This document shows positions 1 to 64,000 of a stretch of DNA of 64,000 bases, one piece after another (position 1 is the first letter of the stretch; each line of letters opens with the position of its first letter). Source of the stretch: an uncultured Methylopila sp. (lineage in GTDB: Bacteria; Pseudomonadota; Alphaproteobacteria; Rhizobiales; Methylopilaceae); NCBI GenBank assembly GCA_902168115.1, contig CABHPB010000109.1, positions 1 to 64,000 on the forward strand. Direction: 5' to 3'. The position numbers and the translations under genes were made by a program. The notes under the pieces are model-generated. The model did not search any database. It worked only from the letters and a program-made list of their open reading frames with translations, and was not told where the DNA came from.

Positions 1-146
1 GGCGGGGACACTGCGGCAGGCGCCGGCGCGCCCGCGGCCGCGGGCGGCTGGGACGCGATGGGGGCCCCGAAATCGCCGCTCGTCGAGGCGCTCCGCCCGA
101 AACCGGCTCCCGCAGGCGCGATCGTCGATCCGCGTTTTCCGAACAT
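1..146 (-). CDS. cpaF: Tad pilus ATPase CpaF, N-terminal fragment
   Basis: Partial gene running off the left edge. Reading the minus strand from ATG at 146 gives a start MFGKRGSTIAPAG followed by a Pro/Ala-rich stretch, which is the usual disordered N-terminus of alphaproteobacterial CpaF, the hexameric secretion ATPase that powers Flp pilus assembly at the inner membrane. A GGAG ribosome site lies about 8 bases upstream. The position just downstream of cpaE in the cpa order supports the call. Only about 48 codons are visible, so no Walker motif can be checked; the assignment rests on N-terminal resemblance and synteny. Confidence 0.7.
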   Translation of the reverse strand, partial: MFGKRGSTIAPAGAGFGRSASTSGDFGAPIASQPPAAAGAPAPAAVSP

Positions 147-171
147 CGAAACGCTCCGAACGCTGCCGGCC

Positions 172-1443
172 TCAGCCGACCTTCTTCCACGGGATGCGGG
201 CCATCAGCGGCTCGAGCGGATTCTTTCTCGCGCGCTTTGCGTCGGACTTGCCCGTGAGACGCTTGGCGAGATCGAGAATGACCTCGTTCGTCTTGTGGGC
301 CGGCGACGTCTCGGCGAGCATCTGGCCGTTGTTGGCGGCGGTCGCGAACAGCTGCGGGTCGAACGGGATCAGGGCCGACGGCTCGACGCCGAGCGCCTTG
401 GCGAACTCGCCCGGCTTGATCTCCGCGCGCTTGGGCATGCCGACCTGGTTGAGCACCAGCTTGGCGGCGCCGTCGTTCGGACGGGCGGCCTTCAGGAGAT
501 CGATCATGTTCTTGGCGTTGCGCAGGTTGGCGAGATCCGGCGTCGCCACGACCACGACCTCGTCGGCCGAGATCAGCGCGCGCCTCGACCAGGCGGTCCA
601 CACATGCGGCACGTCGAGGACGGCGCAGGGCACGTTCGACCGCAGGATGTCGAGCAGCGGGTCGAACACGTCCTCGTGGAAGTCGTAGACGCGGTCCAAC
701 GTCGCCGGCGCGGCGAGCAGGCTGAGCTGCTCCGCGCATTTGGACAGCAGGCGGTCGACCACCGCCGCGTCGAGCCGGTCCGGCGCGAACACCACCTCGG
801 CGACGCCCTGGGGCGGATCCTGGTTGAAGTTGAGCCCGGCCGTCCCGAAGGCGAGGTCGAGATCGACCACGACGCTGTCGAGCTTGAGCGAGCGCGCCAT
901 CGCCCACGAGGCGTTGTGCGCGATCGTGGAGGCGCCGACGCCGCCCTTGGCGCCGACGAAGGCGATCGTGCGGCCGACCGGCTCGGCGCCGGGCGCGCGG
1001 AAAATCTCGGACAGCGAGCGGACGAAGTCGACCACGCTGAGCGGCGGGACGAGGTAGTCGCTCACGCCGAGCCGCATCAGCTCGCGGTAGAGCAGAACGT
1101 CGTTCACCTGGCCGACGACGACGACCTTGGTGTCGTTGTCGCAGACCGAGGACAGCCGGTCGAGCGACTCGAGCAGGCGCTCGCGATGGGCGTCGCCCTC
1201 GATGACGATGACATTCGGCGTCGGAGCTGTCTTGTACGCCTCGGAGGCGGCGAGCCCGCCGCCCATCTGGACCTTGACGTGCGCCTTCTCCATGCGGCGG
1301 TCGCCGGTCGCGCGCTCGATCAGGCGAGCGATCTCGGGCGTTTCGCAGAAGGCCTGAATCGAGACCCGCGGCAGGGGCGCGATCACCTCGCCGGGGGTCG
1401 ACGCCTGATTGGCGAAACCCGGAAACTGGTCGGACGGCGTCAT
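172..1443 (-). CDS. cpaE: Tad pilus assembly/localisation protein CpaE
   Basis: 423 residues. An atypical receiver-like N-terminal domain (about residues 50-150, with VVVVGQVNDVLLYRELMRLG) is followed by a ParA/MinD-type P-loop domain. The deviant Walker A is FVGAKGGVGASTIAHN near residue 165, and a Walker B-like VVDLDLAFGTAGL follows. This is the architecture of CpaE, the MinD-like ATPase that localises the Flp pilus machine at the membrane. Its start overlaps the cpaD stop by one base (TGATG), indicating translational coupling within the cpaBCDEF operon. Length is normal for the family. Confidence 0.93.
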   Translation of the reverse strand: MTPSDQFPGFANQASTPGEVIAPLPRVSIQAFCETPEIARLIERATGDRRMEKAHVKVQMGGGLAASEAYKTAPTPNVIVIEGDAHRERLLESLDRLSSVCDNDTKVVVVGQVNDVLLYRELMRLGVSDYLVPPLSVVDFVRSLSEIFRAPGAEPVGRTIAFVGAKGGVGASTIAHNASWAMARSLKLDSVVVDLDLAFGTAGLNFNQDPPQGVAEVVFAPDRLDAAVVDRLLSKCAEQLSLLAAPATLDRVYDFHEDVFDPLLDILRSNVPCAVLDVPHVWTAWSRRALISADEVVVVATPDLANLRNAKNMIDLLKAARPNDGAAKLVLNQVGMPKRAEIKPGEFAKALGVEPSALIPFDPQLFATAANNGQMLAETSPAHKTNEVILDLAKRLTGKSDAKRARKNPLEPLMARIPWKKVG

Positions 1444-2165
1444 CAGTTGCCTCCCCCGACGCTGCTGACCTTGGCGTCTTGCTGGCGGTAGCTGGTGGTC
1501 GAGTCTTCGCCCTGGCGATACTTGTCGACCACCGTGGTGCGGCGCGCCGCGTAGTTCGGCGTCTCACGCCGGGGCCGGGCCAGATCCTCGGGATCGGCGA
1601 CCTGCGCGGCGATGTTTTGCTGGGTGGCGCAGCCGTAGTTCCAGTATTCGCGGTTCTCGCTCTCGCCGTACCAGTCGCCGCCGCCGTAGCCCATGTCGTC
1701 GGGCCAGAGGCCGCAGGGATGCGGGACGCCGGCCTTGAGCTTGACGAAGCCGAGCTTGATCACCGCGACGCTGTCGGCTCCGGCCGGGTAGCGCTGGCTG
1801 ACGATCGTCGTCGACGGGACGCCGGCGGCGGCGAGAGTGGTGCGGACCGCGGGCGCTGCGAAGTCGCCTGCGCCGCCCGAGGGAATCATCATGCCGACCG
1901 GGCCGCGACCGGACTTGCGCCAGTCGGCGGCGAAGGCGCGGATGTCATCGCGCTGACGGTCGGTCAGGCCCTTGCCGCCCGCGCCGACCGGCAGGTCGAG
2001 ACGCTCCGGGCCCTCGGAGAGGACGATCGGATGCCGCTGCGAGACGGTCTGGGGATAGCTGTCCTGGACGATGCGTTCGGCGTGGCAGCCCGCGAGGGCG
2101 AGGCCGGCGCCGAGCAGCAGCGCCGCCCGCGAGGCGCGAAGGAAGAACGGACGGGACAATGTCAT
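1443..2165 (-). CDS. cpaD: Tad pilus lipoprotein CpaD
   Basis: 240 residues with a lipoprotein signal: a basic start, a hydrophobic stretch and the lipobox LAGC at about residues 24-27 (ALALAGCHAERIV). The body contains the CpaD family pattern, including a DYRQRHPI-like stretch (SQRHPIVLSEG) and the conserved C-terminal NYGCATQQNIAAQVADPEDLARPR. CpaD is an outer-membrane lipoprotein, thought to act as pilotin/partner of the CpaC secretin. It lies between cpaC (28-bp gap) and cpaE (one-base overlap). Confidence 0.92.
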   Translation of the reverse strand: MTLSRPFFLRASRAALLLGAGLALAGCHAERIVQDSYPQTVSQRHPIVLSEGPERLDLPVGAGGKGLTDRQRDDIRAFAADWRKSGRGPVGMMIPSGGAGDFAAPAVRTTLAAAGVPSTTIVSQRYPAGADSVAVIKLGFVKLKAGVPHPCGLWPDDMGYGGGDWYGESENREYWNYGCATQQNIAAQVADPEDLARPRRETPNYAARRTTVVDKYRQGEDSTTSYRQQDAKVSSVGGGN

Positions 2166-2193
2166 CTCGGAGGACTCCGTGTTCGTCCGGGGC

Positions 2194-3717
2194 TCAGTCG
2201 ACGATGAAGCCGCCGCTGCGGCGGCCGACGGTCTTGGGATCGATCTTTCCGGGGATGCCGTAGAGACGGTTGAGGCGTCCGAGCAGCATCGCGGAAGGAT
2301 CGGAAGGCTCGGCGAAGCCGTCGTCCGGGCTCGCCAGCTTGGCCGCGGCCACCGGCTTGGCGAGGTACGGCGTCACGAAGATCGCGAGCTCGGTGTCGTT
2401 GCGCAGATAGTCGTTGGAGCGGAACAGCGCGCCGAGCACCGGGATCTTCATGAGGCCCGGCCAGCCCGCCATCGCGCGCTTGGACTGCTGCTGGATGAGG
2501 CCCGCCATGACCACGGAGCCGCCCGAGGGAACCTCGATGGTGGAGTCCGCGCGGCGGACCGTCAGGCCAGGGATGACGAGGTTGTTGTCGCTGATGCCGT
2601 TGGACGGATCGAGCTCGCTGACCTCGGTCGCGATCTTCAGGCTGATGCGCCCGCCGGACAGGACGACCGGGGTGAAGTTCAGCCCGACGCCGAAGTCCTT
2701 GAACTCGACGGAGCGCGTGCAGATGTTGGCTTCGCAGCTTGCGGGGCCGGGGAAGGGATACTGGCCGCCGGCCAGGAACTTGGCGCTTTCGCCGGAGATC
2801 GCCGTCAGGTTCGGCTCCGCCAGCGTCTTGACGACGCCGGTGCGCTCCATCGCCTGCAGCGTGGCGGAGAAGTTGCCGCGGGAGAAGTTGACCGCGCCGT
2901 TGGGCGAGCTGTTGTTCGCGCCGAAGGGGAAGTTCGACAGCGCGTTGCCGCCGAGGCCGCCCGTTGCGGCGATGCCGGCGAGGTTCACGCCGTTGGCGCT
3001 GGTCGCGTAGTCGATGCCGAGCTGCTTGACGATCTCGCGCTTCATCTCGACGACCTTGACCTTGAGCAGGACCTGGTCCTGACCCTCGATCTTGAGCGCG
3101 TTCACCACCTTCTTCGGGTCGGTCATATAGCCGGCCGCGATGTCGATCGCGGTCTGGGCCTCCTGGGCCGATTTCACCGAGCCGGTCACCACGACGCCGT
3201 CGCCGACGCCCTCGACCCGGACGTTGCCGCCGTCGATGGAGCGGGCGATCGAGGAGCGGATCGAGCCGACGTCGCGAGAGACGCCGACCTCATAGGAGAC
3301 GATCTCGGCGCCGTCGGCGTCGAGGAACTTGACGTCGGTCTGACCCGGCGCCGCGCCGATGAGGTAGGCCTTGCGGGCCGACCGCACGACCGCGTTGGCG
3401 ACCTGCGGGTCGGCGACGAACACCTCCTTGGCGTCCCGCGGCAGCGTGACGACGTAGGACTTGCCGATGCCGAGCTGGATTCGGGATCCCGCCTGCGCGT
3501 AGCCGCCCGAGCCGTAGCCGGCGTCGGAAAGGTAGCCCGGATCGGCGGCGAGAACGGCCTGGGGCGCGGCGGTCGCGAGGGCGAGGGCTGAGACCAGTCC
3601 GGCGCGAAGGCCGCGCGAGAGTCGGTCGGCGAGGGCGGTGCGGATGTCCGGATGCATCGAGCGAGCCTTCATGACGGTCGACCGGAAGAAGAAGGGCGGA
3701 GCGGGGCGGCGGGTCAT
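2194..3717 (-). CDS. cpaC: Tad pilus outer-membrane secretin CpaC
   Basis: 507 residues. After a signal sequence (hydrophobic stretch about residues 38-58) come the secretin N-domain (SRIQLGIGKSYVVTLPRDAKEVFVADPQVANAVV), a BON-like segment (RSSIARSIDGGNVRVEGVGDGVVVTG) and the C-terminal secretin domain with VPSGGSVVMAGLIQ and PVLGALFRS. CpaC (RcpA) forms the outer-membrane pore for the Flp pilus. The chosen ATG overlaps the cpaB stop by four bases (ATGA), favouring this start; a downstream ATG (MKARSMHP, at 3672) is an alternative. Confidence 0.94.
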   Translation of the reverse strand: MTRRPAPPFFFRSTVMKARSMHPDIRTALADRLSRGLRAGLVSALALATAAPQAVLAADPGYLSDAGYGSGGYAQAGSRIQLGIGKSYVVTLPRDAKEVFVADPQVANAVVRSARKAYLIGAAPGQTDVKFLDADGAEIVSYEVGVSRDVGSIRSSIARSIDGGNVRVEGVGDGVVVTGSVKSAQEAQTAIDIAAGYMTDPKKVVNALKIEGQDQVLLKVKVVEMKREIVKQLGIDYATSANGVNLAGIAATGGLGGNALSNFPFGANNSSPNGAVNFSRGNFSATLQAMERTGVVKTLAEPNLTAISGESAKFLAGGQYPFPGPASCEANICTRSVEFKDFGVGLNFTPVVLSGGRISLKIATEVSELDPSNGISDNNLVIPGLTVRRADSTIEVPSGGSVVMAGLIQQQSKRAMAGWPGLMKIPVLGALFRSNDYLRNDTELAIFVTPYLAKPVAAAKLASPDDGFAEPSDPSAMLLGRLNRLYGIPGKIDPKTVGRRSGGFIVD

Positions 3718-4517
3718 TGGCCGCCCTGGCTTGCGACGCCGAAGCGCACGATGGTCACGGTGTTGTTGCCGCGGCGCGGATCGGCCTGCGCGGCCGTGGG
3801 GTCGACCGCGGTCGGGCCGCTGTCGACCAGCGCGCGCAGCGCCAGCGAGATGACGCCCTGCTGGCGGCTCAGCGAGATCATCTCCGCCTGCTGCGGCGAG
3901 AGCTCAAGCGTCGCGGTCTTGCCGACCACGACCTTCTGGCCGTCCTTGTCCTCGACCATTTGGTCGATCGCGAGGATGCGCACGTTCTCGGAGAGGGTCT
4001 GGGTGTAGGATTCGTCGCGGCCGGAGCGGCCGGCCTGGCGCTTGGTCAGCAGCACGTCGACCCGGTCGTTCGGCAGGATGAAGCCGCCGGCGCCGGTCTC
4101 GGGCGAGATCTCGATCGAGATGGCGCGCATGCCGGCCGGCAGGATCGCGGCCATGTAGCCTGAACCGTTGCCGCTCTTGATCAGCTTCTCCGGGCGGATC
4201 GGCTCGCCCGCCACGAACGGCGAGCGGGCGATCGATCCCGCGGTCTTTTCGATGGCGTCCGGGGCGCCGGTCTTCTGAAGGTAGGTCGCGCTCGCGGCCT
4301 CCTGCGGCCAGGCCTGCCAGCGCAGGTCCTCCGCGCGGACCGAGCCGCCGAGCTCGATGTCGCGGGCGGCGACGAGGACCTCGACGGTGGGCAGCGGCTT
4401 CTCTGCGACGGGGGCGGGAGCGGGAGCTGGCTGCTCGCTTGAACCGCCCACGAAGTAGGCGGCGCCCGCGCCTGCGGCGAGCGCTATGCCCAGAACTGCG
4501 AGACGCGCGGTGTTCAT
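3714..4517 (-). CDS. cpaB: Tad pilus assembly protein CpaB
   Basis: About 267 residues. Start set at MNTARLAVLG (ATG at 4517) because GGGGGAT precedes it; a longer frame begins at 4562. The N-terminus is a signal anchor (LAVLGIALAAGAGAAYFVGG), then a Pro/Ala linker, then a SAF/CBM-like domain typical of CpaB/RcpC (VLVAARDIELGGSVRAEDLRW ... LPAGMRAISIEI ... GFILPNDRVDVLLT). CpaB is a periplasmic component that works with the CpaC secretin. It is the first gene of the cpaBCDEF group and is separated by 144 bp from cpaA. Confidence 0.93.
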   Translation of the reverse strand: MNTARLAVLGIALAAGAGAAYFVGGSSEQPAPAPAPVAEKPLPTVEVLVAARDIELGGSVRAEDLRWQAWPQEAASATYLQKTGAPDAIEKTAGSIARSPFVAGEPIRPEKLIKSGNGSGYMAAILPAGMRAISIEISPETGAGGFILPNDRVDVLLTKRQAGRSGRDESYTQTLSENVRILAIDQMVEDKDGQKVVVGKTATLELSPQQAEMISLSRQQGVISLALRALVDSGPTAVDPTAAQADPRRGNNTVTIVRFGVASQGGQ

Positions 4518-4661
4518 GAGATCCCCCGACTGACGGAGCCCCGCGCAGGGGTCGGGCTCCACTCGTCGCCTAGAGGATCATGCAAAAGTCAATTCATGGT
4601 TAACGAGACGTCGCCAAGTCTTGATTAAGCATTGACGAATTCGCGACGTTCTCGCGAGCCG

Positions 4662-5162
4662 TCACGACAGGCCGGCGAACCAGGCGGTGTCGGTCCACAA
4701 CATAAGGGCGCCGGCCGAAAGCGCGATGCCGTAGGGGACGCCCGTGCGGGCGTCGTGCAGCCGTGCGATCCAGTCCACGCCGTTCAGCCGCGCGGGCAGG
4801 GGGTTCGAGCGCGCCCACAGCACGCCCAGGGTCAGGCCGCCGCCGAGGAAGCCGAACAGGACGATCCAGGCCAGCAGCGGCTCGAAGCCGAGCCAGAGCG
4901 CTAGGGCGGCCGCGAGCTTGGCGTCGCCGCCGCCGATCCAGCCGGGCGCGAACAGCCCGACGCCGAGCGCGAGCACGGCGAGGCCGGCGCCCAGGTGCAG
5001 CGCGAGGTCCTGGAGCGACATGCCCGAAAGCGGCGCGGCGACCGCGAACGCGGCCACCAGCGCAAGCACGAGGCGATTGGGAATGGTCATCGTCATCAGG
5101 TCGGAGACCGCGGCGACGACGACGAGCGCCGGAACGATCACGACGACGAAGGTCTCGAGCAT
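4662..5162 (-). CDS. cpaA: Prepilin peptidase CpaA (A24 family)
   Basis: 166 residues from MLETFVVVIVP (ATG at 5162); the longer in-frame extension upstream reads as non-coding. It is a polytopic membrane protein with the two aspartates expected of A24 prepilin peptidases: AAVSDLMTMTIPNRL (first Asp) and GWIGGGDAKLAAALALWLG (GxGD-type second Asp). It should cleave the leader of the two adjacent Flp prepilins at the inner membrane. The size matches short CpaA/TadV peptidases lacking the N-methyltransferase domain. Confidence 0.92.
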   Translation of the reverse strand: MLETFVVVIVPALVVVAAVSDLMTMTIPNRLVLALVAAFAVAAPLSGMSLQDLALHLGAGLAVLALGVGLFAPGWIGGGDAKLAAALALWLGFEPLLAWIVLFGFLGGGLTLGVLWARSNPLPARLNGVDWIARLHDARTGVPYGIALSAGALMLWTDTAWFAGLS

Positions 5163-5250
5163 CTCGGCGGACTCCGTGGCGCCTGTGCGGCGCGTCCGCC
5201 GATGGTGTAGCCCGGCGCTTGCTAAGAAACCGCAAACGGCGCGGCCGACC

Positions 5251-5412
5251 TCATCTGAGGTTGCCGTTGACCTTGGTGAAAGCGGTGTTGAGGCTGGTGC
5301 CGACGCCGCGCACGATCGTGACGATGGCAATGGCGATGCCCACGGCGATCAGGCCGTATTCGATCGCGGTCGCGCCGGATTCGTCGGCCGCGAAACGCTT
5401 GCAGAAATTCAT
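5251..5412 (-). CDS. Flp/Fap-type prepilin, copy 1
   Basis: 53 residues, starting MNFCKRFAADESGATAIEYG, too short for most gene finders. The class IVb prepilin signature is clear: a charged leader, Gly before the processing site, Glu five residues into the mature protein (G|ATAIEYGLIA) and a roughly 20-residue hydrophobic helix (GLIAVGIAIAIVTIVRGVG). It is the major structural subunit of Tad pili, processed by CpaA. It is a close paralogue of the gene 146 bp upstream and lies 88 bp before cpaA, on the same strand. Confidence 0.92.
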   Translation of the reverse strand: MNFCKRFAADESGATAIEYGLIAVGIAIAIVTIVRGVGTSLNTAFTKVNGNLR

Positions 5413-5558
5413 CGTCGTGCTCCGGGGCGTCCGTTCGGTTCGTCGTCCGGCCGGATCCTCCGAGGAACGCCGACACTTCGGTTGGCCGGCCGTCGCCGGA
5501 TCCGTCTTCGAGACAGATCCGGCGCGGTCGCTTCAGTTTCGGGCCAGGAGGCCGCGAA

Positions 5559-5720
5559 TTACTGAAGGTTGCCGTTGACCTTCGTGAAGGCGCTGTTGAG
5601 GCTCGTGCCGATGCCGCGCACGACGGTGATGATGGCGATCGAAATGCCGACGGCGATCAGGCCGTACTCGATGGCGGTCGCGCCGGACTCGTTGGCGACG
5701 AAGCGCTTGATCATGCTCAT
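5559..5720 (-). CDS. Flp/Fap-type prepilin, copy 2
   Basis: 53 residues, starting MSMIKRFVANESGATAIEYG, with AGGAG as ribosome site before the ATG. Same class IVb prepilin features as the neighbouring copy: cleavage after Gly, +5 Glu, hydrophobic helix GLIAVGISIAIITVVRGIG and a conserved tail LNSAFTKVNGNL. The two copies differ at scattered positions, mostly conservative, pointing to a local duplication. This copy is promoter-proximal and is probably the main pilin. Caulobacter calls the equivalent gene pilA. Confidence 0.93.
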   Translation of the reverse strand: MSMIKRFVANESGATAIEYGLIAVGISIAIITVVRGIGTSLNSAFTKVNGNLQ

Positions 5721-6111
5721 GACGGAACTCCTGGTTCACGGAATTGGCGACAGCGTCTGTCCCGTGTCCTGTGTCATCGTCGGCGCACCGGGAACATCGC
5801 CAATCTACGCGGCTCCTGTTGCGATTAGGTTAATGCGATAAGCAACACGCGGCACATACGTTGTCTCGACTTTTACGGTTAAAGTAAGATTTCCAGGCTT
5901 AACTTGCTTAAGCCGAATTAACCCTCAATGTTACGGCGCTCTGCATGGCGCTTTAAGGCCAGCACGCACAGACGTTGCGGCGCGCCGCACGGTCGGCTTC
6001 GGCGCGGCCGACCGAGCCGATCCGGTCATCACGCATTGTCGACATGTCCTTAGCGATTCATTCACCCAAATGGGCTTTGCTGAGGTCTCCGAACGTCTGG
6101 GATCGACCTCC
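5721..6111. promoter_or_regulatory. Divergent AT-rich promoter region of the pilus genes
   Basis: About 390 bp without a gene between the minus-strand pilin and the plus-strand secretin-N protein. It is clearly more AT-rich than its surroundings. Five TTAA tetramers cluster at 5830, 5879, 5899, 5908 and 5918, and GGCTTAA/TTAAGCC at 5896-5902 and 5908-5914 form a perfect 7-bp inverted repeat with a 5-bp spacer. TTAA pairs recall CtrA sites, which control pilA in Caulobacter, but spacings here are 5 and 6 rather than the canonical 7, so CtrA binding is only a suggestion. Confidence 0.5.
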
Positions 6112-6573
6112 ATGGCCCGCTCTTCTTTCCGTCGACTCGCCTTGGCGGCTTCCGCGTCCGTATTTGTACTTACGGGCTCGGCGCTGGCGATGGACTCTTC
6201 TCTCGATGTCGTCGTCGACCGGGCGAGCGTGGTGCGCGCGCCGGACAACACGGCCACGATCATCATCGGCAATCCGCTGATCGCGGACGCGGTCACGCAA
6301 AAGAACGGCGTGATGGTCGTCACTGGCAAGAGCTACGGCTCGACCAACATCATGCTGCTCGACGCCACCGGCGCGGTGCTGAGCGAGACCGTCGTCAACG
6401 TGCGTCGCGCGCCGGAAGGGCTCGTGGTCCAGCGCGGGACCAAGCGCGAGAGCTACGCCTGCTCGCCGCGCTGCGAGCCGGTGCTCGCGATCGGCGACAA
6501 CAACGAGACGTTCGGCCAGACCGCCGGCCAGATCCAGCAGCGCGCGAGCATGTCCACCGCGCGTCCTGAGTGA
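6112..6573 (+). CDS. Secreted pilus-assembly N-domain protein
   Basis: 153 residues from MARSSFRRLALAAS; an in-frame ATG at 6070 has no ribosome site. A signal peptide (LALAASASVFVLTGSALA) is followed by the short secretin N-domain seen at the start of CpaC (pilus assembly protein N-terminal family): LDVVVDRASVVRAPDNTATIIIGNPLIADAVTQKNGVMVVTGKSYGSTNIMLLDATGAVL. It lacks the secretin pore domain. Such stand-alone proteins are common beside alphaproteobacterial tad loci and probably act in the periplasm with CpaC. The tail contains two cysteines (SYACSPRCEPV) and is not recognised. Confidence 0.85.
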   Translation: MARSSFRRLALAASASVFVLTGSALAMDSSLDVVVDRASVVRAPDNTATIIIGNPLIADAVTQKNGVMVVTGKSYGSTNIMLLDATGAVLSETVVNVRRAPEGLVVQRGTKRESYACSPRCEPVLAIGDNNETFGQTAGQIQQRASMSTARPE

Positions 6574-6715
6574 TCGCTCGCGCGGCGGGCGCGATACGCT
6601 CGCCGCACGCGCTTACTCGTCGTCCCCGAATTGCGGGTGACGCTCCGTTAAGACATCGGGACCACCCTGACCTCGTGCGCCGCGCAAGCTGACGGCGCGC
6701 GGGAGACAGCGAGCC

Positions 6716-6877
6716 ATGTCGACGGCCTCCATTCCACATCGCCAGCGCTCAGCCCGGCACCGGGCGTCCTCGGTCGCCGTCTCGGTCCTGCCATTCGCCG
6801 CGCTCGCCTTCGCCTGCCTCGACAGCGCGATCGTCTATGGCGCGAGCCTGGTGCTCCAGGCTTTCGGGGCGCGCTGA
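6716..6877 (+). CDS. Small putative membrane peptide
   Basis: 53 codons, MSTASIPHRQRSARHRASS, then a hydrophobic segment VAVSVLPFAALAFACLDSAIVYGASLVLQAFG. A GGGAGA ribosome site precedes the ATG. The basic N-terminus with one or two hydrophobic stretches suggests a small inner-membrane protein, possibly Tad-associated because it follows the secretin-N gene by 142 bp. No family is recognised. It could also be a chance frame, since random frames are long in GC-rich DNA. Confidence 0.4.
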   Translation: MSTASIPHRQRSARHRASSVAVSVLPFAALAFACLDSAIVYGASLVLQAFGAR

Positions 6878-7096
6878 CCGCCCGGCCGGCCGCTCTCGAG
6901 CCGCCCCGACGCCCCCCGCGCCAGCGCGACCGGCCGGCGCCCGCCGGCCCTCCGCAGATCCTCATACCTTCGTCGCGAGAAGCGCTTGCGCGGCCTCGTT
7001 TCGGTTGCTGATCCTCCCTCGGCGCCGCAAAACCACGGCCCGCGCGCCGCCGCCGGCTGCGCCAACGACAGACCTTTTCCGCGGAGGCCGTTTCCC

Positions 7097-8770
7097 TTGC
7101 CGACCGACATCGAGATCGCCCGCGCCGCGACGCTCAAGCCCATCGCCGAGATCGCCGCCAAGATCGGGATCCCCGAGGACGCCCTGCACCTGCATGGCAA
7201 GCACATCGCCAAGGTCGACGACCGCTTCATCGCGGAGCTGCCCAAGAAGGACGGCGCCAGGCTCGTCCTCGTCACCGCCATCAGCCCGACGCCGGCCGGC
7301 GAGGGCAAGACCACGACGACGGTCGGCCTCGGCGACGCGCTGAACCACATCGGCGAGAAGGCCGTGATGTGCCTGCGCGAGCCGTCGCTCGGCCCGGTGT
7401 TCGGCGTTAAGGGCGGCGCCGCCGGCGGCGGCAAGGCCCAGGTCATCCCGATGGAGCAGATCAATCTGCACTTCACGGGCGACTTCCACGCTATCACCTC
7501 GGCCAACAACCTGCTGGCCGCGCTCGTCGACAACTCGCTCTACTGGGGCAACCCGCTCAACATCGACCCGCGCCGCATCGTGTTCCGCCGCGTGCTCGAC
7601 ATGAACGACCGCACCCTGCGCTCGATCATCTCGGGGGTCGGCGCGCCGACCAACGGCTACACCCGCGAGGCCGGCTTCGACATCACCGTCGCCTCCGAGA
7701 TCATGGCGATCTTCTGCCTCGCCAAGGACCTGAAGGACCTCGAGGAGCGCATCGGCCGCATCGTCGTCGCCTACACGCCGGACAAGAAGCCGGTCACCGC
7801 CAAGGACGTCGACGCGCAGGGGTCGCTCGGCGTGCTGCTGCGCGACGCGCTGCGCCCCAACATCGTGCAGTCGATCGAGGGCTCGCCCGTCTTCATCCAC
7901 GGCGGCCCCTTCGCCAACATCGCCCATGGCTGCAATTCGGTGATCGCGACGACGACGGGCCTCAAGCTCGCCGACTGGACCATCACCGAGGCCGGCTTCG
8001 GCGCGGATCTCGGCGCCGAGAAGTTCATGGACATCAAGTGCCGCTACGCGGGCCTCGCGCCCGACGTGGTGGTGATCGTCGCCACCGTCCGTGCGCTCAA
8101 GATGCACGGCGGCATGGCCAAGAACGACCTGAAGAACGAGAACGTCGACGCGCTGAAGGCCGGTCTGGTCAACCTCGGCCGCCACATCGAGAACGTGAAG
8201 AAGTTCGGCGTGCCGGCGGTCGTGGCGATCAACCACTTCATCGCCGACACCGACGCCGAGATCGAGGCGCTGCAGAAGGCCTGCCGCGAGGACTTCGGCG
8301 TCGAGGCGGTGATCTGCAAGCACTGGGCGGACGGCGCCAAGGGCGCCGAGGGGCTCGCCCGCGCGGTCGTCAAGATCGCCGGCGAGCGGAAGGCCGACTT
8401 CAAGGTGCTCTATCCCGACGAGATGCCGCTGCTCGAGAAGGTCGAGACCATCGCCAAGCAGCTCTACCGCGCCGACAAGGTCACGGCCTCCGCCGCGATC
8501 AAGAAGCAGCTGAAGGAGTGGGAGGACGCCGGCTACGGCAAGTTCCCGGTCTGCATCGCCAAGACCCAGAACTCCTTCTCGGCCGATCCGACCGCCTTCG
8601 GCGCGCCGACCGGCCACACGCTGCCGATCCGCGAGGTGCGGCTTTCGGCCGGCGCAGGCTTCATCGTGGTCGTGTGCGGAGAGATCATGACCATGCCCGG
8701 TCTGCCCAAGGTGCCGGCCTCGGCCAACATCAAGCTGCTCGAGGACGGCACGATCGACGGCATCGCCTGA
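7097..8770 (+). CDS. ftfL: Formate-tetrahydrofolate ligase
   Basis: 557 residues from a TTG start ([16 protein letters not shown]) preceded by GGAGG; this gives exactly the family length, whereas the upstream extension does not look coding. The nucleotide site reads [18 protein letters not shown], followed by [21 protein letters not shown], both hallmarks of the family. The enzyme joins formate to tetrahydrofolate at the cost of ATP, giving 10-formyl-THF. In methylotrophic alphaproteobacteria it is the entry of formate into the serine cycle, which fits the PQQ alcohol dehydrogenase at the other end of the window. It appears monocistronic. Confidence 0.97.
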
Positions 8771-8789
8771 CGCATTTGACGTACGTAGT

Positions 8790-8813
8790 CCTCCGGATCG
8801 TCGAAACCGGAGG
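8790..8813. terminator. Possible hairpin downstream of ftfL
   Basis: CCTCCGG at 8790-8796 pairs with CCGGAGG at 8807-8813 across a 10-base loop, 20 bases after the ftfL stop. There is no T-run, so it is at best a weak terminator. The following 100 bp contains four runs of 4-6 G on the plus strand. Confidence 0.4.
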
Positions 8814-8978
8814 GCTGCGCTACGCTCTTACCTGTCGGGGCCTGGGGGGCCACGGCGCATTCTTCGCCGGTCGGGGGGCTGGCGACACGGGCGGCGGCGT
8901 CGGGGGGCGCCAGCCGCCCGTATCATTTCCGGGCCACGTCGCGCCTGACGCCACAGCGGCGCGGGTCTCCAGGCGCCG

Positions 8979-9914
8979 CTACTGCGCCGGGCCGAGCTCC
9001 GTTTCTCTTTGTTTGCGGGCCGCCACGAAGACCCCCGTCAGCACCAGCGCGAAGCCGACCGCGTGAAACGGCTGCGGGCGCTCGCCGAGAAACAGGATCG
9101 CGAGCGCCGCCCCGAACACCGGCATCAGATGGAAGAACGGGCCGGCGCGGTTCGCGCCGATGAGTTCCACGCCGCGGATGAAGCAGAGGTAGGCGAGCGT
9201 CGAGGGGAACACGACGACGTAGACCAGCGTCAGCAGGGTCGTCAGGTCGAGCGTCATGTGCCGGCCGAAGGCGAGCTCGGTCATGAACGCCGGCGTCATC
9301 ATCGCGGCGCCGAGGCCGACGGTGAAGGCGAGGAAGGACAGCCAGTGCAGCGCCGGCTTGAGGCGCAGCAGCGCTGAATACAAGGCGTAAATCACCATCG
9401 CCGCGAACATCCAGACGTCGCCGACGTTGAAGCGCAGCCCCGCCAGCGCCCCGATGTCGCCGCGCGTCAGAATGGTGGCGACGCCCGCCATCGAGACCAG
9501 CACGCCGAACGCCTGCGCGGGCGTGATGAGGTCGCGGAACAGGATCAGCGACCAGATCGCGATCAGCAGCGGCCCGGTCGACTGGATCAGTAGGCCGTTC
9601 AGCGCCTCGGTGTATTGGAGGCCCCAATAGGCCATCGTGTTGTAGACCGCGACGCCCGTCAGCGACATGAGCGACAGACGGCCGAGATTGGCCCGTATGA
9701 TCGGCCACTCCCGCCGGATATGCGGCCAGGCGAATCCGATCAGCAGCGCGAAAGAGCCCGCCCAGCGCACCCAGGCGAGCCCGACAGGCGGCACCTTCCC
9801 GGCCACGAAGCGTCCGAGCACGATGTTTCCGGCCCAGAACAGCGATGTCAGCGAAAGCAGCACGTAGGGCCGGTCGTAGAGCTGGCGGCCCAGCCGTGCG
9901 AGGCGCGTCGTCAT
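8979..9914 (-). CDS. EamA/DMT-superfamily permease
   Basis: 311 residues with about ten hydrophobic segments in two repeats, as in drug/metabolite transporters of the EamA type (YVLLSLTSLFWAGNIVLGRFVAGKVPPVGLAWVRW; second repeat GALAGLRFNVGDVWMFAAMVIYALYSALLR; closing FLGERPQPFHAVGFALVLTGVFVAAR). Inner-membrane exporter or permease; the substrate cannot be read from sequence. It stands alone, convergent with ftfL and divergent from the next small gene. Confidence 0.9.
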   Translation of the reverse strand: MTTRLARLGRQLYDRPYVLLSLTSLFWAGNIVLGRFVAGKVPPVGLAWVRWAGSFALLIGFAWPHIRREWPIIRANLGRLSLMSLTGVAVYNTMAYWGLQYTEALNGLLIQSTGPLLIAIWSLILFRDLITPAQAFGVLVSMAGVATILTRGDIGALAGLRFNVGDVWMFAAMVIYALYSALLRLKPALHWLSFLAFTVGLGAAMMTPAFMTELAFGRHMTLDLTTLLTLVYVVVFPSTLAYLCFIRGVELIGANRAGPFFHLMPVFGAALAILFLGERPQPFHAVGFALVLTGVFVAARKQRETELGPAQ

Positions 9915-10144
9915 GGCGGCTCGCCTGGCGCGATACGGATCGGGCGGGCCCTATCGCAGGTCTTTTGCGCAGGGGTCAACATGCGGCCGCGCAAGTCCGC
10001 CCGGACAAGACTGCAGGGGATGCTGCTCCCACGCCCGGTGACAGGGGCGCGCCGAGAGCCTACGCATGAGGTTCGTGTCCCGCCGTCCGGGGTGAGATCG
10101 CGAAGAGATTCGGCGCGGCCGTATCCGGCGTCGGTGGGGGCTTC

Positions 10145-10501
10145 ATGACCGGCGAGTTCTTCGAACTGCTCGATCTGTGGCGCAGGCAGGCCCTGCTCGC
10201 CGGCGGCTTCGCCGCTCTCGCGCCTTCGGCTGGCTTCGTGATGGCGACGCGTCTCACCCGCATGGCGACCGCCGCGGGCAGCCCGTCCGTCGCGAGCCTG
10301 CGCGAGGCGGAACGCATGGTCAGCGAGAAGCTGTCAGCCGCCGTCGAGGGCGGCGTCGCCGCGAGCCGGGCGCTCACCGGGCTCGCGGCCGCCGCGGGTC
10401 CCGTCGCCGCCGGCCACGTCATGATCGACGCCGGCGAGGCCGCGCTTCGCCCCGCCGCCCGCGCGCTCCGCGCGAACGAACGGCGCCTTTCGCGCCGCTG
10501 A
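10145..10501 (+). CDS. Small hypothetical protein, Ala-rich helical
   Basis: 118 residues, MTGEFFELLDLWRRQALLAGGFAALAPSAGFVMATRLTRMA, with GGTGGGGG ahead of the ATG. Predicted to be mostly helical, with an Ala/Gly-rich segment (SRALTGLAAAAGPVAAGHVMIDAGEAALRPAARALRANERRL). The composition and length recall phasin-like proteins, but no signature is present, so no function is assigned. It is divergent from the EamA permease and about 200 bp upstream of the polyketide operon, on the same strand. Confidence 0.65.
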   Translation: MTGEFFELLDLWRRQALLAGGFAALAPSAGFVMATRLTRMATAAGSPSVASLREAERMVSEKLSAAVEGGVAASRALTGLAAAAGPVAAGHVMIDAGEAALRPAARALRANERRLSRR

Positions 10502-10610
10502 CGGCATATCGTCGGCGGACGCATTCAGGGTATCCAGGGGTGGTCTTTTCGGCGCCGCGCGGGGCCTCCGCCCGTCATCCCGGCGTCGTGGAAGGGCCTC
10601 CGGGGCGCGC

Positions 10611-10639
10611 TTGACAGCCTCCGGCAAAGCTCTGATAGA
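10611..10639 (+). promoter_or_regulatory. Sigma70-like promoter of the polyketide operon
   Basis: TTGACA at 10611-10616 and GATAGA at 10634-10639 are separated by 17 bp, a near-consensus housekeeping promoter. It would start transcription about 60 bases before the small ORF that overlaps the polyketide synthase start. Nothing else gene-like lies in 10502-10708. Confidence 0.5.
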
Positions 10640-10708
10640 CGAACCGAGCCCCCACGCAACGTCGCCCGCCCGGCTCCTGTTCGGGCCAACGTCCCGGAGC
10701 ACGGGTGA

Positions 10709-10816
10709 ATGATCGGTTTTGAGTTGACGGCCCTTGAAGCGAAGGGGGGATCGCCGGTAGCGGCGATCGGCGCCGCCGTCGACGCTCTCATTGCGGGAAT
10801 GCGGTCGCGCTCATGA
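10709..10816 (+). CDS. Short ORF overlapping the PKS start (possible leader)
   Basis: 35 codons, MIGFELTALEAKGGSPVAAI, ending in a TGA that overlaps the polyketide synthase ATG (ATGA, four bases). A GGAG motif lies 9 bases before its ATG, while the polyketide synthase itself has only a poor ribosome site, so translation of this ORF could feed ribosomes into the large gene. The peptide is not recognised and may have no function beyond coupling. Confidence 0.4.
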   Translation: MIGFELTALEAKGGSPVAAIGAAVDALIAGMRSRS

Positions 10817-13800
10817 CGAAACAGACTGGTCTTGCGATCGTCGGACGGGCCTGTCGCCTTCCGGGCGCGAACGACGTCGAATCCTTCTGGAACTTGCTCG
10901 AGGAGGGCCGTTGCGCCGTCACCGAGATCGGTGAGGACCGCTGGTCCCACGCGCGTTATCTGCATCCGCGCAAGGGCGAGCCGGGCAAGAGCTACACCTT
11001 CGCGGCCGGCGTTCTGGACGACGTCTTCGGCTTCGATCCGGCTGCGTTCGGCGTCTCGCCGCGCGAGGCCGAGCAGATGGACCCGCAGCAACGCCTCGCG
11101 CTGAAGCTCGTCTGGGAAGCGCTCGAGGACGCCGGAATTCCGCCCTCGTCGATCGCGGGATCGGAGACCGGCGTCTATGTCGGCGCGTCTTCGCTCGACT
11201 ACGGCAACCGCATCATTTTCGATCCGAGCTCGGCCGACGCCTATTTCGCGACCGGAAATACGCTCTCGATCGTATCAAATCGTATTTCGTACATTTACGA
11301 TTTTCATGGTCCGAGCTTCACCGTCGACACCGCCTGCTCGTCCTCGCTCGTCGCCCTGAACGAGGCCGTCGCGGCGATCCGTTCGGGCCGCATCGAGCGC
11401 GCCGTCGTGGTGGGCGTGTCGATCCTCGCCAGCCCCTATCCGTTCATCTCTTTCGCCCAGGCGACCATGCTGTCGCCACGCGGCCGCTGCCACGCCTTCG
11501 ACGCCTCCGGTGACGGCTATGTCCGCTCCGAGGGCGGCGTCGCGATCGTGATCGAGCGGGCGGACCTCGCCCGCGCCGCGCGCCGTCCGATGCGCGCCAT
11601 GATCGCCGCGTCGGGCGTCAATTCCGACGGCCGCACGGTCGGCATGTCGCTGCCGTCTCCCGAGGCGCAGCTCAGCCTGCTCGAGCGGGTGTATGTCGAC
11701 GCCGGCGTCGATCCGGACAGCCTCGCCTTCATCGAGGCGCACGGCACCGGCACGCGCGTCGGGGACCCGGCCGAGGCCAACGCCATCGGCGCCGCCATCA
11801 AGTCCCGCACCGTCGGCCCGCTGCCGATCGGCTCGGTGAAGACGAATGTCGGCCATCTGGAGCCGGCCTCCGGTCTCGTCGGCCTGCTGAAGGCGGACCT
11901 CGCGCTCGAGCGCGACCTGTTCCCGGCGAGCCTGCACGTCACCGAGCTGAACCCGGACATCCCGTTCGACGAGCTGAAGCTCCACGTCGCCACCAAGGCG
12001 GTGAAGCTGCCGCGCGGCGCGAGCCAGCGCTACGCCGGCGTCAACTCCTTCGGCTTCGGCGGCACCAACGCCCACGTCATCCTGTGCGACCCGACGCCCG
12101 AGGACCGCGCCGGCAAGGCCGCGCCGCGCGTCGTCGAGGCCGACGGTCGCACGCCGGTGCTCGCGCTTTCGGCCCGCTCGCAGGAGGCGCTGCAGGCGCT
12201 CGCCGCGTCCTACGCCAAGACGCTGGAAGGCCGTGACTCGGCGTCCGCGCGCCATGTCGCGACCAGCGTCGCGGCGACCCGCGACCTGCTCCCGCGCCGC
12301 CTGGTGCTGGAGAGCGACGACGCCTCCACCTGGGGCGCGACGCTCGCCGCCATCGCTTCCGGCGGCGAGGCCTCCGGGGCCGCGATCGAGCAGGCCGTCG
12401 GCCGCGACGCGCCGGTCGCCTTCGCCTTCTCCGGAAACGGCTCGCAGTGGGCCGGAATGGGGCGCAAGCTCCACCAGACCAACCCGGCCTTCCGCGACAA
12501 GGTCGCCGAGATCGACGCGCACTTCACCAAGATCGCGCCCTGGTCGATCGCCGACGCCATGTTCGCGGACGACCTGCCGGAGCGGCTGAAGCGCGCCGAG
12601 TTCGCGCAGCCGCTGCTGTTCGCGGTCCAGACCGGCATGGTCGCCGCGCTCGCCGCAGCCGGCGTGACGCCGGACTTCGTGCTCGGCCATTCGGTCGGCG
12701 AGGTCGCCGCCGCGGTCGCGTCGGGCGCGTTGTCGCTGCGCCAGGGCGTCGAGGTCATCCACTCGCGCTCGATCCATCAGGAGATCGCCTGGAAGGCGGG
12801 ATCGATGGCGGCCGTGCTGCAGTCGGCCGAAGAGACCGAGAAGCTGCTCAAGGAGGGCGGCTTCAAGGGCGTCGAGATCGCCGCGGTCAACAGCGAGCGT
12901 TCGATCACCGTTTCGGGGCCCGACGACGAGATCAAGGCGCTCGCCAAGTTCGCGCGCACCAAGCGCGTGCCGGTGCGCGTGCTCGACATCGAGTATCCGT
13001 TCCACACCGGCCTGATCGACGGCGTGCGTGAGCCGCTGATGGAGGACCTCAAGGGCCTCAAGCCGCGCGCGACGGAGCGGACCTTCGTCTCCAGCGTGAC
13101 CGGCGAGATCGCGGAGGGCGCCGACCTCGGCGCCGACTACTGGTGGGCGAACGTGCGCCAGCCGGTCGCCTTCGCGCCCGCCGCGGCCGCGGCCATCAAG
13201 GCCGGCACCCGCGTGTTCGTCGAGATCGGCCCGCGTCCGGTCCTGCAGACCTATCTCGCCGACGGCCTGTCGAGCGCCGAGGTCTCGGGCGGCGTCGTCT
13301 CCTGCGACGACCACGGAGCGGCCGAGCACGACACGATCCGCCGCACGCTGGCGCGCGTCGTCGCCAAGGGCGGCAAGGTCGATCGCGAGGCGGCCTTCGG
13401 CAAGCTGACCGGTCCGGCCGTGCGCCTGCCGACCTATCCCTGGCAGGAGTCGCGCTTCGCCGTCGGAGCGACCAACGAGCAGCAGTCGTTCTATCGCGGC
13501 TACGACGTCCATCCGCTGATCGGCGCGCGCATGCGGGCCGATTCCGACGAGTGGACCATCCATCTCGACCCGGCGCTGTCGCCGCTGATCGCCGACCACA
13601 AGGTCGGCGGACGGGTGGTCGTTCCGGGCGCGGCGCTCGCCGAAATGGCGCTCGCCGCCGCCCGCGGCTGGCTCCGCCAAGACATGGTCGAGCTTGCCGA
13701 CTTCGAGATCCCGCACGCCCTGACCCTCGATCCCGACGCGCTGACCGAGATCAAGACGCGCGTCTCGGCCGAGAGCCGCACCGTCGAGATCCTCAGCCGC

Positions 13801-16800
13801 CCGCGCCTGCGCGACGAGGGCTGGGTCGTCCACGCCATCGGCCGCATTTCTCCCGCCCCGACCACGCAGGTGTTCGCGCCGGGGGCGGGCGAGGGCGAGC
13901 CGGAGGTGTTCGAGGGCAAGGCGCTCTATGCGCGCACGCTCGAGCACGGCCTCGACTTCGGCCCGGCGTTCCAGTGCGTCGCCGAGGTCAAGCGGTACGG
14001 CCACGCGCGCCTGTCGGTGCGGCTGAAGCCTGTCGACGAGCGCAAGGGCGCTCGCGACGAGCGCTACGGCCTGCACCCGGCCGACTTCGACGCCTGCTTC
14101 CACTCGCTGATCACGCTGTTCGGCGAGCATGGCGACCGTCCGGACGTCACCTATCTGCCGATGCGCTTCGGCCAGCTCCGCCTCTACAAGCCGGGCCAGC
14201 AGCTGGTCGGCGCCGAAGTGGTCATCCGCCGCTTCAGCCCGCGCTCGATCGACGCGACCTTCACCTTCCTCGACGCCGACGGCGGCATCGTCGCCGAGCT
14301 CTCGGACGCGCGCTTCCGCGCCGTGACGCTCGCGCGCCGCACCCCGCTCGACCGGCTCGCCTACCACGTCGCCCCGGCGCTGGTCGCGCCGGCCTTCGAC
14401 GCGGCCGAGCCGAGCAAGACCGTCGACCTCGCGGCCAGCGCCAAGACGCTCGGCCTCGTCGGTTCCGATGACGACGAGCGTCCGGAAGCCGACCTCCTGC
14501 TCGAGGCCTTCGCGGTCGCCGCCGCCCATCAGGCGCTGACGAAGCTGTTCGGCCGCAAGCGCGAGGGCTCGACCGCGACCCTCACCAAGAAGGGCAAGCT
14601 CGCGGAAGCATCGCTGCCGCTCGCGAACCGGCTGCTCTCGATCCTCGAGGAGCGCGGCCATGCGAGCCTCGACGGCGAGACTTGGTCGCTCGCCCAGAGC
14701 ACCGGCCTGCCGACGACCGACGTCATCGTGCGCACCGTGCTCGCCGACCATCCGGAGCGCGGCGCGGAAGTCGTGCTCGCGTCCCGGGCCGCCTCGCTGC
14801 TGCCGAGCATCTTGAAGGACGGCCCGCGCGCCAAGGTCTACGGCTCCTCGACGATCGCGCACGCCGGCGGCGGCGCGCCGCTGACCGCCCGCGCGGCCGA
14901 AGCCCTCGCTTCGCTCGTGGCGGACTACGTCGCCGCGGCGCCCGACGACCGTCCGATCCGCATCCTCGAGATCGCGGCCGGCTCCGGCGGCCTGACGCGC
15001 GCGCTGTCGCGCCTCGCCGACGACACCCGCGTCACGCTGACGGTCACCGACCCGGACGCGACCGCCGCCGAGCGGCTACGCTTCGCCTTCGCCGGTCTTC
15101 CGAACGTCAAGGTCGAGCAGTTCGACCCGGCGTCCGAGGCCAGCGGCGAAGAGGTCGACCTGATCGTCGGCTCGCTCGCCTGGGGCGCCTCGACGGCGAG
15201 CCCGGAGGCGGTCCGCCGCCTCGCGACCCGCCTTGCCGACGGCGGCAAGCTCGCGCTCGCCGCGCTTGCGCCGACGCCGTTCCTCGACGTCGTGTTCGGC
15301 CTGCAGGACGGCTGGTTCTCCCGCTCGGCCTCGGCCGAGTTCCCGATCGGCGACGCCCGGTCGGCCGACGACTGGACCGCCGATCTCGCCGACGCGCGCC
15401 TGATCGAGCCGCTGGTCGCGACGCTCGCCGGCGCGGAGTCCCCCACCAACCTCGTGATCGCCTCCAAGCGTCGCTCGGCCTCGGCCGAGGCGCACGTCGC
15501 GGCGGTCGAGACGCCTGTCGTGATCGTCGGCGAGACGGCCGCAAGCCCGCTCGCCAAGGCGATCGCCGCGGCGCTCGAGGGCGCAGGACGCAAGGTCGCG
15601 GTCAAGGCCGAGGCTTTCGCGCCCCAGGCCAAGCCCGCGGGCAAGGGCAACGGCCACGCCAACGGCGCCGGTCATGGCGCGAGCGACTGGGGCGCCGCGA
15701 TCGACCTCGGCCTGACGCCTGCTCCGAAGAATGCGAGCGAGGCGACCGCCGACATCGTCGTAACGCTCGACGCCGAAGAGACGCCCGGATCGGTCGCCGT
15801 GACCGAGCGGGCGGGCCGGCTGCTCGGCCTGACCCGCGCGGCGCAGGCCGCCGGCGCGCGGCTCTGGGTCGTCGCTCCGGGCGGGCTCGCGGGCGCGCTC
15901 GGCGAGGCGCGCGATCGTCTGGATAACGCCGCCATCGGCGGCTACCTGCGCGTCGTCCGCAACGAGTTCCGCGGCGTCGACATCCGCTTCGTCGATGTCG
16001 ACGCGGGCCTGCCGGGCAAGACCGCGGCGGCCGCCGTCGCGGCCGAGATCGGCGCCCCGCGCGCCGACATCGAGATCGCGATCGGCCCCGAGGGCGTCAG
16101 CGCGCCGCGTCTGCGTCCGGGCCTGCCCGAGCTTCCCAAGGCCAAGCCCGTGAAGGGCCAGAAGGCCGCGCGGGTCGCGGCGCTCGAGTCCAGCGAGGGC
16201 GGTCTCGACGACCTCGGCTGGCGCGCCGCTCCCGAGCGTGCGCCCGGCAAGGGCGAGGTCGCCGTCGACGTCTCGGCCGTCGGCCTCAACTTCCGCGACG
16301 TGATGTGGGCGCTCGGCCTGCTGCCCGAGGAAGCGCTGGAAGACGGCTTCTCGGGTCCCGGCCTCGGCATCGAATGCGCCGGCGTCGTGTCGGCGGTCGG
16401 CGAGGGCGTCTCGGAGCTCAAGGTCGGCGACCGCGTCTCGGCCTTCGCCTCCGGCTCCTTCGCGTCCCGCGTCGTGACCTCCGAGCTCGCCGTCGCGAAG
16501 CTTCCGGACTCGATCGGCTTCGAGGAAGGCGCGACCATCCCGGTCTGCTTCCTGACCTCGTATTACGCGCTGGTCGAGCTCGCGCGCGTGCGCCGTGGCG
16601 AGTGGGTGCTGATCCATGGCGGCGCCGGCGGCGTCGGCCTCGCGGCGCTGCAGATCGCGCTGTGGAAGGGCGCCAAGGTCATCGCGACCGCCGGTTCTGA
16701 CGAGAAACGCGACCTGCTGCGCGCGCTCGGCGCGACCCACGTGCTGTCGAGCCGCAGCCTCGACTTCGTCGACGAGACCAGGCGCCTGACCGGCGGCCAG

Positions 16801-18429
16801 GGCGTCGACGTGGTGCTGAACTCGCTCTTCGGCGAGGCGATGGAGCGCTCGTTCCAGACGCTGAAGCCGTTCGGCCGGTTCCTGGAGCTCGGCAAGCGCG
16901 ACTACTACGCGAACTCGCGCCTCGGCCTCCGTCCGTTCCGACGCAACATCTCCTATTTCGGCATCGACGCGGACCAGCTGTTCATCCACCGCCGCGACCT
17001 CGGCAAGCGCCTGTTCACGGATGTGCTGAAGCTGTTCGCCAAGGGCGTCTTCGCGCCGCTGCCGTACCGCACCTTCGAGGCGGAGGAGATCCGCGACGCG
17101 TTCCGGTTGATGCAGCAGTCCGGCCATATCGGCAAGATCGTCGTGCGCCCGCTCGACCCCGCCAAGCTCCCGGTCGCCGAGCCGGCGGCATGGACTCCGG
17201 CCGAAGGCGTCCATGTCATGGTCGGCGGCCTCGGCGGCTTCGGCCTCGCCACCGCCGAGTGGCTGGTCGCCAAGGGCGCGACCAAGCTCGCGCTGATCGG
17301 CCGCTCGGGCGCGAAGTCGGAAGCCGCGAAGGCCGGCGTCAAGCGGCTCGAGGCCGCCGGCGCGACCGTCAAGGTCTTCGCCTGCGACGCCGCCGACGAG
17401 AAGGCGCTCGACAAGGCGCTGAAGGAGACGAGGCAGGAGCTCGGCCCGATCGGCGGCGCCTGGCACGTCGCCATGGTGTTGCACGACGCGCTGCTCGCGA
17501 ACCTCGACGAGGGCACCTTCGAGGTGGCGCTGCGTCCGAAGATCGACGGCGCGGCTGCGCTCGAGAAGCTGACGCGTCAGGACCCTGTCGGCGACTTCGT
17601 GGTCTATTCCTCCGCCACCACCGTCATCGGCAATCCGGGCCAGGCGAACTACGTCGCGGCCAACAGCTGGCTCGAGGCGCTGGTCCGCCAGCGTCGCGCC
17701 TCCGGCAAGGCGGGCCTCGCGATCGCCTGGGGCGCCCTCGGCGACGTCGGCTACCTCGCCCGCACCGGCGAGGTGAAGGAGAAGATCCAGAAGCGTCTCG
17801 GCTACGCCACGCTGTCGGGCGCGGAAGCGCTCGAAGGGCTCGGCCGCGTCCTGTCGCAGCGGGACATGCGCCTTGTGACCGGCGTGGTGACGATCGCCCC
17901 GATCGATTGGGGCGGGGCGCGCCGCGATCTCGCCTATCTCGCCTCGCCTACCTTCACGCAGGTCCTGGCGGACGCCGAGATGGGTCCGCAGGACAGCGGC
18001 GAGCAGATCGATCTCGGCGCGATGATCCGCGGCAAGGACGCCCGCGAGGCGCGCGACATCGTCGCGGAGATGCTGACGGGCGAAGTGGCGCGCATCCTCA
18101 AGCTGCCGGCGAAGGAAATCTCGCCGCAGCGGCCGCTCGCCGAGCTCGGCATGGACTCGCTCATGGGCCTCGAGTTGCGCATGAGCGTCGAAAGGCGCTT
18201 CGATATCGAACTGCCGCTCGTCGCGATCGGCGATTCGACGACGCTGCTCACGATCGCCCAGTCGATCGTGTCGCGCATCCACGAGCCGGACGCTGCGGCG
18301 GAAAGCGGGGCGGTCAACGCCGATCTCGCGAGCCGCCACATCGGCGACGAACTTGGCGAGGAAGAACTGGCCGAGTTCGGCGAAGCCGTTGAGGCGCGCC
18401 GGTTGTCGATGGGACGCGCGAACGCGTGA
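10813..18429 (+). CDS. Iterative-type highly reducing type I polyketide synthase
   Basis: 2,538 residues with a full reducing module. KS: Cys175 in VDTACSSS, His310 in EAHGTGT, His348 in NVGHLEP. AT: Ser627 in GHSVGE and His731 in YPFH, a malonyl-type pattern. DH: His929 in HKVGGRVVVP and Asp1093 in HPADFD, with His1097 where Gln is usual. A methyltransferase-like domain has LEIAAGSGGLT at about 1385-1395, followed by a structural-KR-like region and a Gly/His-rich linker near 1620. ER: GGAGGVG at 1937-1942. KR: GGLGGFG at 2138-2144, Ser2266/2267, Tyr2280, Asn2284. ACP: Ser2449 in GMDSL. There is no loading domain and no thioesterase. The order KS-AT-DH-MT-ER-KR-ACP is that of fungal highly reducing synthases making alkyl chains. 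The next gene, an alpha-oxoamine synthase 10 bp away, is the likely off-loading enzyme (inference). Confidence 0.96.
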   Translation: MTKQTGLAIVGRACRLPGANDVESFWNLLEEGRCAVTEIGEDRWSHARYLHPRKGEPGKSYTFAAGVLDDVFGFDPAAFGVSPREAEQMDPQQRLALKLVWEALEDAGIPPSSIAGSETGVYVGASSLDYGNRIIFDPSSADAYFATGNTLSIVSNRISYIYDFHGPSFTVDTACSSSLVALNEAVAAIRSGRIERAVVVGVSILASPYPFISFAQATMLSPRGRCHAFDASGDGYVRSEGGVAIVIERADLARAARRPMRAMIAASGVNSDGRTVGMSLPSPEAQLSLLERVYVDAGVDPDSLAFIEAHGTGTRVGDPAEANAIGAAIKSRTVGPLPIGSVKTNVGHLEPASGLVGLLKADLALERDLFPASLHVTELNPDIPFDELKLHVATKAVKLPRGASQRYAGVNSFGFGGTNAHVILCDPTPEDRAGKAAPRVVEADGRTPVLALSARSQEALQALAASYAKTLEGRDSASARHVATSVAATRDLLPRRLVLESDDASTWGATLAAIASGGEASGAAIEQAVGRDAPVAFAFSGNGSQWAGMGRKLHQTNPAFRDKVAEIDAHFTKIAPWSIADAMFADDLPERLKRAEFAQPLLFAVQTGMVAALAAAGVTPDFVLGHSVGEVAAAVASGALSLRQGVEVIHSRSIHQEIAWKAGSMAAVLQSAEETEKLLKEGGFKGVEIAAVNSERSITVSGPDDEIKALAKFARTKRVPVRVLDIEYPFHTGLIDGVREPLMEDLKGLKPRATERTFVSSVTGEIAEGADLGADYWWANVRQPVAFAPAAAAAIKAGTRVFVEIGPRPVLQTYLADGLSSAEVSGGVVSCDDHGAAEHDTIRRTLARVVAKGGKVDREAAFGKLTGPAVRLPTYPWQESRFAVGATNEQQSFYRGYDVHPLIGARMRADSDEWTIHLDPALSPLIADHKVGGRVVVPGAALAEMALAAARGWLRQDMVELADFEIPHALTLDPDALTEIKTRVSAESRTVEILSRPRLRDEGWVVHAIGRISPAPTTQVFAPGAGEGEPEVFEGKALYARTLEHGLDFGPAFQCVAEVKRYGHARLSVRLKPVDERKGARDERYGLHPADFDACFHSLITLFGEHGDRPDVTYLPMRFGQLRLYKPGQQLVGAEVVIRRFSPRSIDATFTFLDADGGIVAELSDARFRAVTLARRTPLDRLAYHVAPALVAPAFDAAEPSKTVDLAASAKTLGLVGSDDDERPEADLLLEAFAVAAAHQALTKLFGRKREGSTATLTKKGKLAEASLPLANRLLSILEERGHASLDGETWSLAQSTGLPTTDVIVRTVLADHPERGAEVVLASRAASLLPSILKDGPRAKVYGSSTIAHAGGGAPLTARAAEALASLVADYVAAAPDDRPIRILEIAAGSGGLTRALSRLADDTRVTLTVTDPDATAAERLRFAFAGLPNVKVEQFDPASEASGEEVDLIVGSLAWGASTASPEAVRRLATRLADGGKLALAALAPTPFLDVVFGLQDGWFSRSASAEFPIGDARSADDWTADLADARLIEPLVATLAGAESPTNLVIASKRRSASAEAHVAAVETPVVIVGETAASPLAKAIAAALEGAGRKVAVKAEAFAPQAKPAGKGNGHANGAGHGASDWGAAIDLGLTPAPKNASEATADIVVTLDAEETPGSVAVTERAGRLLGLTRAAQAAGARLWVVAPGGLAGALGEARDRLDNAAIGGYLRVVRNEFRGVDIRFVDVDAGLPGKTAAAAVAAEIGAPRADIEIAIGPEGVSAPRLRPGLPELPKAKPVKGQKAARVAALESSEGGLDDLGWRAAPERAPGKGEVAVDVSAVGLNFRDVMWALGLLPEEALEDGFSGPGLGIECAGVVSAVGEGVSELKVGDRVSAFASGSFASRVVTSELAVAKLPDSIGFEEGATIPVCFLTSYYALVELARVRRGEWVLIHGGAGGVGLAALQIALWKGAKVIATAGSDEKRDLLRALGATHVLSSRSLDFVDETRRLTGGQGVDVVLNSLFGEAMERSFQTLKPFGRFLELGKRDYYANSRLGLRPFRRNISYFGIDADQLFIHRRDLGKRLFTDVLKLFAKGVFAPLPYRTFEAEEIRDAFRLMQQSGHIGKIVVRPLDPAKLPVAEPAAWTPAEGVHVMVGGLGGFGLATAEWLVAKGATKLALIGRSGAKSEAAKAGVKRLEAAGATVKVFACDAADEKALDKALKETRQELGPIGGAWHVAMVLHDALLANLDEGTFEVALRPKIDGAAALEKLTRQDPVGDFVVYSSATTVIGNPGQANYVAANSWLEALVRQRRASGKAGLAIAWGALGDVGYLARTGEVKEKIQKRLGYATLSGAEALEGLGRVLSQRDMRLVTGVVTIAPIDWGGARRDLAYLASPTFTQVLADAEMGPQDSGEQIDLGAMIRGKDAREARDIVAEMLTGEVARILKLPAKEISPQRPLAELGMDSLMGLELRMSVERRFDIELPLVAIGDSTTLLTIAQSIVSRIHEPDAAAESGAVNADLASRHIGDELGEEELAEFGEAVEARRLSMGRANA

Positions 18430-18439
18430 CGGCGGTATC

Positions 18440-19831
18440 ATGACTGCAAGACGTGGCATCGGGGCGCTCTCGCGCTCCGCGAAAGACGGCATCCTGGGCG
18501 CGATCCGCACCCAGCCGAAGCAGGAGGCGCCGGCGCGATCCGGCGCCGCGCCGACCGTGGTGACCCGCAAGGTCAAGCGCGGCGACCGCTTCGCGGACTT
18601 GGCCGAGCTGAAGGACGTCCGCACCCAGCAGGCGGTCGCGGATCTGATCGGCGTGCAGAACCCGTTCTTCGCAATGCATGACGGCTGCGCCGGCGCGACC
18701 ATCAAGCTCGACGGCCGCGACCTCATCAACTTCGCGTCCTACAACTATCTCGGCCTCAACGGTCATCCCGAGATCGCCGCGGCCGCGAAGGCCGCGATCG
18801 ACCACTACGGCGTCTCCGCCTCTGCGAGCCGCGTCGTCGCGGGCGAGCGGCCGATCCATCGCGAGCTCGAGCGCCGCATCGCCGACTACTACGGGGTCGA
18901 CGACGCCGTCGCCTTCGTGTCGGGCCACGCGACCAATGTCTCCGCCATCGGCCATCTGATGCGGAAGAACGACCTGATCGTCTACGACGCGCTGGCGCAC
19001 AACTCGATCGTCGTCGGCGCGACCCTGTCCGGCGCGACGCGCCGCATGTTCGCGCACAACGACCTCGACGCGCTGGAGGAAATCCTCATCCAGCAGGGCC
19101 ACGCCTTCGAGCGGGTGCTCGTCGCGGTCGAGGGCCTCTATTCGATGGACGGCGACTTCCCCGACCTCGCGCGGCTCGTGAAGATGCGCGACCGCTACGG
19201 CTTCTGGCTGATGGTCGACGAGGCCCATTCGCTCGGCGTGCTGGGCGCCACCGGCGGCGGCATCGCCGAGGAGTGCGGCGTCGAGCACAAGAACGTCGAC
19301 ATCTGGATGGGCACGCTGTCCAAGACCCTGTCGGGCTGCGGCGGCTACATCGCCGGCTCGCAGAGCCTCGTCGAGTACCTGAAGTTCTCCGCGCCCGGCT
19401 TCGTCTATTCGGTCGGCATGCCGCCGGCGGTCGCGGCCTCGGCCATCGCCTGCTTCGACATCCTGAAGCGCGAGCCGGAGCGCGTCGCCAAGCTCCGCGC
19501 CAACGGCCGGCGCTTCGTCGAGCAGGCCAAGGCGCGCGGCCTCGACGTCGGCACCGCGACGGACACTGCGATCGTGCCGGTGATGATCGGCGACTCACTT
19601 CGCGCCGTGCATCTCGCCAACCGTCTGCGCGAGCGCGGCGTCAACGCGCTGCCGATCGTTCATCCGGCGGTGCCGGAGCGTTCGGCGCGGCTGCGCTTCT
19701 TCCTCACCGCCGACCACGACTTCGAGCAGATCGACGAAGCGGTGGCTGTGACGGCGGACGAGCACGACAAGCTCGCCAAGGCCGGCTTCGGGATCAAGAT
19801 GGCGGCCGCTTTGGCCAAGGCGACGCGGTAG
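18440..19831 (+). CDS. Alpha-oxoamine synthase (serine palmitoyltransferase-like)
   Basis: 463 residues from MTARRGIGALSRS; fold-type I PLP enzyme of the SPT/KBL/BioF family. Visible motifs: NFASYNYLGLNGHPEI, a DEAHSLGVLG aspartate contacting the pyridine nitrogen, and Lys295 in GTLSKTLSGCGGY forming the Schiff base. An N-terminal extension of about 80 residues precedes the catalytic core. Family members condense an acyl thioester with an amino acid, losing CO2. Immediately downstream of a thioesterase-less polyketide synthase, the likely reaction is condensation of the ACP-bound chain with serine, alanine or glycine to give a 3-keto sphingoid-like base, as Fum8 does for fumonisin. Amino acid choice cannot be read here. 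Confidence 0.93.
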   Translation: MTARRGIGALSRSAKDGILGAIRTQPKQEAPARSGAAPTVVTRKVKRGDRFADLAELKDVRTQQAVADLIGVQNPFFAMHDGCAGATIKLDGRDLINFASYNYLGLNGHPEIAAAAKAAIDHYGVSASASRVVAGERPIHRELERRIADYYGVDDAVAFVSGHATNVSAIGHLMRKNDLIVYDALAHNSIVVGATLSGATRRMFAHNDLDALEEILIQQGHAFERVLVAVEGLYSMDGDFPDLARLVKMRDRYGFWLMVDEAHSLGVLGATGGGIAEECGVEHKNVDIWMGTLSKTLSGCGGYIAGSQSLVEYLKFSAPGFVYSVGMPPAVAASAIACFDILKREPERVAKLRANGRRFVEQAKARGLDVGTATDTAIVPVMIGDSLRAVHLANRLRERGVNALPIVHPAVPERSARLRFFLTADHDFEQIDEAVAVTADEHDKLAKAGFGIKMAAALAKATR

Positions 19832-19839
19832 AGCCGATC

Positions 19840-21006
19840 TTGTCGACCGCCCCGCGAACCGCAGGAAAGACCGCCGCTGGCGGCGTCGAGGTTCGCCCGG
19901 TCGAAACGGCGCGCGACATCGACGCGCTGTGGAAGGCGGAACTCGCGGCGCAGGGCGGCGACCCGGCCTTCACGCCGCGGCTCCACAAGGAGCTGAAGGA
20001 CGTCCTCACCCCGAAGGCGACGCCTTTCGCCAAGGCCAATGACGGCATGGCCTGGGTCGCGTTCCGCGACGGCAGGCCGGTCGGCCGCATCTACGCCGTG
20101 CAGCATCACGCCCATCTCGAGAAGCACAAGGACGGCGCGGGCCACTTCGGCTTCCTCGAGGCGATCGACGACGACGCCGTCTGGGACGCGCTGTTCGAGA
20201 CCGCCTCCGACTTCCTGCGCGCGCGCGGCCTGACGAAGATCGCCGGCCCGTTCAGCGCCTCGGTCAACCATGAATGCGGGCTGCAGGTCTTCGGCTACGG
20301 CGCCCGCTCGACCACCCACACGAACTATGCGCCGCCCTATTACGCGACGCAGCTCGAGCGGCTCGGCTTCCGCGGCGTGAAGGACATCGTCGGCTACGAA
20401 GGCGGCGTGACGACCAGCCGCCTGCCGCAGCGCGTGACGGCCGCCCGCGCCAAATGGTCGGACGGCAAGAACCTGGAGCTGCGTCCCGCCGTCGGGCCGG
20501 ACGCTCTCGGCCAGATCGTGTCGGTCTACAACGACGCCTGGTCGGACAACTGGGGCTCGGTGCCGGCCACGATGGAGGAGTCCAAGTTCCTCGCGGAGCT
20601 CGCGGCCGGGATCCTGCCGCGCGACTGGTCGACGCTCGCCTTCTGGCTCGGCGAGCCGATCGGCGTCCTCGTCATGGCGCCTGACGTCAATGAGGCCGTG
20701 CGCGATCTCGGAGGCCGCCTCGCGCCCTTCGGCTGGGCCAAGCTGATCTGGCGGCTCAAGGTTTCCGGCGTAAAGCGCGCGCGCGTGCCGGTCATCGGCG
20801 TCCGGCGCGCTTTCCGCGGCACGAGGGTGGGCGCGATGGCGGCCGCCACGCTGCTCGCTGACGCGGTCGCGAAGGCCAAGGCCGCCGGCGTGGAGCGGCT
20901 CGAGGTCAGCTGGATGCTCGAGGAGAACCGCCCGATCATCAACCTCGTGCGCGGCATGCCGGCCGAGCACACCAAGACCTGGCGGATCTACTCCAAGCCG
21001 CTGTGA
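19840..21006 (+). CDS. GNAT/YghO-like acyltransferase
   Basis: 388 residues from a TTG start 8 bp after the synthase gene; the longer frame into the upstream gene is a shadow. It resembles the YghO family of GNAT-fold proteins: AWVAFRDGRPVGRIYAVQHHAHLEKH, HFGFLEAIDDDAVWDALFETASDFLRARGLTKIAGPFSASVNHECG, then NYAPPYYATQLERLGF and a second GNAT-like half ending LEVSWMLEENRPIINLVRGM. Bacterial ceramide synthase of Caulobacter is also GNAT-like, so an N-acylation of the amino base made upstream is an attractive inference. Direct homology to that enzyme was not tested. Confidence 0.8.
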   Translation: MSTAPRTAGKTAAGGVEVRPVETARDIDALWKAELAAQGGDPAFTPRLHKELKDVLTPKATPFAKANDGMAWVAFRDGRPVGRIYAVQHHAHLEKHKDGAGHFGFLEAIDDDAVWDALFETASDFLRARGLTKIAGPFSASVNHECGLQVFGYGARSTTHTNYAPPYYATQLERLGFRGVKDIVGYEGGVTTSRLPQRVTAARAKWSDGKNLELRPAVGPDALGQIVSVYNDAWSDNWGSVPATMEESKFLAELAAGILPRDWSTLAFWLGEPIGVLVMAPDVNEAVRDLGGRLAPFGWAKLIWRLKVSGVKRARVPVIGVRRAFRGTRVGAMAAATLLADAVAKAKAAGVERLEVSWMLEENRPIINLVRGMPAEHTKTWRIYSKPL

Positions 21007-21013
21007 GCGCCGC

Positions 21014-21970
21014 TCACTTCCGCTCCGCCAGCGTGAACCAGCCGACCCCCGCCAGGACCAGCGCCGCGCCGAGAAGGTCGACCGCGGTCACCTGCTCGCC
21101 GAGCAGCAGCGCGGCGAGGGCGAGCGTCGCGACGGGGCTGATCGTGCCGATCACCGCATTGGCCTGCGCCGAGATGCGATGGAGCGCGGCGGAGAGCAGA
21201 AAGCTCGGGACGACGGTGCCGATAGCGGCGAGCACGATCGCGACGACCCACGCGCGGGCCGACAGCCCGGCTAGAACAGAGAGGTCCCGCAGCAGCAGGA
21301 ACTGGATCAGCGAGGCGACGGCCGCGCCCGACATGGCGATGCAGGTGAACAGCTTCGGGCCGATCGCGCCGATCCGCGGCTTGGCGAGCAACTGGTACAG
21401 CGCGAAGGCGACCGCGGAGCACAGCACCAGCGCAGCGCCCGTCCGGATCGCGTCAACGCCGCCCGCCTGCGCGTCCTTGGCGAAGACAAGCGCAAGCCCC
21501 GCATAGCTGAGCGCGAAGGCGAGCAGCGCGCGCATGCGGAACGGCTGGCCGAAGAAGGCCGCGCCGAGCAGCACCGTGAACAGCGGATAGGTGAACAGGA
21601 TCAGCCGCTCGAACGGCGCGGAGATGTAAACCAGACCGAGGAAGTCGGTATAGGAGGCGAACCAGTAGCCGAGCACGCCGACCGCGAGCGAGGCGGCGAC
21701 CATCCGTCCTTCGAGCGCGGCCGGTCGGCCCTGGCGCGACAGGGCGATCAGGCCGATCGCGACATAGATCGGGACCGACAGTCCCATGCGCAGGGCGAGC
21801 AGCGTCTCGGTGTCGACCTTCTCCGCATAGGCGAACTTGATGATGACGCCCTTGGAGGAGAACAGGATCGCGCCGGCGGCTGCGAGCGCGTAGCCGATCC
21901 ATGGCGCGGGCGTGCGGACCGGTTCCGCCGTCGTGACGACTTCCGGATCTGCGGGCGTGGTCGTGGGCAT
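21014..21970 (-). CDS. EamA/DMT-superfamily permease
   Basis: 318 residues, about ten transmembrane segments in two EamA repeats (WIGYALAAAGAILFSSKGVIIKFAYAEKVDTETLLALRMG; TGAALVLCSAVAFALYQLLAKPRIG; closing ALLLGEQVTAVDLLGAALVLAGVGWFTL). Inner-membrane transporter of unknown substrate. It is convergent with the lipid-like operon (7 bp between stops), so there is no operonic link despite proximity. Confidence 0.9.
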   Translation of the reverse strand: MPTTTPADPEVVTTAEPVRTPAPWIGYALAAAGAILFSSKGVIIKFAYAEKVDTETLLALRMGLSVPIYVAIGLIALSRQGRPAALEGRMVAASLAVGVLGYWFASYTDFLGLVYISAPFERLILFTYPLFTVLLGAAFFGQPFRMRALLAFALSYAGLALVFAKDAQAGGVDAIRTGAALVLCSAVAFALYQLLAKPRIGAIGPKLFTCIAMSGAAVASLIQFLLLRDLSVLAGLSARAWVVAIVLAAIGTVVPSFLLSAALHRISAQANAVIGTISPVATLALAALLLGEQVTAVDLLGAALVLAGVGWFTLAERK

Positions 21971-22040
21971 GACGGTCCGCGCCTAGCATGCGGCCCCAGG
22001 CAGGACCAGCGGCGCGCCGGCAAGCCTCCATTGCGCAACG

Positions 22041-22068
22041 AAAAACGGCCCGGCGCTGGCCGGGCCGT
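22041..22068 (-). terminator. Rho-independent terminator of the small secreted peptide gene
   Basis: A 10-bp perfect stem (ACGGCCCGGC at 22045-22054 with GCCGGGCCGT at 22059-22068, 4-base loop). Read on the minus strand it is followed by a T-run (A-run at 22041-22045 on plus), 25 bases after the stop of the 52-residue gene. Confidence 0.85.
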
Positions 22069-22092
22069 CGGCGGCGAGCGCGGCGCGCAGGC

Positions 22093-22251
22093 CTACTGCG
22101 ACTTGGACGAATTCTCGTTCTGGGCGCTCTCGTACGAGCTCTGGTCGGTCAGGCTCGCCTGCTTGTTCTGCGAATAGGGGCAGGACAAGGCTGGCGTCGC
22201 GGCGGCGACCGCAAGCGCCGCGGCGAGAAGCGTGGAGGCGAAGGTCTTCAT
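22093..22251 (-). CDS. Small secreted Ser/Gln/Asn-rich peptide
   Basis: 52 residues from MKTFASTLLAAALAVAAATPALS, a clean signal peptide, leaving a mature tail of about 29 residues, CPYSQNKQASLTDQSSYESAQNENSSKSQ in composition (rich in Ser, Gln, Asn, one Cys). AAGGGAG lies before the ATG and a strong terminator follows, so it is probably a real single-gene transcript. No family recognised. Confidence 0.75.
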   Translation of the reverse strand: MKTFASTLLAAALAVAAATPALSCPYSQNKQASLTDQSSYESAQNENSSKSQ

Positions 22252-22332
22252 CCGATCGGTCTCCCTTGCTGGAACGGGAGAGGCTAGCACGCGAGGGCGC
22301 GACGCCAAGCCGGTCGCGCTCACATGCGCGTG

Positions 22333-23289
22333 TCAGCGTCCCGCCTGCGCGCGCGGATGGAACTCCGAATGGATCGCCATCAGCCGGGCGCCGTCGACCT
22401 CCGTGTAGATCTGCGTGGTCGACAGGCTCGCATGGCCGAGCAGTTCCTGGATCGTCCTGAGGTCGCCGCCGCGGCCAAGCAGGTGGGTCGCGAAGGAGTG
22501 GCGCAGCGCGTGCGGGGTCGCGGTCTCGGACAGGCCGAGGCTGCCGCGCATCCGCGCCACCGCGGCCTGCACGATGCGCGGGCTGAGCGGCCCGCCCTTG
22601 ACCCCGACGAAGAGCGGCCCGTTCGGCGGCAGATGCAGCGGGCAGAGCGCGAGATAGTCCTCGACAGCCTTCCGCACCGCCTTGATCACCGGCAGCTGGC
22701 GGCGCTTGCCGCCCTTGCCGGTGACCTCGATCCGGTCGACGCCTGAGACGGGCGCCTCGGCTCTCGTGAGCGACAGCGCCTCCGAAATGCGCAGCCCGCA
22801 GCCGTAGAGAAGCGCCAGAACTGCGGCGTCGCGCGCCAGCGCCCACTGTTCGCGGTCCTCGCCGGCGCGGGTGTCGGCGTCGAGCATGAGTTTCGCCGGC
22901 GCCGGCGCGATGGGCTTGGGCAGGCTGCGCGCGATCTTCGGCGAGCGGACTGCCGACAGCGCCGACGCCTCGCCGCGGCCGGTCCGGGCGAGATGCCGCG
23001 CGAAGGAGCGCGCGGAGGCCAGCGCCCGCATCAGCGAGCGGCTCGAAAGTCCTTCGGCCCGGCGCGCCGCCATGAAGGCGCGCACGTCGCGGGGCGCGAG
23101 CCCCGCGAATTCGGCGAGGCCGACCGGCGCGCCGAGGTGGTCCTTCAGGAAGCCCAGAAAGATCCGCACGTCGCGGCCGTAGGCCTCGACCGTCTTCGGC
23201 GACATGCGCCGCTCCGCCGACAGCCGCTGGAGCCAGTCGGTGTAGGCGGCCATGAGGTCGGGCGCGGCGGGAAGGAGGGCGGCGGTCAT
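22333..23289 (-). CDS. xerC: Tyrosine recombinase XerC/XerD
   Basis: 318 residues from MTAALLPAAPDLMAAYTDWL (ATG at 23289). An N-terminal SAM-like core-binding domain (YTDWLQRLSAERRMSPKTVEAYGRDVRIFLGFL) precedes the catalytic domain, with the Arg in CGLRISEALSL, HALRHSFATHLLGRGGDLRTIQELLGH (HxxR and second His) and the Tyr in STTQIYTEV. It resolves chromosome dimers at dif with its partner. The length is that of housekeeping Xer proteins rather than phage integrases; XerC versus XerD is not certain. Confidence 0.9.
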   Translation of the reverse strand: MTAALLPAAPDLMAAYTDWLQRLSAERRMSPKTVEAYGRDVRIFLGFLKDHLGAPVGLAEFAGLAPRDVRAFMAARRAEGLSSRSLMRALASARSFARHLARTGRGEASALSAVRSPKIARSLPKPIAPAPAKLMLDADTRAGEDREQWALARDAAVLALLYGCGLRISEALSLTRAEAPVSGVDRIEVTGKGGKRRQLPVIKAVRKAVEDYLALCPLHLPPNGPLFVGVKGGPLSPRIVQAAVARMRGSLGLSETATPHALRHSFATHLLGRGGDLRTIQELLGHASLSTTQIYTEVDGARLMAIHSEFHPRAQAGR

Positions 23290-23549
23290 CGCGGCGAGCC
23301 TAACGCGCAGGCGCTTAACGCGGCCTGACCCGTCGTCCCGGAGCGGCCCGCGAATGGGCGGCGAGGCCTGTGCGACCAAAGCGCGCCTTGCGGCGGGCAT
23401 GCCGCCGGCCGGTCGAAGATGAGGGATTCCGGGGCCCAAAGCCGGCTGGCGCGCCCCTTGCCGGCTCGGACCGGAACCGGCACTCTGTCGGCGACTTCCC
23501 GCGCGCTCCGGCGCGCGGCGGAAATCGACCTTTGCGAGGAGAGTTCGTC

Positions 23550-24656
23550 ATGCCTGCGGTCGATGTCGAGCCAAACCCCTACAGCGATCTTCCCGAGAGC
23601 GCGTTCTGGCGGAACGCGGTCCAGAACGGCGATCCGCTGAACCCCGATACGATCTACAGCCGCAAGTTCGAGATCACGCGCGACGCCCAGATCGCGACTG
23701 CCGGAAGCTGCTTCGCCCAGCACATCGCGCGTCATCTGAGAGCGCAGGGTTTCCCGGTGATCGACACCGAACGCGCTCCCGGCGGGCTGACGGGCAAAGC
23801 CGCCGAGGCGTTCGGATACGGCCTGTATTCGGCGCGGTACGGCAACCTCTACACCGTCCGTCAGTTGCGCCAGCTGATCGAGGAAATCACGACTCCCAAG
23901 ACCCAGGAGATGGTCGTCTGGGAGCGCGACGGTCGCTATTTCGACGCCCTGCGCCCGAGCGTCGAGCCGGAAGGCCTCGACAGCCCGGAAGAGGTGATGG
24001 CGCATCGCGCGTCGCATCTGCGGTCGGTGGCCCGGATGATCCGGACGATGGACCTCTTCATCTTCACGCTCGGACTGACGGAGACCTGGATCCACAAGCG
24101 CACCGGGATCGTCTATCCGACCGCGCCCGGCGTCATCGCGGGCAAGTTCGACTCCAGCGAGTTCGAGTTCAAGAACTTCACGCATTCCGAGATCATGGCG
24201 GATCTCGAGCAGGTCCGCCGCCTGCTGAAGCGCCGCCGTCCCGACCTCAAGTTCATCCTGACCGTCTCTCCAGTGCCGCTCACGGCGACCGCCTCGGGCC
24301 GGCACGTCCTGCCCGCGACGCAGTATTCGAAGGCGACCCTGCGCTCCGCGGCCGGCGAGATGGCCGACCAGCACGACGACGTCGATTACTTCCCGTCCTA
24401 CGAGATCATCACCAATCCGGCGGCGCGCTCGGACTTCTTCGCCGGAAACCTGCGCTCCATCGCGCCGCAGGGCGTCGGCGCGGTGATGCGGACCTTCTCC
24501 GCCGCCCACGTTCCGGAGGAGGCCGCGCCGATCGCTCCGCCGCTGTCGGCGCCCCCGGCGCCGGTCGAGACGCCGCGTGCCCGCCGGCCGCGGGACGAGG
24601 ACGACGTGGTGTGCGAGGAGATGCTGCTCGACGCCTTCGCGAAGGGGCGGCGCTGA
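23550..24656 (+). CDS. GSCFA-domain protein
   Basis: 368 residues from MPAVDVEPNPYSDLPES, with GAGGAG ahead of the ATG. It has the family-naming motif IATAGSCFAQHIARHL, then FTLGLTETWIHKRTGIVYPTAPGV and LKFILTVSPVPLTAT, a typical GSCFA domain (SGNH-hydrolase relative of uncertain activity), followed by a Pro/Arg-rich tail. GSCFA proteins are often found near polysaccharide genes. Its stop overlaps the next start (TGATG), so it is translationally coupled to the SGNH-like gene, beginning a three-gene plus-strand operon. Confidence 0.9.
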   Translation: MPAVDVEPNPYSDLPESAFWRNAVQNGDPLNPDTIYSRKFEITRDAQIATAGSCFAQHIARHLRAQGFPVIDTERAPGGLTGKAAEAFGYGLYSARYGNLYTVRQLRQLIEEITTPKTQEMVVWERDGRYFDALRPSVEPEGLDSPEEVMAHRASHLRSVARMIRTMDLFIFTLGLTETWIHKRTGIVYPTAPGVIAGKFDSSEFEFKNFTHSEIMADLEQVRRLLKRRRPDLKFILTVSPVPLTATASGRHVLPATQYSKATLRSAAGEMADQHDDVDYFPSYEIITNPAARSDFFAGNLRSIAPQGVGAVMRTFSAAHVPEEAAPIAPPLSAPPAPVETPRARRPRDEDDVVCEEMLLDAFAKGRR

Positions 24657-25501
24657 TGCAGGACGTCTCCGCCGAACTGCAGCCCGCAGGCGTCGCGCCG
24701 GCCGCCGGCGTGCGCCGCGGGCTGATCATCGGCAATTCCTACGCGATCGCGCTGAAGGACGGTCTCGAGGACAGCGATCTGCCGTGCCGCGAGGACTTTT
24801 CCTTCCTGTGCGCGCCGGGCTCCGAGCTGCAGGTCGACGTCGTCGACGGCAGGATCGTGCCGACCGCCGAGCGCGCGATGACCTTCCTCGCCCGCGACGT
24901 TCCCGACGGCGACATGCGGCTCGACGACTACGACGTGTTCGTGCTCGCCGGGCTCGGCGTCAGCGCGAACCAGTGCGGGCGCGTCTATCGCTCCTGGCGC
25001 CTCGCGCGTCACGCGGGCGAGCGGCACGCGCTGATCTCCCGCGGCGCCCTGCTCGCGGCGATCGAGGGGCTGTTGCGCCTGACCATCTCCTACAAGGTCG
25101 CATCGCAGCTTCGGGCGCACACCTCCAAGCCGATCGTGATCGTGCCGCAGCCCAATCCGATCGAGCGGATCAAGACCGTCGAGCGCACGACCGATCGTCT
25201 GAAGGAGACGTTCGAGAAGTGGGGCCTGTTCTTCGACGAGCCGCTCGCCGAAGAGCTCTACGAGGCGTTCCTCGAGGCCGCCCGCCGCGCGTTCGGCGAG
25301 ATCCCCGCCGCCTTCATGGAGCAGCCGGCCTCGAGCCGGGCCGGTTTCTTCACGCGCGACGAGTACCAGATGAAGCTGCGCACCACCTACGACCGCAGCC
25401 AGCAGGTTCCGAACACGGTCGAGGACGTCACGCACATGAACGCCGATTTCGGCCGGCTGACCATGGAGATGCTGTGGGCCGACGTCGGCGGCGCGCGCTG
25501 A
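24656..25501 (+). CDS. SGNH-like hydrolase or acyltransferase, hypothetical
   Basis: 281 residues from MQDVSAELQPAG. Two stretches fit an SGNH fold: a block I-like GLIIGNSYAIALKDGL (Ser after GN) near residue 25 and, at the C-terminus, DVTHMNADFG with the DxxH spacing of the catalytic Asp/His. The intermediate Gly/Asn blocks are less clear. It could add or remove acyl groups on a glycan, which would fit the coupled GSCFA gene upstream and the fucosyltransferase-like gene downstream. No closer family name is supported. Confidence 0.65.
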   Translation: MQDVSAELQPAGVAPAAGVRRGLIIGNSYAIALKDGLEDSDLPCREDFSFLCAPGSELQVDVVDGRIVPTAERAMTFLARDVPDGDMRLDDYDVFVLAGLGVSANQCGRVYRSWRLARHAGERHALISRGALLAAIEGLLRLTISYKVASQLRAHTSKPIVIVPQPNPIERIKTVERTTDRLKETFEKWGLFFDEPLAEELYEAFLEAARRAFGEIPAAFMEQPASSRAGFFTRDEYQMKLRTTYDRSQQVPNTVEDVTHMNADFGRLTMEMLWADVGGAR

Positions 25502-25524
25502 CCCGTCGAGGGCGGATCGAGACC

Positions 25525-26658
25525 GTGAGCGGGGCGGCGGAGCAGCCGGCCGGGCGGGTCGACGGCTCCGGAACGGCCGTCCCGACCATTACGATCCGGC
25601 GGACGGACGGACTTGGCGGACGGCTGCTCGCGCTCGTCCGGGTGCTCCGTTTCGCCGAGAAGCTCGGCGCGCGGGTGACGATGCGCTGGGCCTCGCTCGC
25701 CTACACCTTCCGCGACCACGGCGCGACCGACTGGACGCCGTCGGAGCTGTTCGACCTCGACCGGTTCGACTTCGACGGCCTCGACCTCGCCGAGGGGACG
25801 CCGGAGCCGCTTGACCCCGGCACGCTCGTGCTCGAGGAGCGGCCGGACCTCGCCCAGCACCTGCGCTTCGGCTTCGATCCGGAAACGCTGCTGGCGCATG
25901 GCGCGTCGTTCGCGTCCAACGGCCAGCGGCTTCTGCGCCTCGTCGGCGAGACCGACGCCGATGTCCATGAAGGCCTCGTCACGGTCTTCGACCGCCTGAT
26001 CCCGAAGCAGGCGGTCCGCGACGAGTTCGCGGCGACGAAGGAGATCCTCGGTCCGCAGCCGTTCGTGGCGCTGCACGTCCGCCGGGGCGACGTCGTCTCG
26101 AACCTCGTCGGCAAGGCGGGTTCGGACGCTCCCGTCGCCGACCTCGAACCGGACATGCGGCATTTCGTGCGGCGCTGCGCGCCCGTCGCTCTGATGATCT
26201 CGGCGCTCGACGAACAGGCGCCGGGCGCAAAGGTGCTGATCTTCGGGGAGGACCCTCAGTCCATCGGCGAGGCCGCGGACGCGCTCGGGTCCCGCGCGCT
26301 GCTCGCGCCGGCGGCCGAGCGTCTCGGCCCCCTGCAGCGGGCTTTCCTGGAGATCCTGCTGATGCGGGAAGCGAGCGCGATCTACGCCTGCGCCAGCCAG
26401 TTCTCGCGCCTGCCGGCCCAGGTCGGCCGGGCCAGGCTTCACGAGATCGGCCCGGATGGCGATCCGGGCCTCTGGATCAGACATTTCGAGGCCGAAATTC
26501 TCGACCGCGTCTCGATCCAGTCGGAGCGCCGCGAGGAGCTTGCGGCGCTCTTCCTCGCCTTCTGGCGCGAGGTGGCCGATCGCGCGGAGCGGATACGGCA
26601 GCGGCCCGTCAGGGCGCCGCGCACCGACGTGCGCCCCGATCGGCCCGAACGTGTCTAG
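25525..26658 (+). CDS. O-fucosyltransferase-like glycosyltransferase
   Basis: 377 residues from a GTG start preceded by GAGGGCGGA. The N-terminal RTDGLGGRLLALVRVLRFAEKLGARVTMRW is like the nucleotide-sugar-binding start of GT11/GT23/POFUT enzymes, and HVRRGD at residues 184-189 is motif I of GDP-fucose transferases (NodZ, FUT2, FUT8). Cytoplasmic, with no membrane segment. It probably transfers fucose or another GDP-sugar to a surface glycan or protein. Its stop overlaps the convergent FkbM gene by four bases. Confidence 0.7.
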   Translation: MSGAAEQPAGRVDGSGTAVPTITIRRTDGLGGRLLALVRVLRFAEKLGARVTMRWASLAYTFRDHGATDWTPSELFDLDRFDFDGLDLAEGTPEPLDPGTLVLEERPDLAQHLRFGFDPETLLAHGASFASNGQRLLRLVGETDADVHEGLVTVFDRLIPKQAVRDEFAATKEILGPQPFVALHVRRGDVVSNLVGKAGSDAPVADLEPDMRHFVRRCAPVALMISALDEQAPGAKVLIFGEDPQSIGEAADALGSRALLAPAAERLGPLQRAFLEILLMREASAIYACASQFSRLPAQVGRARLHEIGPDGDPGLWIRHFEAEILDRVSIQSERREELAALFLAFWREVADRAERIRQRPVRAPRTDVRPDRPERV

Positions 26659-27680
26659 AGCACGATGAACTGCTTGAAGGTCAGGATGCCTCGCTCCGCG
26701 AGCGAGACCCTGAAGTAGCGGGCCTGCCCCTCCCATACGCGGTCCACCATGTAGTGGTGCATCCGACCGTTCCGGTTGTAGAGCCTGCGCCACTTCTCAC
26801 CGTCGACCGACGCCTCGATCACGAGGGACTTGGTGTGCTCCTCCGCGTTCGGGCGGTCGACGAAGATGACCCGGGAGACGTCTTTGACGGATCCCAGATC
26901 GACCTGCCACCAGGGGGCGTCCGACAGCTGGGTGGAGGTGATCGCGCTGAGGATGTCGCCGTTGACGGCCCGATCGGCGGTGAACGAGCGGATCGTGGAG
27001 CTCTGCGTCGCGGCGCATCCCTTTGCGAGGCTCTGCTCGGCATAGCGGTGCAGGCGTCCGCGCCGGCGCGAGAAGAAGGCGTTGCCCCAGCCCTCGCGGA
27101 TCATCTCGCACTCGCGGAACACGTAGTCCCGCTCGTAGAGGAAGTTCACGATCTCGACGAACTCGGCGCCGCCGACATAGGCCGGCTCGGCCGCGACCTC
27201 GACATAGATGGCGTCGATCTGGTCGAGGATGCGCTCGGCGCCCTTGAGCACGAGCAGGTCGGCGCCCTGGACGTCGATGCACAGGAGGCTGAAGTTCCTG
27301 CCGGCGTGCTCGTTGAGGACGATGTCGTCGAGCCGCTCGACGAAGCCCTCGATGCGTTCGGTGTAGGTGATGTTCGGCCTGATCGCCGACAGGGTGCCGA
27401 GTTCGAGCATGCTCGACGAGCGGCCGTCGTTGGACGCCACGTTGAAGGCGATCGGCTTGCCGGCCTCCTCGCCCACGATCGCCTTGCGGATGAAGTGCGG
27501 CTTGTTCTTGTCCATCCGCGCGTCGATCTCCTCCACGAAGGACGGGATCGCCTCAAGCATCAGGATGGGCCCGTCCATCGTGCGGGCGTAGGCCTCGTAT
27601 TCCCGGCCGTGATTGGCCCCGACGTGGATGACGCCTTCAAGAGGGACGCCATGGGCAGAGCAGTTTACGATCGGATTCAC
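26655..27680 (-). CDS. FkbM methyltransferase fused to F5/8-type C domain
   Basis: 341 residues from GTG (TTGAGG ahead). Residues about 15-210 are an FkbM-type SAM methyltransferase: GVIHVGANHGREYEAY (SAM loop), FSLLCIDVQGADLLVLKGAERIL. Residues about 215-341 look like a discoidin/F5-8 type C carbohydrate-binding module: KGCAATQSST..., WWQVDLGSVKDVSRVIFVDR, SLVIEASVDGEKWRRLY, ARYFRVSL. The fusion suggests O-methylation of a sugar on a glycan that the C domain holds. No signal peptide is seen, so it likely works in the cytoplasm. Confidence 0.85.
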   Translation of the reverse strand: MNPIVNCSAHGVPLEGVIHVGANHGREYEAYARTMDGPILMLEAIPSFVEEIDARMDKNKPHFIRKAIVGEEAGKPIAFNVASNDGRSSSMLELGTLSAIRPNITYTERIEGFVERLDDIVLNEHAGRNFSLLCIDVQGADLLVLKGAERILDQIDAIYVEVAAEPAYVGGAEFVEIVNFLYERDYVFRECEMIREGWGNAFFSRRRGRLHRYAEQSLAKGCAATQSSTIRSFTADRAVNGDILSAITSTQLSDAPWWQVDLGSVKDVSRVIFVDRPNAEEHTKSLVIEASVDGEKWRRLYNRNGRMHHYMVDRVWEGQARYFRVSLAERGILTFKQFIVL

Positions 27681-27840
27681 GAGCGCCTCAACAGTTTGGC
27701 CGCAACAAGGGTCGTCCGGGCGGGTTGGTCCGGGTCACGAGGGTGAAGACAATCGGCGGTTCGTCCAGAGCCCGAGCGGGCGGTCGCCGTCGGAGCGGGT
27801 CCGGCGGCGACCGCCCGTGCGTCAGGCCTGAAGACGCAGA

Positions 27841-28308
27841 TCAGTTCGTCGAGCGCGGGATCGGATAGATCCGGCCCTCGCTGTTCTGGCGCCAGGCGAA
27901 GCCGGGCGGGAGCGCGACGATCCGGCCGTCGGCGCCCTGGCGGTAGGCGTAGCCGGGCGGGATCGCGACGACACGTCCGTCGACGCCCTGGCGGTAGCCA
28001 TGGCCTTCCGGGATCGCGACGACGCGTCCGTCCGCGCCCTGTCGATAGCCGGCTCCCGGCGGGAGCGGAACCACGCGTCCGTCAGCGCCCTGCCGATAGG
28101 CATGGCCGGGCGTGATCGGCACGAGGCGCCCGTCCGCGCCCTCCCGCAGTCCGTGCCCGGCGGGGATCGCCACGAGACGTCCGTCCGCGCCCTGTCGTGA
28201 GGCCTGACCCGCCGGGATGACGACGGCGCGTCCGTCCGTGCCTTGCCGGGCCAGCGCCCCTTCCGGAACCTGCACCACGACTCCGTCGGTTCCAACCAAC
28301 TCGCGCAT
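27841..28308 (-). CDS. Protein built of nine 17-residue tandem repeats
   Basis: 155 residues with a perfect AGGAGG ribosome site. Apart from three leading residues the whole protein is repeats of 17 residues, consensus RQGADGRVVAIPPGYAY. The first unit (residues 4-20) and the last (140-155) are degenerate. Each unit has a DGR turn, a short beta strand (VVAIP) and an aromatic end, which suggests a beta-solenoid or hairpin array. There is no signal peptide and no cysteine. It lies between two FkbM-type genes on the same strand, so it may be a partner or substrate of that locus. Function unknown. Confidence 0.85.
   Translation of the reverse strand: MRELVGTDGVVVQVPEGALARQGTDGRAVVIPAGQASRQGADGRLVAIPAGHGLREGADGRLVPITPGHAYRQGADGRVVPLPPGAGYRQGADGRVVAIPEGHGYRQGVDGRVVAIPPGYAYRQGADGRIVALPPGFAWRQNSEGRIYPIPRSTN
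27892..28248. repeat. Seven 51-bp in-frame tandem repeats
   Basis: Seven complete 51-bp units encode residues 21-139 of the repeat protein. The plus-strand phrase CGTCCGTC(C/G)(G/A)CGCCCTG recurs every 51 bases, showing conservation at DNA level and so recent expansion or ongoing homogenisation. Copy number may vary between strains. Confidence 0.9.
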
Positions 28309-28354
28309 GTCGCACCTCCTAGTGATCGTTCGAGAATTCGCCCCTGCTTGTGCG

Positions 28355-29254
28355 TCAGTCGTTCGATACGGCCTCCTTGGTGGCCGGTCGCTCGGCGGTC
28401 AGCAGTTCCGTCGGCACGCGCCCGCCATAGCCGCGCTCGTCGGCCGAATAGACCTGGAACTGGAAGGGATCGATCTTGCGCCGCTTGTTGTCGAGCTGGC
28501 GCAGCGCGACCTCCGGGAGGCCGACGTTCACCATGGTGCCGTCGTAGAGCATGAAGATGCTGCCGGACCGCGACGGGTAGAACATCGAGTCGATCGAGTT
28601 GTCGGCGATGCCGATCTTGGCGAACTCTTCCTCGACGACGAAGATCGCGTTGCTCGATGTGACGCAGACGAGCTCGTACTTTTTCTGCTTGCCGAGCTCG
28701 ACCATCGCGCGGAGCGTGGAGCCCTGGTTGATCTCGAAGTCGAGGTCCTGGACGTAAACGACCTCGTTGGACGCCGCCGGGTTGAACTCGATCATCACCA
28801 CGCGCGGGCGATACTTCGTGACCGACTTCCAGATGTGCCAGTCGTTGCCGTCGATGTCGATCGAGAGCAGGTCGAAGCTCTGCGGCATCGGCGTCTTGCC
28901 GAAGTGGAACTCGAGGCTGTCCTTGCGGGGGTCGAGCCCCACCATGCCGCCGACGCAATGCACCTTCGGATTGTCGCCGTGCCGCTTCACCAGTTCTTCG
29001 TGGCGACGCGCATTGCCCTCGATCTGGATCGAGCTCCAGCCCTTGTTGGCGATGAGGTTGTATGTGTTGCTGTGGGTGTAGCCGTCCCATGCGCCGAACT
29101 CGACGCACCACTTGCTGCCTTCGCCAATGAGCTCGAAGATCTTTTCGAGAATGCCGTCTTCGCCGTACTGAGAAGTCACCGACTTCGCATAATCAAGAAG
29201 GTACACACTTTCCTTTTTGACGCGATTATGACGCAGGTGGCGAATTATCGGCAT
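28355..29254 (-). CDS. FkbM-like methyltransferase domain protein
   Basis: 299 residues from MPIIRHLRHNRVKK; an in-frame ATG at 29329 with GGAG is an alternative longer start. It has a Rossmann-type SAM motif CVEFGAWDGYTHSNTYNLI, then IQIEGNARRHEELVKRHGD and FDLLSIDIDGNDWHIW with RPRVVMIEFNP, as in FkbM-related proteins of polysaccharide clusters. About 100 C-terminal residues are not recognised. Located 46 bp upstream of the repeat-protein gene, probably in the same transcript. The 5-prime end and upstream 200 bp are AT-richer than the surroundings. Confidence 0.8.
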   Translation of the reverse strand: MPIIRHLRHNRVKKESVYLLDYAKSVTSQYGEDGILEKIFELIGEGSKWCVEFGAWDGYTHSNTYNLIANKGWSSIQIEGNARRHEELVKRHGDNPKVHCVGGMVGLDPRKDSLEFHFGKTPMPQSFDLLSIDIDGNDWHIWKSVTKYRPRVVMIEFNPAASNEVVYVQDLDFEINQGSTLRAMVELGKQKKYELVCVTSSNAIFVVEEEFAKIGIADNSIDSMFYPSRSGSIFMLYDGTMVNVGLPEVALRQLDNKRRKIDPFQFQVYSADERGYGGRVPTELLTAERPATKEAVSND

Positions 29255-29475
29255 GCGAACCCCCAAGATCCAGCCAGACTTCTTTCGATCAAAGCGTCGA
29301 AAACGAAGCCAAGAAAAATCATAGACCATATTTCTCCAATGAGAAGCGACGCAAAAGCGTCGAGACGTCGCGCGTCTGGCGCTGGTTTTAAAGGCTCGCG
29401 CAGAGCTGAGACCCAAGGGCTTCTGCGACGGGTCGCGGTCAACATGGATTGCGCGCAAGTCAGTGCGGGCGGTCG

Positions 29476-30615
29476 CTATTTTTCCGAAGCGAGGGACGCG
29501 ACTGCGGCCGTGACGTCCTCGTCGGGAAACAGTTCGGTCGACTTGTCCGCCCGGATGTCCGCGGGCGACAGGGCCGAGACGAGATCAATCGACCGATCGA
29601 GCCCGATGACGCCGGCGTCGCGCTGCCGCCGGCGCACGAAAAGGCTCTCAAGCTCCATCACGGCGACGGCCTCCGGGCCGGCGGGGCGCGCCGCTTCGCA
29701 GACGATGACCGACCCGTCGCATCGAGGGCCGCGGCATGTGAGGTCAACGAAGCCGGAGGCCGACGGAAGAGGCCGCCGGAGGTGCCAGGCAGCGAGCCTG
29801 AACGTCGACGGGTTCCCGACATACTGGTTGTTCAGGATGATCAGCTGCCGTTCGTCGCCCATCAGCTCGAGCGTCGCGGTGCTCACGTTCATGTTGAGAG
29901 CAAAGCCCACCGTCTCCGCATCCGGGCCGGTCTCGACCCGAAGCGTCTCGGTCTCGCCGAGGCGTGCGAAGTTGAAGCGCGCCAGGCTATTCATCCGCAG
30001 AATGGCCTTCTCGCCGGCAAGCCCCGCCAGCCTCAGCGCGTCGACGCGCCAGCCTTCGGGCACGGTCCGTATCCGGCGCCTGGCCTCGCCGAGCGACTCC
30101 AGCGCGCGGCAGAGCGAGCGCCCCAGAACGCGCGCGAGCGGAGCCTGGATATGGTAGTCCCACGGCTTTCCGAAACGCTCGAGCTCGGGGCAGAGCTCGT
30201 AGAGCCGCTCGATATATTCGAACCCGTCGAACAGCGGCAGGCCGAACTCTTCGGCGAGATCCCTGTGCCGCTGCCGCATGGCGCCGTGGCGCCCCTCGCC
30301 CCAGGTCGAGGGCATGATCAGCACGATCGGCAGGACGTCTTGTTCGGCGCAGCGCGCCAGCATGTTCAGGAAGTGGCTGTCGGCGATGTCGACATTGAGA
30401 ATGCCGCTGCGCCAGGTCATTTCGTCGTTGGCGGCGAAATCAATCACCAGCAGCCCGCCGGGCTGCTTCAGGATCTCGTCCTGATGCATCGTGAAGACGC
30501 AGTTGTAGCTCACTCCGATCGAGTAGTTCCCAGCCCCGAACCGCTCCTTGAGCGGCAGGGTGTATCCCGCTCGCATGACGGCGTTCGAGGTTCCCGAGAT
30601 ATTGACGTGCATCAT
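29476..30615 (-). CDS. SGNH-like hypothetical protein
   Basis: 379 residues from MMHVNISGTSNAVMRAGYT. The N-terminal half resembles an SGNH hydrolase: SGTSNAVMRAG near residue 10 as the nucleophile block, VIDFAANDEMTW as an Asn block and, near residue 150, KPWDYHIQ as a possible Asp/His pair, although the spacing is not the canonical DxxH. The C-terminal half (about 200-330) is beta-rich and unassigned. No signal peptide. It is first in a minus-strand series with the FkbM and repeat genes and probably acts on the same surface polymer. Confidence 0.6.
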   Translation of the reverse strand: MMHVNISGTSNAVMRAGYTLPLKERFGAGNYSIGVSYNCVFTMHQDEILKQPGGLLVIDFAANDEMTWRSGILNVDIADSHFLNMLARCAEQDVLPIVLIMPSTWGEGRHGAMRQRHRDLAEEFGLPLFDGFEYIERLYELCPELERFGKPWDYHIQAPLARVLGRSLCRALESLGEARRRIRTVPEGWRVDALRLAGLAGEKAILRMNSLARFNFARLGETETLRVETGPDAETVGFALNMNVSTATLELMGDERQLIILNNQYVGNPSTFRLAAWHLRRPLPSASGFVDLTCRGPRCDGSVIVCEAARPAGPEAVAVMELESLFVRRRQRDAGVIGLDRSIDLVSALSPADIRADKSTELFPDEDVTAAVASLASEK

Positions 30616-30696
30616 GCGTCTCGACTGGCGCGCCGGTCGGAAAGTTGGCCGACGCGGACGCCGCGACGCAAGGGATAAAAGGCCTACGACCCGGAT

Positions 30697-32058
30697 TCAG
30701 CGCGAGGCCGATCTTTCGCCCTCGCGAAAACCCTTGGCGAGATGGGCGAGGCCCGAGGCGCTCAGGGCGCGCCTGAACTTAAGGTGGTAGCCGCAGACGT
30801 CGGCGATCTTCGGCGACACCGAGACGAGCTCGGTGAACTGCTTGCAGCTGCGCCGGATCCGCGAAAATCGGTCGCCGAGAACCTGATCGCGCACCTTCTG
30901 GTCGTCGATCCTGCGGGCGAACCGGCCGTCGATATACGGCGTCAGCACATAGCGGTCGCTCGGCGCGTCCGGCGGGATGGCGCTCGCGTCGAGCGGAACG
31001 GCCGCGACGTCGGTGATCGACTTTGCGAGCGCGAGCAGCAGGGCGCGGTCGACCCGCTGGCCGCCCGCCTGCATTCCGGGCGCCGAGCGCGCGGCCTCAA
31101 GGAAGAACTCGACGTCGAGATTGAGGTGGGAGATGTCCTCGCTCCTGCCGCCCTCGACATAGGTGAACGTCGCCGCGCCTTCCGGACCGATCTTGAAGCC
31201 GCTCGTGGTCATGAAGTCGGCGGCGATGGCGCGCGCGGTCTCGACCGAGGCGGCATCGCCCAGCAGGAGATGGACCAGCGCCGTGCGAAGCTGGAGATTG
31301 TAGGCCTCGGGCGACAGCGCCAGCGTCTTCTGCCGGGCGCACATCTGCCGGTTGGTCTTGTTCCACTGCGGCATGACCTGGTCGGGAACCGCGTCGCAGT
31401 CCACCTGTGAGGTCGCGGCCGGAATGAGGTAGCGGGCGGTCTTCACGCCGTCGCGGTCGCGGCGCTCCAGCAGCGGCTCGAACGCCGCAAGGCCCGCGAC
31501 GATGTCGGTCCTCAACTGCTCCGGATCGACGCCGGCCTCCTTGGCGAGCGCCGGATCTGCGACTGCGAAGCGCCGCAGCCGCGCGATCGGCGCGAGGATC
31601 AGCGCCGCGACGCCGACGCGAGCCGCGCGCTTCTGGAAATAGCGGTCGTAGACGCCCCAGGCCGCGACCGATTTTCCGGTCAGCTGGTCGACGCGCTCCT
31701 TGCGGTCGTCGCGGAATTCGAGCGCGAGCTGGGAGAGCTTGGCGAGCGCGAGGAAGTAGCTCTTGTCCTTGGTCGCTTCGTAGAGCGCGGCGTAGCTGTC
31801 GCCCCATTCGGCGAACCGCCAGCCGTCGACCTTGTCGGCCTCGAACAGCTTGCGGAACTCGGCGAGCTTGGTTTCAGAGGCGTCGGGCGTCCGCGCGAAC
31901 ATCGCCGTGAAGGAAGCGAGCGCCTGATCGCTGCGCGAGACCGCCGGGCCTTCGGCGCGGGCGGGAGATCCGCCGAGCGCCGTCGCGACGACCGCCGCCG
32001 CGATCGCGCATCGCGCCGCCGCGGCGAGGCCGCTACGCATCCTTACGCTGAGGGCCAC
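30697..32058 (-). CDS. Secreted alpha-helical hypothetical protein
   Basis: 453 residues from a GTG start with GGAGG at good spacing. A signal peptide (LAAAARCAIAAAVVATALGGSPARA) is followed by a largely helical periplasmic protein, with WRFAEWGDSYAALYEATKDKSYFLALAKLSQLALEFRDDRK suggestive of an alpha/alpha-toroid, as in glycan-active lyases and epimerases. I cannot identify catalytic residues. It is separated by 81 bp from the SGNH-like gene and may belong to the surface-glycan locus. Confidence 0.7.
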   Translation of the reverse strand: MALSVRMRSGLAAAARCAIAAAVVATALGGSPARAEGPAVSRSDQALASFTAMFARTPDASETKLAEFRKLFEADKVDGWRFAEWGDSYAALYEATKDKSYFLALAKLSQLALEFRDDRKERVDQLTGKSVAAWGVYDRYFQKRAARVGVAALILAPIARLRRFAVADPALAKEAGVDPEQLRTDIVAGLAAFEPLLERRDRDGVKTARYLIPAATSQVDCDAVPDQVMPQWNKTNRQMCARQKTLALSPEAYNLQLRTALVHLLLGDAASVETARAIAADFMTTSGFKIGPEGAATFTYVEGGRSEDISHLNLDVEFFLEAARSAPGMQAGGQRVDRALLLALAKSITDVAAVPLDASAIPPDAPSDRYVLTPYIDGRFARRIDDQKVRDQVLGDRFSRIRRSCKQFTELVSVSPKIADVCGYHLKFRRALSASGLAHLAKGFREGERSASR

Positions 32059-32169
32059 GACGCCGCCTCCGATCCCGACAGTTGCCCGGGAGCGTAGGCG
32101 ATGGATGCGGCCCTTTTCATGGCCGAGGCCCGTGCGCCCCAGCGGCGCTTCGTCGCCGGGGCGACGGCG

Positions 32170-32823
32170 TCACGCGATCGTCTGGCCGGTCTTCTTCCAG
32201 TCGGCGACGAACTGGTCGAGGCCCTTGTCGGTCAGCGGATGCTTGACGAGGCTCTTCAGCACGTCCGGCGGCACGGTGCAGACGTCGGCGCCGATCTTGG
32301 CGGCGTCGCGCACATGGTTCACCGAGCGGATCGAAGCGGCGAGGATCTCGGTCTCGAAGCCGTAATTGTCGTAGATCTGCCGGATGTCGGCGATCAGCTC
32401 CATGCCGTCGAGGCCGGCGTCGTCGAGGCGGCCGATGAAGGGCGAGATGAAGGTCGCGCCGGCCTTGGCGGCGAGCAGAGCCTGCGGGGCCGAGAAGCAG
32501 AGCGTGACGTTGACCATCGAGCCGTCGTCGGTGAGCGTCTTACACGCCTTGAGCCCGTCCCAGGTCAGCGGCACCTTGACCGCGACGTTGTCGGCGATGG
32601 CGCGCACGACTTCGGCCTCGCGCATCATGCCCTCATAGTCGGTAGACGACACCTCGGCGGACACGGGGCCGTCCACGACCTCGCAGATCTCCTTGATGAT
32701 GTCCTTGAACGGCCGGTTGGCCTTCAGGACGAGCGAGGGATTGGTGGTCACGCCGTCGAGCACGCCCATGGCGGCGAGCTCCTTGATCACGGCGACGTCG
32801 GCGGTGTCGACGAAGAATTTCAT
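32170..32823 (-). CDS. tal: Transaldolase (FSA/MipB-type)
   Basis: 217 residues from [20 protein letters not shown]; the upstream in-frame extension lacks coding character. This is the short transaldolase family: [24 protein letters not shown] with the Schiff-base Lys in the fourth strand, [31 protein letters not shown] and the C-terminal loop. It moves dihydroxyacetone units between sugar phosphates in the non-oxidative pentose phosphate pathway. It is divergent from priA, with about 190 bp between them. Confidence 0.93.
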
Positions 32824-33011
32824 CGCGCGAATGTCCTTGCGGGCTGGCTTTTCGGGCGTTGTCGGATTTCGACCTCCAAGTGGCGCCCAGGAGGCGTCGA
32901 GGCAAGGCGGAATCGGCTGTTTGCATGCCTTTGATGCGGAAAGCGCCAGCTCCTTGACGGCTTGCCCGCCGAAGGCCGAAGACACGCCCCCGCCCGTCGT
33001 CCGGAGTTCCG

Positions 33012-35183
33012 ATGCCCGTCGTCCGCGCAGTCCAGGTCCTGCTGCCGGTCGCGCTCGACCGCGCGCTGACCTACGCGGTTCCCGACGGGATGACGGCGGA
33101 GCCCGGCGACGTCGTCGTCGCGCCGCTCGGAAACCGGTCGAGCGTCGGCGTCGTCTGGGACGGCGCGCCGGAGGCGGTCGAAGTCTCCAGACTGAAAGCG
33201 ATCTCGGCGGTGGTCGGCGCCGCGCCGTTCTCGGTCGAGATGCGCCGCTTCGTCGACTGGCTGGCCGACTACACGCTGTCGCCGAGGGGGCAGGTGCTCC
33301 GGATGGCGCTGCGCGGGCTCGCGGAGGAGGGCGAGGCGAAGCCGAAGTTCGGACTCCGCGCGACCGGCGCGCGCCCCTCCCGCATGACGCCCGCGCGCGA
33401 AAAGGCGCTCGCCGCGGCCGCAGACGGAAATGCGCGGGCGAAACCGCGTCTCGCCGAGGCCGCCGGCGTCTCCGCCTCCGTTCTCGACGGGCTCGTCGCG
33501 GAGGGCGCGCTGGAGATCGTGGAGCTCGCGCCGCCCGCGCCGCCGCCGGGGCCGGACCCGTCGCGCCCGGGACCGACGCTCACCCCGCATCAGGCGCACG
33601 CGGCGGAGGCTCTCCGGCGGACGGTCGCGGATCGCGCCTTCCGCGTCGTGCTGCTCGACGGCGTCACCGGCTCGGGCAAGACCGAGGTCTATTGCGAAGC
33701 GGTCGCGGAGGCCCTGCGGCAAGGCCGGCAGGCGCTGGTCATGGCGCCGGAGATCGCGCTGACGGTGCCGTTCCTCGATCGCTTCGCGAAACGGTTCGGC
33801 GCCCGGCCGGCCGTCTGGCACGCGAGCGTCGGCGAGACGGGGCGGGCGGCGGTCAGGCGCGGCGTCGCCGACGGGTCGATCAAGGCCGTCGTCGCGGCGC
33901 GCTCGGGCCTGTTCCTGCCGTTCCGGGACCTCGCCTTGATCGTCGTCGACGAGGAGCACGACGGCGCCTACAAGCAGGAAGACGGCGTCGCCTACAACGC
34001 CCGCGACATGGCGGTGGTGCGCGGCCGGCTGGAGAGCGCGCCCGTGGTGCTCGCCTCCGCGACGCCCTCGCTCGAGACCCGGATCAACGCCGATCGCGGC
34101 CGCTACGCCCGGCTCGTCCTGCCGTCGCGCTTCGGCGAGAGCGCGATGCCCGAGATCGCGGCCGTCGACATGCGCCGGGAGGGGCCGCCGCGCGGCCAGT
34201 GGCTCGCCCCGCGGCTCGTTTCAGCGGTCACGGACACGCTGGCGGCGGGCGAGCAGGCGCTGCTGTTCCTGAACCGCCGGGGCTATGCGCCGCTCACCTT
34301 GTGCCGGCGCTGCGGCCATCGCATGAAATGCCCGAACTGCTCGGCCTGGCTGGTGGAGCACCGGTTCCGGGCGAGCCTCGTTTGCCATCACTGCGGCCAT
34401 GCCGGGCCGACCCCGCGCGCCTGTCCGTCATGCGCGGCGGAGGACTCGCTCGTCGCGCTCGGCCCGGGCGTCGAGCGCATCCGCGACGAGGCGGCGGAGC
34501 GCTTTCCGGACGCGCGCGTCACGATCCTGTCGAGCGACCTGATCGGCAGCGGAGAGCGGCTCTCGGCGGAGCTCGACGCGATCGAGCGCGGCGAGTTCGA
34601 CATCGTCGTCGGCACGCAGATGGTCACCAAGGGCCACCACTTCCCGAAGCTGACCTTCGTGGGCGCGGTCGACGCCGACTTCGCCCTCGGCGCCGCCGAT
34701 CCGCGCGCCGGCGAGCGCACCTTCCAGACCCTGCAGCAGGTGACCGGCCGCGCCGGGCGCGCGGAGCGGCCCGGCCGCGCGCTGCTCCAGACCTTCGACC
34801 CGGACCATCCGGCGATCCGCGCGCTAGTCGCCGGCGACCGGGAGGGTTTTTACGCCGCGGAGGCGCGGGCGCGGGAGGCGGCGCTGATGCCGCCCTTCGG
34901 ACGCCTCGCCGCCGTCGTGGTGTCGGGGCCGGACCGGGCCGCGGTCGAGGCGCACGGCAGGGCGCTGGCGCGCGCCGCCCCCAAGGTCGAGCAGGTGAGG
35001 GTTCTGGGGCCGGCCGAGGCGCCGCTCGCGATGGTGCGCGGCCGACACCGGATGCGGCTGCTCGCCCAGTCTCCCCGAACGATCGATCTTCCGGGCTACA
35101 TGCGCGACTGGCTGGCGGCGGCGCCGCTGGCCCGAGGCGCCCTGCGGGTCGCGGTCGACATCGACCCGCAGAGCTTTCTTTGA
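33012..35183 (+). CDS. priA: Primosomal replication restart helicase PriA
   Basis: 723 residues. An N-terminal 3-prime-DNA-binding domain ([20 protein letters not shown]) precedes the helicase core, with Walker [15 protein letters not shown] near residue 220, the DEEH box [12 protein letters not shown] and ASATPSLET. The zinc-binding insert has four paired cysteines ([13 protein letters not shown] ... CHHCGH ... CPSC), then [15 protein letters not shown] and QQVTGRAGR. PriA reloads the replisome at collapsed forks. Single gene; its stop is 4 bp from that of the convergent protease gene. Confidence 0.96.
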
Positions 35184-35187
35184 CGCT

Positions 35188-36444
35188 TTAGCGGTATTTG
35201 GAGATCGCCTCGCGCGTCTCGTTGAGGCGCCGCACCTCGTCGGCCGCGCCGCTCTTGCCCTTCGAGATCCCGAACTTCTCGCCCTGCACCTTGTCGTCAG
35301 GGTCGGAGAACCGGTTCAGCCGCTCGCAGGTGAAGCCCTTGTCGTTGCACTTGTTGTCGTAGGCCATGATGCTGCGGATGCGCTTGTTCAGCACGACGTA
35401 GCCGAAGTTGTACTGGCTCTTCGGCGCGCTCCCGACGACGTAGCGGTCGTGGTTGAGGCCCATATTGTGGCCCATCTCGTGCGCCACCGACTTGTTGGTG
35501 ATGCAGGAGCGGGAGACCAGGCTGTAGCCGAGCCCCGACGTCGCCGCGGAGGGCTTCGTCACGTACCAGCCGAGCCCGCAGAACTCCGTGCGGGAGTGGA
35601 TGATGACGACGAGATCGGCCTTGAAGCTGTCGCGGGCCGCGCGGGTGTCGGTGAAATATGAAGACCCCGGCTGGTCGTCATAGGTCATGTTGTTGAGCGT
35701 CTGGCTCCAGTCATAGGCGTTGTCGTTGTAGCCCGGGATCGTGCCGACCGCGGCGAGCTTGAGCTTTATCTTCACTCCGCTCGCCTTGTAGGCCTGATTG
35801 GCGAGCGAGACGGCGAGGCTGGCGTCGCCGTTCGGGTCGGCGGCGGCGGGCGGCGTGAAGCCGACATTGACCTTGATGGTCGTGGTCTTGTCGTCCTTGG
35901 CCGCCGCCAGTTCGTCAGGGGTGGCGACCCCGTCGTCCTTTCCCCCCTGGAGCTCCTTCGGGACCGTGATGGGGCCTTCCTTCGGCAGCTTGTCTGCCGC
36001 GACCTCGACCACGCGGTGGGCGCGGCCGCCGGCGCCGGAAATCTCATATGAGCGCCCGCGCAGCTGCACATAGCCGGTGATCTTGCCGTTCTGAACGACG
36101 AGGGTCGCCGTTCCGGTCGAGCCGGCCGCGCCCGTCCAGACGAAGCCTCCGCCATAGGCTTCCTCGGTGTCGGTGCGCCTAAAGGTGGCTGCGGCGTTCG
36201 GGAACAGGGCGATCTTGACCTCGCCGGTCTTCTCGAGCGCGCTGGCGACGTCGCCGTCGAGCGCCAGCAACTGCTCGCGCACGGCCGCGACGTTCTTCGG
36301 CTTTGTGTCCGAGGCGGCGGACGAAACGTCGGCGGGCGTGGCCGGCTTGAAGAGGCTCGGCGTGTCGGCCAGGGCCGGCCCGGCGGCCGCCGATAGGGCG
36401 GCCAGCAAGGCCGCTCCCGCCACGTACTGATTGAACCACGCCAT
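35188..36444 (-). CDS. Secreted metzincin-like zinc metalloprotease
   Basis: 418 residues from MAWFNQYVAGAALLAALSAAAGPALA (signal peptide), with CAGGAG before the ATG. A pro-domain-like N-terminal half (IALFPNAAATFRRTD, ...VQLRGRSYEISGAGGRAHRVVEV) precedes a catalytic region with the full metzincin zinc motif HEMGHNMGLNHD, Glu323 as the base; this matches reprolysin/M12-type peptidases. Conserved cysteine-containing loops follow (YDNKCNDKGFTCERLNRFSDPD). Probably exported to the periplasm or medium. The target is unknown. Confidence 0.85.
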   Translation of the reverse strand: MAWFNQYVAGAALLAALSAAAGPALADTPSLFKPATPADVSSAASDTKPKNVAAVREQLLALDGDVASALEKTGEVKIALFPNAAATFRRTDTEEAYGGGFVWTGAAGSTGTATLVVQNGKITGYVQLRGRSYEISGAGGRAHRVVEVAADKLPKEGPITVPKELQGGKDDGVATPDELAAAKDDKTTTIKVNVGFTPPAAADPNGDASLAVSLANQAYKASGVKIKLKLAAVGTIPGYNDNAYDWSQTLNNMTYDDQPGSSYFTDTRAARDSFKADLVVIIHSRTEFCGLGWYVTKPSAATSGLGYSLVSRSCITNKSVAHEMGHNMGLNHDRYVVGSAPKSQYNFGYVVLNKRIRSIMAYDNKCNDKGFTCERLNRFSDPDDKVQGEKFGISKGKSGAADEVRRLNETREAISKYR

Positions 36445-36964
36445 CGTCGTCTCCTGCGGTGTTTTTCGACTGATCTGCGCCGATCTTTTCCGCATCCTAG
36501 CGACCACGAACGGCCGGGACGACGGAATTCGGACGCAGACCAGGTCAGTCGGCGCCGGCCCGCAAAAGGTTCATCGCTCCGGAACGCTGTCCGGCCGAAA
36601 GCAGCGGCGGCGCCGCAAACGTCAGGAGCGGGGCTCGCCCCATGGGGTCGGCGTCGGAAGGTCGCGACGGCGCGCGCGGGCCGAAATCGACGTGCGACGT
36701 TTGCGCATCGTCGTTCGTTCGTCGAAGCTCGGTCACATGTTCGTTTGCCCGAGGGGTAATCCGCTGGCGGCGCAGGCTTTTTCCCCTGTTCGCCACGTCC
36801 TCGCCACGATGTTGCGCGCGTGGGTGGGGCATGATAGTGACCGCTGCGCTTCGGGGGCAGGGCCTCCGAGGCCGGGGACAAACCCCTGAATTCACCGGTT
36901 CCGGGAGGTTCGGAGCGCCCGCTCCGGTTTCAGCCCTAGGCTCCAACCAGCGAGAGACGCTCGG
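36445..36964. promoter_or_regulatory. Gene-free region upstream of the ATP synthase operon
   Basis: 520 bp with no credible gene between the divergent protease and atpH; it must hold promoters for both. The only distinct structure is an inverted repeat, CGGAGCG-CC-CGCTCCG at 36911-36926, ending 38 bases before the atpH start and followed by TTT, possibly a leader hairpin. No clear -35/-10 pair was identified. Confidence 0.45.
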
Positions 36965-37524
36965 GTGGCAGGTAAAGACACCATCGTGTCCGGGATGGCC
37001 GGTCGCTATGCGACCGCCCTGTTTGATCTCGCCAAGGAAGAAAACGTGGTCGATGCGGTCTCCAGCGACCTCGACACGATCTCCAAGGCGCTGTCTGAAA
37101 GCGAAGACCTGCGGCGGCTGACGAAGAGCCCGGTCTTCTCGTCCGAAGACCAGGCCAAGGCCATGGGCGCCGTGCTGGACAGGCTTGGCGTCGGCGGCCT
37201 GACCGCGAAATTCGTGCGCCTCGTCGCCACGAACCGCCGCCTGTTCGCCCTCGAGGCGATGATGAAGGGTTTCCGGGCGCTGGTCGCCGCCGACCGCGGC
37301 GTGACGACCGCCGAGGTGACCGTCGCCGAGGAGCTCACCGCCGGACGGCGCGACGAGCTCGCCAAGGCGCTGAAGGACATCACCGGCAAGACCGTCGACT
37401 TCGACGTCAAGGTCGATCCGAAGATTCTGGGCGGGCTCATCGTGCGGCTCGGAAGCCGCATGGTCGACGCCTCGCTCAAGACCAAGCTCAACTCCATTAA
37501 ACTCGCGATGAAAGAGGTCGGCTG

Positions 37525-37525
<1 letters not shown>
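36965..37525 (+). CDS. atpH: F1Fo ATP synthase subunit delta
   Basis: 186 residues from GTG. The N-terminal helical domain is [29 protein letters not shown], and the C-terminal conserved segment is [34 protein letters not shown]. It forms the top of the peripheral stalk, joining F1 to subunit b. The gene leads atpHAGDC and overlaps atpA by one base (TGATG). An internal ATG at 36995 would shorten it by ten residues, but the GTG start preserves the usual family length. Confidence 0.96.
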
Positions 37526-39063
<1,538 letters not shown>

Positions 39064-39095
39064 GCCGGACGGATTAGCGGAGTTCGAGCGCCCAA

Positions 39096-41424
<2,329 letters not shown>

Positions 41425-41448
41425 GACCCGCCCGCGCTTCAACGCTTC

Positions 41449-41470
41449 CGGCCGGCCCCTTGGGCCGGCC
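41449..41470. other. Intercistronic hairpin between atpD and atpC
   Basis: GCCGGCCC at 41451-41458 pairs with GGGCCGGC at 41462-41469 with a 3-base loop, extending by a further pair; it sits midway in the 82-bp atpD-atpC gap. There is no T-run, so it looks like an mRNA stability or partial-attenuation element rather than a terminator. Confidence 0.5.
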
Positions 41471-41506
41471 GCCGCATGTGACTTCTAGGAACCGGACAAG
41501 CCGACC

Positions 41507-41908
41507 ATGGACACGTTCCAGTTCGAACTGGTGTCGCCCGAAAAGCTGCTGATCTCGGAAGAGGTCCAGCACGTCGTCGTGCCGGGCGTCGAGGGCGAGT
41601 TCGGCGTGCTCGCGCATCACGCGCCGCTGCTGTCGACGCTGAAGCCCGGCGTCGTGAAGGTGTTCAAGACCGAGGGCGGCGAGCCCGAGCGCCTGTTCGT
41701 CAAGGGCGGCTTCGCGGACGTCAACCCGAAGGGCCTGACCATCCTCGCGGACGAGGCGGTCCCGATGTCGGAGTTCGACGTCGCGAGCCTCGATCAGGCG
41801 ATCAAGGACGCCGAGGAGGACCTCTCCGACGCCGAGGGCGACAAGGCGAAGCTCCGGGCGCAGGAGAAGCTTGACCAGCTTCGGCAATTTCGTCTCGCGG
41901 TTTCGTAA
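41507..41908 (+). CDS. atpC: F1Fo ATP synthase subunit epsilon
   Basis: 133 residues. Beta-sandwich domain FQFELVSPEKLLISEEVQHVVVPGVEGEFGVLAHHAPLLSTLKPGVV and a C-terminal helical pair beginning DQAIKDAEEDLSDAEGDKAKLRAQEKLDQLRQF, as in alphaproteobacterial epsilon. It couples the rotor to the c-ring and inhibits hydrolysis. Last gene of the operon, followed by a strong terminator. Confidence 0.96.
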   Translation: MDTFQFELVSPEKLLISEEVQHVVVPGVEGEFGVLAHHAPLLSTLKPGVVKVFKTEGGEPERLFVKGGFADVNPKGLTILADEAVPMSEFDVASLDQAIKDAEEDLSDAEGDKAKLRAQEKLDQLRQFRLAVS

Positions 41909-41936
41909 CGGCGAGATCTGATCCAGTTAATCGGTG

Positions 41937-41966
41937 AAACGCCCGGGCTTATCGCCCGGGCGTTTT
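41937..41966 (+). terminator. Rho-independent terminator of the atp operon
   Basis: GC-rich stem AACGCCCGGGC / GCCCGGGCGTT (41938-41948 with 41954-41964), short loop TTATC, followed by a run of T, 29 bases after the atpC stop. Confidence 0.93.
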
Positions 41967-42054
41967 TCGTTTGGCGCGCGCCGCTCAACAAAAAGCGCCG
42001 GCGCGAGAAACTCGCGCCGGCGCTGATCACGAACGTCCTTCTCGTGGGGGGACG

Positions 42055-44268
42055 TCAGACGCTCGTGAATTTCTGGTCGCCGATCGGCAGGTCGCGGACG
42101 CGCTTGCCGGTCGCCGCGAAGATCGCGTTGGCGAGGGCCGGCGCGATCGGCGGGACGCCAGGCTCGCCGATGCCGGTCGGCTTCTCCTGGCTCGGCACGA
42201 TGTGCACCTCGACATGCGGCATGTCGGAGATGCGCAGCGGCTTGTAGCTGTCGAAGTTGCCTTCCTGAACGACGCCGTCCTTGAGCGTCACGGCGTTGCG
42301 GAGCGCAGCTCCAAGGCCGAAGCCGACGCCGCCCTCGACCTGCGCCCGGACGACGTCGGGATTGACCACGATGCCGACGTCGACGGCCGCGACGACGCGG
42401 TCGACCTTGACCTTGCCGTCATTGGCGATGGTGACCTCGACCACCTGCGCGACGAAGGAGTTGAAGCTCTCGTGGACCGCGACGCCGCGGCCGCGACCCT
42501 TCTCCAGCTTCTCGCCCGCCTTCCAGCCCGCCTTCTCCGCAGCGAGCTTCAGGACGCCCGCGTGACGCGGCTTGTCCTTCAGCAGCGCGAGCCGGTACTC
42601 GACCGGATCCTTGCCCGCCGCGAAGGCGAGCTCGTCGATCATGGTCTCGACCGCATGGGCAGTGTGGGTGTGGCCGACCGAGCGCCACCACAGCACCGGC
42701 ACGCCGGCCTTGATGGTGGTGAGCTCGACCTTCAGGTTCGGCACGGAGTAGGCGAGGTTCGAGGCGCCCTCGACCGAGGTGTCGTCGACGCCGTCCTTGA
42801 CCAGCATCGGCTCCATCGCGGTGCCGGTCATGATCGACTGGCCGGCGATGCGGTGGTGCCAGGCGACGGGCATGCCGTCCGCGCCGATCGCCGCCTTCAC
42901 CTTGTGGGCGTACATCGGACGGTAGTAGCCGCCCTTCATGTCGTCCTCACGGGTCCAGACCAGCTTGACCGGCGCCTTGCCGTCGATCGCCTTGGCGATG
43001 GTGATGGCCTCGGCGATGTAGTCCGAGGTCGGCACGGCGCGGCGGCCGAACGAGCCGCCGGCCCAGACCGTGTCGATGGTCACCTTGTCCATCGGCACGC
43101 CTGCGACCTTCGAGGCCACAAACAAGTCGATCGATTGGAACTGGGCGCCGGTGGTGATCTTGACCGCGCCGTCCTTCACCTCGGCGACCGCGTTCATGGG
43201 CTCCATGGGCGCGTGCGCGAGATAGGGGAAGGCGTAGTCGGCCTCGATCACCTTGGCCGCGCCCTTGAGCGCGCCTTCGGCGTCGCCGGTGTTGGTCGCG
43301 GTCGCGACGCCGGGCTTGGAGACGGCTTCCTTGCAGGCGGCCATCAGCGCGTCGGAGCCGCGGCTCTCGGCGGCGCCGTCGTCCCACTCGACCTTGAGGG
43401 CGTTGCGCCCCTTGATCGCGGCCCAGGTGGTCTTGGCGAGCACCGCGACGCCGGTCGGGATCTGGACGACCTGCTCGACGCCCTTGACCTTCTTGGTTTC
43501 GGCGTCGTCGAACGACTTCGGCTTGCCGCCGAACTTGGGCGGATGAGCGACCACCGCGACCAGCATGCCCGGGAAGTGCAGGTCCTGGGTGTAGATCGCC
43601 GTGCCGTCGGTCTTGGAGTCGTTGTCGACGCGGTGAAGGCCTTCCTTGCCGATCAGCGCATACTTGCTCGGATCCTTGAACGGCGGCGTCTGGGGCGCGA
43701 CCGCGGGCGGCGTCTTGCTGGCGCCGGCCTTCTCCGCGAACTCGCCGAACGAGCCCTTCTTGCCTGACGGATGGGAGATCACGCCCTTCGCGACGCTGAT
43801 CTCGCCGGCCGGCACCTTCCAGGCCTCCGCCGCGGCGTTGACGAGCGCCGCGCGGGCCGTGACGGCCGCCGTGCGGTACTGGTCCCACGAATTGGCGATC
43901 GAGGTCGAGCCGCCGGTGCCCTGCGCCTTGAAGGCGAGGTTGGCGTAGAGGTTGGGGTTCGCGGGCGCGAACTCGGTGCGGATGGTCGCCCAGTCGGCGT
44001 CCATCTCTTCCGCCACGATGGTGGCGAGACCGGTCGCGACGCCCTGTCCCTTGTCGAGATGCTTGACGATCACGGTGACCGCGCCGTCCGGCGAGACCTT
44101 GACGAACGGATTGAACTCGATCGCGCCCGGCGCGGCGTTCGCCGCCGCGGCGGGATCAGCCTTGAGGCCGATCATCAGGCCGACGCCGGCGCCGCCGGCG
44201 ACAGCGAGGAACGAGCGGCGGCTGAGGTCGAGCGTCTCGCCGCCCTTGATCTTCTGCTGGTAGGTCAT
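42055..44268 (-). CDS. Molybdenum hydroxylase large subunit (IorB-like)
   Basis: 737 residues from [15 protein letters not shown], preceded by GGAGG. A twin-arginine signal, [19 protein letters not shown], marks Tat export. The body is the xanthine-dehydrogenase/isoquinoline-1-oxidoreductase beta family, binding molybdopterin cytosine dinucleotide: [52 protein letters not shown]-type loop ([17 protein letters not shown]), [10 protein letters not shown], and the C-terminal [19 protein letters not shown] with [18 protein letters not shown] including the base Glu. Likely oxidises an aldehyde or N-heterocycle in the periplasm. Directly follows its iron-sulfur partner. Confidence 0.9.
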
Positions 44269-44272
44269 CGGA

Positions 44273-44743
44273 TCAGGCCTCCAGCCGCTTGGCCGCGTCG
44301 TGGATCGCGGCGCGAATGCGCTGATAGGTGGCGCAACGGCAGACATTGCCGTTCATCGCCGTGTCGATGTCCTTGTCGGACGGCTTCTTGTTCGAGGTCA
44401 GAAGCGCGACGGCCGACATCATCTGGCCGGACTGGCAGTAGCCGCACTGCACGACGTCGAGCGCGCGCCAGGCCGCCTGCACGGCCTTGCCTTCCTTCGA
44501 GGCGGACTGCCCGACCACATGTTCGATGGTCCGGATCTCGCTGTCCTCGACGTCGCTGATCGGCGTCTGGCACGCGCGCACGGGCGACCCGTCGAGATGA
44601 ACCGTGCAGGCGCCGCACTGTGCGACGCCGCAGCCGAATTTCGTTCCGGTCAGTTTGAGTTCGTCACGGATCACCCACAGCAATGGCGTGTCCGGATCGA
44701 CGTCGAGCTCGCGCTCTTCGCCGTTGATCTTAAGCTTGATCAT
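44273..44743 (-). CDS. (2Fe-2S) small subunit of molybdenum hydroxylase (IorA-like)
   Basis: 156 residues. Plant-type 2Fe-2S ligands [16 protein letters not shown] (with the fourth Cys in SPVRACQTP) and the second cluster CGYCQSG ... NVCRCATY, the standard arrangement for small subunits of this family. It passes electrons from the molybdenum centre in the next gene (4 bp downstream). It has no signal of its own and is probably co-exported with the Tat-targeted large subunit. No cytochrome subunit gene accompanies the pair here. Confidence 0.93.
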
Positions 44744-44972
44744 GATGTCTCCCGGGGGCCCGTCGGCCCGCGTCTTGGCCGACCCTCGCCAGGGACGGCA
44801 CTGGATGCTGCAGATGCTAACGGGCAGGCTGGACCTGTTCCAGTTCCAGAGGCGTGCGCTCGCGCAAGGTTGAGGAGGCGCGGGGAGGGTCTTGCATGCG
44901 ATCCGCCGAAAGCATGTCTCGGCGACGACCCCTAGCGCGTCCTAGAAGACGCGCCTGATCGGAGGACACCTG

Positions 44973-45890
44973 ATGCGACTGCTCATGCTCGGCGCCGGCG
45001 GGATCGGCGGCTATTTCGGCGGCCGCGTCGTGGCCGGGGGCGGTGACGTGACGTTTCTCGTGCGTCCTGCCCGCGCCGAACGCATCGCCACGGAAGGCCT
45101 GAAGATCTCCAGTCCGCATGGCGACGTGACGCTGAAGCCGAAGACGCTGACCGAGGCGCGCGAGCCCTTCGACGCGGTGCTGCTATCCTGCAAGGCCTAC
45201 GACCTCGACAGCGCGATCGAGGCGATCGCGCCGGCAGTCGGACCGGACACGCTCGTCGTGCCGCTGCTGAACGGCCTGCGCCATTATGCGGCCCTCGACG
45301 CGCGCTTCGGCGCCGAGCGCGTGGCTGGCGGGCTCGCGCACATTCCCGTGACGCTGAAGCCCGATGGATCGATCGTCCACATGGGGCCGCTGCAGCGGCT
45401 GATCGTCGGTCCGCGCTCGGAGGGGCAGCAGGCCCGCTGCGAGACGCTTCACGCGGCGCTCGAACCGGGAGGCTTCCGGCCGATCCTCAGCCAGACGATC
45501 GAGCAGGCGATGTGGGACAAGTACGTCATGCTGGCGGCCTTTGCGGGCCTCACCTGCCTGATGCGCGCGCCGGTCGGCGCGATCATGCAGGCGCGCGACG
45601 GCGAGGCGATCGCCGACGCCTTCCTCGCCGAATGCGCGGCCGTCGCGGAAGCTGCGGGACGCCGCCCTGCCGAGAAGCCGCTGTCGGAGGCGCGTGCGCT
45701 GATGACGACGCCCGGCTCGTCGAGCACGGCCTCCATGCTGCGGGACCTCGAGGGCGGCGGCCGCACCGAGCACGAGCACATTCTCGGCGACATGGTCGAC
45801 CGCGCGAGGGCGGCCGGGCTCCTCGCGCCGATGCTGACCGTCGCGCTCACCCACATGCAAGCCCACGAGGCGCGGCGGACGGCGGCCTGA
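44973..45890 (+). CDS. Ketopantoate reductase family protein (PanE/ApbA)
   Basis: 305 residues with GGAGG before the ATG. N-terminal NADP-binding MRLLMLGAGGIGGYFGGRVVAGGGDVTFLVR, the conserved LLSCKAYDLDSAIEAIAPAVGPDTLVVPLLNGL and the helical C-terminal domain with WDKYVMLAAFAGLTCLMRAPVG. Reduces 2-dehydropantoate to pantoate in coenzyme A synthesis if it is the true PanE; many paralogues with other substrates exist. Single gene, convergent with the next. Confidence 0.88.
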   Translation: MRLLMLGAGGIGGYFGGRVVAGGGDVTFLVRPARAERIATEGLKISSPHGDVTLKPKTLTEAREPFDAVLLSCKAYDLDSAIEAIAPAVGPDTLVVPLLNGLRHYAALDARFGAERVAGGLAHIPVTLKPDGSIVHMGPLQRLIVGPRSEGQQARCETLHAALEPGGFRPILSQTIEQAMWDKYVMLAAFAGLTCLMRAPVGAIMQARDGEAIADAFLAECAAVAEAAGRRPAEKPLSEARALMTTPGSSSTASMLRDLEGGGRTEHEHILGDMVDRARAAGLLAPMLTVALTHMQAHEARRTAA

Positions 45891-45894
45891 GCTC

Positions 45895-46413
45895 TCAGGA
45901 GGTCGGAGGCAACGGGTCCTTCAGGATGGTGTGGCGCATCAGGTAGCTCGCGCCATGCCGCCAGGACTCTTCCGTGTTGCCGCGGATGTCGGAACTGCCC
46001 TTCCGGACCACCTCGCCGGTCCTGGTGTTCCTGATCTCGACATTGATGTTGAGGATCAGGTTCGAGACCTTCTGTACGTAACCCATCAGCGAGTAGTCGG
46101 CGCCGAGCTTCTGCGCGATGCCGGCGGGGCAGGGGCCGCAGGTGCGCAGGACCTGAGCGTCGATATCCTTCTGCTGCGGCGTCACGTCGACGACCTCGAT
46201 GTCCTTCGACTTCAGGAACTCGCGGATCTGGTTCGAGATCTGGTGGATCTTGTCGTCCTGATCCTTCCGCTTGCCCTGGATGTCGCCCTCGGCGCTGGTG
46301 TCGTAGAGCTCGAACTCGAACGACGCGACCTTGATCGGCGCGGCGTGGGCCGCGGGCGTGGTCGTGCCGATTGCGGTCGCGGCTATGGCGGCGGCGAGAA
46401 GCGTCGCGCGCAT
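45895..46413 (-). CDS. Exported DUF3280/DUF2380-like protein
   Basis: 172 residues with a signal peptide (LLAAAIAATAIGTTTPAAHA). The mature part reads KVASFEFELYDTSAEGDIQGKR..., VLRTCGPCPAGIAQKLGADYSLMGYVQKVSNLILNINVEIRNTRTGEVVRKGSSDIRGNTEESWRHGASYLMRHTIL, the pattern of a periplasmic DUF family frequent in methylotrophs, often near PQQ dehydrogenase genes. GGAAGGGAG precedes the ATG. Function unknown. Confidence 0.8.
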   Translation of the reverse strand: MRATLLAAAIAATAIGTTTPAAHAAPIKVASFEFELYDTSAEGDIQGKRKDQDDKIHQISNQIREFLKSKDIEVVDVTPQQKDIDAQVLRTCGPCPAGIAQKLGADYSLMGYVQKVSNLILNINVEIRNTRTGEVVRKGSSDIRGNTEESWRHGASYLMRHTILKDPLPPTS

Positions 46414-46506
46414 GGCGTCTCCCTTCCGATTGTCTCTTTCGGTTGGGTATTTAGGTAGCGCGCGGGTGATCCCGGACCACCGGCGTCGGTCTCGCCCGCC
46501 GGTTCG

Positions 46507-49500
46507 TTATTCCGCCGCCCGCAGATGGCTGGTCGAAGCCGGCAGCTGCGGAAGCACGTCCTCCGGCTCGTCCTTCTCGCCCACGAAGCGCCCGAACATC
46601 CACACGAACAGGCGGCGTAGGTCGTCGAGGAGGGTGAAGGCGGCCGGAACGAAGACGAGGCTGAGAACGGTCGAGGCGATCAGGCCGCCGATCACCGCGA
46701 TCGCCATCGGCGCGCGGAACGAGCCGCCCTCGCCGAGCGCCATCGCGGAGGGCACCATGCCCGCGGTCATGGCGACGGTGGTCATCACGATCGGCTGGGC
46801 GCGCTTGCGGCCGGCCTCGATGAGCGCCGTGGTCCGGTCGACGCCGCGCGCGATCTCCTCGATCGCGAAGTCGACCAGCAGGATGGCGTTCTTGGTCACG
46901 ATGCCCATCAGCATCAGGAAGCCGATGACCACCGGCATCGAGATGGACTCGTTCGTGAGCAGCAGCGCGACCAGCGCGCCGCCGATCGACAGCGGCAGCG
47001 ACAGCAGGATGGTGACGGGCTGGGCGACGTCCGCGAACAGCAGCACCAGCACGGCGAAGACCAGCAGCACGCCCGCCGCCATCGCGACGGCGAAGCCCTG
47101 GAACACCTCGTTCATGATCTCGACGTCGCCGAATTCCTTGAGCGTGACGCCCGCCGGCAGGTTCTTGGCCGCGGGCAGCGACTTCACCGCCTCGAGCGCC
47201 GCTCCGAGCGGATAGCCGGGCGCGAGGTCGCCCTCGATCGCGACGCGGCGGTCGCGGTCATAGCGCTCGAGCGCAGTCGGGCCCTGGCCGAAGTCGACAG
47301 AGGCGACAGCCGTCAGCGGCACGCTGCCGCCGGCGGCCCGGCGCACGCGCAGGTTCTCGAAGGTCGCCATGTCGGCGCGCGCTGCAAGGTCGAGCTGGAC
47401 GCGGATGTCGACCTGCCGGTCGCCGGCCGAGAACTTGGCGAGGTTCTGCGCGACGTCGCCGATGGTCGCGATCCGGACCGTCTCGGCGATGTCGGCGACG
47501 GACACGCCGAGCTCGGCCGCCTCGTCGAGCTTCGGGACGATGCGAATTTCCGGCCGGTCGATCGCGGCCGTGGAGATGACGTTGAGCAGTCCGGGCACGT
47601 TCTCGCGCACCGCCTTCTCGAGCTTCACCGCCGTCTGTTCGACGGCCGCGCCGTCCGCGCCGGAGACGATCATGGCGAATTCGCGCTGGCCGCCCTCGTT
47701 GCCGAAATTGGTGCGCAGGTCGGGGATCTTGGCGAGTTCCTGGCGCACCGCCGCCTCGAACTGCTTCTGGCTGAGGCTGCGCTCGCTCTTGGGCTTGAGA
47801 TTGACGATGAGGACGCCTTTGCGCACCTCGGACGCCGCGACCTGGAACCCGCCCTGCATGTCGGAGCCGATGGTGGCGTAGACCGACTGGACCTCCGGCC
47901 GGTCCTTCAGGATGCGCGTGATGCGCTGCGCGACGGCGTCGCCCTGGTCGAGGCGGGAGCCCGGCGGCAGCTCGATCTTGAGGATCGACCGCGAGGTGTC
48001 GCTCTCGGGCAGGAAGCCCGAGGGCAGATAGCCGGACAGCACGATCGAGCCCGCGAACAGCGCGAAGCCCGCGAACACCGTCACGAAACGCCAGCGCACG
48101 CACCATGCCAGCGCGCGCGTGTAGGCCCGCATGACGAAGCCGTCGCGCTCCTCCTGCGCGCCATGGTCGCGCAGGAAGTACGCGGCGAAGAGCGGCGTGA
48201 TCAGCCGCGCGACCAGCAGCGAGAACGCGACCGCGATCGCGACGGTGATGCCGAACTGCTTGAAATACTGGCCGGCGATGCCGCCCATGAAGGAGACCGG
48301 CATGAAGACCGCGATGATCGTCGCGGTGGTCGCGACCACCGCGAGGCCGATCTCGTCCGCCGCCTCGATCGAGGCGCGGTAGGGCGACTTCCCCATCCGC
48401 ATGTGGCGGACGATGTTCTCGATCTCGACGATCGCATCGTCGACCAGGATGCCGGTGACGAGGGTGATCGCGAGCAGGCTGACCGCGTTCAGCGAGAAGC
48501 CGAGCGCCTGCATCGCCCAGAAGGTCGGCAGGATCGACAGCGGGATCGCGAGCGCGGTGATCAGCGTCGCGCGAAAATCGCGCAGGAACAGGAACACGAC
48601 GAAGACGGCGAGCGCCGCGCCCTCGAGCAGCGTGTGCATCGCCGACTTGTAGTCGCCCTCGGTGAACTTCACCGTGGTGTCGATCTTGGTGATCGTCACA
48701 TCCGGACGGGCGGCCTCGAGCTCCTTGAGCTTCTCGTCGGCGGCCCTGGAGACGACGACGTCCGAATAGCCCTTGGCGCGATAGACGCCAAAGGCGACGA
48801 TCGGCTTGCCGTCGAGCTTGGCCGCGATGCGCGGCTCGGCCGAGCCGTCGCGCACCGAGCCGAGCTCGGACAGCGGCGCCTGCCGCCCGCCCGGCAGCAC
48901 GATGCGCGACTGGGCGAGCTGTTCCACGCTGAGCGCGCCGGCGAGCGTGCGGATCGACTGTTCCTGCGTGCCCACCTCGCCGCGGCCGCCCGCGAGATCG
49001 ACATTGGTGGCGCGCAGCTGCCGGTTGACCTCGGCGGCGGTGATCCCGAGCGCCTGCAGCCGCGCCGGATCGAGCGAGACGCGGATTTCACGGTCGACGC
49101 CGCCCTCGCGCTTGACCTGAGCGACGCCTCGAACCGCCTGCAGCTGGCGGATCACCCGGTCGTCGATGAACCAGGACAGCTCCTCCGGCGTCATCGACGG
49201 CGCCGAGGCGGCGTAGGTCGAGATCGCCATGCCCTCGATGTCGATGCGCTGGATCAGCGGCTCCTCGATCGACTGCGGCAGCTGGGTGCGGATCTTGGTC
49301 ACCGCGTCGCGGACGTCGTTCACGGCGCGGTCGACCGACGTCTCAAGCTGGAACTCGACCGTCGTCACCGACACGCCGTCGCCGACGTTGGAGGTGATGT
49401 GCTTGACGCCCGAGATGCCGGCGACCGAGGTCTCGATGCGCTTGGTCACCTGCATCTCGAGCTCGGAAGGCGCGGCGCCGGCCTGCCTGATCGTGACCGA

Positions 49501-49641
49501 GACCAGCGGCAGGTCGATGTTCGGCATGCGCGTCACCGGCAGCGTCATGAAGGACGCGAAGCCGATGGCGGCCAGCACCACGAACAGGACGAGCGAGGGG
49601 ATCGGCTTGCGGATCGCCCAGGCCGAGACGTTGAGCGCCAT
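46507..49641 (-). CDS. RND efflux permease (AcrB/MexB family)
   Basis: 1,044 residues. Twelve membrane segments with two large periplasmic loops; N-terminal IRKPIPSLVLFVVLAAIGFASF, the proton-relay pair in LVDDAIVEIENIVRHMRMG (Asp-Asp in TM4), GIAGQYFKQFGITVAIAVAFSLLVARLITPLFAAYFL, and C-terminal LLVDFAIEEIARG. It expels amphiphilic compounds by proton antiport with the adaptor encoded immediately upstream (one-base overlap). No outer-membrane channel gene is adjacent, so a TolC encoded elsewhere is presumably used. Confidence 0.95.
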   Translation of the reverse strand: MALNVSAWAIRKPIPSLVLFVVLAAIGFASFMTLPVTRMPNIDLPLVSVTIRQAGAAPSELEMQVTKRIETSVAGISGVKHITSNVGDGVSVTTVEFQLETSVDRAVNDVRDAVTKIRTQLPQSIEEPLIQRIDIEGMAISTYAASAPSMTPEELSWFIDDRVIRQLQAVRGVAQVKREGGVDREIRVSLDPARLQALGITAAEVNRQLRATNVDLAGGRGEVGTQEQSIRTLAGALSVEQLAQSRIVLPGGRQAPLSELGSVRDGSAEPRIAAKLDGKPIVAFGVYRAKGYSDVVVSRAADEKLKELEAARPDVTITKIDTTVKFTEGDYKSAMHTLLEGAALAVFVVFLFLRDFRATLITALAIPLSILPTFWAMQALGFSLNAVSLLAITLVTGILVDDAIVEIENIVRHMRMGKSPYRASIEAADEIGLAVVATTATIIAVFMPVSFMGGIAGQYFKQFGITVAIAVAFSLLVARLITPLFAAYFLRDHGAQEERDGFVMRAYTRALAWCVRWRFVTVFAGFALFAGSIVLSGYLPSGFLPESDTSRSILKIELPPGSRLDQGDAVAQRITRILKDRPEVQSVYATIGSDMQGGFQVAASEVRKGVLIVNLKPKSERSLSQKQFEAAVRQELAKIPDLRTNFGNEGGQREFAMIVSGADGAAVEQTAVKLEKAVRENVPGLLNVISTAAIDRPEIRIVPKLDEAAELGVSVADIAETVRIATIGDVAQNLAKFSAGDRQVDIRVQLDLAARADMATFENLRVRRAAGGSVPLTAVASVDFGQGPTALERYDRDRRVAIEGDLAPGYPLGAALEAVKSLPAAKNLPAGVTLKEFGDVEIMNEVFQGFAVAMAAGVLLVFAVLVLLFADVAQPVTILLSLPLSIGGALVALLLTNESISMPVVIGFLMLMGIVTKNAILLVDFAIEEIARGVDRTTALIEAGRKRAQPIVMTTVAMTAGMVPSAMALGEGGSFRAPMAIAVIGGLIASTVLSLVFVPAAFTLLDDLRRLFVWMFGRFVGEKDEPEDVLPQLPASTSHLRAAE

Positions 49642-50972
49642 CAGTTCGACCCCGCTTCGCCGGAGACCGTGCGGGCGCTCTCCGCCTCCGCCTGCGCGGT
49701 CGGGATCTTCACCGCGCTGATGCGGTCGCCGTCGCGCAGGAACCCGCCGGCGCGCGCGACCACCTCTTCCCCGCCCTTCAGTCCGTCCAGGATCTCCACG
49801 CCGACGTCGTCGGAGAGGCCCGTCTTCACCGGTCGGTCGATCACACGCCCGCCCTCGACGACCTGTACGCGCGAACCCGCGGCGCCATAGAGCAGCGCCG
49901 ACTGCGGGACGACGACGCCGTCGCGGCGCGCGGTCTCGATCCGGCCGCGCGCGAACAGGCCGGGCCTCAGGCCCTTGTCGGCCGGCAGCGCGATCTTGAC
50001 CCGGCCGAGGCGGCTGTCGCGGTCGACGGTCGGCTCGACGAGGCGGACCGTCCCTTCGACGGGATCCTCGAAGCCGGCGACCTCGACGGCGGCCTTCTGG
50101 CCGACCGAGACGGCGTGAAGGCGGGTCTCCGTCGCCTCGGCCTCGAGCTCGATCGCGCCGTCGCGTACGATCTTGAACAGCGGCTCGCCGGCCATGCCGA
50201 CGATCTGCCCGACCTGCGCCGTGCGTCGCGCGACGACGCCGGCCGCCGGCGCCTTCACCTCGGTGCGGGCGAGGCGAAGATCGATCTCCCGGCGCTGCGC
50301 TTCGGCGAGCCGCTGCTCGGATTCGGCGACCTTCAGGTTCTGCTTCTGGGCCTCCACACGCGCGGCGGCGATCCGCGAGGCCGACTGGCGCGCGATCAGC
50401 GTCTCCTCGGTGGCGTTGCCGGTCTTCTTGAGCGCGACCGCGCGCGCAAGCGATGCGTCCGCCTCGACGACGTTCGCCTCGACCTCGGCGATCGCGGCCT
50501 TCACCTGCGCGACCGCGGCGTCCGCGCGCGCGACCTGCGAGGCGTTCTGCAGCGCCTGCGTCTCCAGCATGTCGCGGTCGAGGCGCGCCAGCGTCTGGCC
50601 CTTCTCGACGTGGTCGCCGACCTCAACGAGGTAGCCTTCGAGCCTCAGGCCGTCGATCTGCGCGCCGACGAGGATCTCGTCGCGCGCGACCAGCGTGCCG
50701 GTGGTGACGAGCGTCTCGGCGATCTCGCGGCGGATCGCCTGCGCGACGGTGATGGTCGGCAGTTTCGGCTCCGGCGCGGCCGTCGGCGTGGCCGCATGCG
50801 ATGCGGCCTCCGCGCGGCCGGCCTGCAGGGCGGCGACCTTCGATCCGATCTCGGCCCGGAAGACATAGGCCGCGCCGCCGAGGGCGAGCAGCGCGACGAC
50901 GGCATATGGCCAGCGCCGCCGCTTCTTCATCGATTTGGCGACCGCGGCCGGCGTCTGTCCGCGCGGGCTCAT
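49641..50972 (-). CDS. RND periplasmic adaptor (membrane fusion protein)
   Basis: 443 residues. An N-terminal signal anchor (WPYAVVALLALGGAAYVF), lipoyl/barrel-sandwich halves (GTLVARDEILVGAQIDGLRLEGYLVEVGDHVEKGQTLARLD ... AEVKAPAAGVVARRTAQVGQIV), a helical hairpin between them and a beta-barrel domain. It links the RND permease to the outer-membrane channel. It overlaps both neighbours (four bases with tetR, one with the permease): a tightly coupled three-gene operon. Confidence 0.93.
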   Translation of the reverse strand: MSPRGQTPAAVAKSMKKRRRWPYAVVALLALGGAAYVFRAEIGSKVAALQAGRAEAASHAATPTAAPEPKLPTITVAQAIRREIAETLVTTGTLVARDEILVGAQIDGLRLEGYLVEVGDHVEKGQTLARLDRDMLETQALQNASQVARADAAVAQVKAAIAEVEANVVEADASLARAVALKKTGNATEETLIARQSASRIAAARVEAQKQNLKVAESEQRLAEAQRREIDLRLARTEVKAPAAGVVARRTAQVGQIVGMAGEPLFKIVRDGAIELEAEATETRLHAVSVGQKAAVEVAGFEDPVEGTVRLVEPTVDRDSRLGRVKIALPADKGLRPGLFARGRIETARRDGVVVPQSALLYGAAGSRVQVVEGGRVIDRPVKTGLSDDVGVEILDGLKGGEEVVARAGGFLRDGDRISAVKIPTAQAEAESARTVSGEAGSN

Positions 50973-51598
50973 CGGGCGGCCTCCGCGGCGGGCGCGAGGA
51001 AGCGGCGCACCGAGCGCTCGTACATCGGCATCAGGCCCTCGAGCTCGGCGTCGGGCTCCATCAGCAGCCGCATCAGCACGCCGTCGGTCGCGGCCATCAG
51101 GAACCGCACCGCCTCGCGCGCGTCGAGCGAGGCGTCGATCTGGCCCTTCGCCATGCCGCGCTCGACGACCCGCACGATGATGTCGCCCACGACCTCGTCG
51201 CAGCTCGTCATGATCTCGCGGACGGCCGGATTGCGGATGGCCTCCGCGAACAGCTCGGGGAACAGCGGAAGGCTCTCCGGCTTGAGGTTGCCGACGAGAA
51301 ACTGCCTGGCGCTTTCGATCAGGGCGTCGACGACGTCCTCTGCCTCCAGCAGCGGCGCGAGTTGGGCCGGGATGTCGGCCCGATCGCGCTCGACGATCGC
51401 CTCGATGATCGCTTCCTTGGACGGGAAATAGCGATAGAGCGCGCCAGGGCTCATGCCCGCTTCTGCGCAGACCGCCTGCATGCCGGTCGCGTGGAAGCCG
51501 CCGCGCGCGAAGGCGCGGATCGCGGCGTCGAGGATGCGCCGGCGCTGGTCTTCCTGGCGCTTTTCTCGGGGGGCGCGATCGTCGGCAAGCGCATCCAT
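50969..51598 (-). CDS. TetR-family repressor of the RND operon
   Basis: 209 residues from MDALADDRAPREKRQEDQ. HTH: RILDAAIRAFARGGFHATGMQAVCAEAGMSPGALYRYFPSKEAIIEAIV. The longer frame starting at 51640 or 51823 would run through the palindromic operator, so ATG 51598 is preferred. First gene of the tetR-MFP-RND operon; a 34-bp palindrome 14 bp upstream of the start makes autorepression with ligand-induced release the obvious model. Confidence 0.93.
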   Translation of the reverse strand: MDALADDRAPREKRQEDQRRRILDAAIRAFARGGFHATGMQAVCAEAGMSPGALYRYFPSKEAIIEAIVERDRADIPAQLAPLLEAEDVVDALIESARQFLVGNLKPESLPLFPELFAEAIRNPAVREIMTSCDEVVGDIIVRVVERGMAKGQIDASLDAREAVRFLMAATDGVLMRLLMEPDAELEGLMPMYERSVRRFLAPAAEAAR

Positions 51599-51611
51599 GA
51601 AGGCGTTCTCG

Positions 51612-51645
51612 ATAAAATGAGAGCGAACGTTCGTTCGCATTTTAT
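51612..51645. promoter_or_regulatory. TetR-type operator, 34-bp palindrome
   Basis: ATAAAATG at 51612-51619 mirrors CATTTTAT at 51638-51645, and the core CGAACGTTCG at 51624-51633 shares the same centre (51628.5); 15 of 17 base pairs are symmetric. It lies just before the tetR start. GAACGTTC-type cores are usual TetR/AcrR targets. The rest of 51599-51948 shows nothing further. Confidence 0.8.
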
Positions 51646-51948
51646 GTCGGAACGGAGATCGCGGCGCAAGGAGATTCGTCGGAGGGCTGACGGACCCGCG
51701 AGCGTCGATGGCCGACGGCGCGCCTTCAGCGGAGGGCGGGGCGCGTCGGACGCTGCAGCGGTCAATGTGACGCAACTGTTTGAGATTGATATAAAAATGA
51801 TCTCCGCGCCCGCGCGCGGGCATGCCCTGCGGGAAGCCAGGCGCAAGCCTGACAATTTCCTGGCCTGCGCGTCTTGCGCGGCGGGGGGCGCTATGGCAGT
51901 TTCCGCGCGCTTTCAGGACCCCGCCCGACGCGGGCCGTTCCTGCGCTT

Positions 51949-52023
<75 letters not shown>

Positions 52024-52348
52024 GTTTTCCAGCATCGATACGCTTCGTCATCCAAGCGGAAGATCCGGGAGGTATCCTCGGACAGTCCGGCCTTGCCTTC
52101 AACCTTGGCGAGCAGGAACGTCTGCGACCTTCGGCCTTGCAAGTAGCGATTTGGCCTTACGTCGCTTCTTGACGGTCTTGGCCTGATCTCTGAAATGCGC
52201 CGCCTTGGCTCGCGCCGCCCTCGACCGGACTTGCTAGGCCATCACGTTAAGGTTTTTGCAATCAGACGATAAATATCAGTATTTCTACTGACGCGTACAA
52301 AGATCTCCCGGGGCATCGTCGCCTTTAATTAAAAACAGGGGGATAGTT
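52024..52348. other. Gene-free region 3-prime of tRNA-Thr
   Basis: 325 bp. No intact gene is seen. The minus strand at about 52100-52240 holds Lys/Arg-rich short open stretches in two frames that could be a decayed gene, but this is weak. From 52240 the sequence becomes AT-rich with an inverted repeat TCAGTA-TTTC-TACTGA at 52276-52291, probably part of the promoter of the next gene, whose ribosome site is AGGGGGATAGTT. Confidence 0.4.
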
Positions 52349-53158
52349 ATGCGCATCTTCTTCTCGCTCGGTTCGGTCCTGACTGCTGTCTCGCTGGCGT
52401 CGATGTCCGTCGCCGCCGTGGCGGATGACGCTCCCGTCAACCGTGGGGCGAAGCCGAACGGGCCCGTGCAGTCCGCCGGCGTCGAACCGCAGGTTGCGGC
52501 GCCGCTGCCGAACCCGATGGAACTGATCTACGTCCCGGTCACCCCTTGCCGCGCCTTCGGCGGGCAGGCGCTCGCCGTGAACCAGATCAAGCCCTTCTTC
52601 ATCTCGGGCGTCATCGACATGAGACCGCAGGGCGGTCCGGCCGCCGGCTGCGGCGTCCCGGCCACCGCGTCGGCTGTCACGATCAACCTGTCGGCGGGCG
52701 TGTCCACGGCCGGCGGCTATCTGACGTCTTACGCGACCGGTACGCCGCGTCCCAACATGGCCTCGCTGAACTACAAGACCAATCCGGCCACGTCCGGCAG
52801 CGTCGTCGCGCTCGGGACCGACGGAACGATCTCCGTGTTCGCCTCAGGCGCGACCCGCGTAAGCGGCGACATCACCGGATACTTCCTGCCCCAGATCCAA
52901 GTCTACATGAACTCTAACGGCAGCGCATATGCGGCGACGACGCGCATCATCTCCACGGAGAAGCTCGGCACTGGCTCTTACCGGATCGTGACCGACAGAA
53001 ATCTCCAGTTGTGCTCGATCCATGTCAACATCGACGGCGGATATTATTATGGAAGCGGGTATCCGTCAGGAACTTCGATCTATGTCCAGACTTGGGGCAT
53101 AAGCAGCGGCACCGCGACCGCGATCGATCTGTACCACAACGTCTCCGCGAAGTGCTGA
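52349..53158 (+). CDS. Secreted beta-rich surface protein, hypothetical
   Basis: 269 residues with a signal peptide (MRIFFSLGSVLTAVSLASMSVAAVA). The mature protein contains PVTPCRAFGG, GCGVPATASAVTINLSAGVSTAGGYLTSYATGTPRPNMASLNYKTNPATSGSVVALGTDGTISVFASGATRVSGDITGYFLP, which strongly resembles a secreted beta-sandwich repeat found mainly in actinobacterial and other cell-surface proteins (TPCR...GYLTVYP...ASNLNF...ADVVGYF). The C-terminal 80 residues are Tyr/Ser/Gly-rich and the DNA there is AT-richer than its neighbours. Function unknown. Confidence 0.75.
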   Translation: MRIFFSLGSVLTAVSLASMSVAAVADDAPVNRGAKPNGPVQSAGVEPQVAAPLPNPMELIYVPVTPCRAFGGQALAVNQIKPFFISGVIDMRPQGGPAAGCGVPATASAVTINLSAGVSTAGGYLTSYATGTPRPNMASLNYKTNPATSGSVVALGTDGTISVFASGATRVSGDITGYFLPQIQVYMNSNGSAYAATTRIISTEKLGTGSYRIVTDRNLQLCSIHVNIDGGYYYGSGYPSGTSIYVQTWGISSGTATAIDLYHNVSAKC

Positions 53159-53184
53159 CCGGCGATTGATCGCTCCTCTCCGTG

Positions 53185-53215
53185 GGCGCCGCTCTTTCTT
53201 GGAGCGAGCGGCGCC
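53185..53215. terminator. Hairpin between convergent genes
   Basis: GGCGCCGCTC at 53185-53194 pairs perfectly with GAGCGGCGCC at 53206-53215 (11-base loop), between the secreted-protein stop and the convergent GH2 stop. No clear T-run; likely a bidirectional, possibly Rho-assisted, terminator. Confidence 0.55.
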
Positions 53216-53240
53216 TATGGTCTCCGGGCGGCGTCCGCGT

Positions 53241-55868
53241 TCAGCATAGCTTCCCGATCTCCAACGCCGCCAGCGTGGCGGGGCCGCCCGTCGCCGAGAA
53301 CTCGAGCGTGGTCCGGCCTCCTGCGACGGTCACCGGAAAACGCCTCTCAAGCCCCTTGAGGGGGCCGCCCGCGAGACGTGCGACGTCGAGCGGCGGCAAG
53401 GCCGCGACCCCGTCCGCCTTGACGGTCAGGAGCACGCCTTGCGCGTCGGTCGCGAAGGTGTGGAGCGTCACCATCCTGCAGCCGTCGGGCAGGGGGATCG
53501 CGTAGGCGAAGCGCTCGCCCTGGCGCCAATGCTCGTAGAGTTCGGGCTCGGCCGCCTCGACGGCGCGTCGGCTCCTGTCGTGCGGAACGCCCTCGCCATT
53601 GATCGCGAGCCCGTCGACCGTTCCGCCGATGGCGAAGCGGTCCGAGCCGAACCTGCGACCGCCCACGACGCGCGAGGCGAGATCTCCGACGTCGATGCGC
53701 AGCCCGTCGTCCGGGGCAGGGCCCGTCCATACGGCGCGGTCGCTGACCTTGGTCCCGTCGACCTGCGCCGTGGCCTCCGCCGCGTTGTCCCCGGGGGAGA
53801 GCGCGACGTCGGCCCAGCGGCAGACGCGGTCGACGCAGGGCGCCTCGCCGACCAGTCTTCCGTTCATCGACAGCGTCGCCTTGCCGGCGTTGCTGTAGGC
53901 CGTCACGTCCATCGTCAGATAAGCGCGCTGCGCGTGGCGCTTGCCCGTGAGGTGGATCATGGGCTCGGGGTTCCACTGCGCCTTGTAGTAGTAGAAGGCG
54001 TCCTTGCGGGACTTCCGGTCCGCGGTGACCAGCCCCTTGGTGTTGAGCCCGGTCGAGTCGCCCTCGACGCGCTCCTCGCTGGCGAAATCGAACATCGCCC
54101 AGATCCAGCTTCCGAACACGAAGCGGCGGTCGCGGATCGGCGGCCAGCTGCGCTCGTGAAGGAGGCTCTCGTACTCCTCGGGCTGCGGCCGGCCGGCGAA
54201 GTTCGGATAAGCCATGGAGGCGTCGTCGGAATGCTGGCCGGGCGCGCCGCCAGCGCCGTATTCGGAAACGGCGATCGGCAGACCGGGATGCTTCGCATGG
54301 AGCCGGTCGAGCTCGGCGCCGAGGTCTTCGCCGATCGTCGCCGCCTTGCCGTAGTACCAGCCGAAATAGCGATTGTAACCGACGAGGTCGGCGGTCCCGG
54401 CGAGCGTCTCTTCGGACGTCGTGGTCAGGTCCTCGCAGCAGTCGGCGAAGATCGTCGGCCGGGACGGATCCTCCTCCTTCGCGATCTTCTGGAGGCGCTT
54501 CAGCAGCGGCCGCTGGACGGGCGGCTCGCCGGTCGGCCCCGGCCGCTTGTCAGAGTCGATCTCGTTCCCGAGCGACCACATCATGACGGACGGGTGGTTG
54601 TAGTTCTGCCGGATCAGTTCCCGAAGCTGCCGCTCCGCGTTCGTCCAGAGAGCCTCGGAGCCTTCTCCCCCGCTGAGCGCCGGGCGGTTGACGTAAGGGA
54701 GCTCCGCCCAGACCGTCATGCCGGCGCGGTCCGCCTGGTCCGACCATTCGTCGGCGTGCTGGTAATGCGCCTGCCGGACAGCGTTGGCGCCGATCTCGAC
54801 GAAGAAGGCCATGTCCTGCGCATGGTCCTCGGGCGAAAGCGCCCAGCCCTTGTCCGGCCGGTCCTGATGGCGCGACGCGCCGTGGAGCTTGAGCGGGCGG
54901 CCGTTGAGGAAGAAGCCGTCGTCGGGGTCGATGCGGAAGGTGCGGACGCCGAGCGGCTGGACGACGCTGTCGATGACGCGGCCGGCTTCGACGACGTCGA
55001 CCGTGACGGCGTAGAGATAGGGATCGCTGCGGCCGTCCCACAGCCGCGGCGAGGGGATCGCAAGCGTCGTTCGCGCTTCGGCGGCGCCGGGCGGCAGCGT
55101 GAGGGGTTGCGTCCCTTTGGCGACCTCGCGGCCGTCCGCGTCGCGGATCGTCGTGACCAGATCGAGACCGCGCGTCAGCGACCCCTGGTTCCGCAATCTG
55201 GCCAGCACGCCGACCTCGGCTCTCTCCTGAGACACCTCGACTGTGCGTGCGTAGATCCCCGGTCCGCCACGATCCAGCGGATCGACGCCGGCGTCGCCGC
55301 GCGTGATCAGCGAGACTGCGCGATAGAGGCCGCCATGGACGAAGAAGTCTCCCGAGAGAGGGATGACGTCTTCCGTGGCGCTGCCGGGCGCAGGCTTTGA
55401 ATTGTCGGCCTTCACCGCGATCAGGTTCGCCGCGCCCGGTTTCCAGTTCGAGGTGACGTCGAGCCGGAACCGCGAGAAGGCGCCGGCGTGGCCCCCGACG
55501 TGGACGCCGTTGACCCAGACGTCCGCCACCGCCCCGACGGCTCCGAAGTCGAGATAGCTCCGCTCGCCCGGCGTTCTCGCAGGCGGCGCGATCAGCCGGA
55601 GACGATACCAGCCGATCCCCTGGTGCGCGTCCCGGTCGGCGGGCTGGGCGGTCCCGTATCCACCGATCCGGTTCCAGCTGTGCGGGACGGAGACCTGGTC
55701 CCAGGCGCCGTCGTCGAAGTCCGGTCGGGCGGGCGCGTCGCCCACGATCCCGAACTGGAAGCGCCAGCCGTCCCGCAGGGGCGAGACCTCGCGCGCGCTT
55801 CCCGCGACGACGGGCAGGACGCCGGCCAGAACGAGCAGACAGGCGAGACAGACGCCGACAGTCCTCAA
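53241..55868 (-). CDS. Secreted glycoside hydrolase family 2 protein
   Basis: 875 residues from a TTG start with AAGGAG upstream; signal peptide VCLACLLVLAGVLPVVAGSA. GH2 order: sugar-binding domain (WRFQFGIVGDAPARPDFDDGAWDQVSVPHSWN), Ig-like domain, then a TIM barrel with acid/base Glu436 in MMWSLGNEID and nucleophile Glu536 in AVSEYGAGG; additional C-terminal beta domains to residue 875 include a malectin/CBM-like end. Cleaves a beta-galactoside, beta-glucuronide or beta-mannoside; which one is not clear. Export suggests scavenging or remodelling of extracellular glycans. Confidence 0.9.
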   Translation of the reverse strand: MRTVGVCLACLLVLAGVLPVVAGSAREVSPLRDGWRFQFGIVGDAPARPDFDDGAWDQVSVPHSWNRIGGYGTAQPADRDAHQGIGWYRLRLIAPPARTPGERSYLDFGAVGAVADVWVNGVHVGGHAGAFSRFRLDVTSNWKPGAANLIAVKADNSKPAPGSATEDVIPLSGDFFVHGGLYRAVSLITRGDAGVDPLDRGGPGIYARTVEVSQERAEVGVLARLRNQGSLTRGLDLVTTIRDADGREVAKGTQPLTLPPGAAEARTTLAIPSPRLWDGRSDPYLYAVTVDVVEAGRVIDSVVQPLGVRTFRIDPDDGFFLNGRPLKLHGASRHQDRPDKGWALSPEDHAQDMAFFVEIGANAVRQAHYQHADEWSDQADRAGMTVWAELPYVNRPALSGGEGSEALWTNAERQLRELIRQNYNHPSVMMWSLGNEIDSDKRPGPTGEPPVQRPLLKRLQKIAKEEDPSRPTIFADCCEDLTTTSEETLAGTADLVGYNRYFGWYYGKAATIGEDLGAELDRLHAKHPGLPIAVSEYGAGGAPGQHSDDASMAYPNFAGRPQPEEYESLLHERSWPPIRDRRFVFGSWIWAMFDFASEERVEGDSTGLNTKGLVTADRKSRKDAFYYYKAQWNPEPMIHLTGKRHAQRAYLTMDVTAYSNAGKATLSMNGRLVGEAPCVDRVCRWADVALSPGDNAAEATAQVDGTKVSDRAVWTGPAPDDGLRIDVGDLASRVVGGRRFGSDRFAIGGTVDGLAINGEGVPHDRSRRAVEAAEPELYEHWRQGERFAYAIPLPDGCRMVTLHTFATDAQGVLLTVKADGVAALPPLDVARLAGGPLKGLERRFPVTVAGGRTTLEFSATGGPATLAALEIGKLC

Positions 55869-56096
55869 GGCCTTCCCGCTCCTTGTCCCGCATGGTCTGC
55901 GATGAAGACGCCAATGAACTGTAGCGACGCCGAGCCTCGTCCCTTCATCGAAAGTATTATGGGCTGTGGCGCGATTTAAGCATCACGACAGGCGGCAACT
56001 CACGGCGGGCGGAAACTGCTTTAATTTCGACGGGGCATGGCTAAGAGTACGTACGAGCGCGCCGTCAGAGCAGCGCCGGGTTCATGGGAGAATGTC
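55869..56096. promoter_or_regulatory. Divergent promoter region, GH2 and FIST operon
   Basis: About 230 bp between divergent genes. AT-richer than the flanks around 55950-56035. No clear -35/-10 pair or operator was identified. Confidence 0.35.
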
Positions 56097-57263
56097 GTGC
56101 CGCAGACTGCGCGGTCGGCGCAACATGCCTGCGGCGTTCAGGTCGCGTGGATCGACGATGCTTCGGCCGCGGACGCCGTGCGCGCGAACGCGGCCGCGCT
56201 CGGCGACATGAACATCGCCCATATCGTCGCCTTCTTCTCGCCGGCGCTGGACGCGCTGGAGCTTAGCGCCGCGTTCGCGCGACATTTTCCCGGCGTGCCG
56301 GTCGCCGCCTGCTCAAGCGCGGGCGAAATCAGCCCGTCGGGCTTTCTCGACAGCGGGCTGGTGCTCGTCGCGTTCCCGAAGGACGGCTTCCGGATCGTCT
56401 CCACCCTGCTCGAGGGCGTCCGCGATCTCGACGTCGAGAGGGCGGCGGCGTCGGTGCAGGGGCTGAGGCGGCGCCTCGACGCGCTGTCTCCCGAGCGCCG
56501 CGGCGAACGCTTCGCGCTCTCGCTGATCGACGGACTGACCAATTCCGAGGAGCGCGTCGTCTCCGCCATCGATCAGGCGCTCGACGGCATCCCGCTGGTC
56601 GGCGGCTCGGCCGGCGACGATCTCTCCTTCGACCAGTCGGCGCTGATCTTCGAGGGGCAGGTGCACACCAGCGCCGCGATCCTGCTGATCGTCGAGTCGG
56701 ACTTTCCGATCCGCATCTTCAAGACCGACAATTTCGAGCCGACCGACATCAAGTTCGTCGTCACGGCCTCGGATGGCGAGAGCCGGACCGTGCGCGAGCT
56801 CAACGCCGAGCCCGCCGCGATCGAATACGCCATGGCGGTCGGGCTTGATCCCAAGCGGCTGTCGCCCATGAGCTTCGCGTCCCATCCGCTGGTGGTGAAG
56901 GTCGGCGGCGAGTACTTCTGCCGGTCGATCCGGAGGCTCAATCCGGACGGGTCGCTGTCGTTCTTCTGCGCGATCGATCGGGGCCTCGTGCTGACGCTCG
57001 CCAAGCCGCGCGACGTGATCGAGGTGACGCGGGCCGAACTGGCCCGGATCGACGCCGAACTCGGCGGCGTCGACCTGGTGATCGGCTTCGACTGCGTGCT
57101 GCGCCGGCTGGACGCCGAGATCCGCCAGAAGCGGCGGACGATCTCCGAGCTCTACAAGCAGTACAGCGTCGTCGGCTTCGAGACCTACGGCGAGCAGTAC
57201 CGGTCGATGCACCTCAACCAGACCTTCACCGGCGTGGCGATCGGGCTCGCCAAGGCGTCATGA
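56097..57263 (+). CDS. FIST-domain sensor protein (NosP-like)
   Basis: 388 residues from a GTG with GGGAGA five bases ahead; an ATG at 56037 in the same frame is an alternative with a poor ribosome site. FIST_N spans about 20-220 (IAHIVAFFSPALDALELSAAFARHFPGVPVAACSSAGEISPSG ... ALDGIPLVGGSAGDDLSF) and FIST_C about 220-375 (EYAMAVGLDPKRLSPMSFASHPLVVKVGGEYFCRSI ... DLVIGFDCVLRRL, YGEQYRSMHLNQTFTGVAIG). In Pseudomonas the homologue NosP binds haem/NO and acts on the kinase encoded next to it (NahK). Here the kinase gene overlaps the stop by four bases, so the same pairing is inferred. Confidence 0.9.
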   Translation: MPQTARSAQHACGVQVAWIDDASAADAVRANAAALGDMNIAHIVAFFSPALDALELSAAFARHFPGVPVAACSSAGEISPSGFLDSGLVLVAFPKDGFRIVSTLLEGVRDLDVERAAASVQGLRRRLDALSPERRGERFALSLIDGLTNSEERVVSAIDQALDGIPLVGGSAGDDLSFDQSALIFEGQVHTSAAILLIVESDFPIRIFKTDNFEPTDIKFVVTASDGESRTVRELNAEPAAIEYAMAVGLDPKRLSPMSFASHPLVVKVGGEYFCRSIRRLNPDGSLSFFCAIDRGLVLTLAKPRDVIEVTRAELARIDAELGGVDLVIGFDCVLRRLDAEIRQKRRTISELYKQYSVVGFETYGEQYRSMHLNQTFTGVAIGLAKAS

Positions 57264-58627
57264 GCCTGCTCGAACGCGACGACGAGGTTGACGACCTCAA
57301 GCGGCGCCTCGCCAAGCTGGAACGCATCAACGCCGCGCTGATCGACCATGTCGAGCGGGCGACCGACCGGCAGGCCAACGCCTATTCGCTGTTCCAGACC
57401 GCGATCACCCTCGACGGCCGCGTGCGATCGCGCACGGAAGAGCTGACGAAGCTCATGCGGCGCGTCGAGCGGTCGAACCAGGCGCTGGTCGAGGCCAAGG
57501 AAGAGGCGGAGCGGGCCAACAAGTCGAAGACCAAGTTCCTGGCCGCGGCGAGCCACGACCTGCTGCAGCCCCTGAACGCGGCGCGGCTCTCGATCTCGAC
57601 CCTCGCGGACATGAGCCTCGGCCACGAGGCGCTGGCGATCGCCGGTCAGGTCGAGCGCGGCCTCAAGACGATCGAGGAGCTCATCAAGGCGCTCATCGAC
57701 ATCTCGAAACTCGACGCCGGCGTGCTGCGCCCGAACGTCCACGCCGTCGATCTGACCGAGATCATCGACGAGGTGATGGAAAGCTTCGAGCCGATGGCGG
57801 CCCGCAAGGGCCTGCGGCTCGACGCCCGCGTCGAACCGCTCGCGGTCGAGACCGACCCGATCATGCTGCGCCGCATCCTGCAGAACCTCGTCTCGAACGC
57901 GGTGCGTTACGCCAAGAGGGGTCGTGTGCGGCTGAGGGCCCGCGCGAAGGCGGGTCTATGCGTCATCGACGTCGTCGACACCGGGCCGGGCATCGGCAAG
58001 GCCGACCAGGCCCGCATCTTCGACGAGTTCTATCGCGGCGACGCCTCGAGCGACGCCGAGCCCGGCCTCGGCCTCGGCCTGTCGATCGTCAAACGCATGA
58101 CGCTGGCGCTGGGGCACGGTCTCGCCGTGACGTCGCGGCAGGGGCTCGGGACGCGCTTCCGCCTGCGCCTGGCCATGGCGCAGGGCGCCATCCGCCCGCG
58201 CGACGCGCCGTCCTCGTTCCCCACGACGTCCGGCACGCTGGCGGGGAGCCTGATCGTGGTGGTCGAGAACGACGCGGCGGCGCGCGAGGCGCTATGCCGG
58301 CTGCTCATCTCCTGGGAGGCCGAGGTCGTCGGCGCGCGCGGCGTCGCGGACCTCAAGCATGCGCTCGAAACCGACGCCGGTTCGCCGCAGATCGCGCTGC
58401 TGGACTACCATCTCGACAACGGCGAGTGCGGCCTCGACGCGCTGGACTGGCTGCGCGCGCGCTACGGCGGCGGCCTTCCGGCGATCGTCTCCACCGCGGA
58501 TCACACCGCCGAGGTCGCCGAGCGCGTGCAGGCCTCGGGCTCGGAGCTGATCCACAAGCCGATGAAGCCCGCCCAGTTGCGCGCGCTGATCTCGCATCTC
58601 GTCGGCGCGGCGGCGCGCGGCGACTGA
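57260..58627 (+). CDS. Hybrid sensor histidine kinase (NahK/ErcS-prime-like)
   Basis: 455 residues, soluble. N-terminal coiled coil (DEVDDLKRRLAKLERINAALIDHVERA) instead of a sensory membrane domain; HisKA with His99 in AASHDLLQPLNAARL; HATPase with N box NLVSNAVRYAKRG, DTGPGIG and GLGLGLSIVKR; C-terminal receiver with Asp382 in LLDYHLDNGECG and KPMKP. The receiver begins VVENDAA, so the usual acidic pair is Glu-Asn. It matches the orphan-like kinases beside nosP in pseudomonads, which regulate ethanol oxidation and biofilm formation. It likely takes its signal from the FIST protein and signals to the adjacent LuxR-type regulator. Confidence 0.93.
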   Translation: MSLLERDDEVDDLKRRLAKLERINAALIDHVERATDRQANAYSLFQTAITLDGRVRSRTEELTKLMRRVERSNQALVEAKEEAERANKSKTKFLAAASHDLLQPLNAARLSISTLADMSLGHEALAIAGQVERGLKTIEELIKALIDISKLDAGVLRPNVHAVDLTEIIDEVMESFEPMAARKGLRLDARVEPLAVETDPIMLRRILQNLVSNAVRYAKRGRVRLRARAKAGLCVIDVVDTGPGIGKADQARIFDEFYRGDASSDAEPGLGLGLSIVKRMTLALGHGLAVTSRQGLGTRFRLRLAMAQGAIRPRDAPSSFPTTSGTLAGSLIVVVENDAAAREALCRLLISWEAEVVGARGVADLKHALETDAGSPQIALLDYHLDNGECGLDALDWLRARYGGGLPAIVSTADHTAEVAERVQASGSELIHKPMKPAQLRALISHLVGAAARGD

Positions 58628-58630
58628 GGC

Positions 58631-59296
58631 CTACTCGGCGGCCTTCGCGCCGCTCAGGATGACGTCGAAGTCGAGCGCCGAGGTTTCGATCACCGCCTGG
58701 GTGCGGCTCGAGACGCCGAGCTTTCGCATGATCTCGGAGATATGCGCCTTGATCGTGGATTCGCCGACGTTGAGCTCGTAGGCGATCTGCTTGTTGAGCT
58801 TGCCGCGCTTGACGAGCGACAGCACGCGCATCTGCGCAGGCGTCAGGCTGCGGATCCGGTCCAGCATGTCGGACTGCGAGCGCCCCGTGCGGCCGACGTT
58901 CGTGCGCCGGTATTCCTTCGGCAGGAACACGCCGCCGTTCAGGATCTCCGAGATCGCTTCGGTCAGGAGCGCCTTGCCAGACGCCTTGGGCACGAAGCCC
59001 GCAGCCCCGCAGCGGATCGCCTCATGGACGATCTGGGCGTCGTCCAGCCCGGACACGACGAGGATCGGAACGCGCGGGAAGCGGGCGCGCAGCTGGATCA
59101 GCCCGTCGAAGCCCGTGACGCCCTGCATCGACAGGTCGAGCAGGATCATGTCGATCGTGTCGGAGCGCGACATCACCTCGCAGGCGGAGGCAAGCCCGTC
59201 GGCTTCGTCGATGACGGCGCCGGGAAACGCGACCTGAACCGTCGAGAGCAGCGCTTCGCGGAACAGCGGATGGTCGTCGATGATGGCGAAGTGCAC
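58631..59296 (-). CDS. LuxR/NarL-family response regulator
   Basis: 221 residues from GTG. Receiver: AIIDDHPLF, phospho-acceptor Asp54 in LLDLSMQG, Ser/Thr and Lys in VVSGLDDAQIV ... FVPKASG. C-terminal LuxR HTH: LTPAQMRVLSLVKRGKLNKQIAYELNVGESTIKAHISEIMRKLGVSSRTQAV. Its stop is 3 bp from that of the convergent kinase gene. It resembles ErbR/AgmR-type regulators of PQQ alcohol dehydrogenases and lies directly upstream (same strand orientation, 151 bp) of the 3-prime end of exaF, making that operon the likely target. Confidence 0.93.
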   Translation of the reverse strand: MHFAIIDDHPLFREALLSTVQVAFPGAVIDEADGLASACEVMSRSDTIDMILLDLSMQGVTGFDGLIQLRARFPRVPILVVSGLDDAQIVHEAIRCGAAGFVPKASGKALLTEAISEILNGGVFLPKEYRRTNVGRTGRSQSDMLDRIRSLTPAQMRVLSLVKRGKLNKQIAYELNVGESTIKAHISEIMRKLGVSSRTQAVIETSALDFDVILSGAKAAE

Positions 59297-59393
59297 GACC
59301 GAACTCCCCCTGAACTCCGGTCATGAAACCTAACTGATCCTGCCCCCTGCCGTCTTGCGTTGTCGGGCTCGCAGGACGTCAGGGGGTGGAAAG

Positions 59394-59431
59394 GGGAGGC
59401 CAGCCGGTTGGAGCTGGCCGGCCTCCCGCTT
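59394..59431 (-). terminator. Terminator-like hairpin after exaF
   Basis: GGGGAGGCC... at 59394-59406 pairs with GGCCGGCCTCCC at 59417-59428 (one internal mismatch), starting 17 bases past the exaF stop. On the minus strand it is followed by only a short T stretch (CTTTCC), on the plus strand by CTTTT, so it may work in both directions. Confidence 0.65.
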
Positions 59432-59447
59432 TTCGTAACGGCCGCGA

Positions 59448-61208
59448 TCAGCGGGCCGCGACTTCCTTCGGCAGCTTGAAGGCCCAGAACGAGCCGCCCT
59501 GCGTGATGCCGGCGGTCGACTTCGCCACTTCGCCGCCCCACAGCGGCACCGCGCCGCCCCAGCCGGCCGCGACGCCGACCCACTGCTCGCCGTCCTGCTC
59601 CCAGGTGATCGGGGTCGCGACGACGCCGGTGCCGACGTTGAACTTCCAGACCTCTTCGCCCGTCTTGGCGTCGAAGGCCTTCAGGAAGCCCTCGGGCGTT
59701 CCGGTGAAGACGAGGTTGCCGGCGGTGGTCAGGACGCCGCCCCAGAGCGGGGCCTTGTTCTTGTACTCCCAGGCCGTCTTGCCGGTCGCCGGATCGATCG
59801 CCTTCAGCGAACCGATGTGGTCCTCGAAGACCGGCTTGATGGTGAAGCCGGCGCCGAGATAGGCCGCGCCCTTCTTGTAGCTCACCGGCTCGTTGTGGAT
59901 GTCCATGCCCCACTCGTTCGAGGGGACGTAGAACAGCTTGGTGTCCGGGCTGTAGGCGATCGGCATCCAGTTCTTGCCGCCGAGGAAGCTCGGCACGGCG
60001 AAGACGCTGTCGCCCTTCTTGCCGTCCTTGGACTTGGACGGGTCGGCCGGGCGGAACGCCGGATCCTCGATCGGGCGGCCCTTCTCGTCGATGCCCTTGG
60101 CCCAGTTGATCTTCGAGACGAACGGCGTCGCGGAGATGAACTTACCGTTGGTGCGGTCGAGGACGTAGAAGAAGCCGTTGCGGTCGGCGGTGGCGCCGGC
60201 CTTGATGGTCTTGCCGTCCTTGTTGAGGTCGAACGAGACGAACTCGTTGACGCCGTCATAGTCCCAGCCGTCGTGCGGGGTCGTCTGGAAGCCCCACTTG
60301 ATCTCGCCGGTGTCCGGATCGAGCGCGATGCGCGAGGCCGACCACTTGTTGTCGCCCGGGCGCAGCCAGCTGTTCCACGGGCCGGGGTTGCCGGTTCCGT
60401 AGTAGATCAGGTTGGTCTCGGGGTCGTAGGTGCCGCCGTTCCAGGTGGCGCCGCCGCCGTACTTCCACATGTCGCCCGGCCAGGTCTCGCCCGTCTTGCC
60501 GGTCATGGTGGAGGGCTTGCCGTTGAGCTCGCCGACATGGCCCTCGATGACGGGGCGCTTCCAGACGATCTCGCCGGTCTTGGCGTCGCGCGCCTCGACG
60601 CGGCCGACGATGCCGAACTCGCCGCCCGACACGCCGGTGATGATCTTGCCCTTCACGATCATCGGGGCGGAGGTGAAGGAGAAGCCGGCCTTGAAGTCGT
60701 CGACGTCCTTCTTCCAAACGACCTTGCCCGACTTGGTGTCGAGGGCGACGAGCTTGGCGTCGAGCGTGCCGAAGATGAACAGGTCGCCATAAAGCGCGCC
60801 GCCGCGGTTCACGACGTCGCAGCAGGGCAGGATGCCTTCCGGAAGACGGGCGTTGTACTCCCAGATCTTCTCGCCGGTGCGCGAGTTGATCGCCCAGGCG
60901 CGGGAATAGGAGCCGGTGACGTAGATCACGCCGTCCTTGACGAGCGCCTGGCTCTCCTGGCCGCGCTGCTTCTCGCCGCCGAAGGAGAAGGAGTAGGCTG
61001 GGATGAGGCCCTTGATGTTGTCCTTGGTCAGGGTCTTCAGCGGGCTGAAGCGCTGGCCCTGCGTGCCGAGGCCGTAGCTGACCACGTCCTCGGTGGTCTT
61101 GGCGTCGTTGGCGATGTCCTCGTCGGTCACCGCATAGGCGGCCGAGACGGCCCCTGTCAGCAAGGCCGCCGCGCCGACGGCGGCCAGAAGCGTTGCGCGA
61201 AATGACAT
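59448..61208 (-). CDS. exaF: Lanthanide-type PQQ-dependent alcohol dehydrogenase
   Basis: 586 residues with a signal peptide ([21 protein letters not shown]). Eight-bladed quinoprotein propeller: ExaA-like start [30 protein letters not shown], vicinal disulfide Cys129-Cys130 in CCDVVNRG, metal ligands Glu197 (GGEFG), Asn274 (GNPGPWN), catalytic Asp316 and the extra Asp318 in WDYDG, the residue diagnostic of lanthanide rather than calcium enzymes. The C-terminus ([25 protein letters not shown]) is of the ethanol dehydrogenase group, so ExaF/PedH fits better than XoxF. Oxidises ethanol, methanol or other primary alcohols in the periplasm, passing electrons to the PedF cytochrome. AGGGGAG precedes the ATG. 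Confidence 0.88.
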
Positions 61209-61372
61209 GTATTTCTCCCCTAGGTCCTTGCGCCGCGTTCGGGCGAAGCGCTTTCGGGCCGACGTCGTTCTTGGGGACGCCTTCCCCGTAACGGGGACGT
61301 TAGACGGCGGACCGGGGCTTGCTTATTGCCATTAAGTACACCCTAAGAAGCGGGCTAAGTATCTAATTATTA
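61209..61372 (-). promoter_or_regulatory. exaF upstream region with palindrome and TGTACTTA motif
   Basis: 164 bp between the binding-protein stop and exaF. TCCCCGT-A-ACGGGGA at 61283-61297 is a perfect 7+1+7 palindrome 75-90 bp before the start. TGTACTTA (minus-strand sense) at 61333-61340 also occurs before pedF. Both are candidate sites for the neighbouring LuxR-type regulator (inference). Confidence 0.5.
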
Positions 61373-62260
61373 TTAATATCCCGCCGGGGGAGAGAAGCTT
61401 GTGCCCTCCGCGGCGAAGATCTCCTTCATGGCCCCTTCGGCCGTCAGCGCGGCGATCGCGTCGCCGACCGCATAGGCCAGATCGCGGGAGTCCTGGCGCA
61501 CCGCGCCGCACAGCTCCCAGCGCGGCTTCACGAGGCCGGTTCCCGCCAGATCCTTGATCTCGACATCGGCGGTTTTCGCGGGGTCGGCGCGGTGGAGCGC
61601 GTTCTCGATCGCCGCGCGCGAGCCTGCGAGGAAGTCCGCCTCGCCGCCGATGAACGAGGCCGCCGCCTCGCCGAAGGACCGGAAGTGCTGGAGCGAGTCG
61701 CGATAGATGCCCCCGTTGGCGAAGCCGAGTAGCGCATCCACCGGGCTGACGCCCTCGACCGCGACCTTGCGGCCCTGAACGTCCTGCACGTCCTTGAACC
61801 CGCCCTCGACGCTGCCCTTGCGCCAGGCGATCGACAGGCGCTGTTCGGCGTAGGGCGCGGTCAGCACGATCTGCTCGTTGCGGACGGCGAGCATCTTGTC
61901 GGACGGCACGTTGAGCATGAGGTCGGCGAGCCGCGAGCCCGCAAGATCGCCGCGCCAGAGATTGAGGCGGAAATCGCCGTCTACGTTCTCGGACGCCTCG
62001 ACGATCCGCACGTCGGCCTTCACGCCGAGCTTGGCCGCGATCCGGCGCGCGAGCTCGACGTCGATCCCGGATGGCGAGCCGCCCGCGTCTTCGGAGAACG
62101 GGGCGTTGTCGCGATAGAGCGCCACCCGCAGCACGCCCGACTGGACGACCTCGTCGAGAGGCCGCGCCAGGCTCGCCGCCGGCGCGAGCGCGAGCGCCGA
62201 GAGCAGGGCGCCCGCGACAGATAGGGCCAGGACGTCCCGTCGCGACCGCTGCCCGCGCAT
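61373..62260 (-). CDS. Quinoprotein dehydrogenase-associated periplasmic binding protein
   Basis: 295 residues from MRGQRSRRDVLALSVAGALLSALALAPAASLA, a signal peptide with Arg-rich start. The mature protein is a SBP_bac_3/XoxJ-like fold: LDEVVQSGVLRVALYRDNAPFSEDAGGSPSGIDVELARRIAAKLGVKADVRIV, ending YAVGDAIAALTAEGAMKEIFAAEGTSF. Such proteins sit beside methanol and alcohol quinoprotein dehydrogenases and are thought to help maturation or supply of PQQ/metal rather than amino-acid transport. One-base overlap with pedF (TGATG), 164 bp upstream of exaF. Confidence 0.88.
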   Translation of the reverse strand: MRGQRSRRDVLALSVAGALLSALALAPAASLARPLDEVVQSGVLRVALYRDNAPFSEDAGGSPSGIDVELARRIAAKLGVKADVRIVEASENVDGDFRLNLWRGDLAGSRLADLMLNVPSDKMLAVRNEQIVLTAPYAEQRLSIAWRKGSVEGGFKDVQDVQGRKVAVEGVSPVDALLGFANGGIYRDSLQHFRSFGEAAASFIGGEADFLAGSRAAIENALHRADPAKTADVEIKDLAGTGLVKPRWELCGAVRQDSRDLAYAVGDAIAALTAEGAMKEIFAAEGTSFSPPAGY

Positions 62261-62688
62261 CAGTCGTCGATGTGCTTGGATTCGATGTAGCTCCGGATCG
62301 CCCAGAGCGCTTCCTGGCTCAGCACGCCGGCGAATGCCGGCATCTTGGTGACGCCGTTGATGATGGCCCCGCCCTGGACGCGCTGGGAGAACCACTCGTC
62401 GCCTTCCTTGCCCTGTTCGAGCTTGCGGAGGTCGGGGGCGATGCCGCCCGAGATCACCTCGAGGCCGTGGCAGCGCGCGCAGTTCTGGTTGTAGCCGGAA
62501 GACCCGATCTCGATCGCCTTGGCGTCGCCGCGATACGGGTTCTCCTCCTTCCATTCCTCGCCGAGCGGCGCGAGGCCGGTGGTGTCGACCGGCTGGGGCT
62601 GGACGTCGCCATGGGCGTAGGCGGCGCCCGCCGACAGGGCGAGCGCAAGCGTCAGCCCGACGCTGCGAAGGGTGGTGGAGAGCTTCAT
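62260..62688 (-). CDS. pedF: Cytochrome c-550 PedF
   Basis: 142 residues, signal peptide (VGLTLALALSAGAAYA), then the PedF-type start HGDVQPQPVDTTGLAPLGEEWKEENPYRGD and one haem c site CARCHG, with Met ligand in TKMPAFAGVLS. Periplasmic electron acceptor for the PQQ alcohol dehydrogenase encoded two genes downstream. It is first in the pedF - binding protein - exaF series, facing a divergent promoter. Confidence 0.93.
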   Translation of the reverse strand: MKLSTTLRSVGLTLALALSAGAAYAHGDVQPQPVDTTGLAPLGEEWKEENPYRGDAKAIEIGSSGYNQNCARCHGLEVISGGIAPDLRKLEQGKEGDEWFSQRVQGGAIINGVTKMPAFAGVLSQEALWAIRSYIESKHIDD

Positions 62689-62852
62689 GCGCGCAGTCCT
62701 TTTCGATTGCGCGCGGACGCTAACAAGGGGTCGTGAGGCCCCACATTGTCCTTTGGTACGGCGATTTTAGACCAATTCGAACGGCGCCCATAAGTACAAT
62801 CCCGCCTCCGTCCGACCTCCCTATTCTCGCTTGAAAAATGCGAGGCGAGGGA
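62689..62852. promoter_or_regulatory. Divergent promoter region, pedF and ABC-type binding protein
   Basis: About 160 bp between divergent genes. Contains TAAGTACA at 62791-62798 (TGTACTTA on the pedF strand), the same octamer as upstream of exaF, and TTGGT/ACCAA at 62753-62757 and 62772-62776 as an imperfectly spaced inverted repeat. Just before the plus-strand gene, a 15-bp unit is duplicated in tandem (62838-62867). Confidence 0.45.
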
Positions 62853-64000
62853 ATGCGAGGCGAGGGATCCGGCCTTGCGCGGGCGTTTGCGCTCGCGGCC
62901 GCGTGCTTTGCCGCGCCGCTCGCGCAGCAGGCGCACGCCGCGCCGGTCGTTGTGACCCAGGCGGGGCCGCAGGCGCCGGCCGAGCCGCCGCCGGTCCGCA
63001 AGCCGCGTCCGCTCGCGAGCGTCCCGATCCACTATGTCGAGCGCCGGGTCGAGCGGCCGACGCCGCTCAACAACGAGGATCCGATCCCGGACGACGAGGG
63101 TCTTCGGGGCGCCGAGCTCGGCATCCAGGACTCGAACGCCGCCGGGCGCTTCGTCGGGCTCAAGTTCGAGCTGAAGCCGACCGTCGTGGAGCCGGGCTCG
63201 GACATCGCGGCCGCCTTTTCCGAAATCGTCGAGCGCGAGCGGCCGGCCTTTGTCGTCGTCAACGCGCCGGCCGACGACGTGCTCGCGCTCTCAGTCGTCG
63301 CCGCGAAGAGCGGCGTGGTTCTCATCAACGCCGGATCTGCCGACGTGCGGCTGCGCGACGCCGACTGCCGCGCCGCGCTGCTGCACACCCTGCCGTCGCG
63401 CGACATGCTCACCGACGCGCTGACGCAGTTCCTCGCGTTCAAGCGGTGGGGCCGCATCCTGCTGGTCGTCGGCCCGCAGCCCGCCGACAGGCTCTACGCC
63501 GACGCGCTCAAGGCGAGCGCGAAAAAATTCGGCCTGCGCATTGTCGAGGAGAAGGCGTTCGATCCGGCAGGCGCGGACATCCGCGACAGCGCGACGGACG
63601 AGTTGACGCTCACGACGCGCGGGGCCGAGCACGATGTCGTCGCGATCGCCGACGAGGCCGACGCTTTCGGATTCTCGCTGCCCTACAACACCGCTTCGGC
63701 GCGTCCGGTGGTCGGCACGCAGGGGCTGTCTCCGGTCGCCTGGGGCAAGCCGGTCGAAAGCTGGGCGGCCGTGCAGTTGCAGGGGCGCTTCAAGGCGCTC
63801 GCGAAGCGCACCATGCGCCCGATCGACTACGCCGCATGGATGGCGGTCCACGCCGTCGGCGAGGCGGCCGTCCAGACCAGGAGCGCCGACGCTTCGGCGA
63901 TCAAGACATTGCTGCTCAGCGATCGGTTCGAGGTCGGCGGCTTCAAGGGCCGCGCGCTGAGTTTTCGGGCCTGGAACGGGCAGCTTCGCCAGCCGATCTA
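62853..64000 (+). CDS. PQQ-catabolism-associated ABC substrate-binding protein, partial
   Basis: Open to the right edge (about 382 codons visible, no stop). ATG 62853 has GAGG at good spacing; ATG 62838, 15 bases upstream within a tandem duplication, is possible. A signal peptide (GLARAFALAAACFAAPLAQQAHA) and Pro-rich linker precede a periplasmic-binding type I fold: SVPIHYVERRVERPTPLNNEDPIPDDEGLRGAELGIQDSNAAGRFVGLKFEL, FVVVNAPADDVLALSVVAAKSGVVLINAGSADVRLRDADCRAALLHTLPSRDMLTDALTQFL, KRWGRILLVVGP. This pattern belongs to the ABC-type binding proteins linked to PQQ-dependent alcohol catabolism, usually followed by propeller and ABC transporter genes, which would lie beyond this window. Confidence 0.88.
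   Translation, partial: MRGEGSGLARAFALAAACFAAPLAQQAHAAPVVVTQAGPQAPAEPPPVRKPRPLASVPIHYVERRVERPTPLNNEDPIPDDEGLRGAELGIQDSNAAGRFVGLKFELKPTVVEPGSDIAAAFSEIVERERPAFVVVNAPADDVLALSVVAAKSGVVLINAGSADVRLRDADCRAALLHTLPSRDMLTDALTQFLAFKRWGRILLVVGPQPADRLYADALKASAKKFGLRIVEEKAFDPAGADIRDSATDELTLTTRGAEHDVVAIADEADAFGFSLPYNTASARPVVGTQGLSPVAWGKPVESWAAVQLQGRFKALAKRTMRPIDYAAWMAVHAVGEAAVQTRSADASAIKTLLLSDRFEVGGFKGRALSFRAWNGQLRQPI

Follow-up and report, generated by a model that had tools for sequence, protein, structure and literature searches.

A three-gene operon of Methylopila predicted to make a polyketide-derived ceramide-like lipid, possibly for the capsule

The window analysed here is the first 64,000 nucleotides of contig CABHPB010000109.1, from an uncultured Methylopila sp. 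We have confirmed three genes on its + strand (10813-21006), encoding a polyketide synthase (PKS), an alpha-oxoamine synthase (AOS) and a GNAT protein (Table 1), with intergenic gaps of 10 bases (PKS-AOS) and 8 bases (AOS-GNAT). An earlier sequence-only reading had given the same spacings, which were reproduced from the ORF coordinates; its start coordinate, 10611, is that of an upstream TTGACA hexamer, and the PKS gene itself begins at 10813. EamA transporters, which are not specific, flank the trio, and no surface-type genes lie closer than GSCFA and FkbM, which begin about 2.5 kb downstream.

Table 1. Features of the operon, in window coordinates
Feature	Start	End	Strand	Remarks
Promoter-like TTGACA hexamer, weak	10611	10640	+	Read in the sequence, upstream of the operon
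RkpA/SgaA-type iterative reducing type I PKS, KS-AT-DH-MT-ER-KR-ACP, no TE	10813	18429	+	2538 aa, ATG
RkpG/SgaB-type alpha-oxoamine synthase (AOS), PLP lysine K295	18440	19831	+	463 aa, ATG
Tandem-GNAT protein, PKS-linked clade related to bacterial ceramide synthase	19840	21006	+	388 aa, TTG start probable

All the PKS domains claimed earlier were found by Pfam: KS, AT, DH (PS-DH and PKS_DH_N), methyltransferase, ER (ADH_N/ADH_zinc_N), KR and PP-binding, with no thioesterase among the 19 families matched. The KS C173/H310/H345 region, AT GHSVGE with YPFH, DH HxxxGxxxxP, MT motif I, the ER and KR nucleotide motifs and ACP DSL are all present, and presumably have the catalytic meaning usually attached to them. 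The single pattern tried for the KR catalytic residues gave no match as written. The SAM motif of the methyltransferase is intact here and eroded in most relatives, and methyl branching of the chain is possible.

The AOS matched Aminotran_1_2 (Pfam, E 5.5e-51), and the SPT, BioF and Kbl models also matched it, all below their NCBIfam cut-offs. It aligned with bacterial SPT at E 1.6e-67 and far more weakly with fungal SphA (9pep, E 1.1e-28). In a quick tree, in which several rows had long branches, the protein grouped with PKS-linked AOS and apart from the three canonical SPTs included, the separation being supported at 100 (SH-aLRT). N188 occurs in 84 of the 86 AOS of the PKS-linked set, the three canonical SPTs all having Ala; alignment column 417 lacks the arginine in the canonical SPTs, and no conclusion is drawn from it. 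A mono-modular reducing type I PKS without TE placed directly before an AOS is the arrangement of SgaAB and RkpAG. The pair thus belongs to a widespread known family (RkpA/G, WcbR, SgaA/B) and is not new in itself. The proposal that such a pair is a sphingoid-base system has a reported precedent in SgaAB (PMC12134224).

What is new lies in the third gene. Its product gave weak Pfam GNAT matches (23.9 and 22.2 bits, barely above the cut-offs), no match to NCBIfam and no meaningful match by sequence to solved structures; structure prediction gave a tandem GNAT fold. The protein is 32% identical both to a CerS-type paralog on contig C82 of the same genome and to YghO, and up to 40% identical to proteins outside its clade. 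It keeps 22/22 of the columns invariant in CerS/YghO, which bore out the kinship to bacterial ceramide synthase that the sequence-only reading had proposed. Of the 83 columns conserved at ≥85% in CerS, 27 are not kept, and two residues depart from ordinary CerS (E/D to H144 and M to T161); these residue counts leave out six rows (L090 to L095). Since the changes fall at positions conserved in ordinary CerS, the acceptor or the acyl donor may differ. In the tree, where rows L091 and L095 sit on long branches, the GNAT and PKS-linked copies from two further families make up a separate clade (100/100), which excludes the other CerS-type gene found in these genomes. The subclade accompanies PKS-AOS pairs in three families and two gene orders. 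The trio GNAT does not lie within or near an SPT-AcpR-AasR-CerR cluster. Because its partner is the PKS-AOS pair and the cluster paralog is another gene, we have treated it as a related clade and not as CerS itself; it looks like a dedicated relative of bacterial ceramide synthase.

The same three genes occur in the same order in all 13 genomes of the genus searched, and chance or artefact can therefore be ruled out. One of them (G009, locus L078) has a PKS frame with interruptions in KS and ER. The conservation, which the earlier reading had proposed to look for across the wider order, did not extend to the other 28 GNAT loci examined from the order, where the trio was absent. It was likewise absent from 19 of the 20 loci examined from the class, the twentieth being Aquibaculum, and no further outlier GNAT score appeared in the class sample of 385 or the phylum sample of 398. 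The order of genome G460 contains one more genome of its genus with a trio-type GNAT, at a contig end; no PKS is visible there, and no SDR or KpsS was found in the stretch examined. The trio-type GNAT occurs in Methylopilaceae, Aquibaculum and a Beijerinckiaceae lineage.

The genome also holds a separate Caulobacter-type sphingolipid cluster, which has its own CerS-type gene and to which the LptF/G homologs belong. A second CerS-type gene in such a cluster was found in 7/7 genus genomes examined. The cluster is present apart from CerR, for which we found no gene in the stretches examined from this genome and six others of the genus. The presence of the cluster refuted the earlier suggestion that the PKS route replaces normal sphingolipid synthesis, and the route was rejected as a substitute; the trio therefore adds to normal synthesis. 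As a whole, the sequence-only interpretation stood for the sphingoid system and the GNAT kinship and fell for the replacement.

No keto-reductase adjoins the trio, as had been remarked, and no KDSR-like SDR was present in the 12 genus trio loci examined. CerR was considered as the reductase and rejected: the best match of a Klebsiella query in this genome was a partial epimerase at 32%, and an order-level query gave best matches of 30-33% in five genus genomes, this one included. An SgaC/RkpH-like SDR overlaps kpsS on contig C141. Its case is weakened by the genome having 26 SDR matches in all, among which it ranks only fifth in similarity to RkpH. KpsS and such an SDR are adjacent or overlapping in 5/5 genus genomes examined, and in a wider set a KDSR-like SDR (SgaC/RkpH) accompanies 38 of 73 PKS loci. 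The C141 SDR would be the best candidate for keto reduction.

Based on these data, we infer the catalytic steps in the Methylopila lineage, the GNAT substrate and the capsule role as follows. The PKS would iteratively build a long reduced acyl chain, perhaps methyl-branched, on its own ACP, where the chain, a tailored polyketide taking the place of a usual fatty acid, would stay because there is no thioesterase. The AOS would free it by condensing it decarboxylatively with an amino acid, L-serine being the likeliest, to yield a 3-keto sphingoid base with a long chain. The GNAT would N-acylate this base, probably ahead of keto reduction, as proposed for Caulobacter, and the keto group would then be reduced by an enzyme encoded elsewhere, such as the C141 candidate. 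The lipid, likely given a phosphoglycerol or similar head group, would most probably be the acceptor or anchor for the KpsS/KpsC capsule pathway.

The PKS-AOS pair is strongly linked to capsule genes. KpsS-, KpsC- or RkpU-like genes lie near the pair at 46/73 loci, compared with 1/55 control CerS/SPT loci, in sets that are unmatched in taxa and uncorrected for relatedness (one control locus comes from the Beijerinckiaceae genome of locus L149, the other 54 from elsewhere). The other 27 of the 73 PKS loci have no capsule gene at ≥80 bits in the stretch examined, and the relatives' locus set consists of 80 loci, the best 80 of at least 556 relatives. Since relatives of the pair often stand among capsule genes, the lipid may anchor a sugar coat. 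RkpA and WcbR are counted in the literature among the type I PKS genes found in capsule clusters (PMC3908369), and an rkpA mutant is reported to be without KPS/K-antigen (PMC4270759). The Capsule_synth family was found in 14/14 genomes, and RkpU-like, KpsS-like and SDR genes all occur in the present genome. Its capsule genes sit on contig C141, away from the trio, and no KpsS, KpsC or KpsD-RkpU lies beside the trio in four genus loci (L096-L099). This separation within the genus counts against a capsule role. It would suit a trio whose product is a sphingolipid or ceramide free in the membrane, forming an additional envelope pool of very long or branched chains with no capsule link, as would the Caulobacter-like cluster with LptF/G homologs in the same genome and the membrane location reported for Caulobacter ceramides (PMC11324152, PMC11087976). 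We consider this explanation somewhat unlikely, since the 46/73 against 1/55 contrast, the loss of K-antigen in the rkpA mutant (PMC4270759) and the Aquibaculum trio, which adjoins an SDR and KpsS, all argue against it.

It is more doubtful still that the GNAT has some other amine (sugar, protein or amino acid) as its substrate and is merely co-transcribed with the pair, as its kinship is to CerS/YghO, the invariant columns are kept and the same subclade stays with PKS-AOS in three families. The product might instead be secreted, as an aminolipid or secondary metabolite with effects on other organisms. Fungal PKS-AOS pairs, which make sphinganine analogues, speak for this. So does the protection of worms by the sphingolipids of Pseudomonas fluorescens MYb115 (PMC12134224). 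We nevertheless hold it to be very improbable, because conservation throughout the genus is more in keeping with a housekeeping task in the envelope than with an accessory metabolite, and the flanking transporters are not specific.

We thus favor, with reasonable though limited confidence, the reading that the operon makes a polyketide-derived ceramide-like lipid, probably serving the capsule. A broader proposal can be put forward tentatively: PKS-AOS pairs (RkpA/G, WcbR, SgaA/B) may make a dedicated lipid for ABC-exported, KpsS/KpsC-primed capsules, a polyketide-derived phosphoglycerol sphingoid replacing the phosphatidylglycerol-type anchor. A third gene, encoding a dedicated ceramide synthase, would turn it into a two-chain polyketide ceramide in Methylopilaceae, Aquibaculum and a Beijerinckiaceae lineage, so that membranes and capsule would each be served by one of two parallel ceramide pathways. 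To our knowledge, the RkpA/WcbR PKS have no agreed product; joining them to the SgaAB sphinganines would give a direct, testable answer, namely a sphingoid made by the PKS as the lipid of the capsule. With the trio, an apparent dedicated ceramide synthase is added to the pair, and it offers a system where two ceramide-type pathways coexist. In the literature searched we met no polyketide-derived ceramide route in bacteria, no match mentioning sphinganine in a search joining capsular polysaccharide, polyketide synthase and KpsS, and nothing on rkpA/rkpG/rkpH together, yghO as ceramide synthase or bCerS as GNAT.

Among known systems, fungal highly reducing PKSs with a Fum8/SphA-type AOS (fumonisin, sphingofungin) follow the same logic of decarboxylative off-loading, our sequence comparison with them being limited to the AOS and SphA. 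RkpA-RkpG-RkpH of the Sinorhizobium rkp-1 K-antigen region, like the WcbR-type PKS of Burkholderia, is of the same PKS-AOS kind. In the S. meliloti pSymB record, whose locus was assigned to rkp in the present analysis, the PKS is 39.7% identical over 2459 aa and the AOS 56.3%; no GNAT was detected at that locus, and the trio genome carries its capsule genes on a contig other than that of the trio. The Aquibaculum PKS is 45.3% identical over 2506 aa. SgaA/SgaB(/SgaC) shares the iterative type I PKS followed by an SPT-type AOS, with 37.1% identity over the whole PKS to stand-ins for SgaA from P. putida (L154) and P. paraversuta (L163), used in place of MYb115 itself. SgaA/SgaB of MYb115 were reported in 2025 to make C24-28 sphinganines, and the MYb115 sphingolipids to protect worms; the source describes sphinganines and PG-sphinganines but attributes no ceramide to the cluster, which leaves N-acylation outside the pathway as known from it, and its main text contains neither "capsul" nor "rkp" (PMC12134224). 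There a clustered KDSR-like SDR (SgaC) is proposed and no ceramide-synthase-like gene is named, whereas here a GNAT takes the third position and the candidate SDR is encoded on a separate contig. The GNAT is homologous to E. coli YghO, whose gene lies within a sphingolipid-type cluster in an E. coli record, and to the CerS-type gene of Caulobacter-like clusters, which was compared in place of CC_1154 itself. It differs from CerS (CC_1154, YghO) in forming a separate PKS-AOS-tied clade with residues 144 and 161 altered, and in its gene context, which is PKS-AOS here and ligase-AcpR-SPT there.

The GNAT third gene, which follows the polyketide synthase (PKS) and alpha-oxoamine synthase (AOS) genes, is a new element in a system whose PKS-AOS pair is of a known kind. 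Scanning 84,980 species genomes with an AOS alignment yielded at least 556 relatives, the best 80 of which were kept. Six of these 80 loci showed a GNAT adjoining the pair, namely four of the genus, Aquibaculum arenosum (49% identity to the window GNAT) and one Beijerinckiaceae genome (41%), where the order is AOS-GNAT-PKS. Within the family, 13 of the 18 genomes searched carried the GNAT, all 13 from one genus and each with two copies, and no copy was found in the remaining five, all from other genera. Conservation of the three-gene order, a check proposed in the sequence-only reading for the whole order, held within the genus: PKS-AOS-GNAT was present in 12/12 fetched genus loci and in the window, the PKS being interrupted in genome G009. 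A trio-type PKS was absent from all 28 other GNAT loci fetched across the order, 18 of which (L056-L074 except L059) contained at least two other genes of the C82-type cluster described below. In some order members (L075, L088, L089), a KS-like protein (27-28% identity to the PKS KS) occurs together with SPT-type and CerS-type genes, perhaps as another route feeding SPT.

In a tree of 80 proteins related to bacterial ceramide synthase (CerS), the 15 PKS-linked GNATs grouped together as a single clade (100/100, recovered in 100% of 200 bootstrap trees), and the genus's own paralogs of C82 type made up a separate one (13 rows, 100/100). Mapped on a quick AOS tree, the trio rows require three changes. 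One GNAT subfamily has thus either stayed with different PKS-AOS pairs or passed from one to another, an argument that its substrate would be the product of the pair. Measured against 59 other CerS-like proteins, the GNAT keeps 22/22 of their invariant columns and 56/83 of those at least 85% conserved, with H144 and T161 standing where the others mostly have E/D and M. For Caulobacter bCerS, acylation of 3-keto-sphinganine has been proposed to precede the reduction step (PMC11087976); a trio operon without a reductase would fit this order, with the GNAT acting before keto reduction.

Coordinates of the trio and of related features
Feature	Location	Strand	Remark
PKS	window 10813-18429	+	
AOS	window 18440-19831	+	
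GNAT	window 19840-21006	+	
Genes downstream of trio	window 23550-30615		GSCFA, FkbM methyltransferase with F5/8C domain, several proteins without Pfam match
Second GNAT, own genome	C82:44453-45589		32% identical to window GNAT
Own-genome locus L010	C82:28001-48000		CerR not seen
Acidisoma sp. PAMC 29798 locus L181	plasmid NZ_CP126995, 11014-36147		AOS, SDR and YghO-type GNAT adjoin capsule and LTA-synthase-like genes

The second GNAT, on own-genome contig C82, neighbors genes for an ABC protein, acyl ligase, ACP, SPT, CDP-alcohol transferase, LptF/G-like permeases and a nucleotidyltransferase; the ACP gene has the acyl ligase gene on one side and the SPT gene on the other. This set of genes, also present in 6/6 further genus loci fetched, is much like that described for Caulobacter (PMC11324152). 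The Caulobacter-type reductase CerR was not seen within the stretches examined of L010 and L269-L274; whole-genome searches of five genus genomes, the own one included, gave only epimerase-like best matches of 30-33%, with no convincing CerR in the own genome. Among the E. coli loci (L176, L009), YghO adjoins AOS, ACP, epimerase, acyl-AMP ligase and LptF/G in one record; in the K-12 MG1655 stretch, yghO borders IS5 and lacks AOS, ACP, epimerase and ligase neighbors. The C82 cluster with its own GNAT and the sphingolipid-type context of YghO uphold the YghO likeness first noticed, making the window GNAT a ceramide-synthase relative. Since an ordinary sphingolipid cluster lies elsewhere in the same genome, the trio is an extra pathway and, contrary to the sequence-only reading, does not replace normal sphingolipid synthesis. 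A second CerS-type GNAT is present in each of the 15 genomes with the trio (Aquibaculum, Beijerinckiaceae and 13 of the genus); the Beijerinckiaceae one adjoins another AOS, with other C82-type genes absent from the stretch examined.

Capsule genes in wcbR/rkpA clusters have been published (PMC3908369), and an S. fredii HH103 rkpA mutant made no KPS (PMC4270759). The PKS was visible in 73 of the best 80 loci (of 556), and KpsS, KpsC or RkpU-like genes (at least 80 bits, ~10 kb each side) were near 46 of these 73, representing 26/44 genus-level groups; KpsS and SDR occurred together in 30/73. Only 1/55 CerS/SPT-type control loci of similar length, scored with no bit cut-off, had a capsule gene (Fisher p 1.9e-14, uncorrected for relatedness or taxon). 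All seven Burkholderia loci were negative, where the alphaproteobacterial queries and the stretch examined may not suffice. In Aquibaculum, SDR and KpsS follow PKS-AOS-GNAT. The Acidisoma locus hints independently at a tie between ceramide-type lipids and capsules.

In this genus, the trio is not beside capsule genes; in the window, the genes downstream of it are possibly surface-polysaccharide genes. The own-genome RkpU-like, KpsC-like and KpsS-like genes lie on contig C141, which also carries an SDR gene overlapping kpsS at its end; KpsS and SDR were adjacent or overlapping in 5/5 genus genomes examined, and Capsule_synth was found in 14/14 genomes searched vs 2/14 control genomes. This SDR, fifth among 26 own-genome SDR matches to RkpH, is only a candidate keto-reductase for the trio product.

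MT motif I (SAM-binding; window PKS residues 1384-1393) is intact in every full-length genus PKS read and in Aquibaculum, and eroded in most other RkpA/SgaA relatives (84-row alignment), so that a methyl-branched chain is possible in this lineage. On S. meliloti pSymB, a PKS with AOS and SDR genes as neighbors is 39.7% identical to the window PKS over 2459 aa, and we take this locus to be RkpA-RkpG-RkpH. The same gene names appear in PMC7902896. Pseudomonas stand-ins for SgaA (P. putida L154, P. paraversuta L163) were 37.1% identical to the window PKS over the whole PKS. The SgaA/SgaB pair of P. fluorescens MYb115 yields sphinganines of C24, C26 and C28 as well as products that are probably phosphoglycerol sphingolipids, with L-serine as the preferred substrate of SgaB (PMC12134224). 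The same study proposes a KDSR-like SgaC and counted 6101 homologous clusters. A phospholipid carrier receives Kdo through KpsS and KpsC, phosphatidylglycerol being the base on which group 2/3 capsules are built (PMC13410964). An SgaAB-type phosphoglycerol sphinganine could take the place of phosphatidylglycerol as capsule carrier, and we infer that such lipids would be its natural equivalent.
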